From the IMG/VR virus record IMGVR_UViG_3300035125_000018, positions 1 through 55,970 of that record: a stretch of DNA of 55,970 bases, one strand, 5' to 3'. The translations under genes and the position numbers were made by a program. Positions 1 through 55,970 of this stretch are shown here, piece after piece. Below the pieces are notes generated by a model, which did no database searches, was not told where the DNA came from, and saw only the letters and a list, made by a program, of their open reading frames with translations. Each line of letters begins with the position of its first letter. Position 1 is the first letter of the stretch. Source of the stretch: a virus.

Positions 1-127
1 CACGGAAGGAGGCTGTGATAGTGACGGCCTGGCTCAACTCAGCTCTGCGTGCGATCCTGAGTGTGCCGACCGAAGAACTGCCAGATTTCCTCGACGGCCA
101 GAAGGCCGAGGTTCCCGAAGAAGGGGA
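1..127. repeat. Terminal direct repeat, left copy (circular contig overlap)
   Basis: Bases 1-127 are identical to 55844-55970. The length equals a common maximum assembler k-mer, and a single reading frame continues across the join. I read this as an assembly overlap of a circular molecule, giving a unit length of 55,843 bp. It should not be taken as a biological direct terminal repeat without read data. Confidence 0.95.
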
Positions 128-185
128 ACTCGAGGACAGCAATCCCGGTGCTGAGGAACCGGACAACGACGACGAACCATTCTGA
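1..185 (+). CDS. 3' part of the SSB-tail-like protein that spans the circle join
   Basis: This is the C-terminal part of the gene that begins at ATG 55537. Joined across the 127-base overlap it encodes 163 residues and stops at TGA 183-185. This part carries a helical stretch, then a strongly acidic, Gly/Pro-containing tail ending DNDDEPF. That ending resembles the SSB C-terminal tip (DDDIPF in E. coli). The next gene, RecT, starts 8 bases after the stop, so the two are very likely co-translated. The function is unknown; a role as an ssDNA-related partner of RecT is inference from tail and position. Confidence 0.85.
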   Translation, partial: RKEAVIVTAWLNSALRAILSVPTEELPDFLDGQKAEVPEEGELEDSNPGAEEPDNDDEPF

Positions 186-193
186 GGTACGTT

Positions 194-1264
194 ATGGATA
201 AGACAGAAGAAATGGCGATGGTACAGTCGCCGCAGAACGCGATCGCTTGTACGAGACTGGAAACGATCAACTTCGACGGACTGATGAAAGCCGCCGAACA
301 TCTCGTCAAGTCCAACTTCCTGCCCGACAGCATCAAGACCGCCCAACAAGCCGTGGCCATTGTTCTGACCGGCCGTGAGCTCGGCATCCCGACCATGCAG
401 GCACTCCGACAGATCAACGTGATCAAGGGCAAGCCGACCATGGGCGCCGAGCTGATGCTCGCGCGCGCCTATCAGGTCGTGCCGGGGTTCGCACACAATG
501 TCACCGAGAGGTCGGCGACTCGCTGTGCAATCGTGTTCTCTGCGCGTGGGCGAAAGGACTACGAGCATGAGTTCACGATCGAGGATGCGAAGAAGATGGA
601 GCTGTCCCACAAGGACAACTACCACAAGCAGCCCAAGACCATGCTGTTCTGGCGCTGCGTGTCCGGTGGGCTCCGTGCGTTCGCGCCTCATGCAGTCAAC
701 GGGGTATACACTCCCGAGGAAATGAATCCGGATCTCCGGTTCGACACCGAGGGAGCGCCGCTACCGGGACAGATCGAAGCCCCGGAACCCAAGACGATCC
801 CGGCCGAGGAAGTGGAAGTGAAGCCTCCGGCCGAAGCCGCAGCCGAAGCTGGCGGCAAGATCGAACAGGCCCGGAAGGAAGCCGCGGAACGGGACAAGAA
901 GAAAACGGCCGACAAAGGCAAAGGAAAAGGCAAAGGCAAGGGCAAAGGAAAGAAGGAAACGAAGAAGCCCGAGCCCGAGAAGAAGCCTGAGCCGGCTGCC
1001 GAAGCTACTCCCCTGCAGAAACTCGACCATGAGAACCAGCCCACCGGCGCCAAGCTGAGCGTCGCCCAGGTCGCCAAGATCAAGACGGCCTTTGCCAAGT
1101 TCAAGCTCGGCGAGAAAACGCTCGAGGACTGGTGCAGGCTCGACGCCGGCGACTGGACCGTGAGCGTCCGGAAGGATCTGCTCAAGCTCCACGCGCTGCT
1201 CAAGGCCAAGACTGTCACACCGGAGGACGTCAAAGCCCACATCGAAGCCCGTCTTGCTGAGTAG
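194..1264 (+). CDS. recT: RecT-like single-strand annealing protein
   Basis: Predicted RecT-family recombinase, which anneals complementary single strands in phage recombination and recombination-dependent replication. Residues 25-180 hold the family pattern: AEHLVKSNFLP, then an IVLTGRELGIP segment and GKPTMGAELMLARA. After this, residues 190-275 are low complexity, rich in Pro/Glu/Lys, with a run of alternating GK. A helical C-terminal segment (280-356) follows. At 356 aa it is longer than typical RecT because of this extension. The start has a GAGG motif at 184-187. The upstream neighbours are the PF-tailed protein and the PD-(D/E)XK nuclease (54636-55529), the usual partner type for RecT; a DnaB-type helicase follows. 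Confidence 0.85.
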   Translation: MDKTEEMAMVQSPQNAIACTRLETINFDGLMKAAEHLVKSNFLPDSIKTAQQAVAIVLTGRELGIPTMQALRQINVIKGKPTMGAELMLARAYQVVPGFAHNVTERSATRCAIVFSARGRKDYEHEFTIEDAKKMELSHKDNYHKQPKTMLFWRCVSGGLRAFAPHAVNGVYTPEEMNPDLRFDTEGAPLPGQIEAPEPKTIPAEEVEVKPPAEAAAEAGGKIEQARKEAAERDKKKTADKGKGKGKGKGKGKKETKKPEPEKKPEPAAEATPLQKLDHENQPTGAKLSVAQVAKIKTAFAKFKLGEKTLEDWCRLDAGDWTVSVRKDLLKLHALLKAKTVTPEDVKAHIEARLAE

Positions 1265-1327
1265 CACATCTCAACCTGTAGGCGGAACGGTTCCATGCCG
1301 TTCCGTCTGCAACCAAGGGGAAAGACG

Positions 1328-2716
1328 ATGGCAACGATACCCGAAGCAACGAGGATCCCTCCGTATTCAGAGGAAGCGGAACGTGGGATCATCGGATCCA
1401 TTCTCTTGGATCCCAAGGCCATTCGTGTTTGCATAGAACATGAGCTCATGCCGGACGATTTCTATGTGCCGGCGCATAGGCTGATCTACGAAGCGGCCTG
1501 TGAAATTTTCGAGAAGAAGCATATCCCCGATCTTATCACCGTGCCTGAGAAGATGCAGATGAAGGGCACGTTCGAACAGTGTGGCGGGATCATGACGCTT
1601 CAAAGAATCGTGGATGCCACGCCGACTTCGGCGCATCTGCAGTATTACCTGAACATCGTACAGAGAAAGGCAAAGCTACGGCAGGTCATTCAAGTCTGCC
1701 GGGATACCGAAGGCGAAGCATTTGAGACTGACGAGGGAATCGAAGCGTTCCTGTCGAAGCTGAAGTTCGAGTTCCACAAGATCGGTTTCAACCATCGGCC
1801 GACTGAATCTGTGTCCGAGATAGTCCAACGCCTGATCGCATCCTATCACGGAGCGAGAGAGACAGGCAGCACAGGACTCAAGAGCCGCTGGTTTGATCTG
1901 CAGAACAAGGTGGTCGGATTCTTCAAGCAGAAAATCACGATCATTGCCGGCCGGCCAGGTCAAGGCAAGACTACGTTCGGCTTGAATGAAGCTCTCAGCC
2001 TTGCGCTCACCGGGATCCCGGGCCTGATCATCTCGATCGAAATGACAAAGGATGAGATTGTCGAGAAGCTGATCGGGGATTTCGCTGGTCTGAATATCAA
2101 ACAGTTTAAGCTCGGCCGCTGCAGCTATGAAGAGGTCCAGCGATTCAAGCTCGCCGGCGATGTGATCGAACAGCTGCCGCTGTATATCCTTGACGGGAAT
2201 TTCACGATCGAACAGATCTGTGCGGCCGTGAGAGAACACGTTGAAGAATACAAGATACAGTTCTGCGTCATAGACTACATCCAGATTGTGTCTCCGTCCC
2301 AAGGCAAGAAGTTCCAGAATCGAAATGCAGAGCTCAGCTTCATGAGCCAGCAGATCGTGGCCCTGGGAAACGATACAGGGATCCACTTCTTCGTAGTGTC
2401 TCAGCTCTCGAGAGGAATACGGCCGGGAGAAGAACCGGAGCTGCATCACCTGAGAGATTCCGGGGCGCTCGAGCAGGATGCCTACATGGTTATCTTCATC
2501 TTCGAGAACCCGGATGCCGAAGGCGAGTTTCTGGACAACGCTCCAACGATCGTCAAGGTAGCCAAGAATCGTGGCGGCGAGATCGGGAAGGTGTTCCTGA
2601 CGTTCGAGAAAACGAAGCAGAGATTCAAAGGCCAGGACAACCGGGCATTCATCCTCGAGGACTACCTGCATCTGCTGAGAGAGGAAGAAGAAGATGATGA
2701 GGAGGCTCCGTTCTAA
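1328..2716 (+). CDS. dnaB: DnaB-type replicative helicase with SSB-like acidic tail
   Basis: Predicted hexameric replicative helicase (462 aa). The N-terminal domain starts in DnaB style (IPPYSEEAERGIIGSILLDP). The RecA-like core has Walker A GRPGQGKT at about 208-215, Walker B VIDYIQI around Asp316, and the SQLSRGI and DSGALEQDA motifs. I chose ATG 1328 because AAGGGGAAA lies just upstream and the homologous start fits; an in-frame ATG at 1295 lacks these. No helicase loader, primase or DNA polymerase gene was seen, so the protein probably works with host partners. Oddly, the C-terminus is a run of acidic residues ending EEAPF, like the SSB tip, which DnaB proteins do not normally have. The stop overlaps the next start (TAATG). 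Confidence 0.92.
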   Translation: MATIPEATRIPPYSEEAERGIIGSILLDPKAIRVCIEHELMPDDFYVPAHRLIYEAACEIFEKKHIPDLITVPEKMQMKGTFEQCGGIMTLQRIVDATPTSAHLQYYLNIVQRKAKLRQVIQVCRDTEGEAFETDEGIEAFLSKLKFEFHKIGFNHRPTESVSEIVQRLIASYHGARETGSTGLKSRWFDLQNKVVGFFKQKITIIAGRPGQGKTTFGLNEALSLALTGIPGLIISIEMTKDEIVEKLIGDFAGLNIKQFKLGRCSYEEVQRFKLAGDVIEQLPLYILDGNFTIEQICAAVREHVEEYKIQFCVIDYIQIVSPSQGKKFQNRNAELSFMSQQIVALGNDTGIHFFVVSQLSRGIRPGEEPELHHLRDSGALEQDAYMVIFIFENPDAEGEFLDNAPTIVKVAKNRGGEIGKVFLTFEKTKQRFKGQDNRAFILEDYLHLLREEEEDDEEAPF

Positions 2717-3165
2717 TGAGATCAACTACGAGTAGGACTAAGGTGCTGTTCGAAAAAGAAGGATACATCGTAGCCTCTGTCGAGAAGTGGAACGCTCACG
2801 TAGGCCCGTTGGTTCCCGACGATCCGATCATGTGTCCCGAATGTGGTACGGAGATCGAACAGTTCCGCAAGGCAGGGATCCGTCAAGACCTGTTCGGGTT
2901 CGCTGACCTGATTGCATTTCATCCGGAAAAACCTGGCATCATACTGATCCAGTCTACGTCCGGAGGCGAACACGCTCGAAGAGTGGCAAAGATCCACGGC
3001 GTTGATGTAGCACGGAAATGGGTAAAGGATCCGATACGGCAGATTGCAGTCGTATCGTGGTCGAAGCGAAAACAGAAACTGAAAAAGGGCTGGAGTAAGA
3101 AGTCGTTCTGGTCCCCAAGGATTGAGTTCATTACAGAGATAGACTTCGGGAAATTACCGTTTTAA
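2716..3165 (+). CDS. Putative PD-(D/E)XK-type endonuclease
   Basis: A small protein (149 aa), likely a phage nuclease of the restriction-endonuclease-like fold. The pattern is an early RTKVLFEKEGY helix, a CPEC zinc-like pair, then DLFGFADLIAF followed by IILIQSTSGGEHARR. This fits an Asp then Gln-x-Ser/Thr arrangement seen in divergent PD-(D/E)XK proteins, with Gln in place of the usual Asp/Glu of the second motif. It is translationally coupled to the helicase through TAATG, which suggests a role in DNA processing during replication or resolution. The C-terminus is GKLPF, ending in PF like several other proteins here but without a clear acidic stretch. Assignment rests on motif reading only. 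Confidence 0.65.
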   Translation: MRSTTSRTKVLFEKEGYIVASVEKWNAHVGPLVPDDPIMCPECGTEIEQFRKAGIRQDLFGFADLIAFHPEKPGIILIQSTSGGEHARRVAKIHGVDVARKWVKDPIRQIAVVSWSKRKQKLKKGWSKKSFWSPRIEFITEIDFGKLPF

Positions 3166-3194
3166 TCACAAACCGACAGGACAGGAGGTATCCA

Positions 3195-3353
3195 ATGGGC
3201 GAGATAGCTGAAGATATGGTTGACGGCCTGTGTTGTTCACACTGTGGGGTGTACTTCGAGAAGGAACATGGGTATCCCGTGCTCTGCCAAGATTGCCATA
3301 AACGTGACGAAGGTGAATCTGGTCTTCCAAAGGCAACAGAGAAGGAACTGTAA
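3195..3353 (+). CDS. Small zinc-ribbon protein (52 aa)
   Basis: A short gene with a good SD site (GGAGGTATCC before ATG 3195). It has two Cys pairs, CCSHC and CQDC, separated by about 18 residues, the spacing of a small zinc ribbon. This resembles a widespread class of small phage zinc proteins whose function is not known. It lies in the replication gene cluster. The SD and Cys pattern make it a confident gene despite its size. Confidence 0.75.
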   Translation: MGEIAEDMVDGLCCSHCGVYFEKEHGYPVLCQDCHKRDEGESGLPKATEKEL

Positions 3354-3393
3354 ATCCTCACACCCTACGACAGAAAGAGAGATTTGAGAATAT

Positions 3394-3478
3394 GGTGGGC
3401 GTACGGTCAACAAGCTGCTCAAATCGCACCTTGTCTTGGGGCATACGTCTTAAGCGATACCCCGTACCTGCGCCCACC
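3394..3478 (+). ncRNA. Candidate structured RNA element (nested stems)
   Basis: An 85-nt non-coding segment folds on paper into a closed three-way structure. An 8-bp perfect stem (3394-3401 with 3471-3478) is extended by 5 bp (3402-3406 with 3462-3466) past a 4-nt bulge. Inside, one hairpin pairs ACAAG with CTTGT and TGC with GCA around a 7-nt loop; a second pairs 3440-3447 with 3455-3461 imperfectly around another 7-nt loop. It is tRNA-sized but lacks a T-arm and a CCA or anticodon pattern, so I do not call it a tRNA. It lies 20 nt before the SD of the TSCPD gene and may be a leader or processing element. Confidence 0.4.
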
Positions 3479-3510
3479 TAATCCTCACATAGTCCAACAG
3501 AAGGAGAGAA

Positions 3511-3921
3511 ATGAGAGAGAGATTACCAGACACAAGACGGTCGGTGACACACAAGGTCACAATCGGAGGAAAGACCGAAGTGTATTTCATTATCGGTCTG
3601 TATCCTGATGGCCGGCCGGGAGAGCTGTTCATTCGTGTCGGCCAGGATGGTAGTACGATCGGTGGACTGGCAGAACAGTGGGCCATAGCGATCTCGATGC
3701 TTCTTCAAACGGGAACGACAATGAAGGAGATCGCGCGAAAGTTTGGTCACACACGGTTCGAGCCGGCGGGGTTCACCGACAGTGACGAGATCAGAGAAGC
3801 AAAGAGCATTACGGACTACGTTGTAAGATGGATGGAAAGGAGGTTCGACGATGAGAGGGTTCAAGGCAACGACAGTGAAGAGGTCCCCACGGAAAGGGAA
3901 GAAGAAACGAACAGGGCGTAA
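3511..3921 (+). CDS. Stand-alone TSCPD-domain protein (ribonucleotide reductase C-terminal domain-like)
   Basis: The 136 residues match the TSCPD domain usually found at the C-terminus of B12-dependent ribonucleotide reductases. It begins RERLPDTRRSVTHK, continues with a beta-rich GGKTEVYF/GELFIRVGQDGST segment, and ends in the helical AISMLLQTGTTM and TRFEPAGFTDSDEI/SITDYVVRWME motifs. There is no reductase catalytic core anywhere in the genome, so this is a free-standing domain. Such proteins occur in phages, and a link to host or phage nucleotide reduction is inference. An SD (AGAAGGAGAG) precedes ATG 3511. The 3' end overlaps a small basic gene in another frame. Confidence 0.75.
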   Translation: MRERLPDTRRSVTHKVTIGGKTEVYFIIGLYPDGRPGELFIRVGQDGSTIGGLAEQWAIAISMLLQTGTTMKEIARKFGHTRFEPAGFTDSDEIREAKSITDYVVRWMERRFDDERVQGNDSEEVPTEREEETNRA

Positions 3922-3973
3922 AGCAGGCATCGGGCCGCTGCGTCCAAAGCGAGGAAGGAGACACCTGATTTGA
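3851..3973 (+). CDS. Small highly basic protein (40 aa) overlapping the TSCPD gene
   Basis: This frame starts at ATG 3851 with a strong SD (AAAGGAGG, about 3837-3843) lying inside the end of the TSCPD gene. It encodes 40 residues dominated by Lys/Arg (SPRKGKKKRTGRKAG), probably binding nucleic acid. Its TGA (3971-3973) overlaps the TTG start of the next gene by two bases, so three genes are chained by overlap. Its size keeps confidence moderate, but the SD and the coupling support it. Confidence 0.55.
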   Translation: MRGFKATTVKRSPRKGKKKRTGRKAGIGPLRPKRGRRHLI

Positions 3974-4338
3974 CGCCGCTTCAGATGGCACGGAAAGAGT
4001 GTGCGAATTTCCTGCCCGACTCTACCTGCATGGCCAAGCGAACCAAGTGCCTGCTGACCGACAAGTTCCGCTGTACCTACTTTGAAGAGGCCGTCCTACC
4101 GATGGCCCAAACCGTAGCCGATCCCAAGATTTCCATTCCGTTCATGCAGGCTGCCAAGATCTACATGAGTTACACCGAGCAGAATCCGCACCGCATGGTG
4201 ATCTACGGAGGAACCTGCGCCTCGAGAAACTGCCAGAGCAAACGGCTGAAGGGATTCCGGTACTGTCCGGAATGTGGTTTGAAACAGAAGAAAGAGAAAG
4301 CTCGACTGCGAAAGCAGAAACAGAGGAAGAGGCGATAA
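3970..4338 (+). CDS. Cysteine-rich putative zinc-binding protein
   Basis: A protein of 122 aa from a TTG start that overlaps the preceding stop; an in-frame ATG at 3985 is the alternative. The N-terminal half has CANF, DSTCMA, TKCLL and FRCTYFEEAVLP, a four-Cys pattern seen in small phage proteins. The C-terminal half has a second metal-like site (CASRNC then CPEC), followed by a very basic tail. It probably binds nucleic acid through the tail. The function is not recognised. It lies in a tightly packed early operon. Confidence 0.65.
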   Translation: MTPLQMARKECANFLPDSTCMAKRTKCLLTDKFRCTYFEEAVLPMAQTVADPKISIPFMQAAKIYMSYTEQNPHRMVIYGGTCASRNCQSKRLKGFRYCPECGLKQKKEKARLRKQKQRKRR

Positions 4339-4586
4339 TGGTATTCGTAAAGGAAAGACTCAGGCAGTTCGAGAGAACGTTGGTTGATCTTCGTCTGCCT
4401 CCGGTTACATCGAAGCTGTTGCGCTTGGCGTTCTTCGCCGGCGCCGGGGCTGTGGTCGAACGGATGTATAAAACAGCCGAGGCTGGAGCCTCCGATGAGG
4501 TCGGACAGGCAACCTTCAGTGGCCTCTTGGAAGGGGTCATTGCGGAGTACAAGAAGGCCCAACAGGATCTCGGGCTCGATAACTGA
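4338..4586 (+). CDS. Hypothetical protein (82 aa)
   Basis: The start ATG at 4338 shares a base with the stop of the previous gene (TAATG), indicating coupled translation. The protein begins MVFVKERLRQF, has a short Ala/Gly/Phe hydrophobic stretch in the middle, and is otherwise helical. I do not recognise a family. It is the last gene before the palindrome-rich gap at 4587-4717. Confidence 0.6.
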   Translation: MVFVKERLRQFERTLVDLRLPPVTSKLLRLAFFAGAGAVVERMYKTAEAGASDEVGQATFSGLLEGVIAEYKKAQQDLGLDN

Positions 4587-4591
4587 TAGCC

Positions 4592-4704
4592 TGTCACGCT
4601 TTTGTGCATTTTGAGGCGTTGATTATCAACGACTTACAGAAGCGATTTGAACGATCCTATAGGATCACCCTGACCCCCCTGAAATGGCCTATAAAAGCGT
4701 GACA
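4592..4704 (+). promoter_or_regulatory. Palindrome-rich control element closed by a 12-bp inverted repeat
   Basis: A perfect 12-bp inverted repeat (TGTCACGCTTTT at 4592-4603, AAAAGCGTGACA at 4693-4704) encloses a gap with two perfect palindromes: CGTTGATTATCAACG (4617-4631) and GATCCTATAGGATC (4653-4666). The right arm ends two bases before the SD (AGGAGGG) of the next gene. It may be an RNA processing or translation-control helix, an operator cluster, or an origin-type site. Nothing in the sequence alone decides between these. Confidence 0.5.
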
Positions 4705-4717
4705 TAGGAGGGCTCTG

Positions 4718-4906
4718 ATGAAGGCCGAAATCTGTCGCCGCTGCTCGTCCAATCCGGTGCATCCGGATCTGGTCAGCTACGGTGTCTGCAAGGAATGTTG
4801 GAACGAAACGGTCGAGGCCGTCGAAGGTCGGCTCGACAAGGGAACAGCATACGAAAGGATGAGAGGCAAGCCATGGATGAACTCGAAGCTGCAGAGAAAG
4901 AGATAA
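4718..4906 (+). CDS. Small zinc-finger-like protein (62 aa)
   Basis: The start follows a clear SD (AGGAGGGCTCTG). CRRC and CKEC pairs, about 18 residues apart, suggest a zinc ribbon in the first half; the C-terminus is basic. It overlaps the start of the MazG-like gene by about 34 bases in another frame. The function is unknown; it is one of several tiny Cys-pair proteins encoded in the early arm. Confidence 0.65.
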   Translation: MKAEICRRCSSNPVHPDLVSYGVCKECWNETVEAVEGRLDKGTAYERMRGKPWMNSKLQRKR

Positions 4907-5253
4907 CACGGCTCGAGAAGAAAGTCACGGAGATGGAACGACTCCTGGCCGAGAAGCCTGTGAACCATACCACGATCCACGAAGGATTGCCGGTATGGAT
5001 TGATACCTGCCTTCAGGTATTCAACTGGAAGGACGCAATCTGGAACGAGCACCAGCGCCAACTCGAGAAGTGGGGTGTCCAAGCCCGGACCCCGTTCGAG
5101 TGGATGGCATATCTCACGGAAGAAGTTGGCGAGCTGGCCGAAGCTGTCTCCAAGTGCTGCTACCGTGACGGAGATCATCACCGGATTGTGAAGGAAGCCG
5201 TACAGGTAGCGACACTGGCCGTGAAGATCGGGGAGATGGCACACGAATCATGA
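4873..5253 (+). CDS. MazG-like nucleotide pyrophosphohydrolase
   Basis: Predicted NTP pyrophosphohydrolase of the all-alpha MazG/DUF550 type, which hydrolyses nucleoside triphosphates to monophosphates. A short coiled coil fills residues 1-30. The domain then shows WNEHQRQLEKWG, the metal-binding EEVGE motif at 83-87, and a second helix EAVQVATLAVKIGE. At 126 aa the size fits single-domain phage versions. The start ATG 4873 follows GAGAGG. It overlaps the next gene by ATGA. In phages such enzymes may clean the nucleotide pool or alter host alarmone signalling; which applies here is unknown. Confidence 0.72.
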   Translation: MDELEAAEKEITRLEKKVTEMERLLAEKPVNHTTIHEGLPVWIDTCLQVFNWKDAIWNEHQRQLEKWGVQARTPFEWMAYLTEEVGELAEAVSKCCYRDGDHHRIVKEAVQVATLAVKIGEMAHES

Positions 5254-5672
5254 ACACAGTCAGAGAAACTTCTCTCGAGGCGTACTACTACATCAGGGAC
5301 AACGGCCTACTGAGCAAGGTACGGTTCAAGGTGTACGAGTACCTGTTCCACCATGGGCCGGCCGCTGCCAAGGAAGTAGACATGGCCCTCAACAACGGCC
5401 GGGACTACACGGCCGGAACGTATGTCTCTCGCCTGAGCGAACTGCGAGATGCAGGCGTAGTGAAAGAGGTCGGGTTCAAGACCTGCAAGCACACTGGCCG
5501 GCGCCTGATCGTTTGGGACGTTACCAGTCTTAGAGATCCAATCAAACCTCAGAAGAAAACGAGCAAGACCCAACAGCTCGAGGCAGAGATCGAGAGACTA
5601 CAGGACATTCTCAGGGCTCATGGAATTGACTTCGAACAGAGCGAGCTTCCTCTCGAAGAGGATCCGTTCTGA
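5250..5672 (+). CDS. Winged-helix DNA-binding protein with SSB-like tail
   Basis: Residues 10-95 form a likely winged helix: YYYIRDNGLLSKVRFKVYEYL, then an AAAKEVDMAL helix, SRLSELRDAGVV as recognition region, and a wing ending in TGRRLIVWDVT. This is a common layout in phage replication or regulatory proteins. A short coiled coil follows, and the chain ends LPLEEDPF, the acidic-PF tip seen on other proteins in this genome. It is coupled to the MazG-like gene by ATGA. It may act as an accessory replication factor or a transcription regulator; the sequence does not decide. Confidence 0.7.
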   Translation: MNTVRETSLEAYYYIRDNGLLSKVRFKVYEYLFHHGPAAAKEVDMALNNGRDYTAGTYVSRLSELRDAGVVKEVGFKTCKHTGRRLIVWDVTSLRDPIKPQKKTSKTQQLEAEIERLQDILRAHGIDFEQSELPLEEDPF

Positions 5673-5698
5673 ATACACACAGAAAGGAGGTGATATAG

Positions 5699-6055
5699 AT
5701 GGTAGTGGCCAAGAAGAAAAAGAAACCGAAGAAGAAAAAGACCAAGGCCAAGAAGAAGCCCGCAAAGAAGAAAACGACGAAGAAGAAATCCAAAGCCAAG
5801 CCGAAATCCCGCAGGCCGAAACAGCAGGAGCTTCTGAAGGTAAAACGCGACAAGGTTGGGCGGGCCGCCGCGGCCTACCTGAAGGCTCGGGACATCCTGG
5901 CCGACGCGAAAGAGGATGTGATCGAGAAGGCGTTGAAGCTGGTGAAGCTGCTCCGCGATGCCAAGCGTAAAGAGATCAAGGTCGAAGGGACGATCATCAC
6001 GCTTCGCCATGTGGAGTCTCAGGACTTGCTTCGGGTGAAGAAACCTCGCGAATAG
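5699..6055 (+). CDS. Histone-tail-like lysine-rich protein
   Basis: A 118-aa protein. Residues 1-48 are almost all Lys, with Ala, Pro and Thr (KKKKKPKKKK, AKKKPAKKKTTKKK), like histone H1 tails or bacterial lysine-rich nucleoid proteins. Residues 50-118 form a helical domain with a VEGTIITLRHV beta hairpin. The SD AAAGGAGGTGAT (5683-5694) is a full-length match to the 16S anti-SD, so strong expression is likely. It is the last gene of the plus arm before a strong terminator. A DNA-condensing role is inference from composition. Confidence 0.75.
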   Translation: MVVAKKKKKPKKKKTKAKKKPAKKKTTKKKSKAKPKSRRPKQQELLKVKRDKVGRAAAAYLKARDILADAKEDVIEKALKLVKLLRDAKRKEIKVEGTIITLRHVESQDLLRVKKPRE

Positions 6056-6086
6056 AAAGGAGGAAAGGTTCAGATAAGCAGCTCTC

Positions 6087-6129
6087 GGGGGAGCTCGGAT
6101 GTGCTACCGGGCTCCCCCAATTTTTTTTT
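6087..6129 (+). terminator. Intrinsic terminator ending the plus arm
   Basis: A 12-bp stem (GGGGGAGCTCGG with CCGGGCTCCCCC, one T-G wobble) with an 8-nt loop is followed by AA and nine T. It lies about 30 bases after the last plus-strand gene, at the meeting point of the two arms. Confidence 0.92.
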
Positions 6130-6142
6130 GCGGGTGACGCTC

Positions 6143-6185
6143 GCGAATCGGAAAGCGCTCGAAGCCCTCACGCTATCCGAATCGC
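6143..6185 (-). terminator. Hairpin at the end of the late arm
   Basis: Arms 6143-6152 and 6176-6185 pair with one mismatch, then 6154-6157 pair with 6171-6174. The hairpin lies 8 bases beyond the stop of the last minus-strand gene. It has no T-run on the minus strand, so it may stabilise the 3' end or pause polymerase and not act as a classical terminator. Confidence 0.4.
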
Positions 6186-6193
6186 CACGCTCA

Positions 6194-6937
6194 TCAGGAA
6201 ACTACGTCCAGAACACCATCGCCCAAAAGCTCCGCTTTCGTCCGATCGAGTTCTGTCCTCTGGCGTAGTCCTTCATGAAGGTACTTGCCGAGTCCGAAGT
6301 CAGCGATCATCACGAAGTAGCCCAAGCGCCACAGGCGTTCGGTATGGATCGGAGAAGGAAACTTCTGCTCTCCGATAGGATACAGGATGTCAATGCCGTT
6401 CACGCTGTAGGCCAGGACGAAGCCCTCAGTACAGTACACGTTATGCTCTATGTTCTTGAGACTGATCCTGCGCCGGATCCAGTTGTGGGCGATCTTCAGC
6501 AGCAGGATCTTCTTCAGCGCGGCCTTGTCATAGGGCGTCTTGAGCGCAGCCATGGTCTTGATCGAGGCGCCGGTACAATCCTGAAATGCCTCGAAGTACA
6601 TCTTGTGATTCAGGGTGACAAACGTGTGCCAACGGAAAACGGCAAAGACACGTTTCCCTTCTTGGAACTCTGCGAGTCTGACCTTGAACGGAACGAGCTT
6701 GTAGTGCGGTGGGGTAGCGTATCCAACATGGATGCCGGATGGCAGGACTACGATCGGTTCATCGTGGTTGTGCTTGGCCCCGGTCGTGGAGAGGATCCCC
6801 TTGACCATGATCCAGTCCTCGAGGGACATACCCGGCTCGACCCAAAGGGTCATAACCAAGTCACCGGTACGAAACTGCTCGGGCGAGAGGTTCAGGTTCG
6901 TATTCGGATCGTATAGTACTGGGGCCTTGTCGGCCAT
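6194..6937 (-). CDS. Permuted NlpC/P60 (YiiX-like) papain-fold protein
   Basis: A 247-aa protein with the order expected of circularly permuted papain-like enzymes. A His-containing segment (AKHNHDEPIVV, His56/His58) comes before strands carrying the substrate face, and the likely nucleophile Cys169 sits in NVYCTEGFVLAY, followed by an FPSPIHTERL segment near the end. Members of this fold cleave peptides or amide/ester bonds, some in cell walls. As the last gene of the late operon it could be a virion or lysis-associated wall enzyme. No signal peptide is present. It is coupled by TAATG to the gene upstream. Confidence 0.6.
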   Translation of the reverse strand: MADKAPVLYDPNTNLNLSPEQFRTGDLVMTLWVEPGMSLEDWIMVKGILSTTGAKHNHDEPIVVLPSGIHVGYATPPHYKLVPFKVRLAEFQEGKRVFAVFRWHTFVTLNHKMYFEAFQDCTGASIKTMAALKTPYDKAALKKILLLKIAHNWIRRRISLKNIEHNVYCTEGFVLAYSVNGIDILYPIGEQKFPSPIHTERLWRLGYFVMIADFGLGKYLHEGLRQRTELDRTKAELLGDGVLDVVS

Positions 6938-7221
6938 TACGCAGCTTGCCTCGGGCGTCTGCGCCTACGCACAACGGGGAGCTGCCGGCCACCACCACGA
7001 CGCCGACGACGCCTGCGCCACTTGGCAAACGTCTGAGCGAGTGCGGCCTGTCGCTTCGTGCGGGTATCGGCCCGAGATCCGGGAGCTCGGACTTGGGCTG
7101 CATACGCGGCTGTACTCATGCCGGCCGCCTTGGCCTTGGCGCTGAACGCACCGGGACGTTTGATCACTTCGCCTCTTGGCTTGCCGAACAACTGGCCTCT
7201 TCTACGCCTTTTCCTTGCCAT
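6937..7221 (-). CDS. Small Arg-rich conserved-type virion protein
   Basis: This 94-aa protein has an Arg-rich start and end around a helical core. The core GEVIKRPGAFSAKAKAAGM plus SRADTRTKRQAALAQTF resembles small basic proteins found in many large viruses and phages that share a KRPGAF/KAGM pattern. No function is established to my knowledge. Its charge suggests contact with packaged DNA. It sits between the giant internal protein and the papain-like gene and overlaps the latter by TAATG. Confidence 0.6.
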   Translation of the reverse strand: MARKRRRRGQLFGKPRGEVIKRPGAFSAKAKAAGMSTAAYAAQVRAPGSRADTRTKRQAALAQTFAKWRRRRRRRGGGRQLPVVRRRRRPRQAA

Positions 7222-7230
7222 GACTACCTC

Positions 7231-10200
7231 CTACTCTCTGGTCTGGATTCGTTCAACTGCGGCCCGAACTGCATAGGACAGCTCGGGAGTATACTGTCTA
7301 CCAACAGCTTCGTATCTGGCCTTGAGCGAACGATCGAAGTCGCGGAGTCCCTTGCCAAGAAGAAGGATCTTCTCGGCTGCACGCTCCATGCCTTTCATGT
7401 CGTCCTTGTTCAAGGCATCGAAGAACTCTCTGTAGTACTTTGAGACTACACGACCCTTGGCTCGCTTGAACGCAATGTCAGGATCCACGCCGTTTCGTCG
7501 GGCTGCATCTATCGTGGTTGCAACGATGGATCGGAGATCAACCTTCTGGAGTCCCTTTGGCAGCTCGGTCTTGTCCACGTATGCAGCCAACGTCTTGGAC
7601 ATTGTGTAGGTCACGGATCCGGGGCTAATCCCCTTGGCCTGGGGAGCGATAAACGCAGTAGGAGAACCGTCGAACGCGGAGGTAATGGAGATCGGAAGGA
7701 ACTTCTTCACGACCTGTGCAGCGCGGGACTGCATCTTGCCCTCGGTGGTAAGCGTGCCAAGGTAGCTGTTGTCGTTGAAGGGAAGATCCCAACCGGACAC
7801 GGTTGAACCAGTGACTTGCTCATAGGCAGTCCGGACGGCCGAAGAAGATTTGCGGAGGAACATATTGGGATCCCCGAGCCAGCCTTCGAAGATCTCGTAT
7901 GCCTGCTTGCCCCATCTCATGTACTGTCTACGCTTGCCAGTGGCGCCGCCTGTATAGCCGGGGAGCTTACGCATGATCGGAGTCAGATCAATATAGGTCC
8001 TGCGGCCGGCCTCATTCATGAACGTGAAAGGAACGTCGCCTTCTTCCGGATCCCCGGCAGCGAGGAAGATGCCGAACTGCCACATATTCGGGAGCCCGAA
8101 CAGAACGATCGAAAGCATTGCCGGCCAGTACTTACGCATCATCTGGTCACGCGCAAGAGGCGACAGATTCGATACGTGCATCTTGTTGAGGATCGGGAGT
8201 CTGGTCAGACCGGAAACATTGGCGGCCGAAAGGGTCCAGTCGGGAGCGAACACCAGAGCGTGAAGGATCTGGCGGGCCTGCGGGGTGGCCCAGGTATACT
8301 GATCCCATTCCTGACCGCCAAAAGCATCGTTGATGTAACGGGCGATATCTTCCCGAACCTCTTTCTGGTCGAACTCGTCGGCCTGTGGATTCGAGTTGAG
8401 CCATTCGTTGTATACACCTTCGGCTGCGTGGAGCTTGATTCCCGGGTGGAACCTGTGCCACAGCCACTTGTCAATGAAACCCTTGTACTTGTTTAGCATA
8501 TTCAGGCCCATCGTGGCCGGCTTGCTGATCATTCCCGGTGTCCTCGAGGCCCAGTCCATAGCTCGCTGGATGTCCTGTTCAATCAGGCCGAGTCGAACGT
8601 CCGGGTTTCCAATGTCAACCATGAGGCCGGCTTCTATCCACGGAGCGAAACGCTCAGGATGGTCTTTCATGTCCTGAACAAGAGCCGTGATATTCTTCCC
8701 TGTCTGCCATGGGTGCATAGCAGGGTTCTTCATGTTCACGCCGAACGTGGCAACAAGGGATTCGAGCAACGCGAACGGATGGAAACCGGAGAACGAGAGC
8801 ATCATGAACTTCGACCAGGCATTGAAGTGTTCAATGAATCGAACGATCGCACGGTTCGAAGCGCCGTAGTGAAGAACGTTCTTCATCAGGTTTTCAGTGA
8901 CACCCTTCCGGACATAGAACTGATCAATGGACTTCGTGAGAGGCGAGTCAATCAGAGAGTAGTCGTTCTCTTCAGGACGGAACTTCTCCATCAAACGATT
9001 CAGGTTTGCTCGGGGGCTGGCTCCTGAGTCGTAGTCCTCGTCCATGAAGTTGGCTAGGTTCCGGGCGTTCTCTTCCAGAACAACGTCGTCTATGAGCTGG
9101 TTTTCGCCGACAGGGATCTCGCCTCGCTTGATCGGAATAACGATCGGGGCGCCGTCAACGTCACGCAGCACGGCCGCGGCCGACACAAGGCCCTTGTTCC
9201 GAGCGGCTGACCACACGGTATTGTTCCAGTCCTTGTAGAGAGCGAGTGCATTGAGGGTACGGGGCACGCGCTTATGGATCTCGGCCGCTTCCTGATACGT
9301 GGGGATCCTCCGGGGCTTCGCCTGGGGAGTGCCTTCGATAATGCTCTTGACCGTTGCCTGCCGTTCGGTGGCCGACATCGGAGCATACCTGTGAGTCACG
9401 TAGTTGGTAACGTAGTTGATCCATTCGTTCTCGGAAAACTCGTTCATGATCCTGTTCGCTTCTTCCCGAGCTTCATCGAAACGCTGGCGCATACGCTTCA
9501 TGACCTCGGCAGAATCAATCACCTTGAGATCGCGCGTCCGGACATATTCATCCCAAGCATCGAGCAGATCCTTCGGGCTAACTTCATTCCCTGCTTCGTC
9601 TGTCAGGAACGTGATCTCGCCGGTAGCAGGATTCTTGGTAACGGGGATCCGGTTGGATCCATCGAGAGCTGCGCCGACACCAACAAGGAAAGCGTTGGCA
9701 CGGTCCTTGTGGCCCTCGGGCATATCCTTGGCCTTGTCGTCGAGCCCGAGATCGGAACGCATCTTGTCCAAGAACGCAGTCTCACGGAACTTCGCGGCCC
9801 GGATGTTGCGATTGATCTCGAGTAGCTTCTTGTGGAACGCCGCCGGCCCGACGTTGAACCAGTTGTTGTACTCTTCGAAGATGTCGTCTATGGACTCGAG
9901 TACTCTGGTATCCTCGTCCTGCTGTTCGGTGAGCTCGAACTCTGCATTGTTCATCTGCTCGGTGAGTGCGCCCCGCATCTCTTCGTTGAATCGCGGCAAC
10001 GGAGCCAGCTCTCCGGGCATAATCGTAGGTTCTTCTCTCCGTTCTGCCTCATACTCTGCAACACGGCGCCGGGCTTCTTCTTCTGTCAGCCCTGTAAGGT
10101 CCGGAGGGATATCAATATCCTGAGCATCCTCGGGAAGATCCGGACGAAAAGCAAACGTCCGGCCTTCAAACGGAGCTGGTCGAAGCAGGTTGCCAAAGGC

Positions 10201-13200
10201 TCGCTGATCTTCGATCGTGAGATTTCTCCAGAGCTGTCGGCGTGCGCGTTCGTCGCCAGCCAAGGCACGCTCGATCATGTTGGTATAGTTGCGGGCTTCC
10301 TGATCGGAGAAGCGGCGCATATTGTTGAACCGACGAACCGCTTGGAAGATACGATACGGGAGAGTACCAGGCCGCGGAGTAATGGCCATGCCCTGTTCGA
10401 GAGCGAAGGTGCGGCCCTCGGCCAAGGCCCTTTGTCGGGCATCCTCGAACGCACGTTCCATCTCTGTCGTGAAGGTGCGCTGTGCGGTGTCGCCTTCAGT
10501 GATCTTCTCCCGGCGCATCTCCGGGCTCATGGCTGCGTTCCATGCCTCGGAAAATACAGGCATCCAATCCGGACCTACGATCTTGTCGCCTCGACGCTGA
10601 TCAAGTCCGGCCACAACGATTCGACGCGCACGGTTCGTAACAAGGAAGTCATGTATCTGTTCGGCAAACTCCCTGATCTTTGCCTTGTCACCCTTCATGG
10701 CGCGAAGCTCATCAACGGAAACCATCAGCTTTGCAGCACGGCGAGAGAGTCCGGTTGCCTCGACAGCAACGGGCTGAGTAAGACGCTGCGGACGGAGAAC
10801 AATCTCTTCCTGTAGGCGCTGCCTGATCTCTTCGACGCGAGCCGGATCACGTTCAACGCCCTGTCGGCGAGCAACACGTTGGGCCAGCTCACGGACACGC
10901 GCTGGATCCTGCCTGAGCTGTGACAGTTCTTCGGCTGAGATCAAGGGAGTACGGATATCACCACGTTCTACGAAGTCTCGCTGGCCGAACGGACTGACAT
11001 CGAGTGCAGCCAAGACTTCCGCACGATCGCCTCGGGGCAACACTCCGGTTTCTGCTGCCAATCCCATTCTCTGAATCGGATTTCCAAGAGGATCTTCAAG
11101 ACCACGCTCTGAAAGATCCACAACACCAATCATCGCTTCAGGCTGTTGTCCCATCTCGGAAGCCAGCTCGTATGCCTCGTTGACTAGGCCCCTATAGTTC
11201 TCATCGTTCACACGTTCGGGAGCCAAGAACGCATCCCAAACCTGATCGAGCTTCTTGCGGAGAGCTTCTGTGCCTTCACGCTCGACACGGACGCCCGGAC
11301 GGTCGGCCTCGGGAACGGTCAACCGCTGCATGATTTCACGGATCCGTGTAGATCCTTCTTCTTCACCGATCGTACGATCGCGGAGAACATCGAGAGAATC
11401 GAGTATGACAGCGATATCCGGTTCAGGTAGCAGGATGGCATCCTCTGCCTTGACCAAGTGAGGGACCTGGCTCATGTCTCTGGTTTCAGCCCAATCGCCG
11501 GCAATGTCTACCCAATCGTTCAACGAACGGTAGACCAGGCGCCCTTTGATTTCCCGAACGGGATCCTTGAGTTTCTTGTTGACCGGAGGAACCATGTTTC
11601 TGTCTACGATCACAGCGTTCGGGAGTCTCCGGCCCTGCTGATTCGCAAAGCGGAGCATACCAGTACCACCGGTTACGACAAGTACACGGACCTGATCACG
11701 GAGAGGCGCATCGGTAAGCGGGATCATTCTCCAGAACGGACGAACATCCATCGGCCGGAACGTATCGGGTATACCACGACGGCCGCGAAGAGGCTGATAG
11801 AATGATTCTTCCCCGAGAGCCCGTTCTTCCCGAGCCTGTGCCATCTCTTCTTCGGTCATGGCGAACGCCGGCCGGACTTCCGGAGACAATGGAAGTGCGG
11901 CTCCTGCGCGAACCGGACGAAGCGCGGCAACAGGTGGACCTGTCTGGAACATCTGTCGGGGAACGTCCTCGAGTTGCCGTATGAGAGATTCCTTGGATAC
12001 AGGATTATCTTCGGGAATGACTGTCATGCGGCGCAGGCCACGGCTTTGACTTTCCATCTTCTCGGCCAACTGTTCGGCGCGTTCCCTGTCCCTGTAGCGA
12101 TACCGTGTTCTTGCAGATGTTCCGTCCGGACGGATCTGCGCGACAACGAAACGTGTTCTCCTGGGCGGCTTGTATCCCAAGGCCACGGCATCGTTGTAGA
12201 TATCTTCGGCCGTGACTTCGCCCCATTCATTCAGCCAACGTTCCATCGGAGATTCGGGGATCTCTTCACCCTTGGCTCTGCGGTCCTCGACGTTCGCATG
12301 AATCTGCTTCAGCCATTCGGGAGCCACGGCTGCAGCATCGGCCGCGCTGAAAGCACGCTCGAACTGCGGTGGCGTAGGATATGCAATCTCTTCGTAGTCA
12401 ACACGCAGAGAAAGACCGGTACGCTCTCTTGGCTCGGCAAGAGAAACGACAACACGGAAGATTGGACGGCCTTCGGCATCAACCTCGTTGGTCGGGATGA
12501 ACTTGACTTCTTCGGACTCGGCGATCGGCGGCTGTTCGAACGCGGCCCTCCGGACCTGCCTTGCGCTGATAACCTTTCGCCGGCGCTCCGGTACTTGTCT
12601 ACGGGCAGCTTCCGCGGCCGCTGGAAGAACGATGTTCGGATCCAGTATGACTTCCCCTCCGCGCACAACGTACTCTCGATCGGCATGTGCATCCCAAGCC
12701 TGAGCTCGTCGTTTCTCTGCTTCGAATCGCTCGGTAACTTCCTCGAGAGAAACGAGTCCTTGCTCGACACCTGAACGCTCACCGAGTCGAATTCCCTTCG
12801 GACCCTCGTTCCTATTGACCGTGGCGTTCGCGAAATTCTTGGTGGCATGAAGCATACGCTTGTACCTGTAGTACACTGTATCTGCCAAGGCTGGATCGAA
12901 CTCGTCCTTCTCGGAGATCACACTGACATCGAGTTGCAGGGCAGGATTGACCAGTGTCCATTTGAAGGCCGGCTTGAACACTCCGGGGAACTGTGCCTGT
13001 TCTGCGGTCCTGGGGACGGTACGATAGAGAAGCTGAACGAAGTTACCTTCACCGTCCATGAGATTCGTAGCGTACTGCAGTATATCCCCGTACCCGTCAA
13101 CGAGCGTTCCCTGCCTGAGTACAGGAGTACGTTGGGTTTCCTCGATCGCGCTCTCGAGAGAGAACGTGACACCCTTGATACGCATTTCACGAAGAACGCG

Positions 13201-15930
13201 ACGGACACCTTCGAGATTCGCAGCTTGACGGAGATCCTTGTGTACGGCCAGGTTCAACAGCCCGATCTCAGGAGTAGGCTTTGCCTTGGCTACAATCTCT
13301 CTCAGGCGTGCAGCTCGGCCAGCCTTTCGTTCCTCGAGGGCTTCCCGAAGCTCGGCTTCTCTTTCGCCGATCTCGAGAGGCGGCTGCTTTACGCGGGAGA
13401 AATTCTTGAGCATCGTTTCACCGATGATATCGCGGAAGTTACGCATGACATCTTCGGGAACGTCTACACCAACGAGCTGCCGGGAATGGGAATCGAGATC
13501 CCTGTGCGTCTGGAATCCAAGGCCGGAGATCATGTACGTTTTCACGGCCCACTCGAAACGGCCTTGAGGCGTGGAGAGCATTTGGAACTGAGCCTCTTCC
13601 CGCTTGTTGCGCTTCTTCTTGTTGGCCAGCTCCGTGTGTCTGTTCTTTGCCCAAACGTCAATGGCCGGCGGGAGTCTCATTTCGCCTGTGTCCTGCTTGA
13701 CCTTGGCTTCGATCATATCCTCGACAATGCTGATCTCCGAAGCTGCGGTCGAGATGTCTATTTCCGTGCCTTTCTTGTTGGTCATAGCTGCACGATACAT
13801 GGCGTAACGCGCTTCACCGTTCGGGCCTTCATGATCGTATGCCTCGGAAGCAGCCGGGATCCAGTAACCAGCTTCTTCGTTGAACTGTTCCCTGGTCCCG
13901 ACGTAGACAACAGGCAGAGTCTCGAAAACCCGAGCGTTAAGGTTCGGATCCGCGAGGACTTTCTGCATCATCTTGTAGCGATCCTTGATATAGGTCATAT
14001 CGTTGGTATTCCAACGAAGCCGGAAGTCATTCCTCTGTTCGGTCGTCAGCTTCTCCCATGGAGTACTGAACTGCGTGATGTCGGCCTCACCAATCCGCGC
14101 TTCCTCTTCCCGAGCATCCACGTTCTTGACCGGAGTGATATTCGTTCGCTTCTGAAACTCGACAACTTCCTGCGGGCTCAAGCCTTCATTCTTGATGAAG
14201 AATCTTCGGTTCTTCTTCGTCTCTTTGACGATGATGCGGCCTTCCTTCACATCGGCATTGAACTTGGCGACATCCTCAGCCGTGAGGATCCCCTTTGAAT
14301 GAACACCTCTGAGCATTGAAAGAGCTTCAGTGATGGCATCAAGACCGGCCCGAGGATTGTCGGGCTGTGCTTTCTTGGCTCGTTCATAAGCGTTCCGCAT
14401 ATTCTGAACAAACGAATTGGGAAGAATGTCCCTCACGGATCCGCGCCGAGTGTCACCAAAAATACGAGTCAGAAACTCAAACGGAGTACCCTTAAACCAG
14501 TTATCAGATTCTTGGTTGAGCAATCTCCACAGCTCGTCTGTTTTCGTGCTTGCCTCTTCTTCAGTTTCGACAATGGCATCCTCGTTCTTCATTACCATGT
14601 TCTGAACGAGCTTCATGTTCTTGGCTGCCTGGAAGTAGGGAACGCCTCCCTCGATACGACCAAGACCATTTGCCATCAGGGGCAACGCGGAGAACGCAAC
14701 AGCTTCGGCCGAGAGCTGCTTCATCCCCGGCCAGAGACTACGAACAGCATTACCAAGGCCGGCTTTACCTTCGACGCCAAACAGGCCACGAAGAAAATCC
14801 CCGACACGTTCTTCGCCGATTTCCTCGAGAACATTATTCACGCCCATATAGTTAAGTGCGGTCCAGGCGGCCTTTGTTCCCATTGTACCGTTACGGGCAG
14901 AGATCCAACTGAAGATACCGGCGCGTCCGAGCTTCTGAGCAACGCCTTGAGGAAGCAGTCTCTTGGCTGCAGCTCCGAGATACCGGCCGGAAAACTCTGC
15001 AGCATATTCAAAATTCATATCCATGATGCCCTTGGCAACCGACCAACCAACAGTCTCATCTCCTTGGGCGAGGGCATTACGCAAACGGCGGTTTGCGATG
15101 GACTGACCTGTGCGGGCAGGATTCAAGGCTTGCTGCAGGAGTGCGTATGTCTCGAGCTCGGCGCCGACCTTCGCGATCTTCCCGAGAACTGTCGCGGCTT
15201 TCTTGCGGCCAGTGGCTTTCGCAAAGCCTTTAATCGTAGCCTGTTCGAGAGATTCACCAACAGCCTGCGGAATAGCAAATCCTCGAGCTGCGGCCTTCGT
15301 GAGTTTTCCGGTAATCTTCGCGGCCTTCTTTCCGAGTCCACGATAAACCATCCTGGTCAACCACTTGCGAGCTCTCTGTCGGGCTGCTGTCTTGGCTATA
15401 GTTCTTCCTGCGATATCTGCGCCGATCGCGGTTGTCGTAGGCTCAGGAGCCAGAAGGCCAGCAAGAACAAAAGCGGCCGCGACCTCGGATCCATAGGCGA
15501 CAGCGCCTTGAATGATGTCAACAACCAAGGCCCCGAAGGTCTGTTTCTTCTTCCGGTTCTGAAACTCCATGTAGTAATTCAGATCGAGAAGTTCCTGATC
15601 GGAAACGTAGTGGCCCTTGCTGACCTTCTCTGCGGTCTTGGCGATTCCGAGAGCATACGGGATCTCTGCATACGAACCTACGAACGGAACATCCTTCTTC
15701 TCGGGATCGAACATTTCTTCGAAGATCCCGCGCCGACGTTCCTGATTCTTCTGTACGAGATCGAGGTACGCTTCACCACCGGACAGATTCTCGACAGGAT
15801 TCTCGAGAGGGCGGCCGATCCAATGTGCCGTAGGATATCCGGATGATACAAGATCCGAAGGGGATCCTGCCGCATACGGCTCAATAACCGTGTAGCCCGG
15901 ATTCTCTGGCTCTATGATCGTGTAGCTCAT
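7231..15930 (-). CDS. Giant internal virion protein (2,899 aa), large polyvalent-type
   Basis: It takes up about 16% of the genome. Residues 130-440 contain hydrophobic Ala/Gly-rich helices (VAYGSEVAAAFVLAGLLAP) that could insert in membranes. The middle is mostly charged helix with a few alpha/beta patches, such as VRVLVVTGGTGM. The last 400 residues match the pattern of a domain at the end of large polyvalent phage proteins: FHPGIKLHAAEGVY, ARYINDAFGG, HALVFAPDWTLSAANV. Such proteins are packaged in podovirus capsids and ejected with DNA. I saw no RNA polymerase motif. It overlaps the upstream gene by ATGA. Its role as an ejection protein is inferred from size, position and the C-terminal pattern. 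Confidence 0.75.
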   Translation of the reverse strand: MSYTIIEPENPGYTVIEPYAAGSPSDLVSSGYPTAHWIGRPLENPVENLSGGEAYLDLVQKNQERRRGIFEEMFDPEKKDVPFVGSYAEIPYALGIAKTAEKVSKGHYVSDQELLDLNYYMEFQNRKKKQTFGALVVDIIQGAVAYGSEVAAAFVLAGLLAPEPTTTAIGADIAGRTIAKTAARQRARKWLTRMVYRGLGKKAAKITGKLTKAAARGFAIPQAVGESLEQATIKGFAKATGRKKAATVLGKIAKVGAELETYALLQQALNPARTGQSIANRRLRNALAQGDETVGWSVAKGIMDMNFEYAAEFSGRYLGAAAKRLLPQGVAQKLGRAGIFSWISARNGTMGTKAAWTALNYMGVNNVLEEIGEERVGDFLRGLFGVEGKAGLGNAVRSLWPGMKQLSAEAVAFSALPLMANGLGRIEGGVPYFQAAKNMKLVQNMVMKNEDAIVETEEEASTKTDELWRLLNQESDNWFKGTPFEFLTRIFGDTRRGSVRDILPNSFVQNMRNAYERAKKAQPDNPRAGLDAITEALSMLRGVHSKGILTAEDVAKFNADVKEGRIIVKETKKNRRFFIKNEGLSPQEVVEFQKRTNITPVKNVDAREEEARIGEADITQFSTPWEKLTTEQRNDFRLRWNTNDMTYIKDRYKMMQKVLADPNLNARVFETLPVVYVGTREQFNEEAGYWIPAASEAYDHEGPNGEARYAMYRAAMTNKKGTEIDISTAASEISIVEDMIEAKVKQDTGEMRLPPAIDVWAKNRHTELANKKKRNKREEAQFQMLSTPQGRFEWAVKTYMISGLGFQTHRDLDSHSRQLVGVDVPEDVMRNFRDIIGETMLKNFSRVKQPPLEIGEREAELREALEERKAGRAARLREIVAKAKPTPEIGLLNLAVHKDLRQAANLEGVRRVLREMRIKGVTFSLESAIEETQRTPVLRQGTLVDGYGDILQYATNLMDGEGNFVQLLYRTVPRTAEQAQFPGVFKPAFKWTLVNPALQLDVSVISEKDEFDPALADTVYYRYKRMLHATKNFANATVNRNEGPKGIRLGERSGVEQGLVSLEEVTERFEAEKRRAQAWDAHADREYVVRGGEVILDPNIVLPAAAEAARRQVPERRRKVISARQVRRAAFEQPPIAESEEVKFIPTNEVDAEGRPIFRVVVSLAEPRERTGLSLRVDYEEIAYPTPPQFERAFSAADAAAVAPEWLKQIHANVEDRRAKGEEIPESPMERWLNEWGEVTAEDIYNDAVALGYKPPRRTRFVVAQIRPDGTSARTRYRYRDRERAEQLAEKMESQSRGLRRMTVIPEDNPVSKESLIRQLEDVPRQMFQTGPPVAALRPVRAGAALPLSPEVRPAFAMTEEEMAQAREERALGEESFYQPLRGRRGIPDTFRPMDVRPFWRMIPLTDAPLRDQVRVLVVTGGTGMLRFANQQGRRLPNAVIVDRNMVPPVNKKLKDPVREIKGRLVYRSLNDWVDIAGDWAETRDMSQVPHLVKAEDAILLPEPDIAVILDSLDVLRDRTIGEEEGSTRIREIMQRLTVPEADRPGVRVEREGTEALRKKLDQVWDAFLAPERVNDENYRGLVNEAYELASEMGQQPEAMIGVVDLSERGLEDPLGNPIQRMGLAAETGVLPRGDRAEVLAALDVSPFGQRDFVERGDIRTPLISAEELSQLRQDPARVRELAQRVARRQGVERDPARVEEIRQRLQEEIVLRPQRLTQPVAVEATGLSRRAAKLMVSVDELRAMKGDKAKIREFAEQIHDFLVTNRARRIVVAGLDQRRGDKIVGPDWMPVFSEAWNAAMSPEMRREKITEGDTAQRTFTTEMERAFEDARQRALAEGRTFALEQGMAITPRPGTLPYRIFQAVRRFNNMRRFSDQEARNYTNMIERALAGDERARRQLWRNLTIEDQRAFGNLLRPAPFEGRTFAFRPDLPEDAQDIDIPPDLTGLTEEEARRRVAEYEAERREEPTIMPGELAPLPRFNEEMRGALTEQMNNAEFELTEQQDEDTRVLESIDDIFEEYNNWFNVGPAAFHKKLLEINRNIRAAKFRETAFLDKMRSDLGLDDKAKDMPEGHKDRANAFLVGVGAALDGSNRIPVTKNPATGEITFLTDEAGNEVSPKDLLDAWDEYVRTRDLKVIDSAEVMKRMRQRFDEAREEANRIMNEFSENEWINYVTNYVTHRYAPMSATERQATVKSIIEGTPQAKPRRIPTYQEAAEIHKRVPRTLNALALYKDWNNTVWSAARNKGLVSAAAVLRDVDGAPIVIPIKRGEIPVGENQLIDDVVLEENARNLANFMDEDYDSGASPRANLNRLMEKFRPEENDYSLIDSPLTKSIDQFYVRKGVTENLMKNVLHYGASNRAIVRFIEHFNAWSKFMMLSFSGFHPFALLESLVATFGVNMKNPAMHPWQTGKNITALVQDMKDHPERFAPWIEAGLMVDIGNPDVRLGLIEQDIQRAMDWASRTPGMISKPATMGLNMLNKYKGFIDKWLWHRFHPGIKLHAAEGVYNEWLNSNPQADEFDQKEVREDIARYINDAFGGQEWDQYTWATPQARQILHALVFAPDWTLSAANVSGLTRLPILNKMHVSNLSPLARDQMMRKYWPAMLSIVLFGLPNMWQFGIFLAAGDPEEGDVPFTFMNEAGRRTYIDLTPIMRKLPGYTGGATGKRRQYMRWGKQAYEIFEGWLGDPNMFLRKSSSAVRTAYEQVTGSTVSGWDLPFNDNSYLGTLTTEGKMQSRAAQVVKKFLPISITSAFDGSPTAFIAPQAKGISPGSVTYTMSKTLAAYVDKTELPKGLQKVDLRSIVATTIDAARRNGVDPDIAFKRAKGRVVSKYYREFFDALNKDDMKGMERAAEKILLLGKGLRDFDRSLKARYEAVGRQYTPELSYAVRAAVERIQTRE

Positions 15931-17519
15931 CAGAAGTCAAGTCGCACAAGGCCAACTCCCTTGATGTAAACCATATCTCCAACACCGAATCCCGCTGCCC
16001 GAGCTTCTTCTGCCGAATTGAACTGCTGCTGTGAAGAAGGCACTTCGCGATTCGTAGCTGTTGGCGGGGCGGGTACTGTCCGAACCGCGGCCGGCTGGCC
16101 CGGTTGCGGAGCCTGTTGAGGACCAGGCTGCGGCTGCGCGAATCCACCTTCACGGCGAATGGTGCGGACGCTCTCGTAACGACGGGTCGGCGGCTGGAAC
16201 TGTTCGAGCTCACGCTCGAGTCTCTGCCGCTGCCGAAGGAGCTTATTGTACTTCTCGCGTTCACGTTCACGCTGGATATCTTCGGGAGTCAGACCACGAA
16301 GCTCATCGAGGAACTGAACCAGCTCGTTCTGCGCGGCCTGGCTCTCGAGCTCGTCGCCTGTAGAAATCATGTGGGCGAGATCCGTAAGCGTATGAACGGC
16401 CTGCCAAGCCGCTGTCCTGTTAGGATCTGCATAAGCACGGCCGAGAACATCGCCGACATCGCCGAGCTTTCTGAACGGACGACCCCAATACCGCTTCGCT
16501 CTTTCCTTCAGGGTTCTTGGACGCTTCAACTCAATCTGATTCACGTAGTCTTGCATATACATGAAGAGAGCCTTTTTCTCGTCCGAGTATCTTCCCTGCC
16601 GGACTTCTTTTTGGAGCCATGCAGTCAGACCCTTCTTGAACTTCTGTGGAGCATCGCCTTGGATCCTTTCTTCACGGAGGAACGCCTTGTGCTTGCCCCA
16701 CTTCACGGGCCAGTCAACGACATAGACATCTTCCTTCTCGGGAATGAATTTCCTGAAGCCCCATTCCTTCGGAGGAACGCCACCGGTCTTGATGTGAAGG
16801 GCTCGCCGTTTTGCAGCTTCTTCCGAGATGCCTTCCATCTCTTCCTGCAGGAGTATGTTCTTCCTACGGAGCTGTTCCTGCCAGAGCTCACGGTCAATAG
16901 CGTTCTTCTTCATCCAGAGAGTAAGCCTGTCGTTTTCCTGCTGATTCAACATGGCCATCATTCTCTCGGGAGCATACTTGCTCTGAGAAATGTAGTGATA
17001 GTCGGGCCCAAGATTTGCCCGAGCCCGCTTGTAAACATCGGCCAGCATTTCCATGTTCCCCGAACTCATGGCCTCGTAGACCTCGCCGGCTACCTGTTGA
17101 TCAAAGGCTTGAATAACCTGAGTAGCCCGGAGTTTCTGTTTGGCCTCGAGAGTCTTTTGGCGATCCTCGAGGGCGAGCTGCTGTGCCAGGGATTCCATGC
17201 GTTCGGCAGAGTTGGCGACCTTTGCACGTTCGAGATCGTACTGCATGATCTGGCTGGCCATCTGTGCCTTGTTCATCTCGACTGCAAACATCTGCTTCGA
17301 CTGGTCGAGCTTCGTAGCCAGAGTTTGAAACGTAAGATCCATATGCCGGCGCTTCAGCGTATGGAGCTCCCGATTCATCTGGATCTTGTCGGATTCGGAA
17401 ACGGCCTCGAGTCCGGCCATGATACCACGCGCCTCATACTCGGCCGTCCGATCCTTTGTCTTGTCCACCCAGGCCAGAAGGTTTGGCCCTCTGTGTACTT
17501 GATATACTGGAAACGCCAT
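15930..17519 (-). CDS. Coiled-coil internal virion protein
   Basis: A 529-aa, highly charged helical protein with long predicted coiled coils (residues 40-150, 190-250 and 400-440) and a Pro/Gln-rich linker (450-490). It ends in a small folded segment, FNSAEEARAAGFGVGDMVYIKGVG, like the short beta domains at the end of some phage core proteins. It is coupled to the giant protein gene downstream. The position suggests a capsid core or ejectosome component; there is no enzymatic motif. Confidence 0.65.
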   Translation of the reverse strand: MAFPVYQVHRGPNLLAWVDKTKDRTAEYEARGIMAGLEAVSESDKIQMNRELHTLKRRHMDLTFQTLATKLDQSKQMFAVEMNKAQMASQIMQYDLERAKVANSAERMESLAQQLALEDRQKTLEAKQKLRATQVIQAFDQQVAGEVYEAMSSGNMEMLADVYKRARANLGPDYHYISQSKYAPERMMAMLNQQENDRLTLWMKKNAIDRELWQEQLRRKNILLQEEMEGISEEAAKRRALHIKTGGVPPKEWGFRKFIPEKEDVYVVDWPVKWGKHKAFLREERIQGDAPQKFKKGLTAWLQKEVRQGRYSDEKKALFMYMQDYVNQIELKRPRTLKERAKRYWGRPFRKLGDVGDVLGRAYADPNRTAAWQAVHTLTDLAHMISTGDELESQAAQNELVQFLDELRGLTPEDIQREREREKYNKLLRQRQRLERELEQFQPPTRRYESVRTIRREGGFAQPQPGPQQAPQPGQPAAVRTVPAPPTATNREVPSSQQQFNSAEEARAAGFGVGDMVYIKGVGLVRLDF

Positions 17520-17540
17520 TGTGACTCTCCTTGCTCTTGG

Positions 17541-18746
17541 TTAAAATCCGGCTGCGCGGAACGGATCATCGGTCACTGGCATATTCGTCCGTTCCATGGC
17601 TCCCGTTACAGGATTGATGTAAAGCTCTCCAGTTCCCGGCCCATAAGAGTACAATCCGAAATTCCTGTCAGCTGTGACGGGAGCTGGAGATCCCGGCGCC
17701 GTATACGAAGCGGCCGCGGTGTACGCTGCATTCGCTTGATCACGAAGGCGAGCTGCCCGAGCCCAATCGGATTCAAGACCTTGGCCGGCGGCCGTTGCCG
17801 CGAACGAAGGACGCGCTGCCATGAGGGGAGTCTGATATCCTGTAAGACCACCGGCCGCTGCTGTTCCGGTAAAGCCTCTTCCGAAAGCCTGCTGCCGTGC
17901 CTGTTCCTGAGCCAGAGCATCACGATACAATTCCATTTCAGTATTGAACTTCCACTGTTCGAACTGACGATTCATGGCGCTGAGCTCGCGCGCCCACTGA
18001 AGCTGTGCGCTTTGCGCTGCAAGCTGCGCGTTGATCCGGGCCTGTTCCTGCCGAAGCCGCTGCTGGCCAAGCGTATAGTCTATGTCCTGGGCGCGCATCT
18101 GGACTGCGGCCTGTAACGCCTGAGCCGGATCCAGAGTCGTTCCTTCGATCAAGGCAGTCTGCAGTCGAGCCGTGGCCCCGAATACATCCATGGTCGGGGG
18201 CATGAGATACCGGGAGATCTGTGCCTGCTGTGCCGCCTGCTGAAAACCAGCCTGAGCCATCTGCAAAGAAGTCATGCCGAGATTCCGGGCCGTGGCAGCG
18301 TGAGTCCCTTGGACCTGCTGTTCGGCCGACACCATCCGAATGTAGTTGGCTACGTCCGGAGGAAGGCCACCACGAAGCATCGCAAGCGTGTTGGCCGAAG
18401 CCTGAGCCATCACAGCCTGATTCTGCGGGAACGCTCTCTCGAGATTCTGGTAGAACTGCGCGGCGACGTAGGGATCAAGAATCTGTGCTTGGGCCAATGC
18501 AAGGTTCGCTGCGTTCTGTGCGGCGAGCTGGATATTCTGCGTATTGAACGCAGGAAGGTTTCCGAGATTGATGTACTGCGCTCCCCCACCTGTAGGCGTC
18601 GTACCTGCCGGAGCCGAAAACATCGTAAGGCCACCACCGAGATTAAGACCACCGATAGCTGTACCACCTCCGGTCGTAATATGAGTCACACCCGGAACAG
18701 GCGTTGACGGTTGTTGAGGTCCACTTGTGGATATTGCTGGCATCAT
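17541..18746 (-). CDS. Ala/Gln-rich internal virion protein
   Basis: A 401-aa protein with a Gly/Thr/Pro-rich N-terminal 60 residues, then long Ala/Gln helices (residues 70-300) and a Gly/Ala-rich C-terminal part. It starts MMP; the first ATG overlaps the preceding stop as TAATG and an AAAGGAG lies just upstream, and the second ATG (18743) has better SD spacing. The composition and the place next to the other two internal proteins suggest a third core/ejection component. No family is recognised with certainty. Confidence 0.6.
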   Translation of the reverse strand: MMPAISTSGPQQPSTPVPGVTHITTGGGTAIGGLNLGGGLTMFSAPAGTTPTGGGAQYINLGNLPAFNTQNIQLAAQNAANLALAQAQILDPYVAAQFYQNLERAFPQNQAVMAQASANTLAMLRGGLPPDVANYIRMVSAEQQVQGTHAATARNLGMTSLQMAQAGFQQAAQQAQISRYLMPPTMDVFGATARLQTALIEGTTLDPAQALQAAVQMRAQDIDYTLGQQRLRQEQARINAQLAAQSAQLQWARELSAMNRQFEQWKFNTEMELYRDALAQEQARQQAFGRGFTGTAAAGGLTGYQTPLMAARPSFAATAAGQGLESDWARAARLRDQANAAYTAAASYTAPGSPAPVTADRNFGLYSYGPGTGELYINPVTGAMERTNMPVTDDPFRAAGF

Positions 18747-19003
18747 TAACTCCTTTGGTTGAAATCGAAGCGCATCATGTTGAAGAAGATCCTGCTCCTG
18801 TTCGCGAGCTCGAAGTGTCTCTGGCTCTGGCGATCGGCCGGACTGAACTCCTGCCCTAGTCCGGATCCTACAGCGATCGGGGAAGTCATTTGGCTTATGA
18901 AAACAGGACGGTCCCGTACTGCCTTCTGCGCGAACTGCAGAAGAGGATTCATCTTCATGATCTTTTCTACACCCTTAAACGGGTTCGATATCTCCGTTAC
19001 CAT
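18746..19003 (-). CDS. Hypothetical small virion-operon protein (85 aa)
   Basis: The gene lies between tail-tube and internal protein genes, with its stop overlapping the next start. The sequence MNPLLQFAQKAVRDRPVFISQM and FELANRSRIFFNMMRFDF looks helical and amphipathic. The start is uncertain: ATG 19003 overlaps the upstream gene by 29 bases, and ATG at 18958 or 18952 would remove the overlap. The function is unknown. Confidence 0.55.
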   Translation of the reverse strand: MVTEISNPFKGVEKIMKMNPLLQFAQKAVRDRPVFISQMTSPIAVGSGLGQEFSPADRQSQRHFELANRSRIFFNMMRFDFNQRS

Positions 19004-19988
19004 AACCGTGTACCTGTACGTCCTGTATGGCTCGGACGGTTTCGTAGTTGTCGGCGTCCTCGAGAAGAATTGCCTCGGCCTGTTTCTCGAACGCCTGTCC
19101 CTTGTTGAGATCTCCGGAGTCGAAGTAGCGCATGGCCTGAAGCATGGTCTTGAGCGCCGGCAGATTGGAGATCAGGCAGACATCCGAATCCCTGCTCATG
19201 GGGATCACGTTCATCTTCACCAGAGCATTGAGCCTATAGCTTCGATCGCAGACTTCCGAGTAGGCCGAAGTCTTGAACCCGTAACGCCGGTAGCTCGGCC
19301 GCGTTTCGTCGGGATGGTAGATCGCAAGGTGTTCCCTGGTCATAGTATTAGGATCACTTTCCGTGTCGAAGGCCACGGCCGAGAGATAGACATACCCGTT
19401 CGTCACAGGCTTGATGATCGAAGAGATGTGAGAGAACTTGTTGCGGGAGTAGTATCCAACATCCCGCGTTATCGGAACATACTCACCGAAGATCCAGCCA
19501 TCGTCCGTGAGCGTCCGGACCTCGCGGTTGGTTTCGTCGTGGCCGCGAATGAGAATCTGTGCATCAACAACCTCGGCTTCATCGGAGAACACCATGATCC
19601 TCATGGGCTCGGGGATATCGTACTGCGTCGGAACCATATCCCGGTCAACGAGATCCACGTACTGAGAAGAATCGTCCTCGAGCATACCGGGACCAGCTTC
19701 AAGGAACTCGTACCACTTGTCGAAAACGTTGGTGAAGCATCCGTCTACTCGCGCCTTCAGGATCTTCTTGATGTCCCGGCCGACAGTCACGCATCCGTTG
19801 TAGACGCACATCCGGACGCAACGGATCAGTCCCGGCCATCCGGACTTGTTAGCCAGCCGTTCGACAGCTTCGTTGATTCGGAGGACTACTCGATTCGTGC
19901 CGCCGGGACCGCCTGTGTCGTCGGCACACAGACCGCCATCGGCAAAGGGAGCCAGGTGCGGCTTCAGATCTCCAAGAGTGTACTGCAT
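18975..19988 (-). CDS. Tail adaptor/tubular-A-like structural protein
   Basis: A 337-aa protein with an opening helix VLRINEAVERLANKSGWPGL and a following segment RDIKKILKARVDG, FDKWYEFLEAGPG. This layout is common in podovirus proteins that join the portal to the tail nozzle. The rest is mixed alpha/beta with no enzymatic motif. It is followed, 9 bases upstream in the operon, by the beta-rich 603-aa protein, matching the order adaptor plus nozzle. Assignment is by pattern and neighbourhood. Confidence 0.55.
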   Translation of the reverse strand: MQYTLGDLKPHLAPFADGGLCADDTGGPGGTNRVVLRINEAVERLANKSGWPGLIRCVRMCVYNGCVTVGRDIKKILKARVDGCFTNVFDKWYEFLEAGPGMLEDDSSQYVDLVDRDMVPTQYDIPEPMRIMVFSDEAEVVDAQILIRGHDETNREVRTLTDDGWIFGEYVPITRDVGYYSRNKFSHISSIIKPVTNGYVYLSAVAFDTESDPNTMTREHLAIYHPDETRPSYRRYGFKTSAYSEVCDRSYRLNALVKMNVIPMSRDSDVCLISNLPALKTMLQAMRYFDSGDLNKGQAFEKQAEAILLEDADNYETVRAIQDVQVHGYGNGDIEPV

Positions 19989-19997
19989 GATACTCTC

Positions 19998-21809
19998 CTA
20001 TGCTTCGATGTCGTATGAGAAATTGTCCGGGCCTGTCTCAGTGAACCGGATATCCTCGAGCCCGCACTCGAACTTCTCGACCTCCGTGTTCGCTTCAGCC
20101 GCAATCATAAACTTTGAGATCTGTGCTACGCCAGCCCATTCCACAAGAAACTGGAACTCAAAGCCGGTGTTGATGTTACGCCGACTCACGCGATCACACG
20201 CGCCCTTTGTGAAGGCCGGGAACGGCAGCTTCGCGCGGACCTGAGGCTGCCCTCCATCGGACATATCGGCATTCACGCGAATCGTAGACAGCTCTTGAAA
20301 GTCCACGAAGTTGTCCGGAGCTGCCGAGAGAGCAAACGCGATCGCGTTCTCAAGGTGAACGAGCCAAAGAGAAGCATCGAGAAGAGTCTTGTGCATCTGA
20401 GGAACCGGCCGCGGATACTCCTTGTCATAGGCCATGAACGAGAGCGTCCGAGTATAGAACTTGCACTCGATCGGAATGTTGCCTTTGTCGTTACCGAGCG
20501 TATCCATCAACCTGTAGAGATGATTAAAACCGTTATCGTCCTTCCCAAAAACGAAACACATCTCTTCGTACTGAAAGACTCCCGAGGCGAGTCCCATAGG
20601 ATGAACCCCTGTCCAGATACCGTCATAGGCGGGCTTGAGCGTGGCTCCAAGGGACGCAAGACCGTTGAAGGTAGCAAAGTCCAAGGAGATCAGTCCGGCG
20701 AACCTGTAGTCCTCTGAGGGCTCTCCTGAGCGATCCAGAGCCGTGACCGTTTCCCCGATCGCAGTATACAGGAAACGATCATCGAACTTCGCTCCGTGAG
20801 AGAACTGAATAAGCTGAGGATCCTCGAGATCAAGGAACGGTTTGACCTCAGTATTCAGGTTCGTCATACGATGATGGGTCGCGGCCTCGACCGACAGTAG
20901 CTTGAAATCCTGTATACCATGCCAGCTCCGGAACAGAAGATCCTCGTTCATTCGCACCACACAGTACTCACTGGCACAGCCGTTGCCTCCGGGTTCGATC
21001 CGCATGATCGGCATATCTTGCCAGTTAAGCCGGGGAACGGAAACCTTGTACGAACAGATCCCGCGCTGGCACATGACCATGAGAGGGCCTTCGCCTGTCG
21101 CCTCTCCGAAAGCCTGAGCCCAACTCATAGCCGTGATGTCGCCCATATCGGCCGGCGTGAAGAACGCGCCGCCGCCGGCCAGGTATTCCGTTTCGCTGAA
21201 CTTGAGAACCGCAGTCGGAGTAGCGGGCTGGTTAATGTCGCCAGCGATAAACTCACGTACCCCTGTCTTGACGAACAGGCGGCCGTGACAGTAGGCCATG
21301 ATGGTTCCGGTCGGCACTTCGAGATCCGGAGGCGTCTGGACCGCAGCTCTCGAAGCGGTATCCTCGATGATGAGAGGAACGCTGATTCCGTCCTGTACCA
21401 CCAGATACTTCTCGACTTGGCAGAAGTGAAGCCTGTCCACGTACTGATTGAACAGGCCAGGTCCCGAGCTCATGTCGTAGATCGCGCCCGCGATCGGATC
21501 AATCAGATAGACATAACCGTTCACCCCGAACGCGATGTAGGTCGTATCCTCGTACTGATACGTATACATCCCTTGAAACTTCCCGGTCGTGATATTCTGG
21601 ATGGCGCCGGGGATCCCCGACTCGAGAACAACCTCGATGAACGGAGGCCGTGTTCCGACCACACCGTTTCGACAGGTGATATTCACGCCCATGTGGAATT
21701 GATTCTCTCCAATCAGAGAGGCCAGCGTTCCGGCATTCATGCCTTCTTGCTGAGTTGTCAGTCCATCAAAGACTTTCAGTGAGGGCATTTTACCAATCCT
21801 TTTCGACAA
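19998..21809 (-). CDS. Tail nozzle/tubular-B-like beta-rich protein
   Basis: A 603-aa, strongly beta-rich protein with repeating strand-turn units, such as GMYTYQYEDTTYIAFG, GYVYLIDP and GRLFVKTG, suggesting a propeller-like fold as in podovirus nozzle proteins. It opens with MPSLKVFDGLTTQQEGMN and NGVVGTRPPF, also typical. It has no signal peptide, unlike the block that follows on the upstream side of the operon. It overlaps the 267-aa secreted-type gene by about 20 bases. Confidence 0.6.
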   Translation of the reverse strand: MSKRIGKMPSLKVFDGLTTQQEGMNAGTLASLIGENQFHMGVNITCRNGVVGTRPPFIEVVLESGIPGAIQNITTGKFQGMYTYQYEDTTYIAFGVNGYVYLIDPIAGAIYDMSSGPGLFNQYVDRLHFCQVEKYLVVQDGISVPLIIEDTASRAAVQTPPDLEVPTGTIMAYCHGRLFVKTGVREFIAGDINQPATPTAVLKFSETEYLAGGGAFFTPADMGDITAMSWAQAFGEATGEGPLMVMCQRGICSYKVSVPRLNWQDMPIMRIEPGGNGCASEYCVVRMNEDLLFRSWHGIQDFKLLSVEAATHHRMTNLNTEVKPFLDLEDPQLIQFSHGAKFDDRFLYTAIGETVTALDRSGEPSEDYRFAGLISLDFATFNGLASLGATLKPAYDGIWTGVHPMGLASGVFQYEEMCFVFGKDDNGFNHLYRLMDTLGNDKGNIPIECKFYTRTLSFMAYDKEYPRPVPQMHKTLLDASLWLVHLENAIAFALSAAPDNFVDFQELSTIRVNADMSDGGQPQVRAKLPFPAFTKGACDRVSRRNINTGFEFQFLVEWAGVAQISKFMIAAEANTEVEKFECGLEDIRFTETGPDNFSYDIEA

Positions 21810-22593
21810 GTATGTACGTCATGGATGCAGGAACCTTGCTCGACACGATCGTACCCTTACCGCGCATTCGTAGCTCAAGATTAACCGTTCCCTTGTTCAG
21901 CTTCTTCGACATCCAGACAAATCCAACGTTCGATACGTTTTCAGAATCCGTGAAGGCAAGACCATGACTGCCCGTACCTTTGTTGTTGCCGTTCAGAAAC
22001 AAACTGGTCCGGACAGTCTTGGTCGCGTTGGCCTTGCCATAGATCGTAGCCATGACCAGGAGCTTATCGCCTTTCCCGACTTTGACATTCTTGCTAAGAT
22101 CTGCATGGATCGGATCCCAGGATCCTCCGGTGTTGACATTGACATCGGCAGCATCGTATTTCAACCGCTTCCGGCGATTGTCTCCGCGCCGGCCGAGATG
22201 GTCCTTGATCTTCGCGACACGGTTTGAGTACGGAATCTCAGGCGATGTTGAGATCAACGTAGTGAAGAGAGCGCCGTTCGTATCCACGGAGATCACATAG
22301 GCCGTGTCATTCGTCGCGTGAAGGATCAGACCGCGATAGGGATCCTTGGCTTCGATATCGGCTTCGTTGGCAACGATCCTACCGGCCGTGACTATTCCGT
22401 TCGTACCGACAGTCAGGCCGACAACCTCACCTTCGAACGTGTTGAGATCATAAGCGATCGTCCAGCCCTGCAGCTCAACAGTCAACTCCTTGCCTTGTGG
22501 AGACAGGATCTTAATTCGAGTCACAACTCCGGTTTCCATCTGAGCCATGGCCGGCACAGCCAGGAGCATAAAGAGTACGATCAGCTTCTTCAT
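21790..22593 (-). CDS. Signal-peptide-bearing putative fibre/adhesin protein
   Basis: A 267-aa protein starting with a classical Sec signal peptide: MKK, a hydrophobic core LIVLFMLLAVP, and an AMA cleavage site before Gln18. The mature part is beta-rich with Thr/Asn-Gly turns (GTNGIVTAGRIVANE, TNDTAYVISVDTNG) as in phage fibres, and a C-terminal beta sandwich (KGTIVSSKVPASMTYILVE). It is coupled to the upstream gene by ATGA. A signal peptide on a protein inside the tail gene block is unusual. The protein may be exported or be a virion fibre with a hydrophobic anchor. Confidence 0.65.
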   Translation of the reverse strand: MKKLIVLFMLLAVPAMAQMETGVVTRIKILSPQGKELTVELQGWTIAYDLNTFEGEVVGLTVGTNGIVTAGRIVANEADIEAKDPYRGLILHATNDTAYVISVDTNGALFTTLISTSPEIPYSNRVAKIKDHLGRRGDNRRKRLKYDAADVNVNTGGSWDPIHADLSKNVKVGKGDKLLVMATIYGKANATKTVRTSLFLNGNNKGTGSHGLAFTDSENVSNVGFVWMSKKLNKGTVNLELRMRGKGTIVSSKVPASMTYILVEKDW

Positions 22594-23546
22594 TCAATCA
22601 CTACCTTACAGTCGTTTAACCGGATATCCTTTGCAGGCCCGGTAGGAGTCGCGATTCGGACAAAGAGCTGAACATAATCGTACTGGTTCAATTCGGCTAC
22701 CCACAGCATTGTCATGATAGCAGGATTTCCAGAGTCAATCGTAGAACCCATAGCCGATGCCTGTATCGGTACTCCGTTCGTTCCGAAACTAACCTTGATA
22801 TCCTGATTGCTGCCTGTGTCCGGTTCGACAGATGGGTTTGCATGAAGCGTTAGCTTAACCGGATCTTCTCCCACGTAGACCAATCGGTTCGTCACGAACA
22901 CAGTATTGGTCAGAACATCTCCTTCAGCCCATCCGGATTCCACCAAGTAATCTGTATACTTCGCAGCAATAGGAACAACAACAACATTCGTTAATCGCAT
23001 AGATCCGATCGTTGGATCCGTACTGATCGTTACTACGCCCATGCCGTTCGTTGGATCCACATGGATCCCTGGCCCCGGAAGAATCTGCTGAACCCATCCG
23101 GTAGTCGCATAGTTCGAATACATCGCTACCCACCAGTAGGCTTGATCCCAAAAACTTGTTCTCGACTCCATGTAGTCAAAGGAATTGGAGTTAAACGAAA
23201 CCCACCACCAGGCTTCATTCCATCGGCTCGTCTGATCCTCGAGGAAAGAAACGCGATTGGTCAGATCGTAGAAATCGTTGGAGTACGTCGAAACCCAAAG
23301 GTAAGCATCGTCCCACTCGTTCGAATGGGCCTTCACGTACTCAACGACATTGGAGTTGGCTTCGATCCAGTTCCAAGAATTGGTCGCGTAGAAGTGCGCG
23401 TTCGTCGCGACCACGTAGGCGTTCGAGGCTAGGGTCTGGTTGGTGTAGATGTTGCGGCGGATCCATGGCCACCAGAAGTTGAACTCGTAAGAGTAAGACG
23501 TAGCCGGCAGGACCAGCACAAGAACAAAGAAGATCCACCTACGCAT
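22590..23546 (-). CDS. Secreted-type protein with Trp-rich repeats
   Basis: A 318-aa protein with an N-terminal signal (MRRWIFFVLVLVLPATSYS). Residues 35-150 contain Asn-rich units of about 30 residues, three of which share W-D/N-x-A-Y/W-x-W-V-x-x-x-SN (DDAYLWVSTYSN, NEAWWWVSFNSN, DQAYWWVAMYSN). The C-terminal half is beta-rich and may be a knob. The repeats look like a trimeric coiled-coil or rod stalk of a fibre. The start has a weak SD, and the stop overlaps the next start by ATGA. Confidence 0.65.
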   Translation of the reverse strand: MRRWIFFVLVLVLPATSYSYEFNFWWPWIRRNIYTNQTLASNAYVVATNAHFYATNSWNWIEANSNVVEYVKAHSNEWDDAYLWVSTYSNDFYDLTNRVSFLEDQTSRWNEAWWWVSFNSNSFDYMESRTSFWDQAYWWVAMYSNYATTGWVQQILPGPGIHVDPTNGMGVVTISTDPTIGSMRLTNVVVVPIAAKYTDYLVESGWAEGDVLTNTVFVTNRLVYVGEDPVKLTLHANPSVEPDTGSNQDIKVSFGTNGVPIQASAMGSTIDSGNPAIMTMLWVAELNQYDYVQLFVRIATPTGPAKDIRLNDCKVVIE

Positions 23547-23563
23547 ATCATTGTCTCTTGCCG

Positions 23564-24040
23564 TTACGGATTTCTGCCGACAGCTTCACCACTAACCGGT
23601 TCCTCAGTGACAGCCTTGCCGCGAATCGTATTCACAGCTTCGGCCACATCACTCAGCTTGCCATGCGCGATCGCAAAGAGAAGAAAGCCAGTCAACAAAA
23701 AGAGAACAACTACTGCCGTGTAGAAAACGTACTTAACCGGAAGGCCGGCGAGTGGCCCTTTCGTGAGTACAGGCTCTTTCCCGTTGGCTTGGATAAGTCC
23801 GTTCATAGTCTCCAGCTCTCCGGTAACATGGCCAACATCTTTCTTGAGGTCACGGATCCCCGCATGATTCAACTGATCCAACTCGATAACGAGTAGCCCG
23901 TTTCTGGTCAACGGGCCTCTGGCTTCATCCCAGGCTGCATCCTCATCCAGAATCTTGCACAAGGATTCTACCGAGGATCGCACTCTGGTCTTGAGCTGTT
24001 CGTCTTGAATTTTCTGCGTCTGCGATCGTGAATCCGTCAT
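23564..24040 (-). CDS. Single-span membrane protein, possible holin-like
   Basis: A 158-aa protein from ATG 24040 (AGGGGG upstream). A charged helical N-terminal part (1-95) precedes one strong membrane span, YVFYTAVVVLFLLTGFLLFAIA (about 104-126), and a short acidic C-terminus. Coiled coil plus one span resembles XhlA-type or other small lysis/membrane proteins, but several roles fit. It sits between secreted-type genes and has no cleavable signal. A lysis role is only inference. Confidence 0.5.
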   Translation of the reverse strand: MTDSRSQTQKIQDEQLKTRVRSSVESLCKILDEDAAWDEARGPLTRNGLLVIELDQLNHAGIRDLKKDVGHVTGELETMNGLIQANGKEPVLTKGPLAGLPVKYVFYTAVVVLFLLTGFLLFAIAHGKLSDVAEAVNTIRGKAVTEEPVSGEAVGRNP

Positions 24041-24057
24041 TTCAACCCCCTGGTTCC

Positions 24058-24408
24058 CTATTCGCTTGACAGTCCCCACGACTGGAGAGTGTCTGCAATC
24101 GCAGGGAAATTCGTAAATACCATTTTGAACCTGACTGAATCGTTGACTGAGGTAACGGTCACATCTACAAAGGACTGGCTTGCGCCCTGCTGATCCCAAA
24201 TCGAGGACACCCACCAACTGTTCGTTCCATCGGTCATCACCGCACAGTCATTCGTCGCAAAAGTAATGCCGATCGTTTCGTACCGGTTCGTGACTGTCGC
24301 GAGATGATTCGTTCCGTCATACCTCAAGGCTTGAAGCGCAACGTGAGGATCCGCGGCCACGATACCGGCGATCAGGACTGCTGCGAATATCCAGAGAATC
24401 TTCTTCAT
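24058..24408 (-). CDS. Small signal-peptide-bearing protein (116 aa)
   Basis: Starts MKKILWIFAAVLIAGIVAADP, a textbook Sec signal with cleavage after VAA. The mature part of about 97 residues is Thr/Asn-rich and beta-like (ATNDCAVMTDGTNSWWVSSIWD). SD GAAGGTAGACA precedes the ATG. It lies in the fibre/LamG block. No family is recognised. Confidence 0.6.
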   Translation of the reverse strand: MKKILWIFAAVLIAGIVAADPHVALQALRYDGTNHLATVTNRYETIGITFATNDCAVMTDGTNSWWVSSIWDQQGASQSFVDVTVTSVNDSVRFKMVFTNFPAIADTLQSWGLSSE

Positions 24409-24411
24409 TGT

Positions 24412-25953
24412 CTACCTTCTTCCTTGCAAGTATTTCTGTCTAACTTCTTCAGCGTTCCACACATGATTGTCTACCTCTACGGTATCAATGAACCCGGAGT
24501 AACGCGCAGCAGTACTTGTCGGTAGCCACCAATATCCATAACGCGCAGTAGCAGGAACCGTTGTATGCGTAAGAGTTTCGTAATCCATCACCTGCGCCTC
24601 ACCGTCCAAGTATATCTGAACCTTTGATCCTGTTGGCTTCGACAAGTCGAGCGTCCAAACAACATGATGCCACGTTCCTTCGAAAGACTCCGGCCAAACG
24701 TTGGTTGTCGTCGCAGACCACTGAACATCATCCAAGGACCGGAAAACAATACGAAAACTTCCAACAGGCGCAAAAGACTGAGCAAGCCTAAACTCATAGC
24801 CTGTCTGACTGCCGCCGTAACCACCCATGTTCAAAATCGTATTCGAGTAATTAGGAACCTTAACAATATCAGTCGGATTGGCCCACAGAGATACAGTCAA
24901 CTTATCATCCAGGCCGCCGGGGACGTAGCGCCAGAAGTTAAACTTACCAGCGAGCATGAAATCATCCACGGTATCTATGAGAACACATCCATTCCCATTG
25001 TAGTTCGTCCAGAGTGGTTGATAGATCTGGCCGATAGACGACCAGACAGAAGGCATATTGGTTTGCTCCGCCCGATAAAAACCTGCAGCCGTGTTTGTGA
25101 ATCCCCAATGCAAAACGAGATTCGTGGGAAGCGTTCCGTTCGCAACATAGTTCGACCACTGTGCAGTAGACACCAGGCCGGACACACACATGGTTTCACT
25201 GAACCAGAGATTGCTATTGGACTCGTTCCCGACGTCATTAACATTTGGCATGAAGCCGCCCATCGAAAAATGGTAGTTATTATCTGCCGTATCGCTCGCG
25301 GTCACATTCAGATTTTGGTTCCTCAAAATACCATCAACATACACAAAGAAATCGTTGTTCGCGTTATCGAAACTACAGGAGATAAAATGCCACTGTCCGT
25401 CATTGATCGTTGCGCCCGATGCAGTCACGTTGTAAGTGGTAGAAGCAAGACGCAGAGAACCACGATGGTTTGCTTGCGGAAGCGCGTAGGAGTACCAAGC
25501 ACCTACGTTCCCCCAGTAGCCTTTTCCCATGAGGTAAAGTGGTGAGCCATCAATTTTGACCCAAGTACCCCAAGACCAGTCATGTCCAAAGATATCGAGC
25601 TTGGAGTAATCTCCACCATGGATCGCCTGGTCGCCGTAGGTAATACAGTAACTATGCGTAGACGGACGAACCGCCTTGATTACCGGTGGCGCTTTCCCGA
25701 AGAAAGGTGGCGTGAGTCTCAACCTATTCCGTGCATCTCCGGTGAGACTGTTTCCGCTGAGATCCGCGATCGTAGTCGAGGCAAGACCATTCTCGTTGAA
25801 CAGCCATGTAATGGCCGCTTCAGGCGCAACGACTGGTTCGACAACAACCTTACCATCCACCATCACTATCCGGCCATCCTGAACGACAAGCGTTCCGGCA
25901 AAAGAGACAACCAATGTCACGACTACAAAGACGGCGATCAGAAAATACTTCAT
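24412..25953 (-). CDS. Secreted-type protein with two LamG/concanavalin-like domains
   Basis: A 513-aa protein. It has a signal-like N-terminus (MKYFLIAVFVVVTLVVSFAG), a short strand region (VVQDGRIVMVDGKVVVEP), then two LamG-like jelly rolls. The first (about 50-285) has WSWGTWVKIDG, DGQWHFISCSFDN and NDFFVYVDGIL. The second (about 300-505) has LTVSLWANPTD, TWHHVVWTLD and VQIYLDGEAQ. LamG folds bind glycans or proteins. The first module is clearly related to the first module of the 1,020-aa gene upstream (compare WSNYVANGTLPTN with WSNYYNNGVFPTN), indicating duplication. Its role is probably surface or receptor binding. Confidence 0.75.
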   Translation of the reverse strand: MKYFLIAVFVVVTLVVSFAGTLVVQDGRIVMVDGKVVVEPVVAPEAAITWLFNENGLASTTIADLSGNSLTGDARNRLRLTPPFFGKAPPVIKAVRPSTHSYCITYGDQAIHGGDYSKLDIFGHDWSWGTWVKIDGSPLYLMGKGYWGNVGAWYSYALPQANHRGSLRLASTTYNVTASGATINDGQWHFISCSFDNANNDFFVYVDGILRNQNLNVTASDTADNNYHFSMGGFMPNVNDVGNESNSNLWFSETMCVSGLVSTAQWSNYVANGTLPTNLVLHWGFTNTAAGFYRAEQTNMPSVWSSIGQIYQPLWTNYNGNGCVLIDTVDDFMLAGKFNFWRYVPGGLDDKLTVSLWANPTDIVKVPNYSNTILNMGGYGGSQTGYEFRLAQSFAPVGSFRIVFRSLDDVQWSATTTNVWPESFEGTWHHVVWTLDLSKPTGSKVQIYLDGEAQVMDYETLTHTTVPATARYGYWWLPTSTAARYSGFIDTVEVDNHVWNAEEVRQKYLQGRR

Positions 25954-26327
25954 GGCCCCACCTGATAACTGTTCGTGATCGCATCAGAATTCTCTCCGAG
26001 AATCACATTCACGGAAGCGTTTGTCCAAGTCCAGATCTCTCCGTCCGTAACTGTCAACGGAGCATTCGGGCTGTTCGGTTTTGTCCTGTCAATACCTATC
26101 GCCCATCTCACATCATTTGAGTCAGACACAGAAACCATGATAGTCATATTGCTCAATGTGTTTAATGACAAACCACGGATACCTGTGTCACCTTCGACAT
26201 CGGCCACAAAGTTGCTCTGCACTTCGGCAGTCGCATTCGTCTTAACGAACGTAAAGATGAATCGTGGAGTAGCCACGGCCACCGAAGCCATGAAGAAGAA
26301 AGCCAGAATCTTAATAGTTGTTTTCAT
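25950..26327 (-). CDS. Small signal-peptide-bearing protein (125 aa)
   Basis: From ATG 26327, which overlaps the end of the 1,020-aa gene by 17 bases. The N-terminus MKTTIKILAFFFMASVAVATP is a Sec-type signal. The mature part is beta-rich (FIFTFVKTNATAEVQ, MTIMVSVSDSNDVRWAIG) and ends with a segment rich in Asn/Thr. It is coupled to the LamG gene downstream by ATGA. The function is unknown; it travels with the LamG genes. Confidence 0.6.
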   Translation of the reverse strand: MKTTIKILAFFFMASVAVATPRFIFTFVKTNATAEVQSNFVADVEGDTGIRGLSLNTLSNMTIMVSVSDSNDVRWAIGIDRTKPNSPNAPLTVTDGEIWTWTNASVNVILGENSDAITNSYQVGP

Positions 26328-29300
26328 CACGGTGATCGGGTATCGGTGTTCCCTTGGTTCCTGTTTCTTGAGCGTTCTCCAAAATCTGTGCGTCAGTGAG
26401 CGCAGTTGTCCAGAACTTGTAGTCGTCAAAGTGACCTCTCCAGTAGTAGTTGTACGGCCCCGGCAGAACAACGTAGGAACCAAGGAAGATAGCATAGTCC
26501 GAGTTGTACGAAGCGTTCGTGAAGGTTCCAGCCGTATGTGCAATACCAGTCGTTACTTCAACCCCGTTCGTGAAGATATCGCAACCCGTCCAGCTGGTTC
26601 CTCCATCGTATCTGACAGTAAGATTGACCCATCCCTGTGAAGCTGTTATGGCCCCGCCTACGATGTTCTTGCCAATATAGACATTGTTATTGTCTTGCTG
26701 GAATACAACAAATATCAGATTGGCTCCAGAGTGCAGTACCAGCCAGTCACGCTTATAGCTGTAGCCTGTAGGATACTCCCACTTATACTTGACCATGATT
26801 CCCGCAGTCCCAGTCTTGTTGTCATTCGTTACCCAGAGAGAAGCGGTGAATCCGTTGGTCTGCCCCGAGTAGGCAGAAGGAGGATACTGCATCACCATTC
26901 TGTCGCCTGCCCCATCAAGATAGTAAGAATACTCGCCTCGTCCACGGTTCCGGCTACCACGCTGACGGTTCACGCCATCCTGAACCCATGTCGGCCCAAT
27001 ATCAGGAGTGCCGTCTGGGTAGAACATGGACGTTCGACCCGAACCATAATCTCTCATGTTGTCGTCATTTTCGCAGGAATAGTACAAGGCAAGATCATTC
27101 GTGGAAACAACGTCTATGGTTTCGTTGGTTCGGTTCGCCGCAGCGATTGTTGAAATCTGATTGCTCGTCAGTCCTGCATCGTAGTACCGAATATTATCAA
27201 CCAGACCGTGAAGAGGGTAACTTGTACTAAGACCGTATTTTGCTATTACCAGTGTGTTGTTCGTGCCAAGCGTGGAGTTGGTGCAGGTTGTCGCATCTTG
27301 AAGAACACCGTTCTTGTAAAGTTCCAGAGTCGTTCCACGAAGCGTCATGGCCCAATGCTGCCATTCATTCGTCACAACGTCTGCATTAGCTTCAGCGTAT
27401 ACCCAATCGCCAGCACCGTTCCTGTCCACATAGCCTCTGACACGATCAACAAGTTCGTAGTACATCAGTAAGTACCCGTTCTGATCAGCCGAATCAACAC
27501 AGGTCATTATACCTTGAACATTCGCTGGCCCTTCAAGATTAGTCCACTTCACCCAACACGCCATAGCAACATTCGTAGAACGGAAAACCGAGTTCGTTCC
27601 TCCATCAATATAGCTGTTCCCCGATCCGGCATTCTGATACGCCCGTTCAGTACAATCATAAGCCAACCCAATAAGCGTTCCGTCATTCCCGGCAAGACTT
27701 TCATCGGTGATGTATCCTGCGTTGTTCTGGAAAGGAATGTGCGTGATCGCAGCAACAGGATCGTTCCAGCCCGATTCATCACGACCTTGCTGGTACAGAC
27801 CCAAGACCTGTTCCGGAGTCAGCGCATCAGGAAAGAGAACAAACTCATCGAGGTCGCCTCGCGTATGCCATGACCTGGCCCAGTTGCATCCAACGTAAAG
27901 CAGGTAGCCAGGAGCGCCATCCGTACCACGAAGAAACGGATTCTGCGTAATGTTGTTGGTATAAGGGACAAGGGCAACTCCATCCTTGTAGACAGTGACC
28001 GCGGGTGACGCCTGCTTATCGAACGTCACGCAGAAATGACGCCACACGTTCGCATCGGAAGCGGTAGTATAAGCGTTCGAGGCAGCATAGTATTCACTTC
28101 CAGCGGCAGGTCTTGCATGAATACTGAACGCCTTGGCCGGCCGTGGACCTGTATCAGTAGCAGAGCCGCCGACCTTCACATCCCAAATGTCTACGTTGTC
28201 AAACGTCAGCTCTGTTGACCAATCAGAGAACCGTGGATGATTGTCTGGATCGCTGTCACGCCGCCACCATGAGATCGTGCAGGTATTCGTGTCGCCAAGG
28301 TTGTTCGGCTGGCCTTGTTGTGTCCTCCCGTATGGACGCCAGTACGTCAGCCATATAGCATCGTTTACGCCATCGAAGGTCAAGTAGCCTTGCCCGTTCG
28401 TTTCTGCCCAAGAAGGCTCGGACACACTCCCAAAACGTCCGATCAAAGATGGACAATTCGTTCCGGTCGGAACAGCTCGCCAACTATTGATCGTATTCGT
28501 GAAGGCCCAACGCAGCCTCAATCCATCGTTCGTCGGAAAAACTCCGTTGTTGTAGTAGTTCGACCAGCCAGCTTCCCCAACGATACTACCGCGAATGAAG
28601 AACGCCTCCGAGTAGTACATACCCTGGCCTTCCCAAGTGTCGTAGCCGTTCATCATAAACTGGTGATCGTTGCTGGTTACACCGTCTACCGTCATGTTGC
28701 TTCCAACATACTCGCCGTCAATCGAAACGTAGAGTGCGTTGTTGTCGTCGTCGAAGTCCATCCCCAGGAGATGCCACTGATCGTCATTCAGATTCGCGTT
28801 GGGGATCGTCACTCGTTCATCATCGCCATCGAAAAAAGCTGCGATCAAGTTCGTATACGAAGCGCCGGCAGAACCATCTATCCGGAAACCCCATCCGTTA
28901 CCCCATGTTCCTTTGCAGAGCATGAACTGGTAGTTGTTATCTGAGGCTGCCAGCGTAGACGGGATCTTCACCCACACACCTGCAGAGCTGTTGGTGTTCA
29001 TATTGAGGCCCGGATCAGTCAATCCACCGGGATGTCCTACCGCCCAAGCGTACTCACACCAGCCATACGTCATAAAGTAGACGCTGCCGTAGAGATCATC
29101 TAGCGGGCCATCCTCGAACCAGAACCAATAATCTCGCACCGCCGCGCCACCATACGATTTGGCATAGTTATCGTTCCCTGACAGATCAGGCTGGAAGTTC
29201 GTCGGCGAATGAGAGAAAGACCGGATATTGAAGTCCCATCCCATCGTCGGATTACCCGGATCCGTTGGAGTGACTACAGCAACACGAACGAAGCCTCGTC

Positions 29301-29373
29301 CTCGCTGAACTATGACAACAGCCGATGCCACTCCAGCGATCAGGAGCAGCACGACAACGATCAACTTCTTCAT
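26311..29373 (-). CDS. Large secreted-type multi-LamG protein (1,020 aa)
   Basis: The signal peptide MKKLIVVVLLLIAGVASA is followed by four LamG/jelly-roll-like modules at roughly 40-300, 310-550, 555-770 and 790-1010. Each shows the family landmarks of a strand with W (SAGVWVKIP, CTISWWRRD, MACWVKWTN, TASLWVTND), a DxQWH or WxH turn, and a YxDG strand (LYVSIDGEYVG, VTVYKDGVAL, LELYKNGVLQ). LamG repeats bind sugars or matrix proteins, so this may be a long adhesin or fibre. The first module is paralogous to that of the 513-aa neighbour. Encoded among tail genes, it is unusual for having a cleavable signal. Confidence 0.78.
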   Translation of the reverse strand: MKKLIVVVLLLIAGVASAVVIVQRGRGFVRVAVVTPTDPGNPTMGWDFNIRSFSHSPTNFQPDLSGNDNYAKSYGGAAVRDYWFWFEDGPLDDLYGSVYFMTYGWCEYAWAVGHPGGLTDPGLNMNTNSSAGVWVKIPSTLAASDNNYQFMLCKGTWGNGWGFRIDGSAGASYTNLIAAFFDGDDERVTIPNANLNDDQWHLLGMDFDDDNNALYVSIDGEYVGSNMTVDGVTSNDHQFMMNGYDTWEGQGMYYSEAFFIRGSIVGEAGWSNYYNNGVFPTNDGLRLRWAFTNTINSWRAVPTGTNCPSLIGRFGSVSEPSWAETNGQGYLTFDGVNDAIWLTYWRPYGRTQQGQPNNLGDTNTCTISWWRRDSDPDNHPRFSDWSTELTFDNVDIWDVKVGGSATDTGPRPAKAFSIHARPAAGSEYYAASNAYTTASDANVWRHFCVTFDKQASPAVTVYKDGVALVPYTNNITQNPFLRGTDGAPGYLLYVGCNWARSWHTRGDLDEFVLFPDALTPEQVLGLYQQGRDESGWNDPVAAITHIPFQNNAGYITDESLAGNDGTLIGLAYDCTERAYQNAGSGNSYIDGGTNSVFRSTNVAMACWVKWTNLEGPANVQGIMTCVDSADQNGYLLMYYELVDRVRGYVDRNGAGDWVYAEANADVVTNEWQHWAMTLRGTTLELYKNGVLQDATTCTNSTLGTNNTLVIAKYGLSTSYPLHGLVDNIRYYDAGLTSNQISTIAAANRTNETIDVVSTNDLALYYSCENDDNMRDYGSGRTSMFYPDGTPDIGPTWVQDGVNRQRGSRNRGRGEYSYYLDGAGDRMVMQYPPSAYSGQTNGFTASLWVTNDNKTGTAGIMVKYKWEYPTGYSYKRDWLVLHSGANLIFVVFQQDNNNVYIGKNIVGGAITASQGWVNLTVRYDGGTSWTGCDIFTNGVEVTTGIAHTAGTFTNASYNSDYAIFLGSYVVLPGPYNYYWRGHFDDYKFWTTALTDAQILENAQETGTKGTPIPDHRDENNY

Positions 29374-29382
29374 GCGCTCCTC

Positions 29383-31362
29383 CTATGGACAGGATATCAG
29401 GAAGTCTACGCTGATCAGATTCGTGCTTGCGAAGGCCGACAGACCGGATGGAATGAATCCTATCCTCATCCCGTTGGTCACGGCCGCGGATCCGGAAAAG
29501 CTCGAGTCGGCCGTTCCGGTGGCATTGGCAGCGATCCCGCTGTCAACCGTGTTGTAGGTATACCATCCCTGGCTTCGATGTTGGGAGACTACCGTTACGG
29601 CGCCTGTCGCTCCATGAGCCTTCGCGTAAATCTCTGTGATCGTACAGGATCTAGTTCCGAACGGGTTGGCCATCCAGTAGGCTATCCCATTCGTCATATC
29701 CTGAATCTCAAGAGTGAACGATCGAACGATGTTCGTCTGATTCGCGTTGTTCTTGTAACCGGCAGCCGCATGATCTCCCCAACCGTAGGCCGTATCCCAT
29801 TTGTTCGACTCACTTTCAACGTACTTGTAGAGAGGATCGTTGGTAGTGACCAGGCCGGTAAAGTTGGTTGAGCCAGCCAGCCTGACTCCATTGACAAAAG
29901 CATTCGTGCCGAGAAGAACCCGAACACCAGATCCCCTGTAATCCTGATCTCCTGCCGTGACCGTATTCGGACCATCATTCGTCATGAGATTAGCTGGCAG
30001 GGTGGATATGAAGTTCGATGGATTACTGGCCTTATAGTACAAGTTCGATTCCGAGGTCCATATAGGATCTGTTTCAACAAATCCTGTCAGATAACCAGCG
30101 TCATTCGCGAAGAAACTGACGTTCGTAGGATACGAGTAGTTCAACATCCGTCCCGATCGAGCAACGGAGAAGTTCGTACCGGGCTGCACGGATCCGTTCG
30201 TAACCGCGATCTGATAGATCGGATCATTCGTATAGACAACGCGATTGCTGTTGGAGTTCCAGTCGGGATCCAGTTCGGCAGTCAGAAATCCCGGGTCGTT
30301 ATTGTACTGGCTCAGATTCGTCCAGCCGCCTTCCTGGCCGAGCTGAACATAGGCAACACCATCCGTGTTCGCAAACGGGATATACACAAGAGCCTGACCG
30401 TTCGTGAACCTGAGAAATGGATTCCTGTTATGGGTCCACGAAGATCCAACCGTATTGAAATTCGAAGCAGAGATCTCTTTGAACGGCATCTGCTGAGATC
30501 CGATGGATGTAGCATTGGACCCGATCGGCATGATGGAGTTGCTGACAATCAGCATACCGTTGATGAAGAAACGCCGATTATCAAACTCACCATAGACCAG
30601 AGCATTTGTCGTACGGGAATACGCAGGGTTCCCATCAATGATGAGAGTATACGGCCGATTCACACTATACCCCGCTTCCCGACCAATAAAGACACAGTTG
30701 CTATTCCCGTAGGCAGTAGAATAACCGGCGCGAGGCCCGATCATCACGGAGTACTGAGCATTATTAGCTCCCCATCGGCCGGTATAGTACCCAATGAGAA
30801 CGGCCTGATCGTAGTTGGTTGATGTCGTGCCGGCTCCCCATCCAAGAGCTGTTCCATAACTAGTATCATTTGCTCCCGTCCCTGCTCGGGTTCCGATAAA
30901 CGTAGAACCAGGCACTCGTCGCGCTACATTTCCGGCGAGCGATCCGTATGCTGTCAGCTCTGTGCTGCTCTCGGCAAAACGACCGGCATAGTATCCAACG
31001 ATCGTCTGAAACGTACTGTTCGATGCAAACTCGCCAGCGTGATAACCAATATAGATCGAATCGGCCGAGTTGACTGCTTCCTTCCCGGCGCTGTGATCAG
31101 TACCAATCGCGAGAACACCGTTGGTATTAAGAACATTCAAAAAACCAGTGATGTTCAAATTCGTGGCACTACTGTTCGTGAACCAGAGATTGTCAATCCA
31201 CGCGTTCGAAAAAAACTGAGTTGTCCCAGGATCGTAGGTGTTGTTCTGAGAAGTACGAACAACGTCGCCCGGAAGCGTGAAGTCTGCCGTCGGGTTCACA
31301 ACGCCAGCAATAAGAACCGAGGCGATCAAAACGATCGCCGCAGCGAAAAGAAGATGCTTCAT
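29383..31362 (-). CDS. Signal-bearing tail-fibre-like protein with YadA-head-type repeats
   Basis: A 659-aa protein with a hydrophobic N-terminus (MKHLLFAAAIVLIASVLIAG). Residues 110-235 carry repeats of the GYHAG/GYYAG/GSLAG/GTRAG/GREAG type, one per 16-20 residues, as in YadA/Hep-Hag heads and many phage fibres. Later come fibre motifs: NDAGYLTGFVETDPIW, DPGFLTAELDPDW, and WDTAYGWGDHAAAGY near 540. The C-terminal 100 residues look like a beta knob. This is the clearest tail fibre in the genome, and it still begins with a Sec-type signal. Confidence 0.75.
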   Translation of the reverse strand: MKHLLFAAAIVLIASVLIAGVVNPTADFTLPGDVVRTSQNNTYDPGTTQFFSNAWIDNLWFTNSSATNLNITGFLNVLNTNGVLAIGTDHSAGKEAVNSADSIYIGYHAGEFASNSTFQTIVGYYAGRFAESSTELTAYGSLAGNVARRVPGSTFIGTRAGTGANDTSYGTALGWGAGTTSTNYDQAVLIGYYTGRWGANNAQYSVMIGPRAGYSTAYGNSNCVFIGREAGYSVNRPYTLIIDGNPAYSRTTNALVYGEFDNRRFFINGMLIVSNSIMPIGSNATSIGSQQMPFKEISASNFNTVGSSWTHNRNPFLRFTNGQALVYIPFANTDGVAYVQLGQEGGWTNLSQYNNDPGFLTAELDPDWNSNSNRVVYTNDPIYQIAVTNGSVQPGTNFSVARSGRMLNYSYPTNVSFFANDAGYLTGFVETDPIWTSESNLYYKASNPSNFISTLPANLMTNDGPNTVTAGDQDYRGSGVRVLLGTNAFVNGVRLAGSTNFTGLVTTNDPLYKYVESESNKWDTAYGWGDHAAAGYKNNANQTNIVRSFTLEIQDMTNGIAYWMANPFGTRSCTITEIYAKAHGATGAVTVVSQHRSQGWYTYNTVDSGIAANATGTADSSFSGSAAVTNGMRIGFIPSGLSAFASTNLISVDFLISCP

Positions 31363-31363
31363 C

Positions 31364-31912
31364 CTAGTACTCCTGAGTTAGCGCCCTCGCGGGTTGGTCT
31401 ATGCAGATTGCGTACACGGCAAGCTGAAGCTGTTCCTCGCTGGCCCAAGCTGTTCCACCAGGCTTCAAGAGGATCCCGGCATTCGTGACCGCAGGATACC
31501 CATAGGCAAGCCAGATATCATTCGTGCCGCCATTCCCGATCTCGATACCTGTACGATCCCGAGGCTGGACGCGCCGCCAAACGTTCGTTGTGCCATCGGC
31601 AGCATCGCCCCAGGCATGATCAGGCATCGTGACGGTGACGTACTTGTTCGTGACTGGAGACACGTTCCAGTACACGCGATCGGTATGGCTGGTACTACGA
31701 CACAGATCTCCGTTGCCATACGCACGACCGGCCTCCCAATTTCGCGCGGCCCGGACACGCGGCGCCGCGATCATGAGAGAGTACGTCTGCAGGTTAAATC
31801 CGGCTGGCCGCACTCGGTAATTCTTGACACCGCCGGCGAACGCGAAAACTCCGGCCATGAGTGCGACCAGCACGAAAGCTATACTTGCATAGAGGATACG
31901 CTTCATCTTCAA
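31364..31912 (-). CDS. Signal-bearing small fibre-tip/carbohydrate-module-like protein
   Basis: A 182-aa protein with MKR-type signal (MKMKRILYASIAFVLVALMAGVFAFA). The mature part has WEAGRAYGNGDLCR and VYWNVSP, the look of a small carbohydrate-binding module, then GNGGTNDIWLAYGYPA and a closing VYAICIDQPARALTQEY, which resembles small fibre-tip proteins. The SD is good (AAGGAG upstream region). It is separated by one base from the YadA-type fibre gene, so the two are probably used together. Confidence 0.6.
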   Translation of the reverse strand: MKMKRILYASIAFVLVALMAGVFAFAGGVKNYRVRPAGFNLQTYSLMIAAPRVRAARNWEAGRAYGNGDLCRSTSHTDRVYWNVSPVTNKYVTVTMPDHAWGDAADGTTNVWRRVQPRDRTGIEIGNGGTNDIWLAYGYPAVTNAGILLKPGGTAWASEEQLQLAVYAICIDQPARALTQEY

Positions 31913-31918
31913 TCTCCT

Positions 31919-32551
31919 TTAACCTATTGCGATCCAGTTAATGTTCACGGTCCTGTCCACAGGAAAGTCGTTGCAGCCATAGATCTTGAATCCAAGGTAA
32001 TCAGCATCCCGAACATAGACAGAAAACAGATTCGCGAGATCCGAGTCAACATCAACCGTAAGAACGACAATCGGATTAACCGCCGCACCAAACGGAACCT
32101 GATACGTCACGGTTGTTAGTTCCTCATCGTCGTTACCCGATGTCATGTCAATAGCCTCTTCCTGGCCGGATAGAACCTGCACGTTCTGCGTAACCGGAGA
32201 AACAATCTTGTATGGATTCGGAGGACCGACCTGAAACATGATCGAGCCTTCGGGGGCCACGGTCCCGGGAGAAGAGTTGACAAGAACGCCGGTATTCACC
32301 ATCGCCAATCCGGTAACTCCTACGCGACCGATAATCTGCATGAAGCCAAGACCATCAATGTAGACATATGCACCGATCGCCCAATGATTACTATTGCACA
32401 CGATAACCGTTGTCGTACCTCCAATGCTCGGCATACTCACAGCCGAGGCAATCGCTTCCCACATATAGGAAGTGTTGCAGGCCGCAGCCTCGGGAGTCTC
32501 TGCGACACAATGAATCGTGCAGTCCGGGGGAAGTATTACAGGATCAGTCAT
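31919..32551 (-). CDS. Putative receptor-binding protein with H-type-lectin-like end
   Basis: A 210-aa protein with no signal peptide, opening MTDPVILPPDCTIHCVAE. The last 70 residues (YQVPFGAAVNPIVVLTVDVD ... VNINWIAIG) match the H-type lectin pattern: a six-stranded domain ending in W-x-A-x-G that is common in fibre tips. The middle is beta-rich (IVCNSNHWAIGAYVYIDG). Because it lacks the signal of its neighbours it may be the tip subunit assembled in the cytoplasm. SD AAGGAGAA lies before ATG. Confidence 0.6.
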   Translation of the reverse strand: MTDPVILPPDCTIHCVAETPEAAACNTSYMWEAIASAVSMPSIGGTTTVIVCNSNHWAIGAYVYIDGLGFMQIIGRVGVTGLAMVNTGVLVNSSPGTVAPEGSIMFQVGPPNPYKIVSPVTQNVQVLSGQEEAIDMTSGNDDEELTTVTYQVPFGAAVNPIVVLTVDVDSDLANLFSVYVRDADYLGFKIYGCNDFPVDRTVNINWIAIG

Positions 32552-32562
32552 TTCATTTCTCC

Positions 32563-34212
32563 TTAGCTGATTCCAGGGGCTACCTGTAGTCGAAGCGGAT
32601 TCCGTACAGCATGAACACCGGCATACGGGCTGAACGTGATATCAAATATCGGATGCCCGGTAGAAGGATCCAACGTGACAGTCATATTGTGGATCGTAAG
32701 ATTCCACTTCACGCCGGGGTGAACGTGTCCAACCTCATGAGGTGTTCCGTTATCATAGATCTTTACTCCGGTCGTAGATCCATCTCCCCAAGTCTTTGAG
32801 TACTGGTAGGCGTTCCCGCCATATCCAACGTAGGTCATTGGTGTGATGTTGACGCCACCCCCGCCAGGATAAGACCATGTATACTTTGCATCTATCGGGC
32901 CGGCCAGCGGAGTCTGCACCTTGATATGAACCTCAACCAAACTGGATCCAGTCTCGGACGGATTTGCAGGATTCTCGGCCTGGGCTTCCAGAGTACCGCC
33001 GTTGTAATCACCAGCTCCATCCCCAGCTGGCGTATACTCGAGCGTTCCCGGCTGATTGCCTCCTGCAATAAGACCTGTTCCATTCGGAGGCGTAACAACG
33101 AATGCACCAGACAAACCCCCGTCCGGAGTATTGACCATCGTGAAGTCAACCGGGACAAGAGCGTTATTCTGAAGAACCCAATCTTCAGACACAGGGTTGT
33201 TGTCGAGAGGCACTACGGACATCACGATCGGATCCGGCGTAAGATCCACGGCGATCACAGCCGCTTCGAATGTTATCACCTTTGAGTCCGTTGTAATTGC
33301 ATCGTCGGCACAAGCGGCCACTTCATGCGTATGAATCGTCACAATGCAGGAAAGAGTCTCTGTGGCAACAGGAGCCGAAGTAAATTCTACATCGAAGTTC
33401 CGAACAATCTCATCGGAGATCGGACCCAAACATCCAGCCGGCACGGTAACATCAGAACCGGCCGGCCAAGTTCCCTGCTTCTCAACAGTAATCCTGTAGT
33501 AACCTGTAACTCCGTGAATGTTGGAAAACTCGACGTTGACTGTAGAGTCGCCCGTACCGCTATCTACTGTTCCTGTCTGTGACTCAGAAGTTTCAAAACG
33601 AAACACCGGACGAATTACCCAAGGATCAGGTTCCGAATCCGTTGGGAGTAACACGTTCTGCTGATTCTCATCTCCGGGTTCCGGATAGAAATTATCCCAA
33701 TTCGGCTCACCGGGATATACACCTGTAGGCGTTACAGGCTGCGTAGGATAACGACGAAGATTCAGGCTACCTTGCTGATTGTACGGATACGGAAGCAGAG
33801 GTGTTGGAATCGGCAACGGATTCGGAGGCCGTATCGGTGGTATCGGCGCAGGAGGCACTTGCGGTAGCGGTGGTATTCTCAGCCAGAGCTGTTCACCATT
33901 TGGATCCGGCAGAATAACCGTCCACGGAAAGATCGGATTCATTTCATCGTCAAAGATCTCGGGCTCGGCCTGCCAGTTCTGATCGGACTCAAACCAGATC
34001 GTGGCAAAAGGAAGTTCCTCTCCCGGATAGATAGTGAAGCTGAACCAGATTGGTTCCCCGTTCTCGTAGTAGTCGGCCGTGAGCATGGCCGGCGAATAGA
34101 ACCCGCGCTCCCAAGGAACCCAATCCGCAATCTGTGTGAGAGAGTCAGGGGACCAGCATCGAGAACAACCGCAACCAGCTCTATGACAACACTCGGAGGT
34201 TTCGCAAGTCAT
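32563..34212 (-). CDS. Multi-domain beta-rich surface protein with PKD-like segment
   Basis: A 549-aa protein from ATG 34212 (GGGGAGC upstream). The N-terminal 20 residues are Cys-rich (CETSECCHRAGCGCSRC), which could bind metal or form disulfides. Residues 115-160 are a Pro-rich linker. The rest appears to be Ig/PKD-like beta domains: residues 195-330, then 340-430, and a last one with KTWGDGSTTGVKIYDNG, the typical PKD turn. It is probably a virion surface or fibre-base protein. A hairpin separates it from the gene upstream. Confidence 0.6.
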   Translation of the reverse strand: MTCETSECCHRAGCGCSRCWSPDSLTQIADWVPWERGFYSPAMLTADYYENGEPIWFSFTIYPGEELPFATIWFESDQNWQAEPEIFDDEMNPIFPWTVILPDPNGEQLWLRIPPLPQVPPAPIPPIRPPNPLPIPTPLLPYPYNQQGSLNLRRYPTQPVTPTGVYPGEPNWDNFYPEPGDENQQNVLLPTDSEPDPWVIRPVFRFETSESQTGTVDSGTGDSTVNVEFSNIHGVTGYYRITVEKQGTWPAGSDVTVPAGCLGPISDEIVRNFDVEFTSAPVATETLSCIVTIHTHEVAACADDAITTDSKVITFEAAVIAVDLTPDPIVMSVVPLDNNPVSEDWVLQNNALVPVDFTMVNTPDGGLSGAFVVTPPNGTGLIAGGNQPGTLEYTPAGDGAGDYNGGTLEAQAENPANPSETGSSLVEVHIKVQTPLAGPIDAKYTWSYPGGGGVNITPMTYVGYGGNAYQYSKTWGDGSTTGVKIYDNGTPHEVGHVHPGVKWNLTIHNMTVTLDPSTGHPIFDITFSPYAGVHAVRNPLRLQVAPGIS

Positions 34213-34228
34213 ATCGCTCCCCGTAAAG

Positions 34229-34259
34229 CAAGGCCGCCTGCATGGAACAGACGGCCTTG
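34229..34259 (-). terminator. Hairpin with short U-run between late genes
   Basis: A 12-bp stem (34229-34240 with 34248-34259, one wobble) with a 7-nt loop lies 28 nt after the stop of the 134-aa gene and is followed on the minus strand by CTTT. It probably attenuates transcription into the fibre genes and does not stop it fully, since no promoter is evident after it. Confidence 0.6.
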
Positions 34260-34286
34260 TTGGATACAACTGAAACCGTCAGCCTG

Positions 34287-34691
34287 CTATATCTGCCGCC
34301 AGTCGTTGGTGGTCAGACCGACGGAGATCCAGGCCGCGCCGACACTGTTCGTGTTGCCGACGAGGATTTCCCCAAGCATAACCGGCTGGTATGCTGTCGT
34401 GGTTGTGGTCGTGTTCGTGTCAACCGTGACCAGGGGGAGCTTGCTTCCACGATACTGCACCGTATCGTCGTCCGCGTTCGAGCCTGTCCCGATCTGACAG
34501 GCGCGATCGGCGTCCACCGAACTCATACCATCGCATGAGCTGAGAGCAATGCTCCCGGTGGAGTCGGCCGAGATCACGGACCCGAAGCCGAGCTTGTGAT
34601 TCTGTGTGCCCTGCTGAACGAACGTGGCCCCGGTCAAAAACCCGACCACCAGCACGCAGATAACCAAGGTGATAACGTGAGCTTTCTTCAT
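34287..34691 (-). CDS. Small signal/anchor-bearing capsid-proximal protein
   Basis: A 134-aa protein beginning MKKAHVITLVICVLVVGFLTGATF, a signal peptide or uncleaved anchor. The mature part is beta-rich, with poly-Thr (TVDTNTTTTTTAY) and a GNTNSVGAAWISVG ending, like head-decoration or small fibre proteins. SD AGGAGAAATTGGAAC. It lies between the major capsid terminator and another hairpin, so its expression is set apart from both sides. The role is unknown. Confidence 0.55.
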   Translation of the reverse strand: MKKAHVITLVICVLVVGFLTGATFVQQGTQNHKLGFGSVISADSTGSIALSSCDGMSSVDADRACQIGTGSNADDDTVQYRGSKLPLVTVDTNTTTTTTAYQPVMLGEILVGNTNSVGAAWISVGLTTNDWRQI

Positions 34692-34742
34692 GTTCCAATT
34701 TCTCCTGTTGAATTGAACTTCTACTGTCCCACCTCGAAAGAT

Positions 34743-34771
34743 CGCCGAGGGAGCGTCATGCTCCCCCGGCG
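34743..34771 (-). terminator. Terminator after the major capsid gene
   Basis: A 12-bp stem (34743-34754 with 34760-34771, one G-T wobble) and a 5-nt loop lie 15 nt after the capsid stop and are followed on the minus strand by ATCTTTC. The U-run is weak, which would allow partial read-through into the fibre block. Confidence 0.7.
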
Positions 34772-34785
34772 TTGCTACTTACTGT

Positions 34786-36339
34786 CTACGCAGGATCGGT
34801 GCAATGGGCGCACCAGGCTCCTACGAGGCCACCGTCATAGGCGCACCATCCACCAGCCTGTGTCGCGGTGAAGGCCACCCTGTAGGTCGGCGCATTGGCA
34901 TCGCTGACAATGATCGCCGCGTCGGAGACATCGGTCGCTCCGGCTGTTCGAACGTCAATGGACTCGCCGGGACCGCAATCCAGCAAACCATCCAGCTCGA
35001 GATCGTACTCGGTAGCGTCGTCGTCGGGCACTTCGCTGTCCACCTTGGCGCAGGCTACGACCGTTTTCAGGTCGCAGTCGCCCTCGAGGCAGACGGTGAT
35101 CGGGAGCTGCGTGCAGCGACGGTGCAGGAACAGAACCGCGTCCGTGCTGTACTGCAGAGGTTCGGGAGCGATCCGGAACCGTGCGAAGAAGAAGCCCTTT
35201 TCCCGAAGGATGTTCTCGCAACGGTCCTGAATGTTGATCCAGTGGAACTCACCCATGTTGTCCGCGGGATCAAAGTCGTACGCGCCGGCCAACCGCGAGG
35301 GGTTGCTCGGAGGCACAAGGGCCTGGTAGACGTTCTTGAGGAACACCACAGAGATCTCGAAAGGCGCCATGATGTATTCCTCGGAGATGTTGACCGCCTC
35401 GCCGATCGTGGTCGGGGAGGTTTCGAACGGGAACACTCGCTCGAGCCGGGTTCCGTCCTCGCTCACCTTGAAGCGCGGCGTGCAGGCGTCATGAACGTGC
35501 GCCCACCCACGGTACGATTGCACCGTGCCGTACCCTTCGATCAGGAAGTTCTGATCCACGTACCGCATATCCGTGTTCGCGGTCGGATCGTTGCGGATGA
35601 TCTCGGTCGAGGTTTCGGGGCTGGTGATCAGCGCGAACTGCGGCATCCCGTTCCGCATCCCCATGGAGGCTTCGGCCGCCTGCCGGAAGAGATACTGGTA
35701 GATCCTGTCGAGGATCGGCTGCGTGAGCGTTCCGATTGCATCGAACCCGCCTGCCGGGACGGTGATGTAGCAATCGCCCAGGTTCATCGTGAACTCCTGC
35801 AGGCCGAGTCCGTCCGGGCTGTTGCTGACAAGGTACTTCGTGCAGAAGTCCATGTAGAACTCACGCTCGATCTGCTCCCACTCGCCGAGCGTGACATTGG
35901 CGAGCATCCCGTAGGTCAAGCGGAGCTGCTTCTCGAACTGCCACTTGAAGAGGAGATCGTTCAGGCAGATGTCGAGAGTCCTGCGCGTGGCCTGATACAG
36001 CGTGTAGGACTTTTCCTCGAACCCGTAGTTGATTACGGGCGACTCGTAACGGCACGCATCGTGCCCCGGATCGTCCTGACCGTTCGTGCCGGCCGGACGC
36101 GACGGTTCGACCACGGACCAGGATGCACCGCAATCCTGAATGGCCGTGCCGCCGTAGAAGGTCTGTGATTTCTTGACGTAGCCTTCGCCGTACTTGAACG
36201 TTCCGCGACCGACCTTCGAACGGTAAAGGGAAACGTACTTCTTGGTCTTGTCGGCAATGACCGGGTTGATGTACTGCACGGCGTCAATGAAAGCCTGATT
36301 GAGCACTTCCACATCGCAGGGGGAATCGGATCCAAACAT
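34786..36339 (-). CDS. Major capsid protein (candidate)
   Basis: A 517-aa protein in the classic head order portal, small gene, scaffold, capsid. It begins with a VEVLNQAFIDAVQYINPVI helix and a YVKKSQTFYGGTAI segment, with HK97-like mixed alpha/beta character (QFALITSPETSTEIIRND, MRYVDQNFLIEGYGTV). The last 90 residues are a Cys- and Asp-rich extra domain (about 430-517) that may project from the shell. The gene has its own TTGACG promoter, a structured leader, a strong SD (GGAGG) and its own terminator, all signs of high expression. The fold is inferred; the position is the main evidence. Confidence 0.8.
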   Translation of the reverse strand: MFGSDSPCDVEVLNQAFIDAVQYINPVIADKTKKYVSLYRSKVGRGTFKYGEGYVKKSQTFYGGTAIQDCGASWSVVEPSRPAGTNGQDDPGHDACRYESPVINYGFEEKSYTLYQATRRTLDICLNDLLFKWQFEKQLRLTYGMLANVTLGEWEQIEREFYMDFCTKYLVSNSPDGLGLQEFTMNLGDCYITVPAGGFDAIGTLTQPILDRIYQYLFRQAAEASMGMRNGMPQFALITSPETSTEIIRNDPTANTDMRYVDQNFLIEGYGTVQSYRGWAHVHDACTPRFKVSEDGTRLERVFPFETSPTTIGEAVNISEEYIMAPFEISVVFLKNVYQALVPPSNPSRLAGAYDFDPADNMGEFHWINIQDRCENILREKGFFFARFRIAPEPLQYSTDAVLFLHRRCTQLPITVCLEGDCDLKTVVACAKVDSEVPDDDATEYDLELDGLLDCGPGESIDVRTAGATDVSDAAIIVSDANAPTYRVAFTATQAGGWCAYDGGLVGAWCAHCTDPA

Positions 36340-36349
36340 GGTGTTACCT

Positions 36350-36414
36350 CCAAAGAAGTTTTCAACGAACTATTCCGCTGAGTGTAACGCTGGACTCAGC
36401 CCGCGCTTCTTTGG
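36350..36414 (-). promoter_or_regulatory. Structured leader of the major capsid mRNA
   Basis: In the leader, CCAAAGAAG (plus 36406-36414) can pair over 9 bp with CTTCTTTGG (plus 36350-36358). Inside is a hairpin with a 7-bp stem (36377-36383 with 36394-36400). The outer helix ends in the first two bases of the capsid SD (GGAGG). It could control translation or protect the mRNA. Confidence 0.5.
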
Positions 36415-36473
36415 CCTGTAACACCGGCCGTGCGCTATCACATAACGCTGTGAGTGCGATTCATGGTGAGAGA

Positions 36474-36503
36474 ACGATACCTCACTTAACCGAAAATCGT
36501 CAA
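36474..36503 (-). promoter_or_regulatory. Promoter of the major capsid gene
   Basis: On the minus strand, TTGACG (36498-36503) and TATCGT (36474-36479) are spaced by 18 bases, a plausible sigma-70 promoter. It would give a leader of about 130 nt before the capsid ATG. It lies just past the scaffold stop, at the only long gap in this part of the operon. Confidence 0.55.
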
Positions 36504-36515
36504 GACTTTTTTTTC

Positions 36516-37751
36516 TCAGCCGTAGGCTTTGGTGCTTCCGGCCACGGCAGCCACGGCATCATCCACGCTCATGGATCCTGAAACCTGCTTCTTTGCAGGG
36601 GTTTGCGGAGCCTTCGCGTCCACCTTTGGGATCGCGATATTCCGGTCCTTGAGGACTTCCTCGAGATGGACCCGCTGTGCTCTTTCTGCGAAGAACATCT
36701 CTTTATACATCGGTACGAGGGCCGACGCTGCAAGCGCCTTTGCATGGACCGCAGGATCGTCCGTGGCGAACACAGCCTCGATCTTCTTGTTCAACGCCTC
36801 GACGGATTCATTCCACGCATCGTTACCTTCGACCTTCTGAAGCAGGATCTCTTCTTCGGCCAGAGAGGTAACTGCCTCTTCTCTTTTCTCGGCCTTGAGT
36901 TGATCAAAGGCGGCCTGCGACTGACTCACCGTTTCGGTGTTCATCTGTTGCAACACGGCTTCGTGCTGATTCAGTTCCGCATCCCGAGCGTTCTCGATCA
37001 TATCGAGCTGAGAGAACATCGGAATGAGAGTGGCGACTGCAGCCTGTTGAAGTTCCTCGGGGAGCTGACTGGCGAGAAAGTCTATCCGATCCTTCGCTCC
37101 GATCTGTGCCGCGAACGCGATAACTTCCTCTGCGTTCAAGTCCTCGACGTTGTAACTCTCGAGCGTAGACTTCAGGTTCTCCGTGATCGGATTCGTCTGT
37201 GCATCGTACTTCGCGACGAACCGGGGATCCGCTTCGAGATTCAGCTTTCCGATCGTGTCCAAGAGCTGAGTCTTTTCTTCCTGCCACTTCTTTGCGGCTT
37301 CAGTCTCATCCCCAGGAGCAGCTTCGAGTTTCTTTTCGAGCTCGGCTGCCTTGGCCTGCAGAGCCTCGTACTCTTTCGTGACACCGTTCAGCTTGTCACG
37401 CATCTTCGCGAAGTTCGGCCGGACCTTCTCATCGAGTTCTTCGAGCTTGACCGCGTTCGGATCGAAGTCGTCGTCGTCCTTCTTGTCGTCGGGCTTCTTC
37501 AAGAGCGTATCCGGAATCGGCGGCGGTCCCGGAGGCGGCTCGTCAGATTTCTTTGGAGGGGGCGCAGGCTCCTTCGCCGGCGGTGTCGGTTGCGGCTGAG
37601 GCTCGCCAGGTTTCGGCTCCGGAGGCGGCTCGCCTTTCGGACCCGGTTCCTGAATCATGTTGTCTGCCACCCCCTTGAGAGTGTTCTGTATATCCATCTT
37701 TGCGACGGGCGTCTGATCCTGTGGTGCTTGTGGTGCTGGTTCTCCTGCCAT
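36516..37751 (-). CDS. Scaffolding protein (candidate)
   Basis: A 411-aa protein from ATG 37751, overlapping the previous stop as TGATG. Residues 1-90 are Pro/Glu/Lys-rich and disordered, followed by an acidic DDKKDDDDFD patch. Coiled coils cover about 105-165 and 235-300, and a helical C-terminus ends basic. An acidic, coiled-coil protein directly before the major capsid gene is the usual scaffold. The GTG three bases upstream is a less likely start because of SD spacing. Confidence 0.7.
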   Translation of the reverse strand: MAGEPAPQAPQDQTPVAKMDIQNTLKGVADNMIQEPGPKGEPPPEPKPGEPQPQPTPPAKEPAPPPKKSDEPPPGPPPIPDTLLKKPDDKKDDDDFDPNAVKLEELDEKVRPNFAKMRDKLNGVTKEYEALQAKAAELEKKLEAAPGDETEAAKKWQEEKTQLLDTIGKLNLEADPRFVAKYDAQTNPITENLKSTLESYNVEDLNAEEVIAFAAQIGAKDRIDFLASQLPEELQQAAVATLIPMFSQLDMIENARDAELNQHEAVLQQMNTETVSQSQAAFDQLKAEKREEAVTSLAEEEILLQKVEGNDAWNESVEALNKKIEAVFATDDPAVHAKALAASALVPMYKEMFFAERAQRVHLEEVLKDRNIAIPKVDAKAPQTPAKKQVSGSMSVDDAVAAVAGSTKAYG

Positions 37752-38059
37752 CACTTATCCTCCGCGTTCTTTTTGTTGGGAGCCTCCGGTTTCGCGCCGT
37801 AGGTTTCCCGTAGTTCTTCCATGGCGCTCGGATCGAGTCTACCCAAAGCCTGAAGGGCGTCGAGCAAGAGCCATGAACCGAAGTTTTGGCCAAGACAAAA
37901 CTCCGAGGTTGATTTGTTGAGCTTATCGGCATCGGGAACGGCTGGCCGACAGTACAACTCACGCAGTACACCAATACCGATCTGTACCGCATCAGACTGG
38001 ACTGCCTTCTGGTAGTCGGCTACCAACGACTCGTTCCCCAGGAACTCCTGTAGGGTCAT
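37751..38059 (-). CDS. Hypothetical protein between portal and scaffold (102 aa)
   Basis: A small, mainly helical protein (MTLQEFLGNESLVADYQKAV, FGSWLLLDALQALGRLDPSAM) with two Cys. The stop overlaps the scaffold start. Its place suggests a minor head-assembly role. No family is recognised. Confidence 0.6.
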   Translation of the reverse strand: MTLQEFLGNESLVADYQKAVQSDAVQIGIGVLRELYCRPAVPDADKLNKSTSEFCLGQNFGSWLLLDALQALGRLDPSAMEELRETYGAKPEAPNKKNAEDK

Positions 38060-38075
38060 TCGCGTTCTCCTACTG

Positions 38076-40424
38076 TTAACCGGTCGCGGCCTTAGCTGAC
38101 TTCAGGGCGATCTCGTTTTCCGCGAGTGCCTGCTTCAGCCGCATACCGTGAATTGCTTTGGCTTCTCGAACCTGCTGATTGTTCTGCTCCTTGAGGATCC
38201 GGAGCTGGAGATCCGCGTTGATCTTGGCAAGCTCGACTTGGAGCTTCTGATCTTCGGCCGCCTCCATGGCCTGCTGGACTGCACGCTGCTGTGCCTGAGC
38301 TTCGGCCTGCCGTTGCTGTGTGAGCTGCCTGACCTGACGCTCGACCGCAGAGTACAGCTTGACGAGCTGGTTGAACTGTTCCATGTACGAGTTGTACTCG
38401 TTCACGCGGGCCGGATCCTGAGCCATGAAGTCAAGGTGCATGGCAGAGTGATTCAGAGCCACGGTCAAGTACTGGTACAGCTGCTCGAGATCGCCACGGA
38501 AGGTTCCTTGGATATACGCATCGGCAATCTCCATCAACGGCCTCATGTGAACCAACAGGTGAATAACATGGGGCTGGTCAATTCCCACGATCGTAGGAGT
38601 GCCTTCCTGATGATCGTTGTTCTCAAGGCCGGCAAGCGTGTGCTCGGACGTCGGAACATCGTTCCGGTTCACAATGGGCTTGTACCGATCCACGCCGCGC
38701 TGACCTGCTCTGGCCCACACGTAGTCGCGCACGGCATTGTCCTTGCCGACTTCATCGAAGTACGGAGCGATGCTCAAGATCTCGGCCGAGATCAATCCCT
38801 TCATGACCGGGGATCCATAACCGATCGCGCGAGCTGCCGTGATCTTCAACTGGTCCGGCTTGAGAAGATCCTCGGGAACTCCACGATCAATACACCGTTT
38901 CCGAAAGGCTCTGGCTTCCTTTGCGCCGGGGTCTATATCGTTGACCGTATTCTTGTTCAACGCTCTCCTGAGAACTTCCTCGAAGAGAGAATCGAGCTGC
39001 GCGTAGTACATCGTGATATCGCCGCGCTCGAGTCGCGCCTCGTTCGTGATGCGATCGCGTTCCTCGCCAAGCGTCCGGGCCTGCGGAGTTTTCTCGGAGT
39101 CTATGACATCGGGAACCTGCAGCCCGACATTCCTGTTGATCCCTACATCGAGGACGTTCTTCAAACCGAGAAGCAGATTGATGTTCGCCTGATAGGATCC
39201 GTGGTTCATGATGTTGTAGCCGGAAGGCACAACGGAGAATGGGCCAACGCGAGTCAGACGGATCCGTTCCTTCTGAGCTTCGTTGGAAGGCTGCAGGAGA
39301 ATCGTGGCCGCGGCCATGCCGCCATCAATCATCGTGTTCATCATCCGATCGTTGAGAACACAAGCGGCAAACACTTTCGGCCCCAGGCCGCGAACGCTGT
39401 GATAGGTCCCTTCGCCGATATTCAGGAAGAACAGTCTCAAGGCATTCTTCCAATTCTCGTACCGATCAATCTTCTTGAACAGGAACTTCCGGGGATTGTC
39501 GTTCTTGTCCTTGTTGTACTCTTCATCCTCGGGAATGATGTAGTGCGTGATCTTCCCGTTGTACTCCTTCACGTAGACATGGGCGGCCTTGATCTTCTGC
39601 TGGATCGCATACGTGTAGTACAGATCGTTGTCCTTGATCCGCTGCTGAAGAGATTCCCATTCCCCGACTTGAAAGTTGTCCTTGATATCGGTCGAGTTGT
39701 TCACGGAGGCTATCAGAAGTTCGATGATCAGCTCCGTATCCCAACCGGCATCCTGAGACTTCTGCTTCGTTTCATCGTCCTTGACCTTCTCGAAGAGTTC
39801 GTGAACGCGGTAGTCCGTCCGAATAGCCATGAGATCGAGGTCGCCGATCGTAGACTTCGTTTCATCGGGAACAAGAAAGGATCCAACACGCGCCGCCTTA
39901 AATCGCCAGTCAACTTCATCTTCCCAATAGCAGTTTCCGATTCCCCAAACCACAAGCTGCTCTTGGTGCAGGAACATCGTATACAGGAAATCTTCCCAAT
40001 CACGGAGCATGGTCGTGAACTCTTCCGCGATGATCTTTCCGTAGTCCGGATTCTCGACGCCAAGGAGAGCCTGCCGTATCGCCTCGGAATACTTCGGGGT
40101 CTTGATGTCAACAAGGGTTTCGACTTCCATCACCAGCTCGTAGTAGCTGGACTTCCGCTTATCGCGGATCTGTTCGGCCTGCCTGAAATTCACGTTCGAT
40201 CGGGAAGCCTGGCCGAGCCTCTTCAGCTCGTTCTCGTCGTAGGGAGGGTTGCCATCAATCTGGCCTTGGATGATCGCCCGCTTTCGCGAACGCTGGTCGT
40301 CGCGCTTCACCATCCTGTTGAGGATGTCCCACGCGGCCTTCGGAGAGTTGATACGTGACTTCGGCGGCTTGCCTGTCTCGGAAAGGGGTTGGAGATCCGT
40401 ATCGGTCTTTTTCTCTTCAGCCAT
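38076..40424 (-). CDS. Portal protein
   Basis: A 782-aa protein from ATG 40424 (AGGAG seven bases before). The wing and stem layout is visible: KSRINSPKAAWDILNRMVKRD, a SNVNFRQAEQIRDKRKSSYYELV region, a mid part with YENWKNALRLFFLNIGEGTYHSVRGLGPK, then NVGLQVPDVIDSEKTPQARTL. The C-terminal 130 residues form a long Gln-rich coiled coil (barrel-like), as in podovirus portals of this size. The protein forms the dodecameric ring through which DNA enters. It lies between the terminase and scaffold genes. A stable hairpin sits in its leader. Confidence 0.82.
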   Translation of the reverse strand: MAEEKKTDTDLQPLSETGKPPKSRINSPKAAWDILNRMVKRDDQRSRKRAIIQGQIDGNPPYDENELKRLGQASRSNVNFRQAEQIRDKRKSSYYELVMEVETLVDIKTPKYSEAIRQALLGVENPDYGKIIAEEFTTMLRDWEDFLYTMFLHQEQLVVWGIGNCYWEDEVDWRFKAARVGSFLVPDETKSTIGDLDLMAIRTDYRVHELFEKVKDDETKQKSQDAGWDTELIIELLIASVNNSTDIKDNFQVGEWESLQQRIKDNDLYYTYAIQQKIKAAHVYVKEYNGKITHYIIPEDEEYNKDKNDNPRKFLFKKIDRYENWKNALRLFFLNIGEGTYHSVRGLGPKVFAACVLNDRMMNTMIDGGMAAATILLQPSNEAQKERIRLTRVGPFSVVPSGYNIMNHGSYQANINLLLGLKNVLDVGINRNVGLQVPDVIDSEKTPQARTLGEERDRITNEARLERGDITMYYAQLDSLFEEVLRRALNKNTVNDIDPGAKEARAFRKRCIDRGVPEDLLKPDQLKITAARAIGYGSPVMKGLISAEILSIAPYFDEVGKDNAVRDYVWARAGQRGVDRYKPIVNRNDVPTSEHTLAGLENNDHQEGTPTIVGIDQPHVIHLLVHMRPLMEIADAYIQGTFRGDLEQLYQYLTVALNHSAMHLDFMAQDPARVNEYNSYMEQFNQLVKLYSAVERQVRQLTQQRQAEAQAQQRAVQQAMEAAEDQKLQVELAKINADLQLRILKEQNNQQVREAKAIHGMRLKQALAENEIALKSAKAATG

Positions 40425-40444
40425 GTTCACTCTCCTGAGTTACA

Positions 40445-40505
40445 GAGGGGAGATCCCGAAGAAGAAGCGGGACCAGCAACAATCCCAGGAGTAGGATCTC
40501 CCCTC
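40445..40505 (-). promoter_or_regulatory. Structured leader of the portal gene
   Basis: A perfect 12-bp inverted repeat (GAGGGGAGATCC at 40445-40456, GGATCTCCCCTC at 40494-40505) with a 37-nt loop lies about 6 nt before the portal SD region. A competing small hairpin (CCCG 40455-40458 with CGGG 40468-40471) shares two bases with it. There is no U-run on the minus strand, so it is more likely a processing or translation element than a terminator. Confidence 0.5.
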
Positions 40506-40519
40506 AAATTCAAACCGAC

Positions 40520-41062
40520 TCAGAAGGGATCTTCGGGAGTCGGCGCTTCAGTTTTCGTTTCAGTACCTTCCGGCTTCTTGTCAGCCTCAGCCGTGGCCGG
40601 GGGTGACGCTGGTTCCGGTGCTGTGCCACCTTCGCTCGGTGAACTCTCGCTCGATTCGGGCTGCGCGTTCTTCGGGGGACTCGCTGGAGCCTCTTGGGGC
40701 GGCGGCGCCTCCGATGTTCGGGGGGCTGAATCGGTCGGAGGCTGCGGGGTGTCTTGGCCGGACAATGCTTCCTTGCCGCCGGCTACCGGCAGCTCCGACG
40801 GCTTGACTTCTTTTGGGAGTGGCTTCTTGGGATCCAGACCTTCGAGAGTGCGCTTGAACATACTCTCGACAATGGGATTGACCTTCTTACCGGCCAGCTC
40901 CGCCACAGCATCCGCCCTTGTGGCTCCCTGGCCCCACGCGCTTGAGGTCCATTCCTTTCCGTCCTTTACGAACGTTAGCCGTGCGATAACTCGGACCACG
41001 GCTCCGTCCGCCTTTTCCATGAGCTGTATTCTTACGCTCGCTTCTACCGTTGGTAGATCCAT
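40520..41062 (-). CDS. Protein with compact N-domain, disordered linker and SSB-like tip
   Basis: A 180-aa protein with SSB-like build. Residues 1-75 are a beta-beta-beta-alpha domain (ASVRIQLMEK, VVRVIARLTFVKDG, then WGQGATRADAVAELAGKKV). Its G-x-G...A...A helix start recalls a double-stranded-RNA-binding domain. Residues 80-170 are Pro/Ser/Glu/Ala-rich and disordered, and the chain ends TPEDPF. No OB fold is obvious. SD AAAGGACG lies before ATG. It overlaps the end of the upstream gene by 176 bases in another frame. It may be the phage's SSB substitute, but this is inference. Confidence 0.6.
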   Translation of the reverse strand: MDLPTVEASVRIQLMEKADGAVVRVIARLTFVKDGKEWTSSAWGQGATRADAVAELAGKKVNPIVESMFKRTLEGLDPKKPLPKEVKPSELPVAGGKEALSGQDTPQPPTDSAPRTSEAPPPQEAPASPPKNAQPESSESSPSEGGTAPEPASPPATAEADKKPEGTETKTEAPTPEDPF

Positions 41063-41690
41063 GTTCGCGTCCTTTCTTCACTATTTTCAGTTTCCAACAA
41101 TGCTCAGGATATCCGGAAGCCTTCTTCGTAGTCTCGATGATGGTCTGCTCATCTATGAACACATGAATCTGATTCAGTACCCCGCAGATACCACAGGCCA
41201 TCAGCTTATCATCGTGTGCAGTCCTCCTTCCACGTTTGAGATTTTCGATAATGCTCCGAACACCCCGGCAAGACATACAGCCAGCGAAAGGAAGGTTCTT
41301 GGAGCAGTCCCTACAGACTGCAGCTCTGGCATTGGCAACTCTCGTTTTAACGTTTGAACGGGAGGCACGCTGCATGATCCGATGAATAAGCATGGTCGCT
41401 CGGACTGCTGACTCAGCCGTTTTGTGAGCAGCGCCATACCGTACCGTTCGTCCTCGCGAGTCTTTGCAGATCCCCGCCGGCATTTTTCCGCAGAGCCAAT
41501 CTTCAATACGCTCGGGAAGATCATCAGGGATGGGGAGCTTATTCGAGGTCCGGTGGACTGTGACCTTCTTGACAAGGCGTGCCATATCCGGTGCAGAAAA
41601 CTTCTGGTTCGTGTCCGAGTCAACGTACCTAAACCCCCCTGGCGGCGTCACATTCTTTCTGGCCAGCTTTAACATGGCGGTTTGTATCAC
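40887..41690 (-). CDS. Cysteine-rich hypothetical protein after the large terminase
   Basis: A 267-aa frame. The GTG start shares bases with the terminase stop (GTGA); ATG 41675 is an alternative. The central part FSAPDMARLVKKV, LPERIEDWLCGKMPAGIC and the zinc-like CRDC, CMSC, CGIC pairs look like a real protein of a phage type seen near terminases. The last 58 residues (Arg/Gly/Lys-rich) overlap the start of the 180-aa gene and look like out-of-frame extension. The function is unknown. Confidence 0.6.
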   Translation of the reverse strand: MIQTAMLKLARKNVTPPGGFRYVDSDTNQKFSAPDMARLVKKVTVHRTSNKLPIPDDLPERIEDWLCGKMPAGICKDSRGRTVRYGAAHKTAESAVRATMLIHRIMQRASRSNVKTRVANARAAVCRDCSKNLPFAGCMSCRGVRSIIENLKRGRRTAHDDKLMACGICGVLNQIHVFIDEQTIIETTKKASGYPEHCWKLKIVKKGREHGSTNGRSERKNTAHGKGGRSRGPSYRTANVRKGRKGMDLKRVGPGSHKGGCCGGAGR

Positions 41691-43429
41691 CCCCCGAATC
41701 CATCGGTCAAGTACAAATTGTCCCGGCCATCCAGATCATACTCGATTGCCTCGAGATCTTTCTCTCGATTTTCCTGTGGTCGAATCGTGGCGCCGGGGTG
41801 TATTCCCATGCGTTCTCGGGCAAAAGCCGTGACACAGGCCGTGGCATCCGACAGGTCCGGAGACTGGCCTGTTCGGGTTTTCATGATCTTCTTCGGCTCA
41901 ATCCAAATCCAGCGGAGATCCTTGTCCATGAGCTGCCGAAGGCAAAACTCCTTGGCCGTTTCGAGATCCAATCCGCGGATCTGATCGAAGCGAGAAAACT
42001 CCGAGAAGTTCATCCAGAGCTCGGAGACTCGATTCTTGTAGACATCCTTCGCCGGCCGGGGATCCTCGAGCGATGCGGGAAGATCCGTCGCGTTCCCAAC
42101 GAAGTCAACGCGGAGAATTCCCTTGCCCCATTCTTTCTCGAGAACATCCACAAGCATCCCCTGGACTCCTGTTGTATCCACGGCAAGATTCTCGGGCGTG
42201 ATCTCGAGCTGCACACAATGTCGCTTCACCTGTTCCGTGATGTAGTACGTCATGGGCTGGCCGGTAGAGAGCTTCAGGTTGATAACGATTGGAGGCAGAA
42301 GCGCGATACCGAGAACTCCCCAAGTGAACATTCCGATCGCGGCCGGCCGCAACACGCACCGATCGCCACCGGAAGAGTACGCGGGATCCAGACCGCCAAC
42401 CATCGTATAGTCCGACACCCATTCCGGATTGTCCATACAGTGATACTTCGAGATCGCGCTCTCAGTAAGAACAGTCTGCGTGAGTCCTTCAGGCGGGACA
42501 AAGCCTCGACGCTGTGACCAGAACGCAGGAGAATCCTCGCCGCGCCTCTTGGCAAGATCATCAATCTGTTTCTGATTCAACAGGAAGTACAGCCGCTTCG
42601 GTTCCTTGATCGCGGGAGACTTGAGGCCATCGAAGAAGTGTGTCTTGCCGAACTTGGTTTCCCATGACTCGGTAACATCGGCAGAGACAGAATCCCATCC
42701 GTTGACCGGCTCGCTGTACTGGCCGAGAAGATCCAGTCGGCTCTCAGGGTTTCCCATGCCGAGGAACTTGAACTCTTCCCCGGTGGAAAGGTTGTCGGTC
42801 GCGTCCATGACTACAGGAAGCGTGGCCTGCATCTCGTCCACGACCAGCCGATTGAATCGGTTGTGAATCCCGATCAGGTTCCCGAGTGCTTGTTTGGCCG
42901 TACCCTTTTGGATCGCGATTCCGAAGATCCCGTTCTTGGAGTTTTCGTCGCCGAACAGGATTGCGTTCTTGCTCCGGTAGTACGTGCCGGGGAGCTGGTC
43001 CTTGTAGAGTCCGTGGTAGCGAATGATCTCCCCGAAGATACGCTTCTCCAACATATCCTTCGTGGTAGAACAGACTATGGTTGTAGTCTCGCTGGCAGCA
43101 GAAAGCCAGTCGGCCAGGATAATCAATCCAGCATCGGTTGACTTGCCGGAGGATGAAGGCCCCCACCACGTTTGCCAATCCTCGTCGCCTTCGTGAAACT
43201 CCGAGCTCGTCCATGCCTTTACTCTCCGATCGGACCACTTGTGCCAGAAGTATCCGCGTGAGCCCGAGGACATCTTCTCGGGCCAGAGCATTTGGATGGC
43301 GTTCTTGAGATGCTGAAACTTGCCGAGGCCCCCGCGCTCGGGAGTAAGGTTGTTCCGGTAACACCACAGCTCGATCGAGACTTCATTGATGTGATCCGGA
43401 AAGTCGAGGCCATATCTCTTCGTGACCAT
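41687..43429 (-). CDS. terL: Terminase large subunit
   Basis: A 580-aa packaging ATPase-nuclease. The ATPase has Walker A GPSSSGKST (about 90-98) and Walker B VVDEM (196-200). The RNase-H-like nuclease has its Asp in VGGLDPAYSSGGDR (about 348), a second in LAVDTTGVQ (418), and a third in SPDLSDATAC near 530. I chose ATG 43429, which overlaps the previous stop as TGATG; a GTG eight codons earlier is possible. Oddly, the likely small subunit is not next to it but 6.5 kb away in the early arm on the same strand. Confidence 0.9.
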   Translation of the reverse strand: MVTKRYGLDFPDHINEVSIELWCYRNNLTPERGGLGKFQHLKNAIQMLWPEKMSSGSRGYFWHKWSDRRVKAWTSSEFHEGDEDWQTWWGPSSSGKSTDAGLIILADWLSAASETTTIVCSTTKDMLEKRIFGEIIRYHGLYKDQLPGTYYRSKNAILFGDENSKNGIFGIAIQKGTAKQALGNLIGIHNRFNRLVVDEMQATLPVVMDATDNLSTGEEFKFLGMGNPESRLDLLGQYSEPVNGWDSVSADVTESWETKFGKTHFFDGLKSPAIKEPKRLYFLLNQKQIDDLAKRRGEDSPAFWSQRRGFVPPEGLTQTVLTESAISKYHCMDNPEWVSDYTMVGGLDPAYSSGGDRCVLRPAAIGMFTWGVLGIALLPPIVINLKLSTGQPMTYYITEQVKRHCVQLEITPENLAVDTTGVQGMLVDVLEKEWGKGILRVDFVGNATDLPASLEDPRPAKDVYKNRVSELWMNFSEFSRFDQIRGLDLETAKEFCLRQLMDKDLRWIWIEPKKIMKTRTGQSPDLSDATACVTAFARERMGIHPGATIRPQENREKDLEAIEYDLDGRDNLYLTDGFGG

Positions 43430-43782
43430 CAGCTCTGCATATTTTCCCACCACTCGAGCAGATCGTCACGACTCTTGCCTTCGAAGGAGCTCTCGATTAC
43501 CTTGACCCGTTCTTCCGTTTCGCGCTCACCCTGCTTGGCAACAGTCAGGATCGTTTCTGTGAACGGGTAGTCATACTCTTGATGAGCCTCAAGATTCTTT
43601 CGATTCTGGCGTAGTACCTTCGCAAGATCTGAATGGTGTTTGCTGAGTTCATCTTCGGCTTCGGCCAGGTGTCCCAACGCGAAGTAGTAGTGCTCGGGAT
43701 ATCCGCGCATTGACTCGAGCATGAGCACTCGGGCCTGAGCGATGTGCTTGCAGGCACAGAGTACGCACGACTCACGATCCAT
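43429..43782 (-). CDS. Hypothetical protein with CxxC-KHxAQA motif (117 aa)
   Basis: Starts MDRESCVLCACKHIAQARVLM, with GYPEHYYFALGHLAEAEDEL next. This pattern of CxxC-x-KH-x-AQA then GH-LAEA recurs in phage proteins of unknown role. Helical throughout. The stop overlaps the terminase start. It may be a small packaging or assembly factor. Confidence 0.6.
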   Translation of the reverse strand: MDRESCVLCACKHIAQARVLMLESMRGYPEHYYFALGHLAEAEDELSKHHSDLAKVLRQNRKNLEAHQEYDYPFTETILTVAKQGERETEERVKVIESSFEGKSRDDLLEWWENMQS

Positions 43783-44395
43783 CTTCGAGGATTCCCTTCT
43801 CCTTCAGCATGGCCGTGCAGAGCTGGCACTCGACAAGAGAGTTCATCTTGACTTCGGCCACCTTGACTTGGGCCGTAGTCCACTCGAGAACGTGACCACA
43901 CTCGGCATACAGGTAGTACTTGTCCTCTTCGGGATGGCTCTGCATCTTCTTGACTGCTCGCCGGCCGTCGAGCCGCATGGTTTCCAGCGGCGGCCGCGTG
44001 ATGTGAGGAACACCTTTCGCGAAAGCCATGATCTCCTGAAACTCCATACAGTTGACGAGCTGGCCAGCCTCGCACTCGAACCCGTACTCCCTGAGCTTCA
44101 CACAGGCTTCGAGAATCAGTTGTTGGAGCTTCTTGCGTTCCTCGACCATGCTGACGAGATACTTCTCGGCCTTGATGGCCCGATCGCGCCAGTTGACCGG
44201 AGCATCCTTCCGCTTGCGGAGCTGACCGGTCTTGGGATCCCGAATGTACTCTTGGTCGCCGATCTTCTCCATCGCGCCCTGCTGGAGATCTTGGATCGGC
44301 ATACCGTCAAGTACCTGGGCGAGTCCTTCGAGTCTCTGCTTGAAAGCAGGATCGTCGGCGTCAGGATTGGTATGGATGTTAAGACTGTCGTCCAT
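43772..44395 (-). CDS. Hypothetical protein, Cys pair at C-terminus (207 aa)
   Basis: SD AAAGGA before ATG. Charged helices fill residues 15-120, with coiled-coil character near 75-100 (EKYLVSMVEERKKLQQL). The C-terminal part has YLYAECGHVLEW and VECQLCTAML, a possible zinc knuckle. It overlaps the next gene by 11 bases. No family is recognised. Confidence 0.6.
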   Translation of the reverse strand: MDDSLNIHTNPDADDPAFKQRLEGLAQVLDGMPIQDLQQGAMEKIGDQEYIRDPKTGQLRKRKDAPVNWRDRAIKAEKYLVSMVEERKKLQQLILEACVKLREYGFECEAGQLVNCMEFQEIMAFAKGVPHITRPPLETMRLDGRRAVKKMQSHPEEDKYYLYAECGHVLEWTTAQVKVAEVKMNSLVECQLCTAMLKEKGILEDGS

Positions 44396-44419
44396 CGTCG
44401 CGTTCCTTTCGATGTTCGA

Positions 44420-44689
44420 TCAGCCTTTTTTCTTCTTGCTCTTCTTGACCTCGACGGGAGGTTTCTGGAGCTTGAAGTTCATCAGCTTCCGGGCATCGGC
44501 AGCCACCTTCTCGACGCCGGCAACGAGTCCCTTTGGGAGCTCGACTGCGCTCGAGAGTTCCAGCTCGGTAACGAGCTTCTTCATCTGGACTGCCGAGGCG
44601 TAGGCATTGATCGCGTCTTGGGTAGACACGGACACTACCTTCTCGGGGCGCTGGATTTCCGGAGGGACTTTCGACTTCTTCTTCGCCAT
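44420..44689 (-). CDS. Small Lys-flanked helical protein (89 aa)
   Basis: From ATG 44689 with SD AAGGAGG. The termini are basic (MAKKKSK and KKSKKKKG) around a helical core. The function is unknown. It is one of a run of short genes before the terminase block. Confidence 0.6.
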   Translation of the reverse strand: MAKKKSKVPPEIQRPEKVVSVSTQDAINAYASAVQMKKLVTELELSSAVELPKGLVAGVEKVAADARKLMNFKLQKPPVEVKKSKKKKG

Positions 44690-44705
44690 TATGGCCTCCT
44701 TGGGG

Positions 44706-44897
44706 TTACGACGGGTACTTGATGTGATCCCGCATCTCAAGAATCTTCGCGTCTATGTCGTCCAGCGTGGCCTGCTCGAGAGTCACAATGCCGATCCGGT
44801 TGATCTCTTCGGCGTGGCGCTTCATGACTTTGAGGTAGGCATCGTGGAGAAAGGCGTCGCTCTGAGCTTTGGCGTCGGAAGTTACGTTCTGGCCCAT
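44706..44897 (-). CDS. Small helical protein (63 aa)
   Basis: From ATG 44897 with SD AGGAGG and good spacing. An acidic, all-helical short protein (DAYLKVMKRHAEEINRIG, DDIDAKILEMRDHI). No family is recognised; the SD is the main support. Confidence 0.55.
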   Translation of the reverse strand: MGQNVTSDAKAQSDAFLHDAYLKVMKRHAEEINRIGIVTLEQATLDDIDAKILEMRDHIKYPS

Positions 44898-44947
44898 GGG
44901 GAATCCTCCTGGTAGGTTGAACGAGTCATGGGCGCAGGATGCCAGAA

Positions 44948-45526
44948 TCACCCAAACCCGTCAAGCACCTTTTTCGTTCCGCGCTCTTGTGGAGGAATCT
45001 CGGGCAAATTCAAGTGTTTGAACAAGATCTCTTCGGTCGGACAAGGGATCGGTTCTCCGTTCCGGGTGAGCATCCCGCCTTGAATTCTCAGGCCATACCG
45101 ATGCGCTCGCTTGGCTATGCAGTAGTGACTGAAGTCGGCAGGTCCGGTTCTGATCGCGAGGATCACGCCCCAGTTGTCGTGCCGTGCCATGAAGATGTCT
45201 ACCGGGATCTCGTCCTCGTCCTCGTCCACGATCGCGATCTGAACCATTCGGCCTTCGTATGGATCTCCCTTACGTAGTTTCCAGACCCCATCTCTTGCAG
45301 AGAAAGTTCCCCTGAGCATCTTCACGAATTGGGGATCCCGCTGCCTGATCGGCTCTCCGAACAAATCGGACTCGATCATCCGGTCTTTCGGGATACAGAC
45401 GATCTCGACATCGTGTGGATTCTTGTCGCGTCGAAGCACGCTGCCGGCGATCTCGATCTGATGGCAGTACGGTTCGAGAGCTTGCTTGACGTTCTCGGCT
45501 ACGAGCAACGCTTCACTGAGATACAA
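44948..45526 (-). CDS. PolX/DNA polymerase beta-like nucleotidyltransferase
   Basis: A 192-aa protein matching the palm and thumb of family X polymerases. It has GSVLRR (28-33) as the helix-turn with Gly-Ser, the metal site HDVEIV (38-43, Asp-x-Glu in place of the usual Asp-x-Asp), and the third Asp in PVDIFM (Asp110). The thumb-like AHRYGLRIQGGML and CPTEEILFKHLNLPEIPPQER follow; this ending is typical of PolX proteins. It lacks the N-terminal 8-kDa domain. It may do repair or end-processing before packaging. It overlaps the lipoprotein gene by 14 bases. Confidence 0.75.
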   Translation of the reverse strand: MYLSEALLVAENVKQALEPYCHQIEIAGSVLRRDKNPHDVEIVCIPKDRMIESDLFGEPIRQRDPQFVKMLRGTFSARDGVWKLRKGDPYEGRMVQIAIVDEDEDEIPVDIFMARHDNWGVILAIRTGPADFSHYCIAKRAHRYGLRIQGGMLTRNGEPIPCPTEEILFKHLNLPEIPPQERGTKKVLDGFG

Positions 45527-46103
45527 GGATCACCTTCAGGATCTTGGTTCGCTTCTTCACGCTGCGACGATGATCGCGACACAGGCCAGTAATGGCGATG
45601 TAGACCACGGCCTCTTTGCCTTCGAGATCCCACGGAAAGTGTCTGAGCGTTTGGCCCGGACGGATATAGTCCCACTGTCTCATGTGGATCACACCGTCCA
45701 TCTTCAGGACGCCAATCCAGCACACGCCGATAACATCGTATCCTTTCGGGTTCTCCCATTCCTTGGTCGCGGTCTGGATCAACCGGACCTGGCCGCCACG
45801 CTTGCCTTCGAACCTGAGATCGTGAGTAACCTCGTAGTCCTTCGGATTCTCGGAACCGCCTTTCCAGAGAACCGCCTTCCCATCATTCTCGTCTGGAAAC
45901 TTCGCAGGATCCTCTTCGGTCTGCTTGTTGCCGGCAATCACATCGGGAACAGACTGGAACCACTCAATCAGGTCTTGGGTTTCGTCAACCCACTTCCCGA
46001 CCTTGTCCTTGTCAAACACAGGGATGGGAGTTCCGCACCCGACCCACAGCAGGGCAAGCGCACCGACCAGCAACACAGACAACTCAGGCCAGTACTTCTT
46101 CAT
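45513..46103 (-). CDS. Predicted lipoprotein, first gene of the late arm
   Basis: From ATG 46103 with a strong SD (AAAGGAGG). The N-terminus MKKYWPELSVLLVGALALLWVGCG has a hydrophobic core and a lipobox (VGC), so it is likely a lipoprotein with lipidated Cys23. The mature part of about 170 residues is mixed alpha/beta, ending basic. Phage lipoproteins can be spanins or superinfection-exclusion factors; with no paired inner-membrane partner the role stays open. It directly follows the divergent control region. Confidence 0.7.
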   Translation of the reverse strand: MKKYWPELSVLLVGALALLWVGCGTPIPVFDKDKVGKWVDETQDLIEWFQSVPDVIAGNKQTEEDPAKFPDENDGKAVLWKGGSENPKDYEVTHDLRFEGKRGGQVRLIQTATKEWENPKGYDVIGVCWIGVLKMDGVIHMRQWDYIRPGQTLRHFPWDLEGKEAVVYIAITGLCRDHRRSVKKRTKILKVILVSQ

Positions 46104-46126
46104 GGAGCCTCCTTTCGTTGAAGGCC

Positions 46127-46156
46127 AGAGTACCGCGCCGCCGCCCCACCCGTCAA
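46127..46156 (-). promoter_or_regulatory. Candidate late-arm promoter
   Basis: On the minus strand TTGACG (46151-46156) and TACTCT (46127-46132) are 18 bases apart, leaving a leader of about 17 nt before the lipoprotein gene. The -10 is weak. The capsid promoter has the same -35 and spacing, which is mild support. Confidence 0.35.
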
Positions 46157-46478
46157 GCCCTTTCGCTCCGCTCCCCTCCCCCTCTTCCCCAGCGGAGCAG
46201 AAGGGAGGGGGGAGCCGACGCCACACACACCTCTGGTGTGTGGCAGTCCATGGTGCGAATCTGAACCAATTTTCACCAAACTGCACCAGCTTCGAAAACA
46301 AACTCCACCTCGAGCCAGCCAGCCCACGCGTGCGCGAGGCCAACATACGTGAGAGAGATATTTGTTGGATAGATGATACCGTATGGATGGGGCCGACCAT
46401 GCCCGTGGAGTGCGGTGGGGGGGTGTATGAAAAAAGCATGCTTATTTCTGTGGGGAGGGTTGATGTTGCTATCCACTG

Positions 46479-46503
46479 TTGTACTCTTCCCTTGTACTCT
46501 TCC
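46479..46503 (+). repeat. Tandem 13-bp direct repeat
   Basis: TTGTACTCTTCC occurs at 46479-46490 and 46492-46503, followed by a decayed third copy (ACTCTTCTCTCC). It lies in the pyrimidine-rich part of the control region; it may be an iteron-like or regulator-binding repeat. Confidence 0.7.
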
Positions 46504-46527
46504 ACTCTTCTCTCCTGTGCTGTCGCT

Positions 46528-46561
46528 CTCTCACCTACCAAACCATGTTCGTTTCATATTA
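46528..46561 (+). promoter_or_regulatory. Shared early-arm motif, copy 1
   Basis: CTCTCACC (46528-46535) and TCGTTTCATATTA (46549-46561) recur in the same order at 50869-50904, also upstream of plus-strand genes. It could be a phage-specific promoter or regulator site. Confidence 0.35.
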
Positions 46562-46639
46562 CCACCACAATAATCTCATCGCTTTGTATCTCTAAGCCAG
46601 CAACATCGAGAGGCGGTGGGAGAAGTTGGAGGGTCAGTC

Positions 46640-46981
46640 ATGGCCAAGAAGAAGCAGAAGCAGTATCCCCCGGTGAATGAGGATCCGGTGGTGGCAGCGT
46701 TCCGTTGGGTCCGCGCCACCGTGGATGAGAAGGGCCGCCCGAGCTTTATCATCCCCGGTTCTGACCGGTGGGAGCCCGGTGCTCTGGCGAAGGAGCTCAA
46801 GATCGAAGCGCGGGCCAAGGAGGCAGGGATCTCCGTGGGCGCTATGATCGACAGGCTCATCGCCGAGCGTGAGCTCATCGGCTTCGCGACCTTCATCGAG
46901 ACCAAGAACGGTCCGAGGTTCTTGGAGAAGGTCGTGGTTGCCACGGGCTCGCGTAGCTCCGGCAATTCCAACAGCTGGTAG
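46640..46981 (+). CDS. First early-arm protein (113 aa), function unknown
   Basis: From ATG 46640 with SD GGAGGG. The Lys-rich start MAKKKQKQ is followed by ATVDEKGRPSFIIPGSDRW and a helical EARAKEAGISVGAMIDRLIAERELIG region that may be a helix-turn-helix. As the first gene after the control region, with its own terminator downstream, it could be an early regulator or host-takeover protein. No family is recognised. Confidence 0.65.
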   Translation: MAKKKQKQYPPVNEDPVVAAFRWVRATVDEKGRPSFIIPGSDRWEPGALAKELKIEARAKEAGISVGAMIDRLIAERELIGFATFIETKNGPRFLEKVVVATGSRSSGNSNSW

Positions 46982-47008
46982 CAGCTGTCGGCCGACAACT
47001 GAATAGCG

Positions 47009-47053
47009 CGGAGGGGTTGGCAAGCCAAAGCCACCCCTCCGGCATCTTTTTTT
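47009..47053 (+). terminator. Intrinsic terminator after the first early gene
   Basis: The stem CGGAGGGGTTGG with CCACCCCTCCG (one bulged T), a loop of 10 nt, then ATC and seven T. It isolates the first early gene; about 8 bases later comes GTATACAGTA (47061-47070), which also occurs at 50853. Confidence 0.9.
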
Positions 47054-47155
47054 CCCTCCAGTATACAGTACTAATGGGTATTGGCTTGTGCACAGGCATT
47101 GTGCTTGAGCCTATCTCCGTTGGTGAATCAGTCCAGTAATACAGGGAGTAGTATC

Positions 47156-47347
47156 ATGGAGAAGGATGAAGTTGTGGGAAAGAGTATTACAGGGAGAGAA
47201 TGTCCTGTGGATTGTGCGGGTCGTGGTCCGGAGGCTGATACGTGTCTGGACTGTGCGCGGCTGGCACGGCTCGACGCGGAGCTCAAGGTGAGGAACGTGA
47301 GCACGGTCGGGATCATCCTGTTGACCGAGGATCTTTCGACGGTATAG
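47156..47347 (+). CDS. Small Cys-pair protein (63 aa)
   Basis: From ATG 47156 with SD AGGGAG. It has ECPVDCAG and TCLDCAR, two Cys-x2/3-Cys pairs typical of a zinc site. The function is unknown. It precedes a leader region with a two-codon minigene and hairpins. Confidence 0.6.
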   Translation: MEKDEVVGKSITGRECPVDCAGRGPEADTCLDCARLARLDAELKVRNVSTVGIILLTEDLSTV

Positions 47348-47383
47348 AACGAGGTGGTGTGCTGTCACCAGAAGGAGGTCGAG

Positions 47384-47392
47384 ATGTACTAG
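47384..47392 (+). other. Two-codon minigene ATG-TAC-TAG with strong SD
   Basis: AAGGAGG (47372-47378) precedes ATG TAC TAG by about 5 bases. It resembles the lambda bar minigenes that sequester peptidyl-tRNA, or it could be the remnant of a gene start. It is followed by two hairpins, so a leader/attenuator is also possible. Confidence 0.3.
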
Positions 47393-47488
47393 ACGTAGTA
47401 CCATGACATAGCGTTGCCGCTGTGGCTCCTGTCCCGTAGCCTCGGGCCCAGGTCCGGGGCTACACGATCGGAACTACATATCTACCAT

Positions 47489-47524
47489 AGCCTGCAGTCC
47501 TGCATGGGATCGCAGGCTTTTTTT
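47489..47524 (+). terminator. Intrinsic terminator with upstream hairpin
   Basis: AGCCTGC (47489-47495) pairs with GCAGGCT (47512-47518), then seven T. A 9-bp hairpin (TAGCCTCGG with CCGGGGCTA, 47437-47462) lies just before. The pair lies between the minigene and the next gene and may act as an attenuator. Confidence 0.8.
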
Positions 47525-47554
47525 GTCGGAGTAATAACAGAAGGAGGAAGAAGA

Positions 47555-47785
47555 ATGAACACGATACAGGTCATGCTCGGACTGATCGCAGTCGCCGGCC
47601 TCCAGCTGATACTGCTGGTCGCCCTGGCAGGTGTGGACAAGAAGCTGGACTACATGAACGACCAGTTCAGCACGCCAATCTCCGTCGAGTGCAAGGGCTA
47701 CGATGAGGTCGAGGCCCTGCTCGAACGCCTGCCATGCGTGTGTACGAACGTCCACGCCAAGGGACTTGAATACAGGGATCGCTGA
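47555..47785 (+). CDS. Small single-span membrane protein (76 aa)
   Basis: From ATG 47555 with SD AAGGAGGAAGAA. One membrane span covers residues 5-25 (VMLGLIAVAGLQLILLVALAG), then a soluble tail with a KKLDYMNDQF helix and CVC near the end. The function is unknown; it may be an early host-membrane protein. Confidence 0.65.
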   Translation: MNTIQVMLGLIAVAGLQLILLVALAGVDKKLDYMNDQFSTPISVECKGYDEVEALLERLPCVCTNVHAKGLEYRDR

Positions 47786-47804
47786 ATCTTCTTCCCCACA
47801 ACTA

Positions 47805-47877
47805 GAGTCCTGCCGGGGAGACTCAACCCTCTGCCAACGGCAATGAGCGCACGGTAAGATCGAACCGGCAGGTACTC
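47805..47877 (+). promoter_or_regulatory. Structured leader closing at the SD of the next gene
   Basis: GAGTCCTGCCGG (47805-47816) pairs with CCGGCAGG then ACTC (47865-47877) as 12 bp with one bulged T. A small TGCC-AAC-GGCA hairpin is enclosed. The helix ends about 2 bases before AAAGGAGG. Confidence 0.45.
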
Positions 47878-47894
47878 GAAAGGAGGACAGTACC

Positions 47895-48074
47895 ATGTTC
47901 GAGATCATGAAGAAGGGGAAGGTGTACCTCACGGTCAACAATTTCAGAGGAGAACGAGTAGCCAGGCAGTTGCTTGCCATGCTCCACGCCTACGGTCATA
48001 GGGACTGCAGTCTGTGGCGCAACGGTGAGTGTATTGTCGAAGCACAGAAGGAGGAAGCAATCCGATGCAGCTGA
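47895..48074 (+). CDS. Small basic protein (59 aa)
   Basis: From ATG 47895 with SD AAAGGAGG. It begins MFEIMKKGKVYLTVNNF, continues with GERVARQLLAMLHAYGH and a beta end (LWRNGECIVEA). Two Cys are present. The layout is alpha/beta and compact. It overlaps the start of the next gene by 10 bases. The function is unknown. Confidence 0.6.
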   Translation: MFEIMKKGKVYLTVNNFRGERVARQLLAMLHAYGHRDCSLWRNGECIVEAQKEEAIRCS

Positions 48075-48484
48075 TATTCATACTGGTTCTCATGGCTCTG
48101 GCCTTCGTCTACCTGTGGAAGAAACAGTGGACGAAGAAGGAGCCTGCGGGATACACGCTGGAGGATCCAGTCGTGAAGGGCTTGGCTCAGGTCGAGCTCG
48201 AGGAAGTATACTGTCAAGACCGACTGCACGTTGAGCCCGAGCCTGCCATCAAGCACACCCCACCGACGAAGTACCTGTCTGATACCGACATCGAGAGATG
48301 CGTCTATATCGTGGACCTCATGCTGTTCGGCGTGCCGGCCACGCCTGCAACCGAAGTGCCTGCCTACATCTCTGCCTTCCTGCAAGAGACAACCATGAAC
48401 GAGGCCGAGGTCCTGGCCCTGTCCGAACGCATCTTCAAGTGGATCAACAAGAGACACAAGGAGCGCCTTGGTCATGACCGCTAG
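48065..48484 (+). CDS. N-anchored membrane protein (139 aa)
   Basis: From ATG 48065 with SD AAGGAGG. Residues 2-19 form a membrane span (QLIFILVLMALAFVYLW), followed by KKQWTKKE on the inner side. The remainder is acidic and helical with PPTKYLSDTDIERCVYIVDLML. The function is unknown; it overlaps the next gene by 11 bases. Confidence 0.62.
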   Translation: MQLIFILVLMALAFVYLWKKQWTKKEPAGYTLEDPVVKGLAQVELEEVYCQDRLHVEPEPAIKHTPPTKYLSDTDIERCVYIVDLMLFGVPATPATEVPAYISAFLQETTMNEAEVLALSERIFKWINKRHKERLGHDR

Positions 48485-48758
48485 TGGATGGTATCGGCAC
48501 GGAGTACAGTGGATTCTCGTAGATCAGGGCGGCGCCCCTGAGTACTGGCTTGACCAGAATCCCAATGCCGGCTCGATCTTCGCCGAAGCAAAACGGCTCG
48601 GCATGGACATCGTTTGGATATGCTCTGCGCTCCCGGTTCCCGGGAACGTACAGTATACAGGAGAAGTAATCGTAAACGGCGAACGCATGGACCGGAACCA
48701 GGCCAAGGCTCGGGCCTCTGCGTATGCGTTCAACAACAGGAGGAAGAAGTCAGCATGA
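48474..48758 (+). CDS. Hypothetical protein (94 aa)
   Basis: From ATG 48474; a TTG two codons earlier is possible. It has a WYRHGVQWILVDQGG start, a middle beta/alpha, and a basic helical end (MDRNQAKARASAYAFNNRRKK). The stop overlaps the next ATG. No family is recognised. Confidence 0.58.
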   Translation: MTASGWYRHGVQWILVDQGGAPEYWLDQNPNAGSIFAEAKRLGMDIVWICSALPVPGNVQYTGEVIVNGERMDRNQAKARASAYAFNNRRKKSA

Positions 48759-49006
48759 CACCGGCAACAGAAATCATCGAATGGCTGAAAACCTTCGATC
48801 CGTTCGAGGGTATCGGCATAGACGATGGCGGCTTGGCTCTGACCAACGAGAGTCAGGACAAGACCTTCGAGATCGGCGGGATCCCCACGGTGTTCGACAA
48901 GATCGAGGACACCATCCATGACTGGGCCGGCAACAAGTACCCCGAGATGGACGCGAACGAACGGATGGACCTGACCAACCGGATCATCAAGGAGCTCAAG
49001 CTATGA
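48755..49006 (+). CDS. Acidic hypothetical protein (83 aa)
   Basis: From ATG 48755, overlapping the previous stop as ATGA. An acidic, compact protein (TEIIEWLKTFDPF, DKIEDTIHDWAGN). It overlaps the next gene by 4 bases. Small acidic early phage proteins sometimes mimic DNA; here that is speculation. Confidence 0.58.
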   Translation: MTPATEIIEWLKTFDPFEGIGIDDGGLALTNESQDKTFEIGGIPTVFDKIEDTIHDWAGNKYPEMDANERMDLTNRIIKELKL

Positions 49007-49254
49007 GTCGCTGCAATCTCTGTACTCTGAAGAGTATCAGGCACAGCCTGAAGGGAACCGGATCCCGGATCCATCTTCGGCCGTCCGGTTTCATGGGTGG
49101 CATAGACGTATTCGTGGTTCCGAAGGGAAAGAAGCTGCCGCCCAAGTCCGAGATGATCGAACCGAACGACGAGTATCCGAATGGCAACGAAGCCTACTCC
49201 AAGTATCACCGTGCGTGGTTCATGGAGATCGGGAAAAGGTGCTGTTGTGACTAA
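49003..49254 (+). CDS. Cys-rich hypothetical protein (83 aa)
   Basis: Starts MSRCNLCTLKSIRHSLKGTG, followed by a beta segment (GGIDVFVVPKGKKLPP) and a C-terminal KRCCCD. The CxxC start and the fold recur in phages as an unassigned small protein. It is coupled on both sides (ATGA before, TAATG after). Confidence 0.6.
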   Translation: MSRCNLCTLKSIRHSLKGTGSRIHLRPSGFMGGIDVFVVPKGKKLPPKSEMIEPNDEYPNGNEAYSKYHRAWFMEIGKRCCCD

Positions 49255-49681
49255 TGAAATGCAAACACAACCTGAACCAGAAGAACGAGTGCCAGAAGTG
49301 CCGGATGGTCCGTCGAGTCCAGCAGATGATGAAGGATCTCCCCCATCTCAAGGCGATGATGGGTGGAACATTCGTTGTCGTTGTGGACACGAAGCCCCGC
49401 TCGACTCGTTCACATCGGACAACCCCAGGCTCAAAGGCTGGTACGTCTGTCCCGGCTGCAAGATAGTATTCAAACCCGAGAACGGGAAGCTGATCGTGAT
49501 GCAAGAGGACGGTCCTTTGTGGGACCGAATCCGGCTCGATCGGTTGAAGGCTCGCCTCGAGCGAGAGAAACAGGAACGCATCGAAGAATGGGAACGACTG
49601 AACAAGGAGGATCACAAGCGATGGCTGGCAACAAGAAGAATCCTGAAGAAGAACAACATTCCACTCCCAAACGAAAGGTGA
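49247..49681 (+). CDS. Zinc-ribbon protein with long helical tail
   Basis: From GTG 49247 (AAAGG about 7 bases before) or ATG 49259. The first 40 residues are Pro/Glu-rich. A zinc ribbon follows (CRCGHE then CPGC, about 20 residues apart). Then comes a long charged helix (LDRLKARLEREKQERIEEWERL) and a basic end. A second frame from ATG 49254 overlaps it. I consider this one real because of the zinc ribbon and helix. The function is unknown. Confidence 0.6.
   Translation: MTNEMQTQPEPEERVPEVPDGPSSPADDEGSPPSQGDDGWNIRCRCGHEAPLDSFTSDNPRLKGWYVCPGCKIVFKPENGKLIVMQEDGPLWDRIRLDRLKARLEREKQERIEEWERLNKEDHKRWLATRRILKKNNIPLPNER
49254..49466 (+). CDS. Alternative overlapping frame with CxH-CxxC start (70 aa)
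   Basis: ATG 49254 shares a base with the previous stop (TAATG), and the first 35 residues (CKHNLNQKNECQKC, VRRVQQMMKDLPH) look like a mini zinc protein. The second half is out-of-frame-like. Either this or the 144-aa frame starting at GTG 49247 is the true gene, or both are used. Confidence 0.3.
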   Translation: MKCKHNLNQKNECQKCRMVRRVQQMMKDLPHLKAMMGGTFVVVVDTKPRSTRSHRTTPGSKAGTSVPAAR

Positions 49682-50052
49682 ACGCCTTCGAGTACCTGTG
49701 TATCTACGATGAACGGAATCCCAATTCCGAATACCTGATCATGGTTGACGACGAGGACAAGCCCAAGCCTAGGAGAGACTGTGCCTGTGACAACTGCTTC
49801 TACGGGAGAGACGAGCTGGCCCTCGAGATCATCCGATTGCAGGAGGTCATTACCCACGCCTTGAAGATTGCCGGGAACAGGTCGGGCGCCGGCCAGAGAA
49901 TCAGGCGTATCGTGGTGGCGCTGCAGTCAGCCAACAGATTCAGAAAGGTTCCTCATCCTCATCGGGCTCGGGCTCAACGTCAATCAGATCCCCGACATCT
50001 TCGGGAGACTTCGGATCCGGACCGGGAGGATTTTGTGGAGCGCTCGGAGTAG
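49621..50052 (+). CDS. Hypothetical protein converging with the terminase small subunit gene
   Basis: A 143-aa frame from ATG 49621, with SD AAGGAGG some 12 bases before. A disordered start (GNKKNPEEEQHSTPKRK) leads into NAFEYLCIYDERNPNSEYLIM, a CACDNC zinc-like motif, and a helix ELALEIIRLQEVITHAL. The last 40 or so residues, rich in Arg/His, overlap the antiparallel terminase-small gene by 113 bp. The function is unknown. Confidence 0.58.
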   Translation: MAGNKKNPEEEQHSTPKRKVNAFEYLCIYDERNPNSEYLIMVDDEDKPKPRRDCACDNCFYGRDELALEIIRLQEVITHALKIAGNRSGAGQRIRRIVVALQSANRFRKVPHPHRARAQRQSDPRHLRETSDPDREDFVERSE

Positions 50053-50530
50053 GAACGAAATTCGTATTGATGAGGACTGCCACGCCTGTAGGTCCACCAG
50101 CTCGGCCGCCTGCCTGGTCCAGACCAACGACCCTGCCTGTGATATTCCCGCTTGCCTGAAATGCCTTTGATACAGACAATAGATCATCCGGCTTCAAGTT
50201 CTTCTCGTCCTCTGTGGCCTTGTCGAGTATCTTCTCGGCATGGTCCTCGATCTTTTCTCCGACAGTGAGATGGCGCTTCATGACACCGACCCGACTCTCT
50301 TGGACAACACGGGCTGCTTCGAAGTCCGATCGCTCCTGCAGATCTTTCTCGAGGCGGCGCCGTTCGTCGGGCCATTTGTCATGGAAATGCCAGGAACGTA
50401 CCGTGTTCAACGGAACGGCAACACGGCCGGCAATCTCGGCCAGTGTGAGTTTGGTCGTGAGGTAAAGCTCTCGGGCTTTCACCTTCACATGAGGAGGATG
50501 GACACCAACAACGTGTTTCTCTTCAGACAT
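49940..50530 (-). CDS. Terminase small subunit-like protein (displaced, SSB-like tail)
   Basis: A 196-aa protein from ATG 50530; the SD is weak (GGTGG). The N-terminus is a helix-turn-helix, ARELYLTTKLTLAEIAGRVAV then NTVRSWHFHDKWPDERRR, which fits small terminases that bind the packaging site. A helical oligomerisation region follows, then GGPTGVAVLINTNFVP, and a disordered tail ending PDEDEEPF. It is a lone minus-strand gene in the plus arm, separated from terL by 6.5 kb, and converges with the gene upstream by 113 bp of overlap. A DNA-binding regulator is the alternative. Confidence 0.65.
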   Translation of the reverse strand: MSEEKHVVGVHPPHVKVKARELYLTTKLTLAEIAGRVAVPLNTVRSWHFHDKWPDERRRLEKDLQERSDFEAARVVQESRVGVMKRHLTVGEKIEDHAEKILDKATEDEKNLKPDDLLSVSKAFQASGNITGRVVGLDQAGGRAGGPTGVAVLINTNFVPTPSAPQNPPGPDPKSPEDVGDLIDVEPEPDEDEEPF

Positions 50531-50567
50531 CGGTGGAACGATACCACCAGAAAGGATAGGTGACAAG

Positions 50568-50786
50568 ATGAAATTCATGAAGTGGATCCGTGGACTCGGG
50601 GAGAAGAAGGCCAAGGGACCGAAGGTGTCGCACTTCGAGCGGCCCCCGATGGCAGCTCCGGTGATCCCGGTAGCCAGGAGAACGCAGAAGAAAACGAAGG
50701 CCGTCCGGATCCCAAGCAAGATCAAGCGGGCCCGGAAGAAGGCACGCCGGATGAGGAAGCTCCCGGCTTGCAGGCCAACGTACTGA
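50568..50786 (+). CDS. Small very basic protein (72 aa)
   Basis: SD AAAGGA before ATG 50568. The start MKFMKWIRGLGEKKAKGPK and the end KSKIKRARKKARRMRKL are highly basic, suggesting nucleic-acid binding. It diverges from the terminase-small gene with only 37 bp between the starts, so the two must share control DNA. A structured gap follows. Confidence 0.55.
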   Translation: MKFMKWIRGLGEKKAKGPKVSHFERPPMAAPVIPVARRTQKKTKAVRIPSKIKRARKKARRMRKLPACRPTY

Positions 50787-50797
50787 GTACTTGTATT

Positions 50798-50919
50798 ACA
50801 TCATAAGGGTAAACCGTAGATGTGCGCTACTCCCGCGCACGCGCGCATCTACGTATACAGTATTCTACCTCTCACCCCGCACAACCCTTACTCGTTTCAT
50901 ATTATCTCCCTTATGATGT
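50798..50919 (+). promoter_or_regulatory. Structured leader with 12-bp long-range and 12-bp local helices
   Basis: ACATCATAAGGG (50798-50809) and CCCTTATGATGT (50908-50919) are perfect inverted repeats. Within them lies a 12-bp hairpin (50816-50827 with 50841-50852, one wobble), then GTATACAGTA (50853-50862), CTCTCACC and TCGTTTCATATTA (50892-50904). TAAGGGT could also pair with ACCCTTA at 50884-50890, so two folds compete. Confidence 0.5.
50869..50904 (+). promoter_or_regulatory. Shared early-arm motif, copy 2
   Basis: CTCTCACC (50869-50876) and TCGTTTCATATTA (50892-50904) repeat the pair found at 46528-46561, here 47 bases before the start of the next plus-strand gene. Confidence 0.35.
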
Positions 50920-50950
50920 TGTTAATCGGTTAATCGAAAGGAGAGAACTG

Positions 50951-51721
50951 ATGAGTAGGAAGATACCATTGACAGGAACAGAGATCCTTGAGCTCCTGAA
51001 GCTCGAGGAAAAGAGGGTCAAGTCTGAAGTGATCCGTGGTCCCCGGAAGTACGACGGGTACACGATCGAGGATCGCACTCGGCACTGTGATTTGGTGCAG
51101 CGTGCCGAAGAGATGGGGAACATCCTGCCCGAAAACTTCGAGGTTCCGTACAAAGAGAAGTGCGAAGAGTACGAGTGGGCCTGCGATCGGATCCGGCAGA
51201 TCAAGGACACGCTCGGCTGCCTGGACATGGACATCGAGAAGTTCATCCAATGGCTCGACAACTACAAGAACCAGTACATCTGCCTGTCGAAGAAGATCGA
51301 GGACATTGACCGGACCTGCGACGAGGCAAAGATCATCGGCTGTGCCACCCAGGAACGTGTTGGGATCCTGCTGAACCAGCTCGAACGGGAAAAGAAAGAG
51401 TGCAAGTTCCGGCAGAAGGCCATGGAAGAGGTCGCCGACTGCTTCGGTGTGGACTACGATGCCATTCAGGAGTTCATTGATTCCATGGTCGAGCAAGGGA
51501 TCCGGCTCAAGACTCTCGAGACATTGCCGGCGCCGGTGCTTGACGAGAAGGATCGCCTCATCCGGCAACTCACGGAGCTGAACACCAGGCAGTCTACGGA
51601 TCTGACGAATCTCAGACAGTCCAAGGAACACGCCGAAGCCTGTCTCCAAGAGGCAGCTCAGATGATGGCCGAAGCCTTGGCCCGAAACAACAAGGAGAGA
51701 GCCGCATCGAGAGGGGAATGA
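50951..51721 (+). CDS. Coiled-coil early protein (256 aa)
   Basis: From ATG 50951 with SD AAAGGAGAG. An almost wholly helical, charged protein with heptad-like stretches (residues 70-165 and 205-245) and scattered Cys. It has no membrane segment or catalytic motif. A tandem GTTAATCG repeat lies just before the SD. It precedes the ParB-like gene and may be its partner. No family is recognised. Confidence 0.62.
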   Translation: MSRKIPLTGTEILELLKLEEKRVKSEVIRGPRKYDGYTIEDRTRHCDLVQRAEEMGNILPENFEVPYKEKCEEYEWACDRIRQIKDTLGCLDMDIEKFIQWLDNYKNQYICLSKKIEDIDRTCDEAKIIGCATQERVGILLNQLEREKKECKFRQKAMEEVADCFGVDYDAIQEFIDSMVEQGIRLKTLETLPAPVLDEKDRLIRQLTELNTRQSTDLTNLRQSKEHAEACLQEAAQMMAEALARNNKERAASRGE

Positions 51722-51771
51722 TGCACCCCGCCTGATGAAATCTTATGAAAAATTCACAAGGAGGAAATCCA

Positions 51772-53403
51772 GTGAGCAAATACATTGATGCTCCGGTAGC
51801 CAAGATCGTGCTGTCCGGAGAGAATCCGCGGGGCAAAGCGAACGTTACCAACGGTGACTTCCGTGAGCTCTGCAGTTCCGTCAAGAAGTTCGGCGTCATT
51901 GTCCCACTCATTCTCAGGCCCCATCCGAAGAAGAAGGGCTTCTTCGAGCTGCGCGCTGGCGAGCGCCGGTTGGCGGCCGCCAAGAAGAACAAGATCAAGA
52001 CCGTCCCTGCATTACTCACAAGCATGACAGACATCGAGGCGTTCGAGACTACGATGGTGGAGAATATGCACCGGAAGGAGCTCGACACGCTGGAACAGAT
52101 CACCGCAGTCGCCACATTCCTGAACAAGTACAAGGGGGATCACAAGTCTGTGGCCGACAAGCTCGGCATGACGCTGCAGCAGGTGAAGCTCCGGGCCAAT
52201 GCCGTGAACCTGTCGAAGAAGTGGAAGGCGGCAATCGCCAAGAACGAAAACTTCCGGCTTCTCTCGGCCGAACACTTCGACAAGATCGCAAGGCTGCCCC
52301 AGGATATACAGGATGATCTTCTCGAGGAATCCAGTTCGCGAAGGATCTTCTTTGATTGGGATGGATACGTCCAGCCCGTCAAGATCCTCGAGCAGTTCAT
52401 CAACACACACTACATTCATGCCCTCAGCAAAGCCAAATGGGATCTCGATACGAAGGTCAACAGCATCACGGCCTGCAACGACTGCGTGAAACGGTCGGAC
52501 GCACAAGGACAGACCGACCTGTGGGAAGATCCCAAGGACAAGCAGAAGAAAACCGCACGCTGCCTGGACGGACTGTGTTGGGAGAAGAAGGACGAACACG
52601 TTGTCCGTTGCGCCCTGATCGAAGCCAAGCCGAAGTACAAAAACCTGCAGCTCGCATCCGGATCCATGCTCAGCCAGCAAGAGGTCCGAAAACGCGCACG
52701 GAATCTCGGCTTCTCGGCCGAAGAGAGCGACAAGGTTCACTCGCTCGATCTGACCGTGCCGGCCAAGAAGAACGAGAAGAAGTCGTTTCATGTGTTCGTG
52801 CTCGACGGCCCCCAGGCCGGCAGGGTTTTGCTTCGTCGAAGCAAGTACACAAACGATGGACGGCTCGCCAAGTCCGGAGGCGAGAAGAAACAGAGGAAGA
52901 AGATCCGGACCATGAAGGATCGGAAGCGTGACCATCACGGCCTGCGCCTGAAGTTGATCTACCCCGAGCTCCGCCAAGCCATTGCAAAATGCGACCAGCC
53001 CAAGGACAAGACACTCAAATTCGCGGCCGCCGTGGCTGCGGTATACGGAACAACGAACGAGTTCCGGTACAAAGGTGAGTGGCGAACCGGTGGGCTCAGT
53101 CGTGATCAGATCGTGGAGAAGCTGATCAAGGGTGAGCAGCTGACCCTCGAATCGTGGCACAACGGCGAGAAATCGCTGAAGGCCAAGCTCGCTCAGGCTC
53201 TGTGGCTCAGGGCCCGAGGCTGCTTCACGGAAATCGTGCCCGGCAACTGCAATGCACAGGACGCACTCAAGGCCGAGGCGAAGTGCAAGGCTATCGCTGT
53301 TCTGGTCGGCTTCGACTGGAGCAAGGCCCTCGAGAAAGCGACCAAGGAAAAGCCCGACCCGAAAATCTGGCAACGCCTGAAGGCCGATGGGACGCCGAAA
53401 TAA
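51772..53403 (+). CDS. ParB/Srx-fold protein (543 aa)
   Basis: From GTG 51772 with SD AAGGAGGAAA (51759-51767); an ATG at 51745 lacks one. Residues 1-110 are a ParB N-domain: VAKIVLSGENPRG, FGVIVPLILRP, ELRAGERRLAAAKK (GERR 63-66), VENMHRKELDTLE. A helix-turn-helix (SVADKLGMTLQQVKLRANAV) follows. The C-terminal 350 residues are unlike partition ParB, with a CNDC/CLDGLC metal-like region and a basic KKQRKKIRTMKDRKR stretch. In phages such proteins act as nucleases or regulators. With no ParA here, partition is unlikely. Confidence 0.78.
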   Translation: MSKYIDAPVAKIVLSGENPRGKANVTNGDFRELCSSVKKFGVIVPLILRPHPKKKGFFELRAGERRLAAAKKNKIKTVPALLTSMTDIEAFETTMVENMHRKELDTLEQITAVATFLNKYKGDHKSVADKLGMTLQQVKLRANAVNLSKKWKAAIAKNENFRLLSAEHFDKIARLPQDIQDDLLEESSSRRIFFDWDGYVQPVKILEQFINTHYIHALSKAKWDLDTKVNSITACNDCVKRSDAQGQTDLWEDPKDKQKKTARCLDGLCWEKKDEHVVRCALIEAKPKYKNLQLASGSMLSQQEVRKRARNLGFSAEESDKVHSLDLTVPAKKNEKKSFHVFVLDGPQAGRVLLRRSKYTNDGRLAKSGGEKKQRKKIRTMKDRKRDHHGLRLKLIYPELRQAIAKCDQPKDKTLKFAAAVAAVYGTTNEFRYKGEWRTGGLSRDQIVEKLIKGEQLTLESWHNGEKSLKAKLAQALWLRARGCFTEIVPGNCNAQDALKAEAKCKAIAVLVGFDWSKALEKATKEKPDPKIWQRLKADGTPK

Positions 53404-53516
53404 TTCGTGAGCCGGCGGCACAGCTTGTGCCAAAGGGATCCATCACGGATAGTCGGGGGGCCATAAGGCAGTTTGATCCTGTCGGCCCCTCGCAAAAAAA
53501 GGAAGGAACAGTAATC

Positions 53517-54263
53517 ATGGGTATCTCACTCAGAAACAAGGTTGCGCTGGCAGATCTTCAGAAGATCGTGATGCCGGAAAGGACCGATACCTACTGCCCG
53601 ATCAGCCACTATGATCTGGCGCAGAATATCCAGAAGGTGAGTACGGATCTTCTGGAACCGAAGGGCTACGTTTTTGTGGATGCAGTCTACGGCACGGCCA
53701 GGGAAGGCCAGCGTGTATTCGGACTGTTCCGGTACAAGAACGGTGGCGAGGAAACCGGAATGGCGATCGGATGGAGGAACAGCTACGACAAGAGTATGTC
53801 GGCTGCCGTTGCGATCGGGGCAAACGTGTTCGTGTGTGACAATCTCTGCATCCACGGAGACATCACCATCATGCGCCGGCACACGAAGAACATCGAGGAC
53901 GATCTGGTGCAGTCCATCATCAACGCCCTCTACAATGCCACGACCAGCTATGAGCATTTCATGGAGACAGTCAAGCTCCTGAAGGATGTCGGAATCTCCG
54001 ACAGGCTCGGATACGAAATGCTCGGAGTTCTCGTTGGGGAAGGCGTGCTCACGCCGACGATCTTCAACGAGGCCATGCGCGAATGGAAGAAGCCCTCGCA
54101 TGAATCCTTCCAGCCAAGGAATGCCTGGTCCCTGTATAACGCCATTACGCACGGACTGAAGCAGGCGCCGCCGCACAAGGTATTCGAGATGCACCGTGGG
54201 GTACATGACGTATTCGTGGCAGAGTTCGTGGCGCAGCAGCCGGACTCGAAGGAGCCGTTCTGA
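53517..54263 (+). CDS. DUF932 phage/plasmid-like protein with PF tail
   Basis: A 248-aa protein of the DUF932 type, found on phages and plasmids with unclear function. Typical parts are YCPISHYDLAQNIQ, GQRVFGLFRYKNGG, GWRNSYDKSMSAAVAIGANVFVCDN and a His/Arg-rich TIMRRHTKNIEDDL. The chain ends DSKEPF, again PF after acidic residues. SD AAGGAAGGAA precedes ATG 53517. It overlaps the next ATG by one base. It follows the ParB-like gene after a 113-bp gap with two small hairpins. Confidence 0.75.
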   Translation: MGISLRNKVALADLQKIVMPERTDTYCPISHYDLAQNIQKVSTDLLEPKGYVFVDAVYGTAREGQRVFGLFRYKNGGEETGMAIGWRNSYDKSMSAAVAIGANVFVCDNLCIHGDITIMRRHTKNIEDDLVQSIINALYNATTSYEHFMETVKLLKDVGISDRLGYEMLGVLVGEGVLTPTIFNEAMREWKKPSHESFQPRNAWSLYNAITHGLKQAPPHKVFEMHRGVHDVFVAEFVAQQPDSKEPF

Positions 54264-54574
54264 TGATCCGTGAGTTTTTCTTCGCCATCAAGGACCGTGC
54301 AGCCAGAGGTCGGAACGGTCTGTTCCGGCCTCACAAGGCTGTCCTGCATTACCACGGAAACGGCAGACTCTACCTCGAGATTCTGTCCAAACGTGCAGGA
54401 AAGCAGGCTCCAATCATAATCCCATTCGGAGTATTTGATGCTCTCGAGATGGGAGATGCCTTGGTGAGTTTGGCCAGATCGGCCAGCATCAAGAGTAGTA
54501 GGGCCGCCCCGAAGGACGGCCCAAGCAACGAAGACCCGGAGGCCAGATCCAGGGAGGATCTTCCAGAGAAATAA
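54263..54574 (+). CDS. Hypothetical protein (103 aa)
   Basis: The start shares a base with the preceding stop (TGATG). It opens with IREFFFAIKDRAARG, has a beta part (HYHGNGRLYLEIL, APIIIPFGVF) and a disordered Ser/Arg/Glu C-terminus. The layout recalls small single-domain DNA-related proteins but I recognise no family. Confidence 0.6.
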   Translation: MIREFFFAIKDRAARGRNGLFRPHKAVLHYHGNGRLYLEILSKRAGKQAPIIIPFGVFDALEMGDALVSLARSASIKSSRAAPKDGPSNEDPEARSREDLPEK

Positions 54575-54577
54575 CAT

Positions 54578-54606
54578 TTGACAGTTGTGGACGCAAGCGT
54601 TAAATT
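54578..54606 (+). promoter_or_regulatory. Sigma-70-type promoter before the PD-(D/E)XK nuclease
   Basis: TTGACA (54578-54583), a 17-base spacer and TAAATT (54601-54606), in the gap before the nuclease SD. The -35 is perfect; the -10 matches at four of six positions. It would drive the nuclease, RecT and helicase genes. Confidence 0.55.
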
Positions 54607-54635
54607 GCCAGAGGCAACGAAGAAAGGAGGGCTCC

Positions 54636-55529
54636 ATGCAGCTCACCAATAAGCACGGTCTGTCGCAGGCGTGGATGAACGCCGTGAAGGCCGACGACGA
54701 AGCGTACGACAAGGTTGGTTGGAGATCAGTAACGAATCTGATCTCGCCTGTCCGTGCTTCGATTCTCAGGGAACGGCACGATGAGGAAGTCGTGGAGGAT
54801 GTATCCGATCGTATTTGGGCGCTGCTCGGAAGCGCGTGCCACTACGTTTTGGAAAAGGCAGCCGACGAAGATTCTCTGACCGAGCAACGGTTCACGATCG
54901 AAGTGCTCGGGAAAGAGATCAGCCTCAAACCCGACAGAGTAGAGGTAATCCCGAACACGGATCCCGCAGAATACCATCTCAAGGATCTCAAGATCACATC
55001 GGTCTGGTCCGTGATTCTGGATACGAAGATCGAATGGGTTACGCAGACAAACATCTATGCGTATGCCCTTCGGACTATCGGCATCAACGTGACTCGGATC
55101 TCCATGGAAGTGCTGATGAAAGACTGGCAGCACAAGGAGGCCATTCGGGACAAGACCTATCCCCAGGACAAGGTTGCTGTCGTTCCGATCGAAGTCTGGA
55201 CAGACGAGGCTGTGAAGGAACTTCTCGAGAAGCGTGTCCGTGCGTTCCTCGAAGCAGAGGAAATGGGCGATGCGGACCTGCCCGAATGCACGGAGCAGGA
55301 GCGTTGGGCTCGGCCCGACAAATTCGCGATAACGAAGAAAGGAGCAAAGCGAGCGACGAAGGTGTGTGCGTCAAGACCCGAAGCCGAACGGTACATGGAG
55401 GACAAGGGATACACGGAGTCCACCCATGAGATCGTGTTCCGTGCCGGGACAAGCGTGCGCTGTGAGAAGTACTGTTCTGCAAAGCCATTCTGCAATCAGT
55501 ACCATGAGAACGTGAACCCCGAGTTCTGA
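54636..55529 (+). CDS. PD-(D/E)XK exonuclease (RecB/Cas4-like), RecT partner
   Basis: A 297-aa protein from ATG 54636 (SD AAAGGAGG). The nuclease core shows ALLGSACHYVLEK (His69), KPDRVEV (Asp100) and HLKDLKIT (Asp117-x-Lys119), the motif order of PD-(D/E)XK exonucleases. The C-terminal CEKYCSAKPFCNQY has three Cys like the Cas4/AddB-type iron-sulfur region, though the fourth Cys is far off (near 250). It would resect DNA ends to give RecT its single strands. It is separated from RecT by one gene. Confidence 0.8.
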   Translation: MQLTNKHGLSQAWMNAVKADDEAYDKVGWRSVTNLISPVRASILRERHDEEVVEDVSDRIWALLGSACHYVLEKAADEDSLTEQRFTIEVLGKEISLKPDRVEVIPNTDPAEYHLKDLKITSVWSVILDTKIEWVTQTNIYAYALRTIGINVTRISMEVLMKDWQHKEAIRDKTYPQDKVAVVPIEVWTDEAVKELLEKRVRAFLEAEEMGDADLPECTEQERWARPDKFAITKKGAKRATKVCASRPEAERYMEDKGYTESTHEIVFRAGTSVRCEKYCSAKPFCNQYHENVNPEF

Positions 55530-55536
55530 GGGAACC

Positions 55537-55970
55537 ATGGCAATCGAACAGAAATATCTGGACATCATCGAACAGTGTGAGGCAAGGCAGGACGAGCTCT
55601 CCGAATGGGAACGTGGCTTCGTTATGGGCGAGCCGGGGAACAAGAAGAAGCCGCCGATCAAGAGCCGCCCCTATCTCTCGATGGGCCAGAAGCAAATCCT
55701 CGATCGGATCGTGGTCGAACGGTTCGAAGGAGGAAAGTGGGACAACAAGAAGATCCGCGTGGATTACGGAACGGTGAACGCGGTTCGTACAGACGATGGC
55801 TGGAAAGTCTTGGTCGCAGACTATCCAGTTGGATTCGGAATAACACGGAAGGAGGCTGTGATAGTGACGGCCTGGCTCAACTCAGCTCTGCGTGCGATCC
55901 TGAGTGTGCCGACCGAAGAACTGCCAGATTTCCTCGACGGCCAGAAGGCCGAGGTTCCCGAAGAAGGGGA
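55537..55970 (+). CDS. 5' part of the PF-tailed protein that spans the circle join
   Basis: From ATG 55537; it continues without a stop through 55970, equivalent to position 127, and ends at 185. The whole protein has 163 residues. It opens YLDIIEQCEARQDELSEWERGFV, then LSMGQKQILDRI, a pattern common in small phage proteins near recombination genes. The middle beta strands (KIRVDYGTVNAV, GWKVLVADYPVG) suggest a small fold, and the tail is acidic. It lies 7 bases after the exonuclease. Confidence 0.85.
   Translation, partial: MAIEQKYLDIIEQCEARQDELSEWERGFVMGEPGNKKKPPIKSRPYLSMGQKQILDRIVVERFEGGKWDNKKIRVDYGTVNAVRTDDGWKVLVADYPVGFGITRKEAVIVTAWLNSALRAILSVPTEELPDFLDGQKAEVPEEG
55844..55970. repeat. 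Terminal direct repeat, right copy
   Basis: Identical to bases 1-127; see the left copy. Drop one copy when circularising. Confidence 0.95.

Follow-up and report, generated by a model that had tools for sequence, protein, structure and literature searches.

The window analysed here, the whole IMG/VR virus record IMGVR_UViG_3300035125_000018 (55,970 nt), raises the question of what nine genes with putative export signals are doing inside the virion module of a tailed phage, whose tail fibres are, to our knowledge, regarded as products of the cytoplasm. The window comprises the complete genome of a bacterial virus: an exact 127-bp direct terminal repeat (positions 1-127 and 55844-55970) is present at both ends, so that the genome is complete at ~55.8 kb. 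Early genes, encoding DnaB-like helicase, ParB-like and nuclease-like proteins, occupy one strand, and the other carries a late module with terminase, portal, scaffold, capsid, the nine-gene block, tail proteins and further virion proteins. Within this module the terminase large subunit (41687-43453, minus strand) was named by tblastn matches to annotated terminases, whereas portal, scaffold and capsid were named by position; the putative major capsid gene (34786-36339, minus strand) is the one located between a scaffold-like gene and the block. The block is followed by a gene for a putative tail protein without a signal peptide (19998-21788, minus strand). Portal, capsid and tail proteins had no PHROG or Pfam match.

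Searches for relatives placed the phage apart. A search of 2.9 million viral contigs found no close relatives of the terminase, capsid, DnaB-like helicase or 1020-aa LamG protein, and a search of 50,697 phage records found none of the terminase, the portal, a 603-aa protein or the LamG proteins. The nearest proteins in the terminase alignment were only ~25% identical, with no other genes in common, and four contigs reached through a DUF-like early protein shared that gene alone and a weak DnaB-like match. Neither the MCP search of 285 Omnitrophota genomes nor the comparison of the portal and the 22590 product with 288 genomes from the class of a Kiritimatiellae MAG gave a convincing match. At the level reached by these sequence searches, the window phage is an orphan. 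The gene order resembles that of N4-like phages (Schitoviridae), but this assignment was not supported, the portal having no PHROG or phage tblastn match and the capsid and giant protein being likewise without PHROG match. The giant protein (2899 aa, 7231-15930), at the end of the late module, is placed like the N4 virion RNA polymerase and matched no Pfam or PHROG family; adjoining it, positions 6937-7221 encode a very arginine-rich, protamine-like protein of 94 aa. At the upstream end of the late strand, a possible lipoprotein (MKKYWPELSVLLVGALALLWVGC), judged by eye, is encoded at 45513-46100.

The nine genes all lie on the minus strand (leaders are given with a slash at the predicted cleavage site). 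The first follows immediately on the putative major capsid gene and encodes 134 aa (34287-34691; MKKAHVITLVICVLVVGFLTGA/TF) with a weak DUF4402 match, below cut-off. The second encodes 180 aa from the ATG at 31906 (31364-31906; MKRILYASIAFVLVALMAGVFAFA/GG), and the third a 659-aa protein (29383-31362; MKHLLFAAAIVLIASVLIA/GV) with YadA-head-like repeats and a W[DN]TAYGWG[DN]HA fibre motif. The fourth and sixth are LamG proteins of 1020 aa (26311-29373; MKKLIVVVLLLIAGVASA/VV) and 513 aa (24412-25953; MKYFLIAVFVVVTLVVSFA/GT), with four and two PF13385 stretches, respectively; between them lies the fifth, of 125 aa from the ATG at 26327 (25950-26327; MKTTIKILAFFFMASVAVA/TP). The seventh encodes 116 aa (24058-24408; MKKILWIFAAVLIAGIVAA/DP), the eighth a 318-aa Trp-repeat fibre with a GPGI linker and a C-terminal knob (22590-23546; MRRWIFFVLVLVLPATSYS/YE), and the ninth 267 aa (21790-22593; MKKLIVLFMLLAVPAMA/QM). 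Three further minus-strand genes of the region encode proteins without a signal peptide: a candidate ordinary virion protein of 550 aa with a Cys-rich N-terminus (32563-34212), a 210-aa protein with a very weak Gp53-like fibre C-terminus (31919-32551, E=0.09), and a 158-aa protein with one predicted transmembrane segment near its C-terminus (23564-24040).

A preliminary description of this DNA had counted nine minus-strand genes with hydrophobic signal N-termini, and all nine are present in the sequence; for 25950 and 31364 the signal-bearing ATGs, at 26327 and 31906, lie downstream of the starts of the listed ORFs. A purine-rich, SD-like sequence precedes the ATG in most of the nine. The genes are co-directional, with overlapping or near-abutting starts and stops, and tightly packed with the late genes. 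Consensus promoter sites at the block showed no excess over shuffles; a promoter/terminator of its own, apart from the late genes, is the criterion for a lysogenic-conversion moron. The GC content of the block (~50%, versus 55-57% around it) is what could be expected if host DNA or a chimeric assembly had put a block of bacterial secreted-protein genes into a phage contig. Such an artefact is highly improbable given the overlapping, co-directional genes, and it was rejected on account of the complete genome with its exact terminal repeat and the recurrence of the same arrangement in independent contigs and prophages described below.

Leaders were evaluated with a rule-based signal-peptide scorer checked on 42 E. 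coli genes, where no cytoplasmic protein was called and all exported proteins other than lipoproteins reached 8.0 or more, as did one inner-membrane protein (8.2). Exactly nine genes of the window score (8.8 to 13.0), and none of the ~40 other genes of the genome does (Fisher 6e-8). All nine conform in sequence to Sec/SPI signal peptides: a basic n-region leads into a hydrophobic core, positions -3/-1 carry small residues, and no membrane span follows. A lipobox with Cys at +1, as in lipoproteins of the T5 Llp type, is absent from all nine, and no lysis domains were found in the nine proteins. Among control phages, the scorer called 1/46 ORFs in P22, 1/32 in N4, 0/54 in VpV262 and 1/62 in phi38:1, and 32 terminase-bearing IMG/VR contigs yielded two leaders in 467 ORFs, giving an overall control rate of ~1%; the positives in P22 and N4 are lysis genes (Rz and the SAR endolysin, respectively).

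The leader cores of the nine proteins are no more alike than shuffles (core identity 0.154 versus 0.143), a pattern that suits signal peptides but not a docking peptide recognising a single partner. This bears on the last of three options offered by the preliminary description, namely uncleaved membrane-active anchors of the virion; in this reading the hydrophobic N-termini plug fibres into the virion or the host membrane and are not export signals. Hydrophobic N-terminal helices could indeed anchor, and the N-terminal helix is the sole confidently predicted part of the 31364 model (the predicted structures of the 21790 and 31364 products had mean pLDDT of 42-43 and were left out of fold searches). 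Anchoring is nonetheless improbable in view of the AxA-type sites, the short basic n-regions and the want of a sequence common to the nine leaders, to which the divergence at the cleavage site between homologues and the occurrence of homologous fibre modules on bacterial exported proteins, both presented below, can be added.

The encoded proteins resemble fibres and lectins. The presence of LamG proteins in the block, proposed earlier from inspection, was borne out by Pfam: PF13385 matched the products of 24412 (E=1e-17, 64.9 bits) and 26311 (E=1e-41, 143 bits) well above the curated cut-off of 27.6, which places both among LamG/concanavalin-like lectin domain proteins, and the two are paralogues (27% identity over 481 aa, E=2e-25). 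The Trp repeat attributed to the 22590 product is likewise visible by eye. The C-terminal knob of this protein is related to a signal-less KVP40 protein adjoining the capsid gene; the protein also gave a weak match to a tail-fibre PHROG (E=0.03), a match to a PHROG of unknown function (1e-5), and one to a signal-bearing protein of the 210-kb contig G010 (E=7e-8). The label "YadA-like" given to the 29383 product was appropriate for its head-like repeats but not for its domain content, since no Pfam family was matched at E<=0.1, and neither the head nor the C-terminal beta-barrel anchor domain of YadA-type trimeric autotransporters was found. By tblastn this protein matched tail-fibre-like proteins weakly (E about 1e-3); its W[DN]TAYGWG[DN]HA motif also occurs in cyanophage tail-fibre-like proteins, and a match to its repeats is found in gp257 of Sphingomonas (Sphingobacterium) phage PAU.

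Viral and bacterial collections were scanned for the fibre motif, counting ORFs with a readable start. A signal peptide was present on 7 of 95 viral ORFs among the matches listed and on at least 29 of 63 bacterial ones. Cassettes of signal-bearing fibre/LamG genes among virion genes occur, among the matches listed, in three unrelated phage types (G008, G006/G007 and L092), and also in a probable jumbo phage (G010) and two Omnitrophota prophages (G014 and G123). The arrangement, for which a survey of related phages and host genomes had been suggested, thus recurs in unrelated phages and is not a one-off. The 46.6-kb podophage G008, whose capsid, terminase and portal were confirmed by PHROGs and whose virion genes are unrelated to those of the window, has signal-bearing genes just downstream of the capsid gene, encoding a 122-aa protein, a 614-aa LamG protein (its leader under the scorer threshold, clear by eye) and a 346-aa protein with a tail-fibre family match (E=8e-33). 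Apart from this post-capsid block, a 344-aa protein of G008 with a signal peptide is encoded a few genes upstream of the terminase (L265:2658-3692). In G006/G007, three signal-bearing genes come after the HK97-type head genes, and one of them encodes two LamG domains. L092 also has three, one of them LamG, and its tail-module matches are weak. The 210-kb contig G010 has phage-type replication genes, no structural genes identified, and several signal-bearing genes, one of which resembles the 22590 and 29383 genes of the window. Fibre candidates without signals coexist with the signal-bearing genes in the window (31919 and 32563), in G008 (264 aa) and in G014 (222 aa).

Genomes of Bacteroidota, Elusimicrobiota and Omnitrophota commonly encode signal-bearing proteins with fibre modules, and the leaders could accordingly be regarded as hitch-hikers on secreted-adhesin genes lately acquired whole from hosts, export having no role in the phage life cycle. 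Nine such genes in a row in one genome, their retention in several unrelated phages, and their identical place in related Omnitrophota phages make passive carriage a doubtful explanation, with little probability.

The Omnitrophota prophages allow homologous leaders to be compared. The G014 prophage, in an Omnitrophota genome, is close to G006 (capsid 81%, portal 85%), and its signal-bearing fibre occupies the same place. Between the two fibres only 6 of 20 leader residues are identical, versus 26 of the next 38 (68%), and the cleavage motif AFA/DYQ is retained; a leader that has diverged yet been kept beside a conserved mature N-terminus fits a real signal peptide. In G123, a second and more distant Omnitrophota prophage, two signal-bearing genes directly follow the tail-tip gene (leaders judged by eye, one under the scorer threshold); one has the mature N-terminal segment of G006/G014 and the other a baseplate Gp10-type C-terminus. 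The G014 fibre (L272:15820-18065, at the end of contig C3) combines a signal peptide with an Mtd second domain (PF21916, E=6e-18) and a C-type-lectin-like end. That end is repeated just downstream, at the contig end, with 95% identity over 61 bases, forming a VR/TR-like pair in which two of the three differences fall at adenines of the second copy (TR), and further contigs of the G014 and G123 genomes encode reverse transcriptases of the DGR type (GLPIGNLTSQ). Together these features are suggestive of a diversity-generating system that may act on a signal-bearing receptor-binding protein in G014. No reverse transcriptase and no Mtd or C-type-lectin domain of a DGR/Mtd system was found in the window itself.

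From the sequence evidence, the nine leaders are very probably real export signals. This view is well supported by the n/h/c architecture with AxA sites, by leader cores no more alike than shuffles, by the diverged yet retained leader beside a conserved mature N-terminus in the Omnitrophota phages, and by the occurrence of the fibre motif on many bacterial proteins that carry signals; these four supports make the uncleaved-anchor option the weakest of the three put forward originally. The other two, secreted adhesins and fibres completed outside the cytoplasm, are not separable by sequence.

If the signals are real, the proteins could still be virion fibres: after export they would trimerise in the periplasm and be joined to tails or capsids when the cell lyses or afterwards. 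The block lies among virion genes, and fibre families are found on signal-bearing proteins elsewhere: phrog_9729 in G008, baseplate Gp10_C in G123, whose genes following the tail tip carry signals, and the Mtd second domain in G014; a signal-bearing protein also has a tail-collar-like C-terminus similar to annotated tail fibres. Set against this, the window, G008 and G014 also have fibre candidates that lack a signal, and ~93% of viral proteins with the motif are signal-less among the matches listed. In known systems the tails of tailed phages are assembled in the cytoplasm, which also counts against such a route, and since in E. coli-type cells an exported protein cannot reach cytoplasmic tails before lysis, any virion reading must account for that. 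We consider completion of these fibres outside the cytoplasm unlikely. Its generalisation, that a group of tailed phages with little-studied hosts, Omnitrophota and others, completes fibre, lectin and Mtd-type proteins outside by way of Sec and periplasmic trimerisation, adding them at or after lysis, is rather unlikely; if true, it would amount to a way of assembling fibres so far undescribed in tailed phages.

We favour the reading in which the block encodes late, Sec-exported lectin/adhesin-type fibres that would act outside the cytoplasm, and give it, taken as a whole, about an even chance. A cassette of fibre-type and lectin-type genes would be expressed late, along with the virion genes; the proteins would pass the host Sec pathway and have their leaders removed by signal peptidase I; and the mature proteins would fold in the periplasm or outside, serving there as adhesins or lectins with receptor-binding-type modules. 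Their most likely role would be to coat or remodel the envelope of the dying host, and not to be built into tails in the cytoplasm; glycan receptors might, for example, be masked, so that neither progeny nor competitors would adsorb anew to the cell or to cell debris. The signals, their restriction to the block and their recurrence in unrelated phages are seen in the sequences; the cleavage, location and masking role of the nine proteins are what we infer. The coexistence of signal-less fibre candidates in several phages somewhat favours a host-surface or released role over virion fibres completed outside, and the likeness to bacterial exported adhesins argues for surface or released lectins. 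The position of the block within the virion gene cluster, the packing of its genes and the lack of promoter excess count against a non-virion role, as does the location of the signal-bearing genes of G123 behind the tail-tip gene, where fibre genes usually lie. On balance, such a role may be assigned a probability close to, and if anything slightly under, one half.

Several known systems share parts of this arrangement. One is PAU gp257, which, like the 29383 product, has a signal peptide (MKTQKLLISLVLFITTLTTFA/QN) and YadA-head-like repeats and whose C-terminus is common to cyanophage structural fibre proteins; it differs in being single, the only scorer-positive in 258 ORFs of the first 200 kb, with no cassette. 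The G014 fibre is similar to the Mtd-type receptor-binding proteins of the Bordetella phage BPP-1 family in its Mtd second domain, C-type-lectin-like end and VR/TR-like pair, but unlike them carries a signal peptide. Legionella LdtA and Treponema TvpA are bacterial exported variable/adhesin proteins that display ligand-binding modules outside the cell, whereas the proteins of the window are phage-encoded, many together, located among virion genes, and have a lipobox in none of the nine cases. T5 Llp and other receptor-blocking or superinfection-exclusion proteins are phage-encoded and exported and could mask receptors; Llp, however, is one small lipoprotein, while those of the window are large fibre/lectin proteins with signal-peptidase-I-type sites. 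Sec-using phage proteins are mostly lysis or exclusion proteins. The usual ones are endolysins, SAR endolysins and spanins with signals, represented among the control phages by P22 Rz and the N4 SAR endolysin; these are lysis proteins and not fibres. Endolysins with signal peptides are known among phages (PMC8878798).

Phage-encoded exported proteins and phage fibres are each already known. Among the papers listed from the open-licence literature, covered mostly through titles and abstracts, we found none that reports tail fibres with signal peptides, and, as far as this limited search shows, the grouping of fibre and lectin genes with signals as a cassette within the virion modules of several unrelated tailed phages is undescribed. 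The recurrence of such a late cassette would mean one of two things: phages use receptor-binding modules of their own to remodel the surface of the infected cell, or some virions reach completion outside the cytoplasm. It also calls for caution, as sequence alone is not a sound basis for annotating fibre modules either as parts of the virion or as adhesins of bacteria. A survey of tail-collar matches found leaders, as judged by eye, on 9 of 10 in Omnitrophota (4 Sec, 5 type IV pilin-like), compared with 1 of 29 in Pseudomonadota, or 2 when judged by eye; most of the Omnitrophota proteins look bacterial and not phage. At the Omnitrophota loci L277, L279, L280, L282 and L286, PF07484 tail-collar domains are fused to type IV pilin-like N-termini (GFTLIEL) in apparently bacterial proteins.
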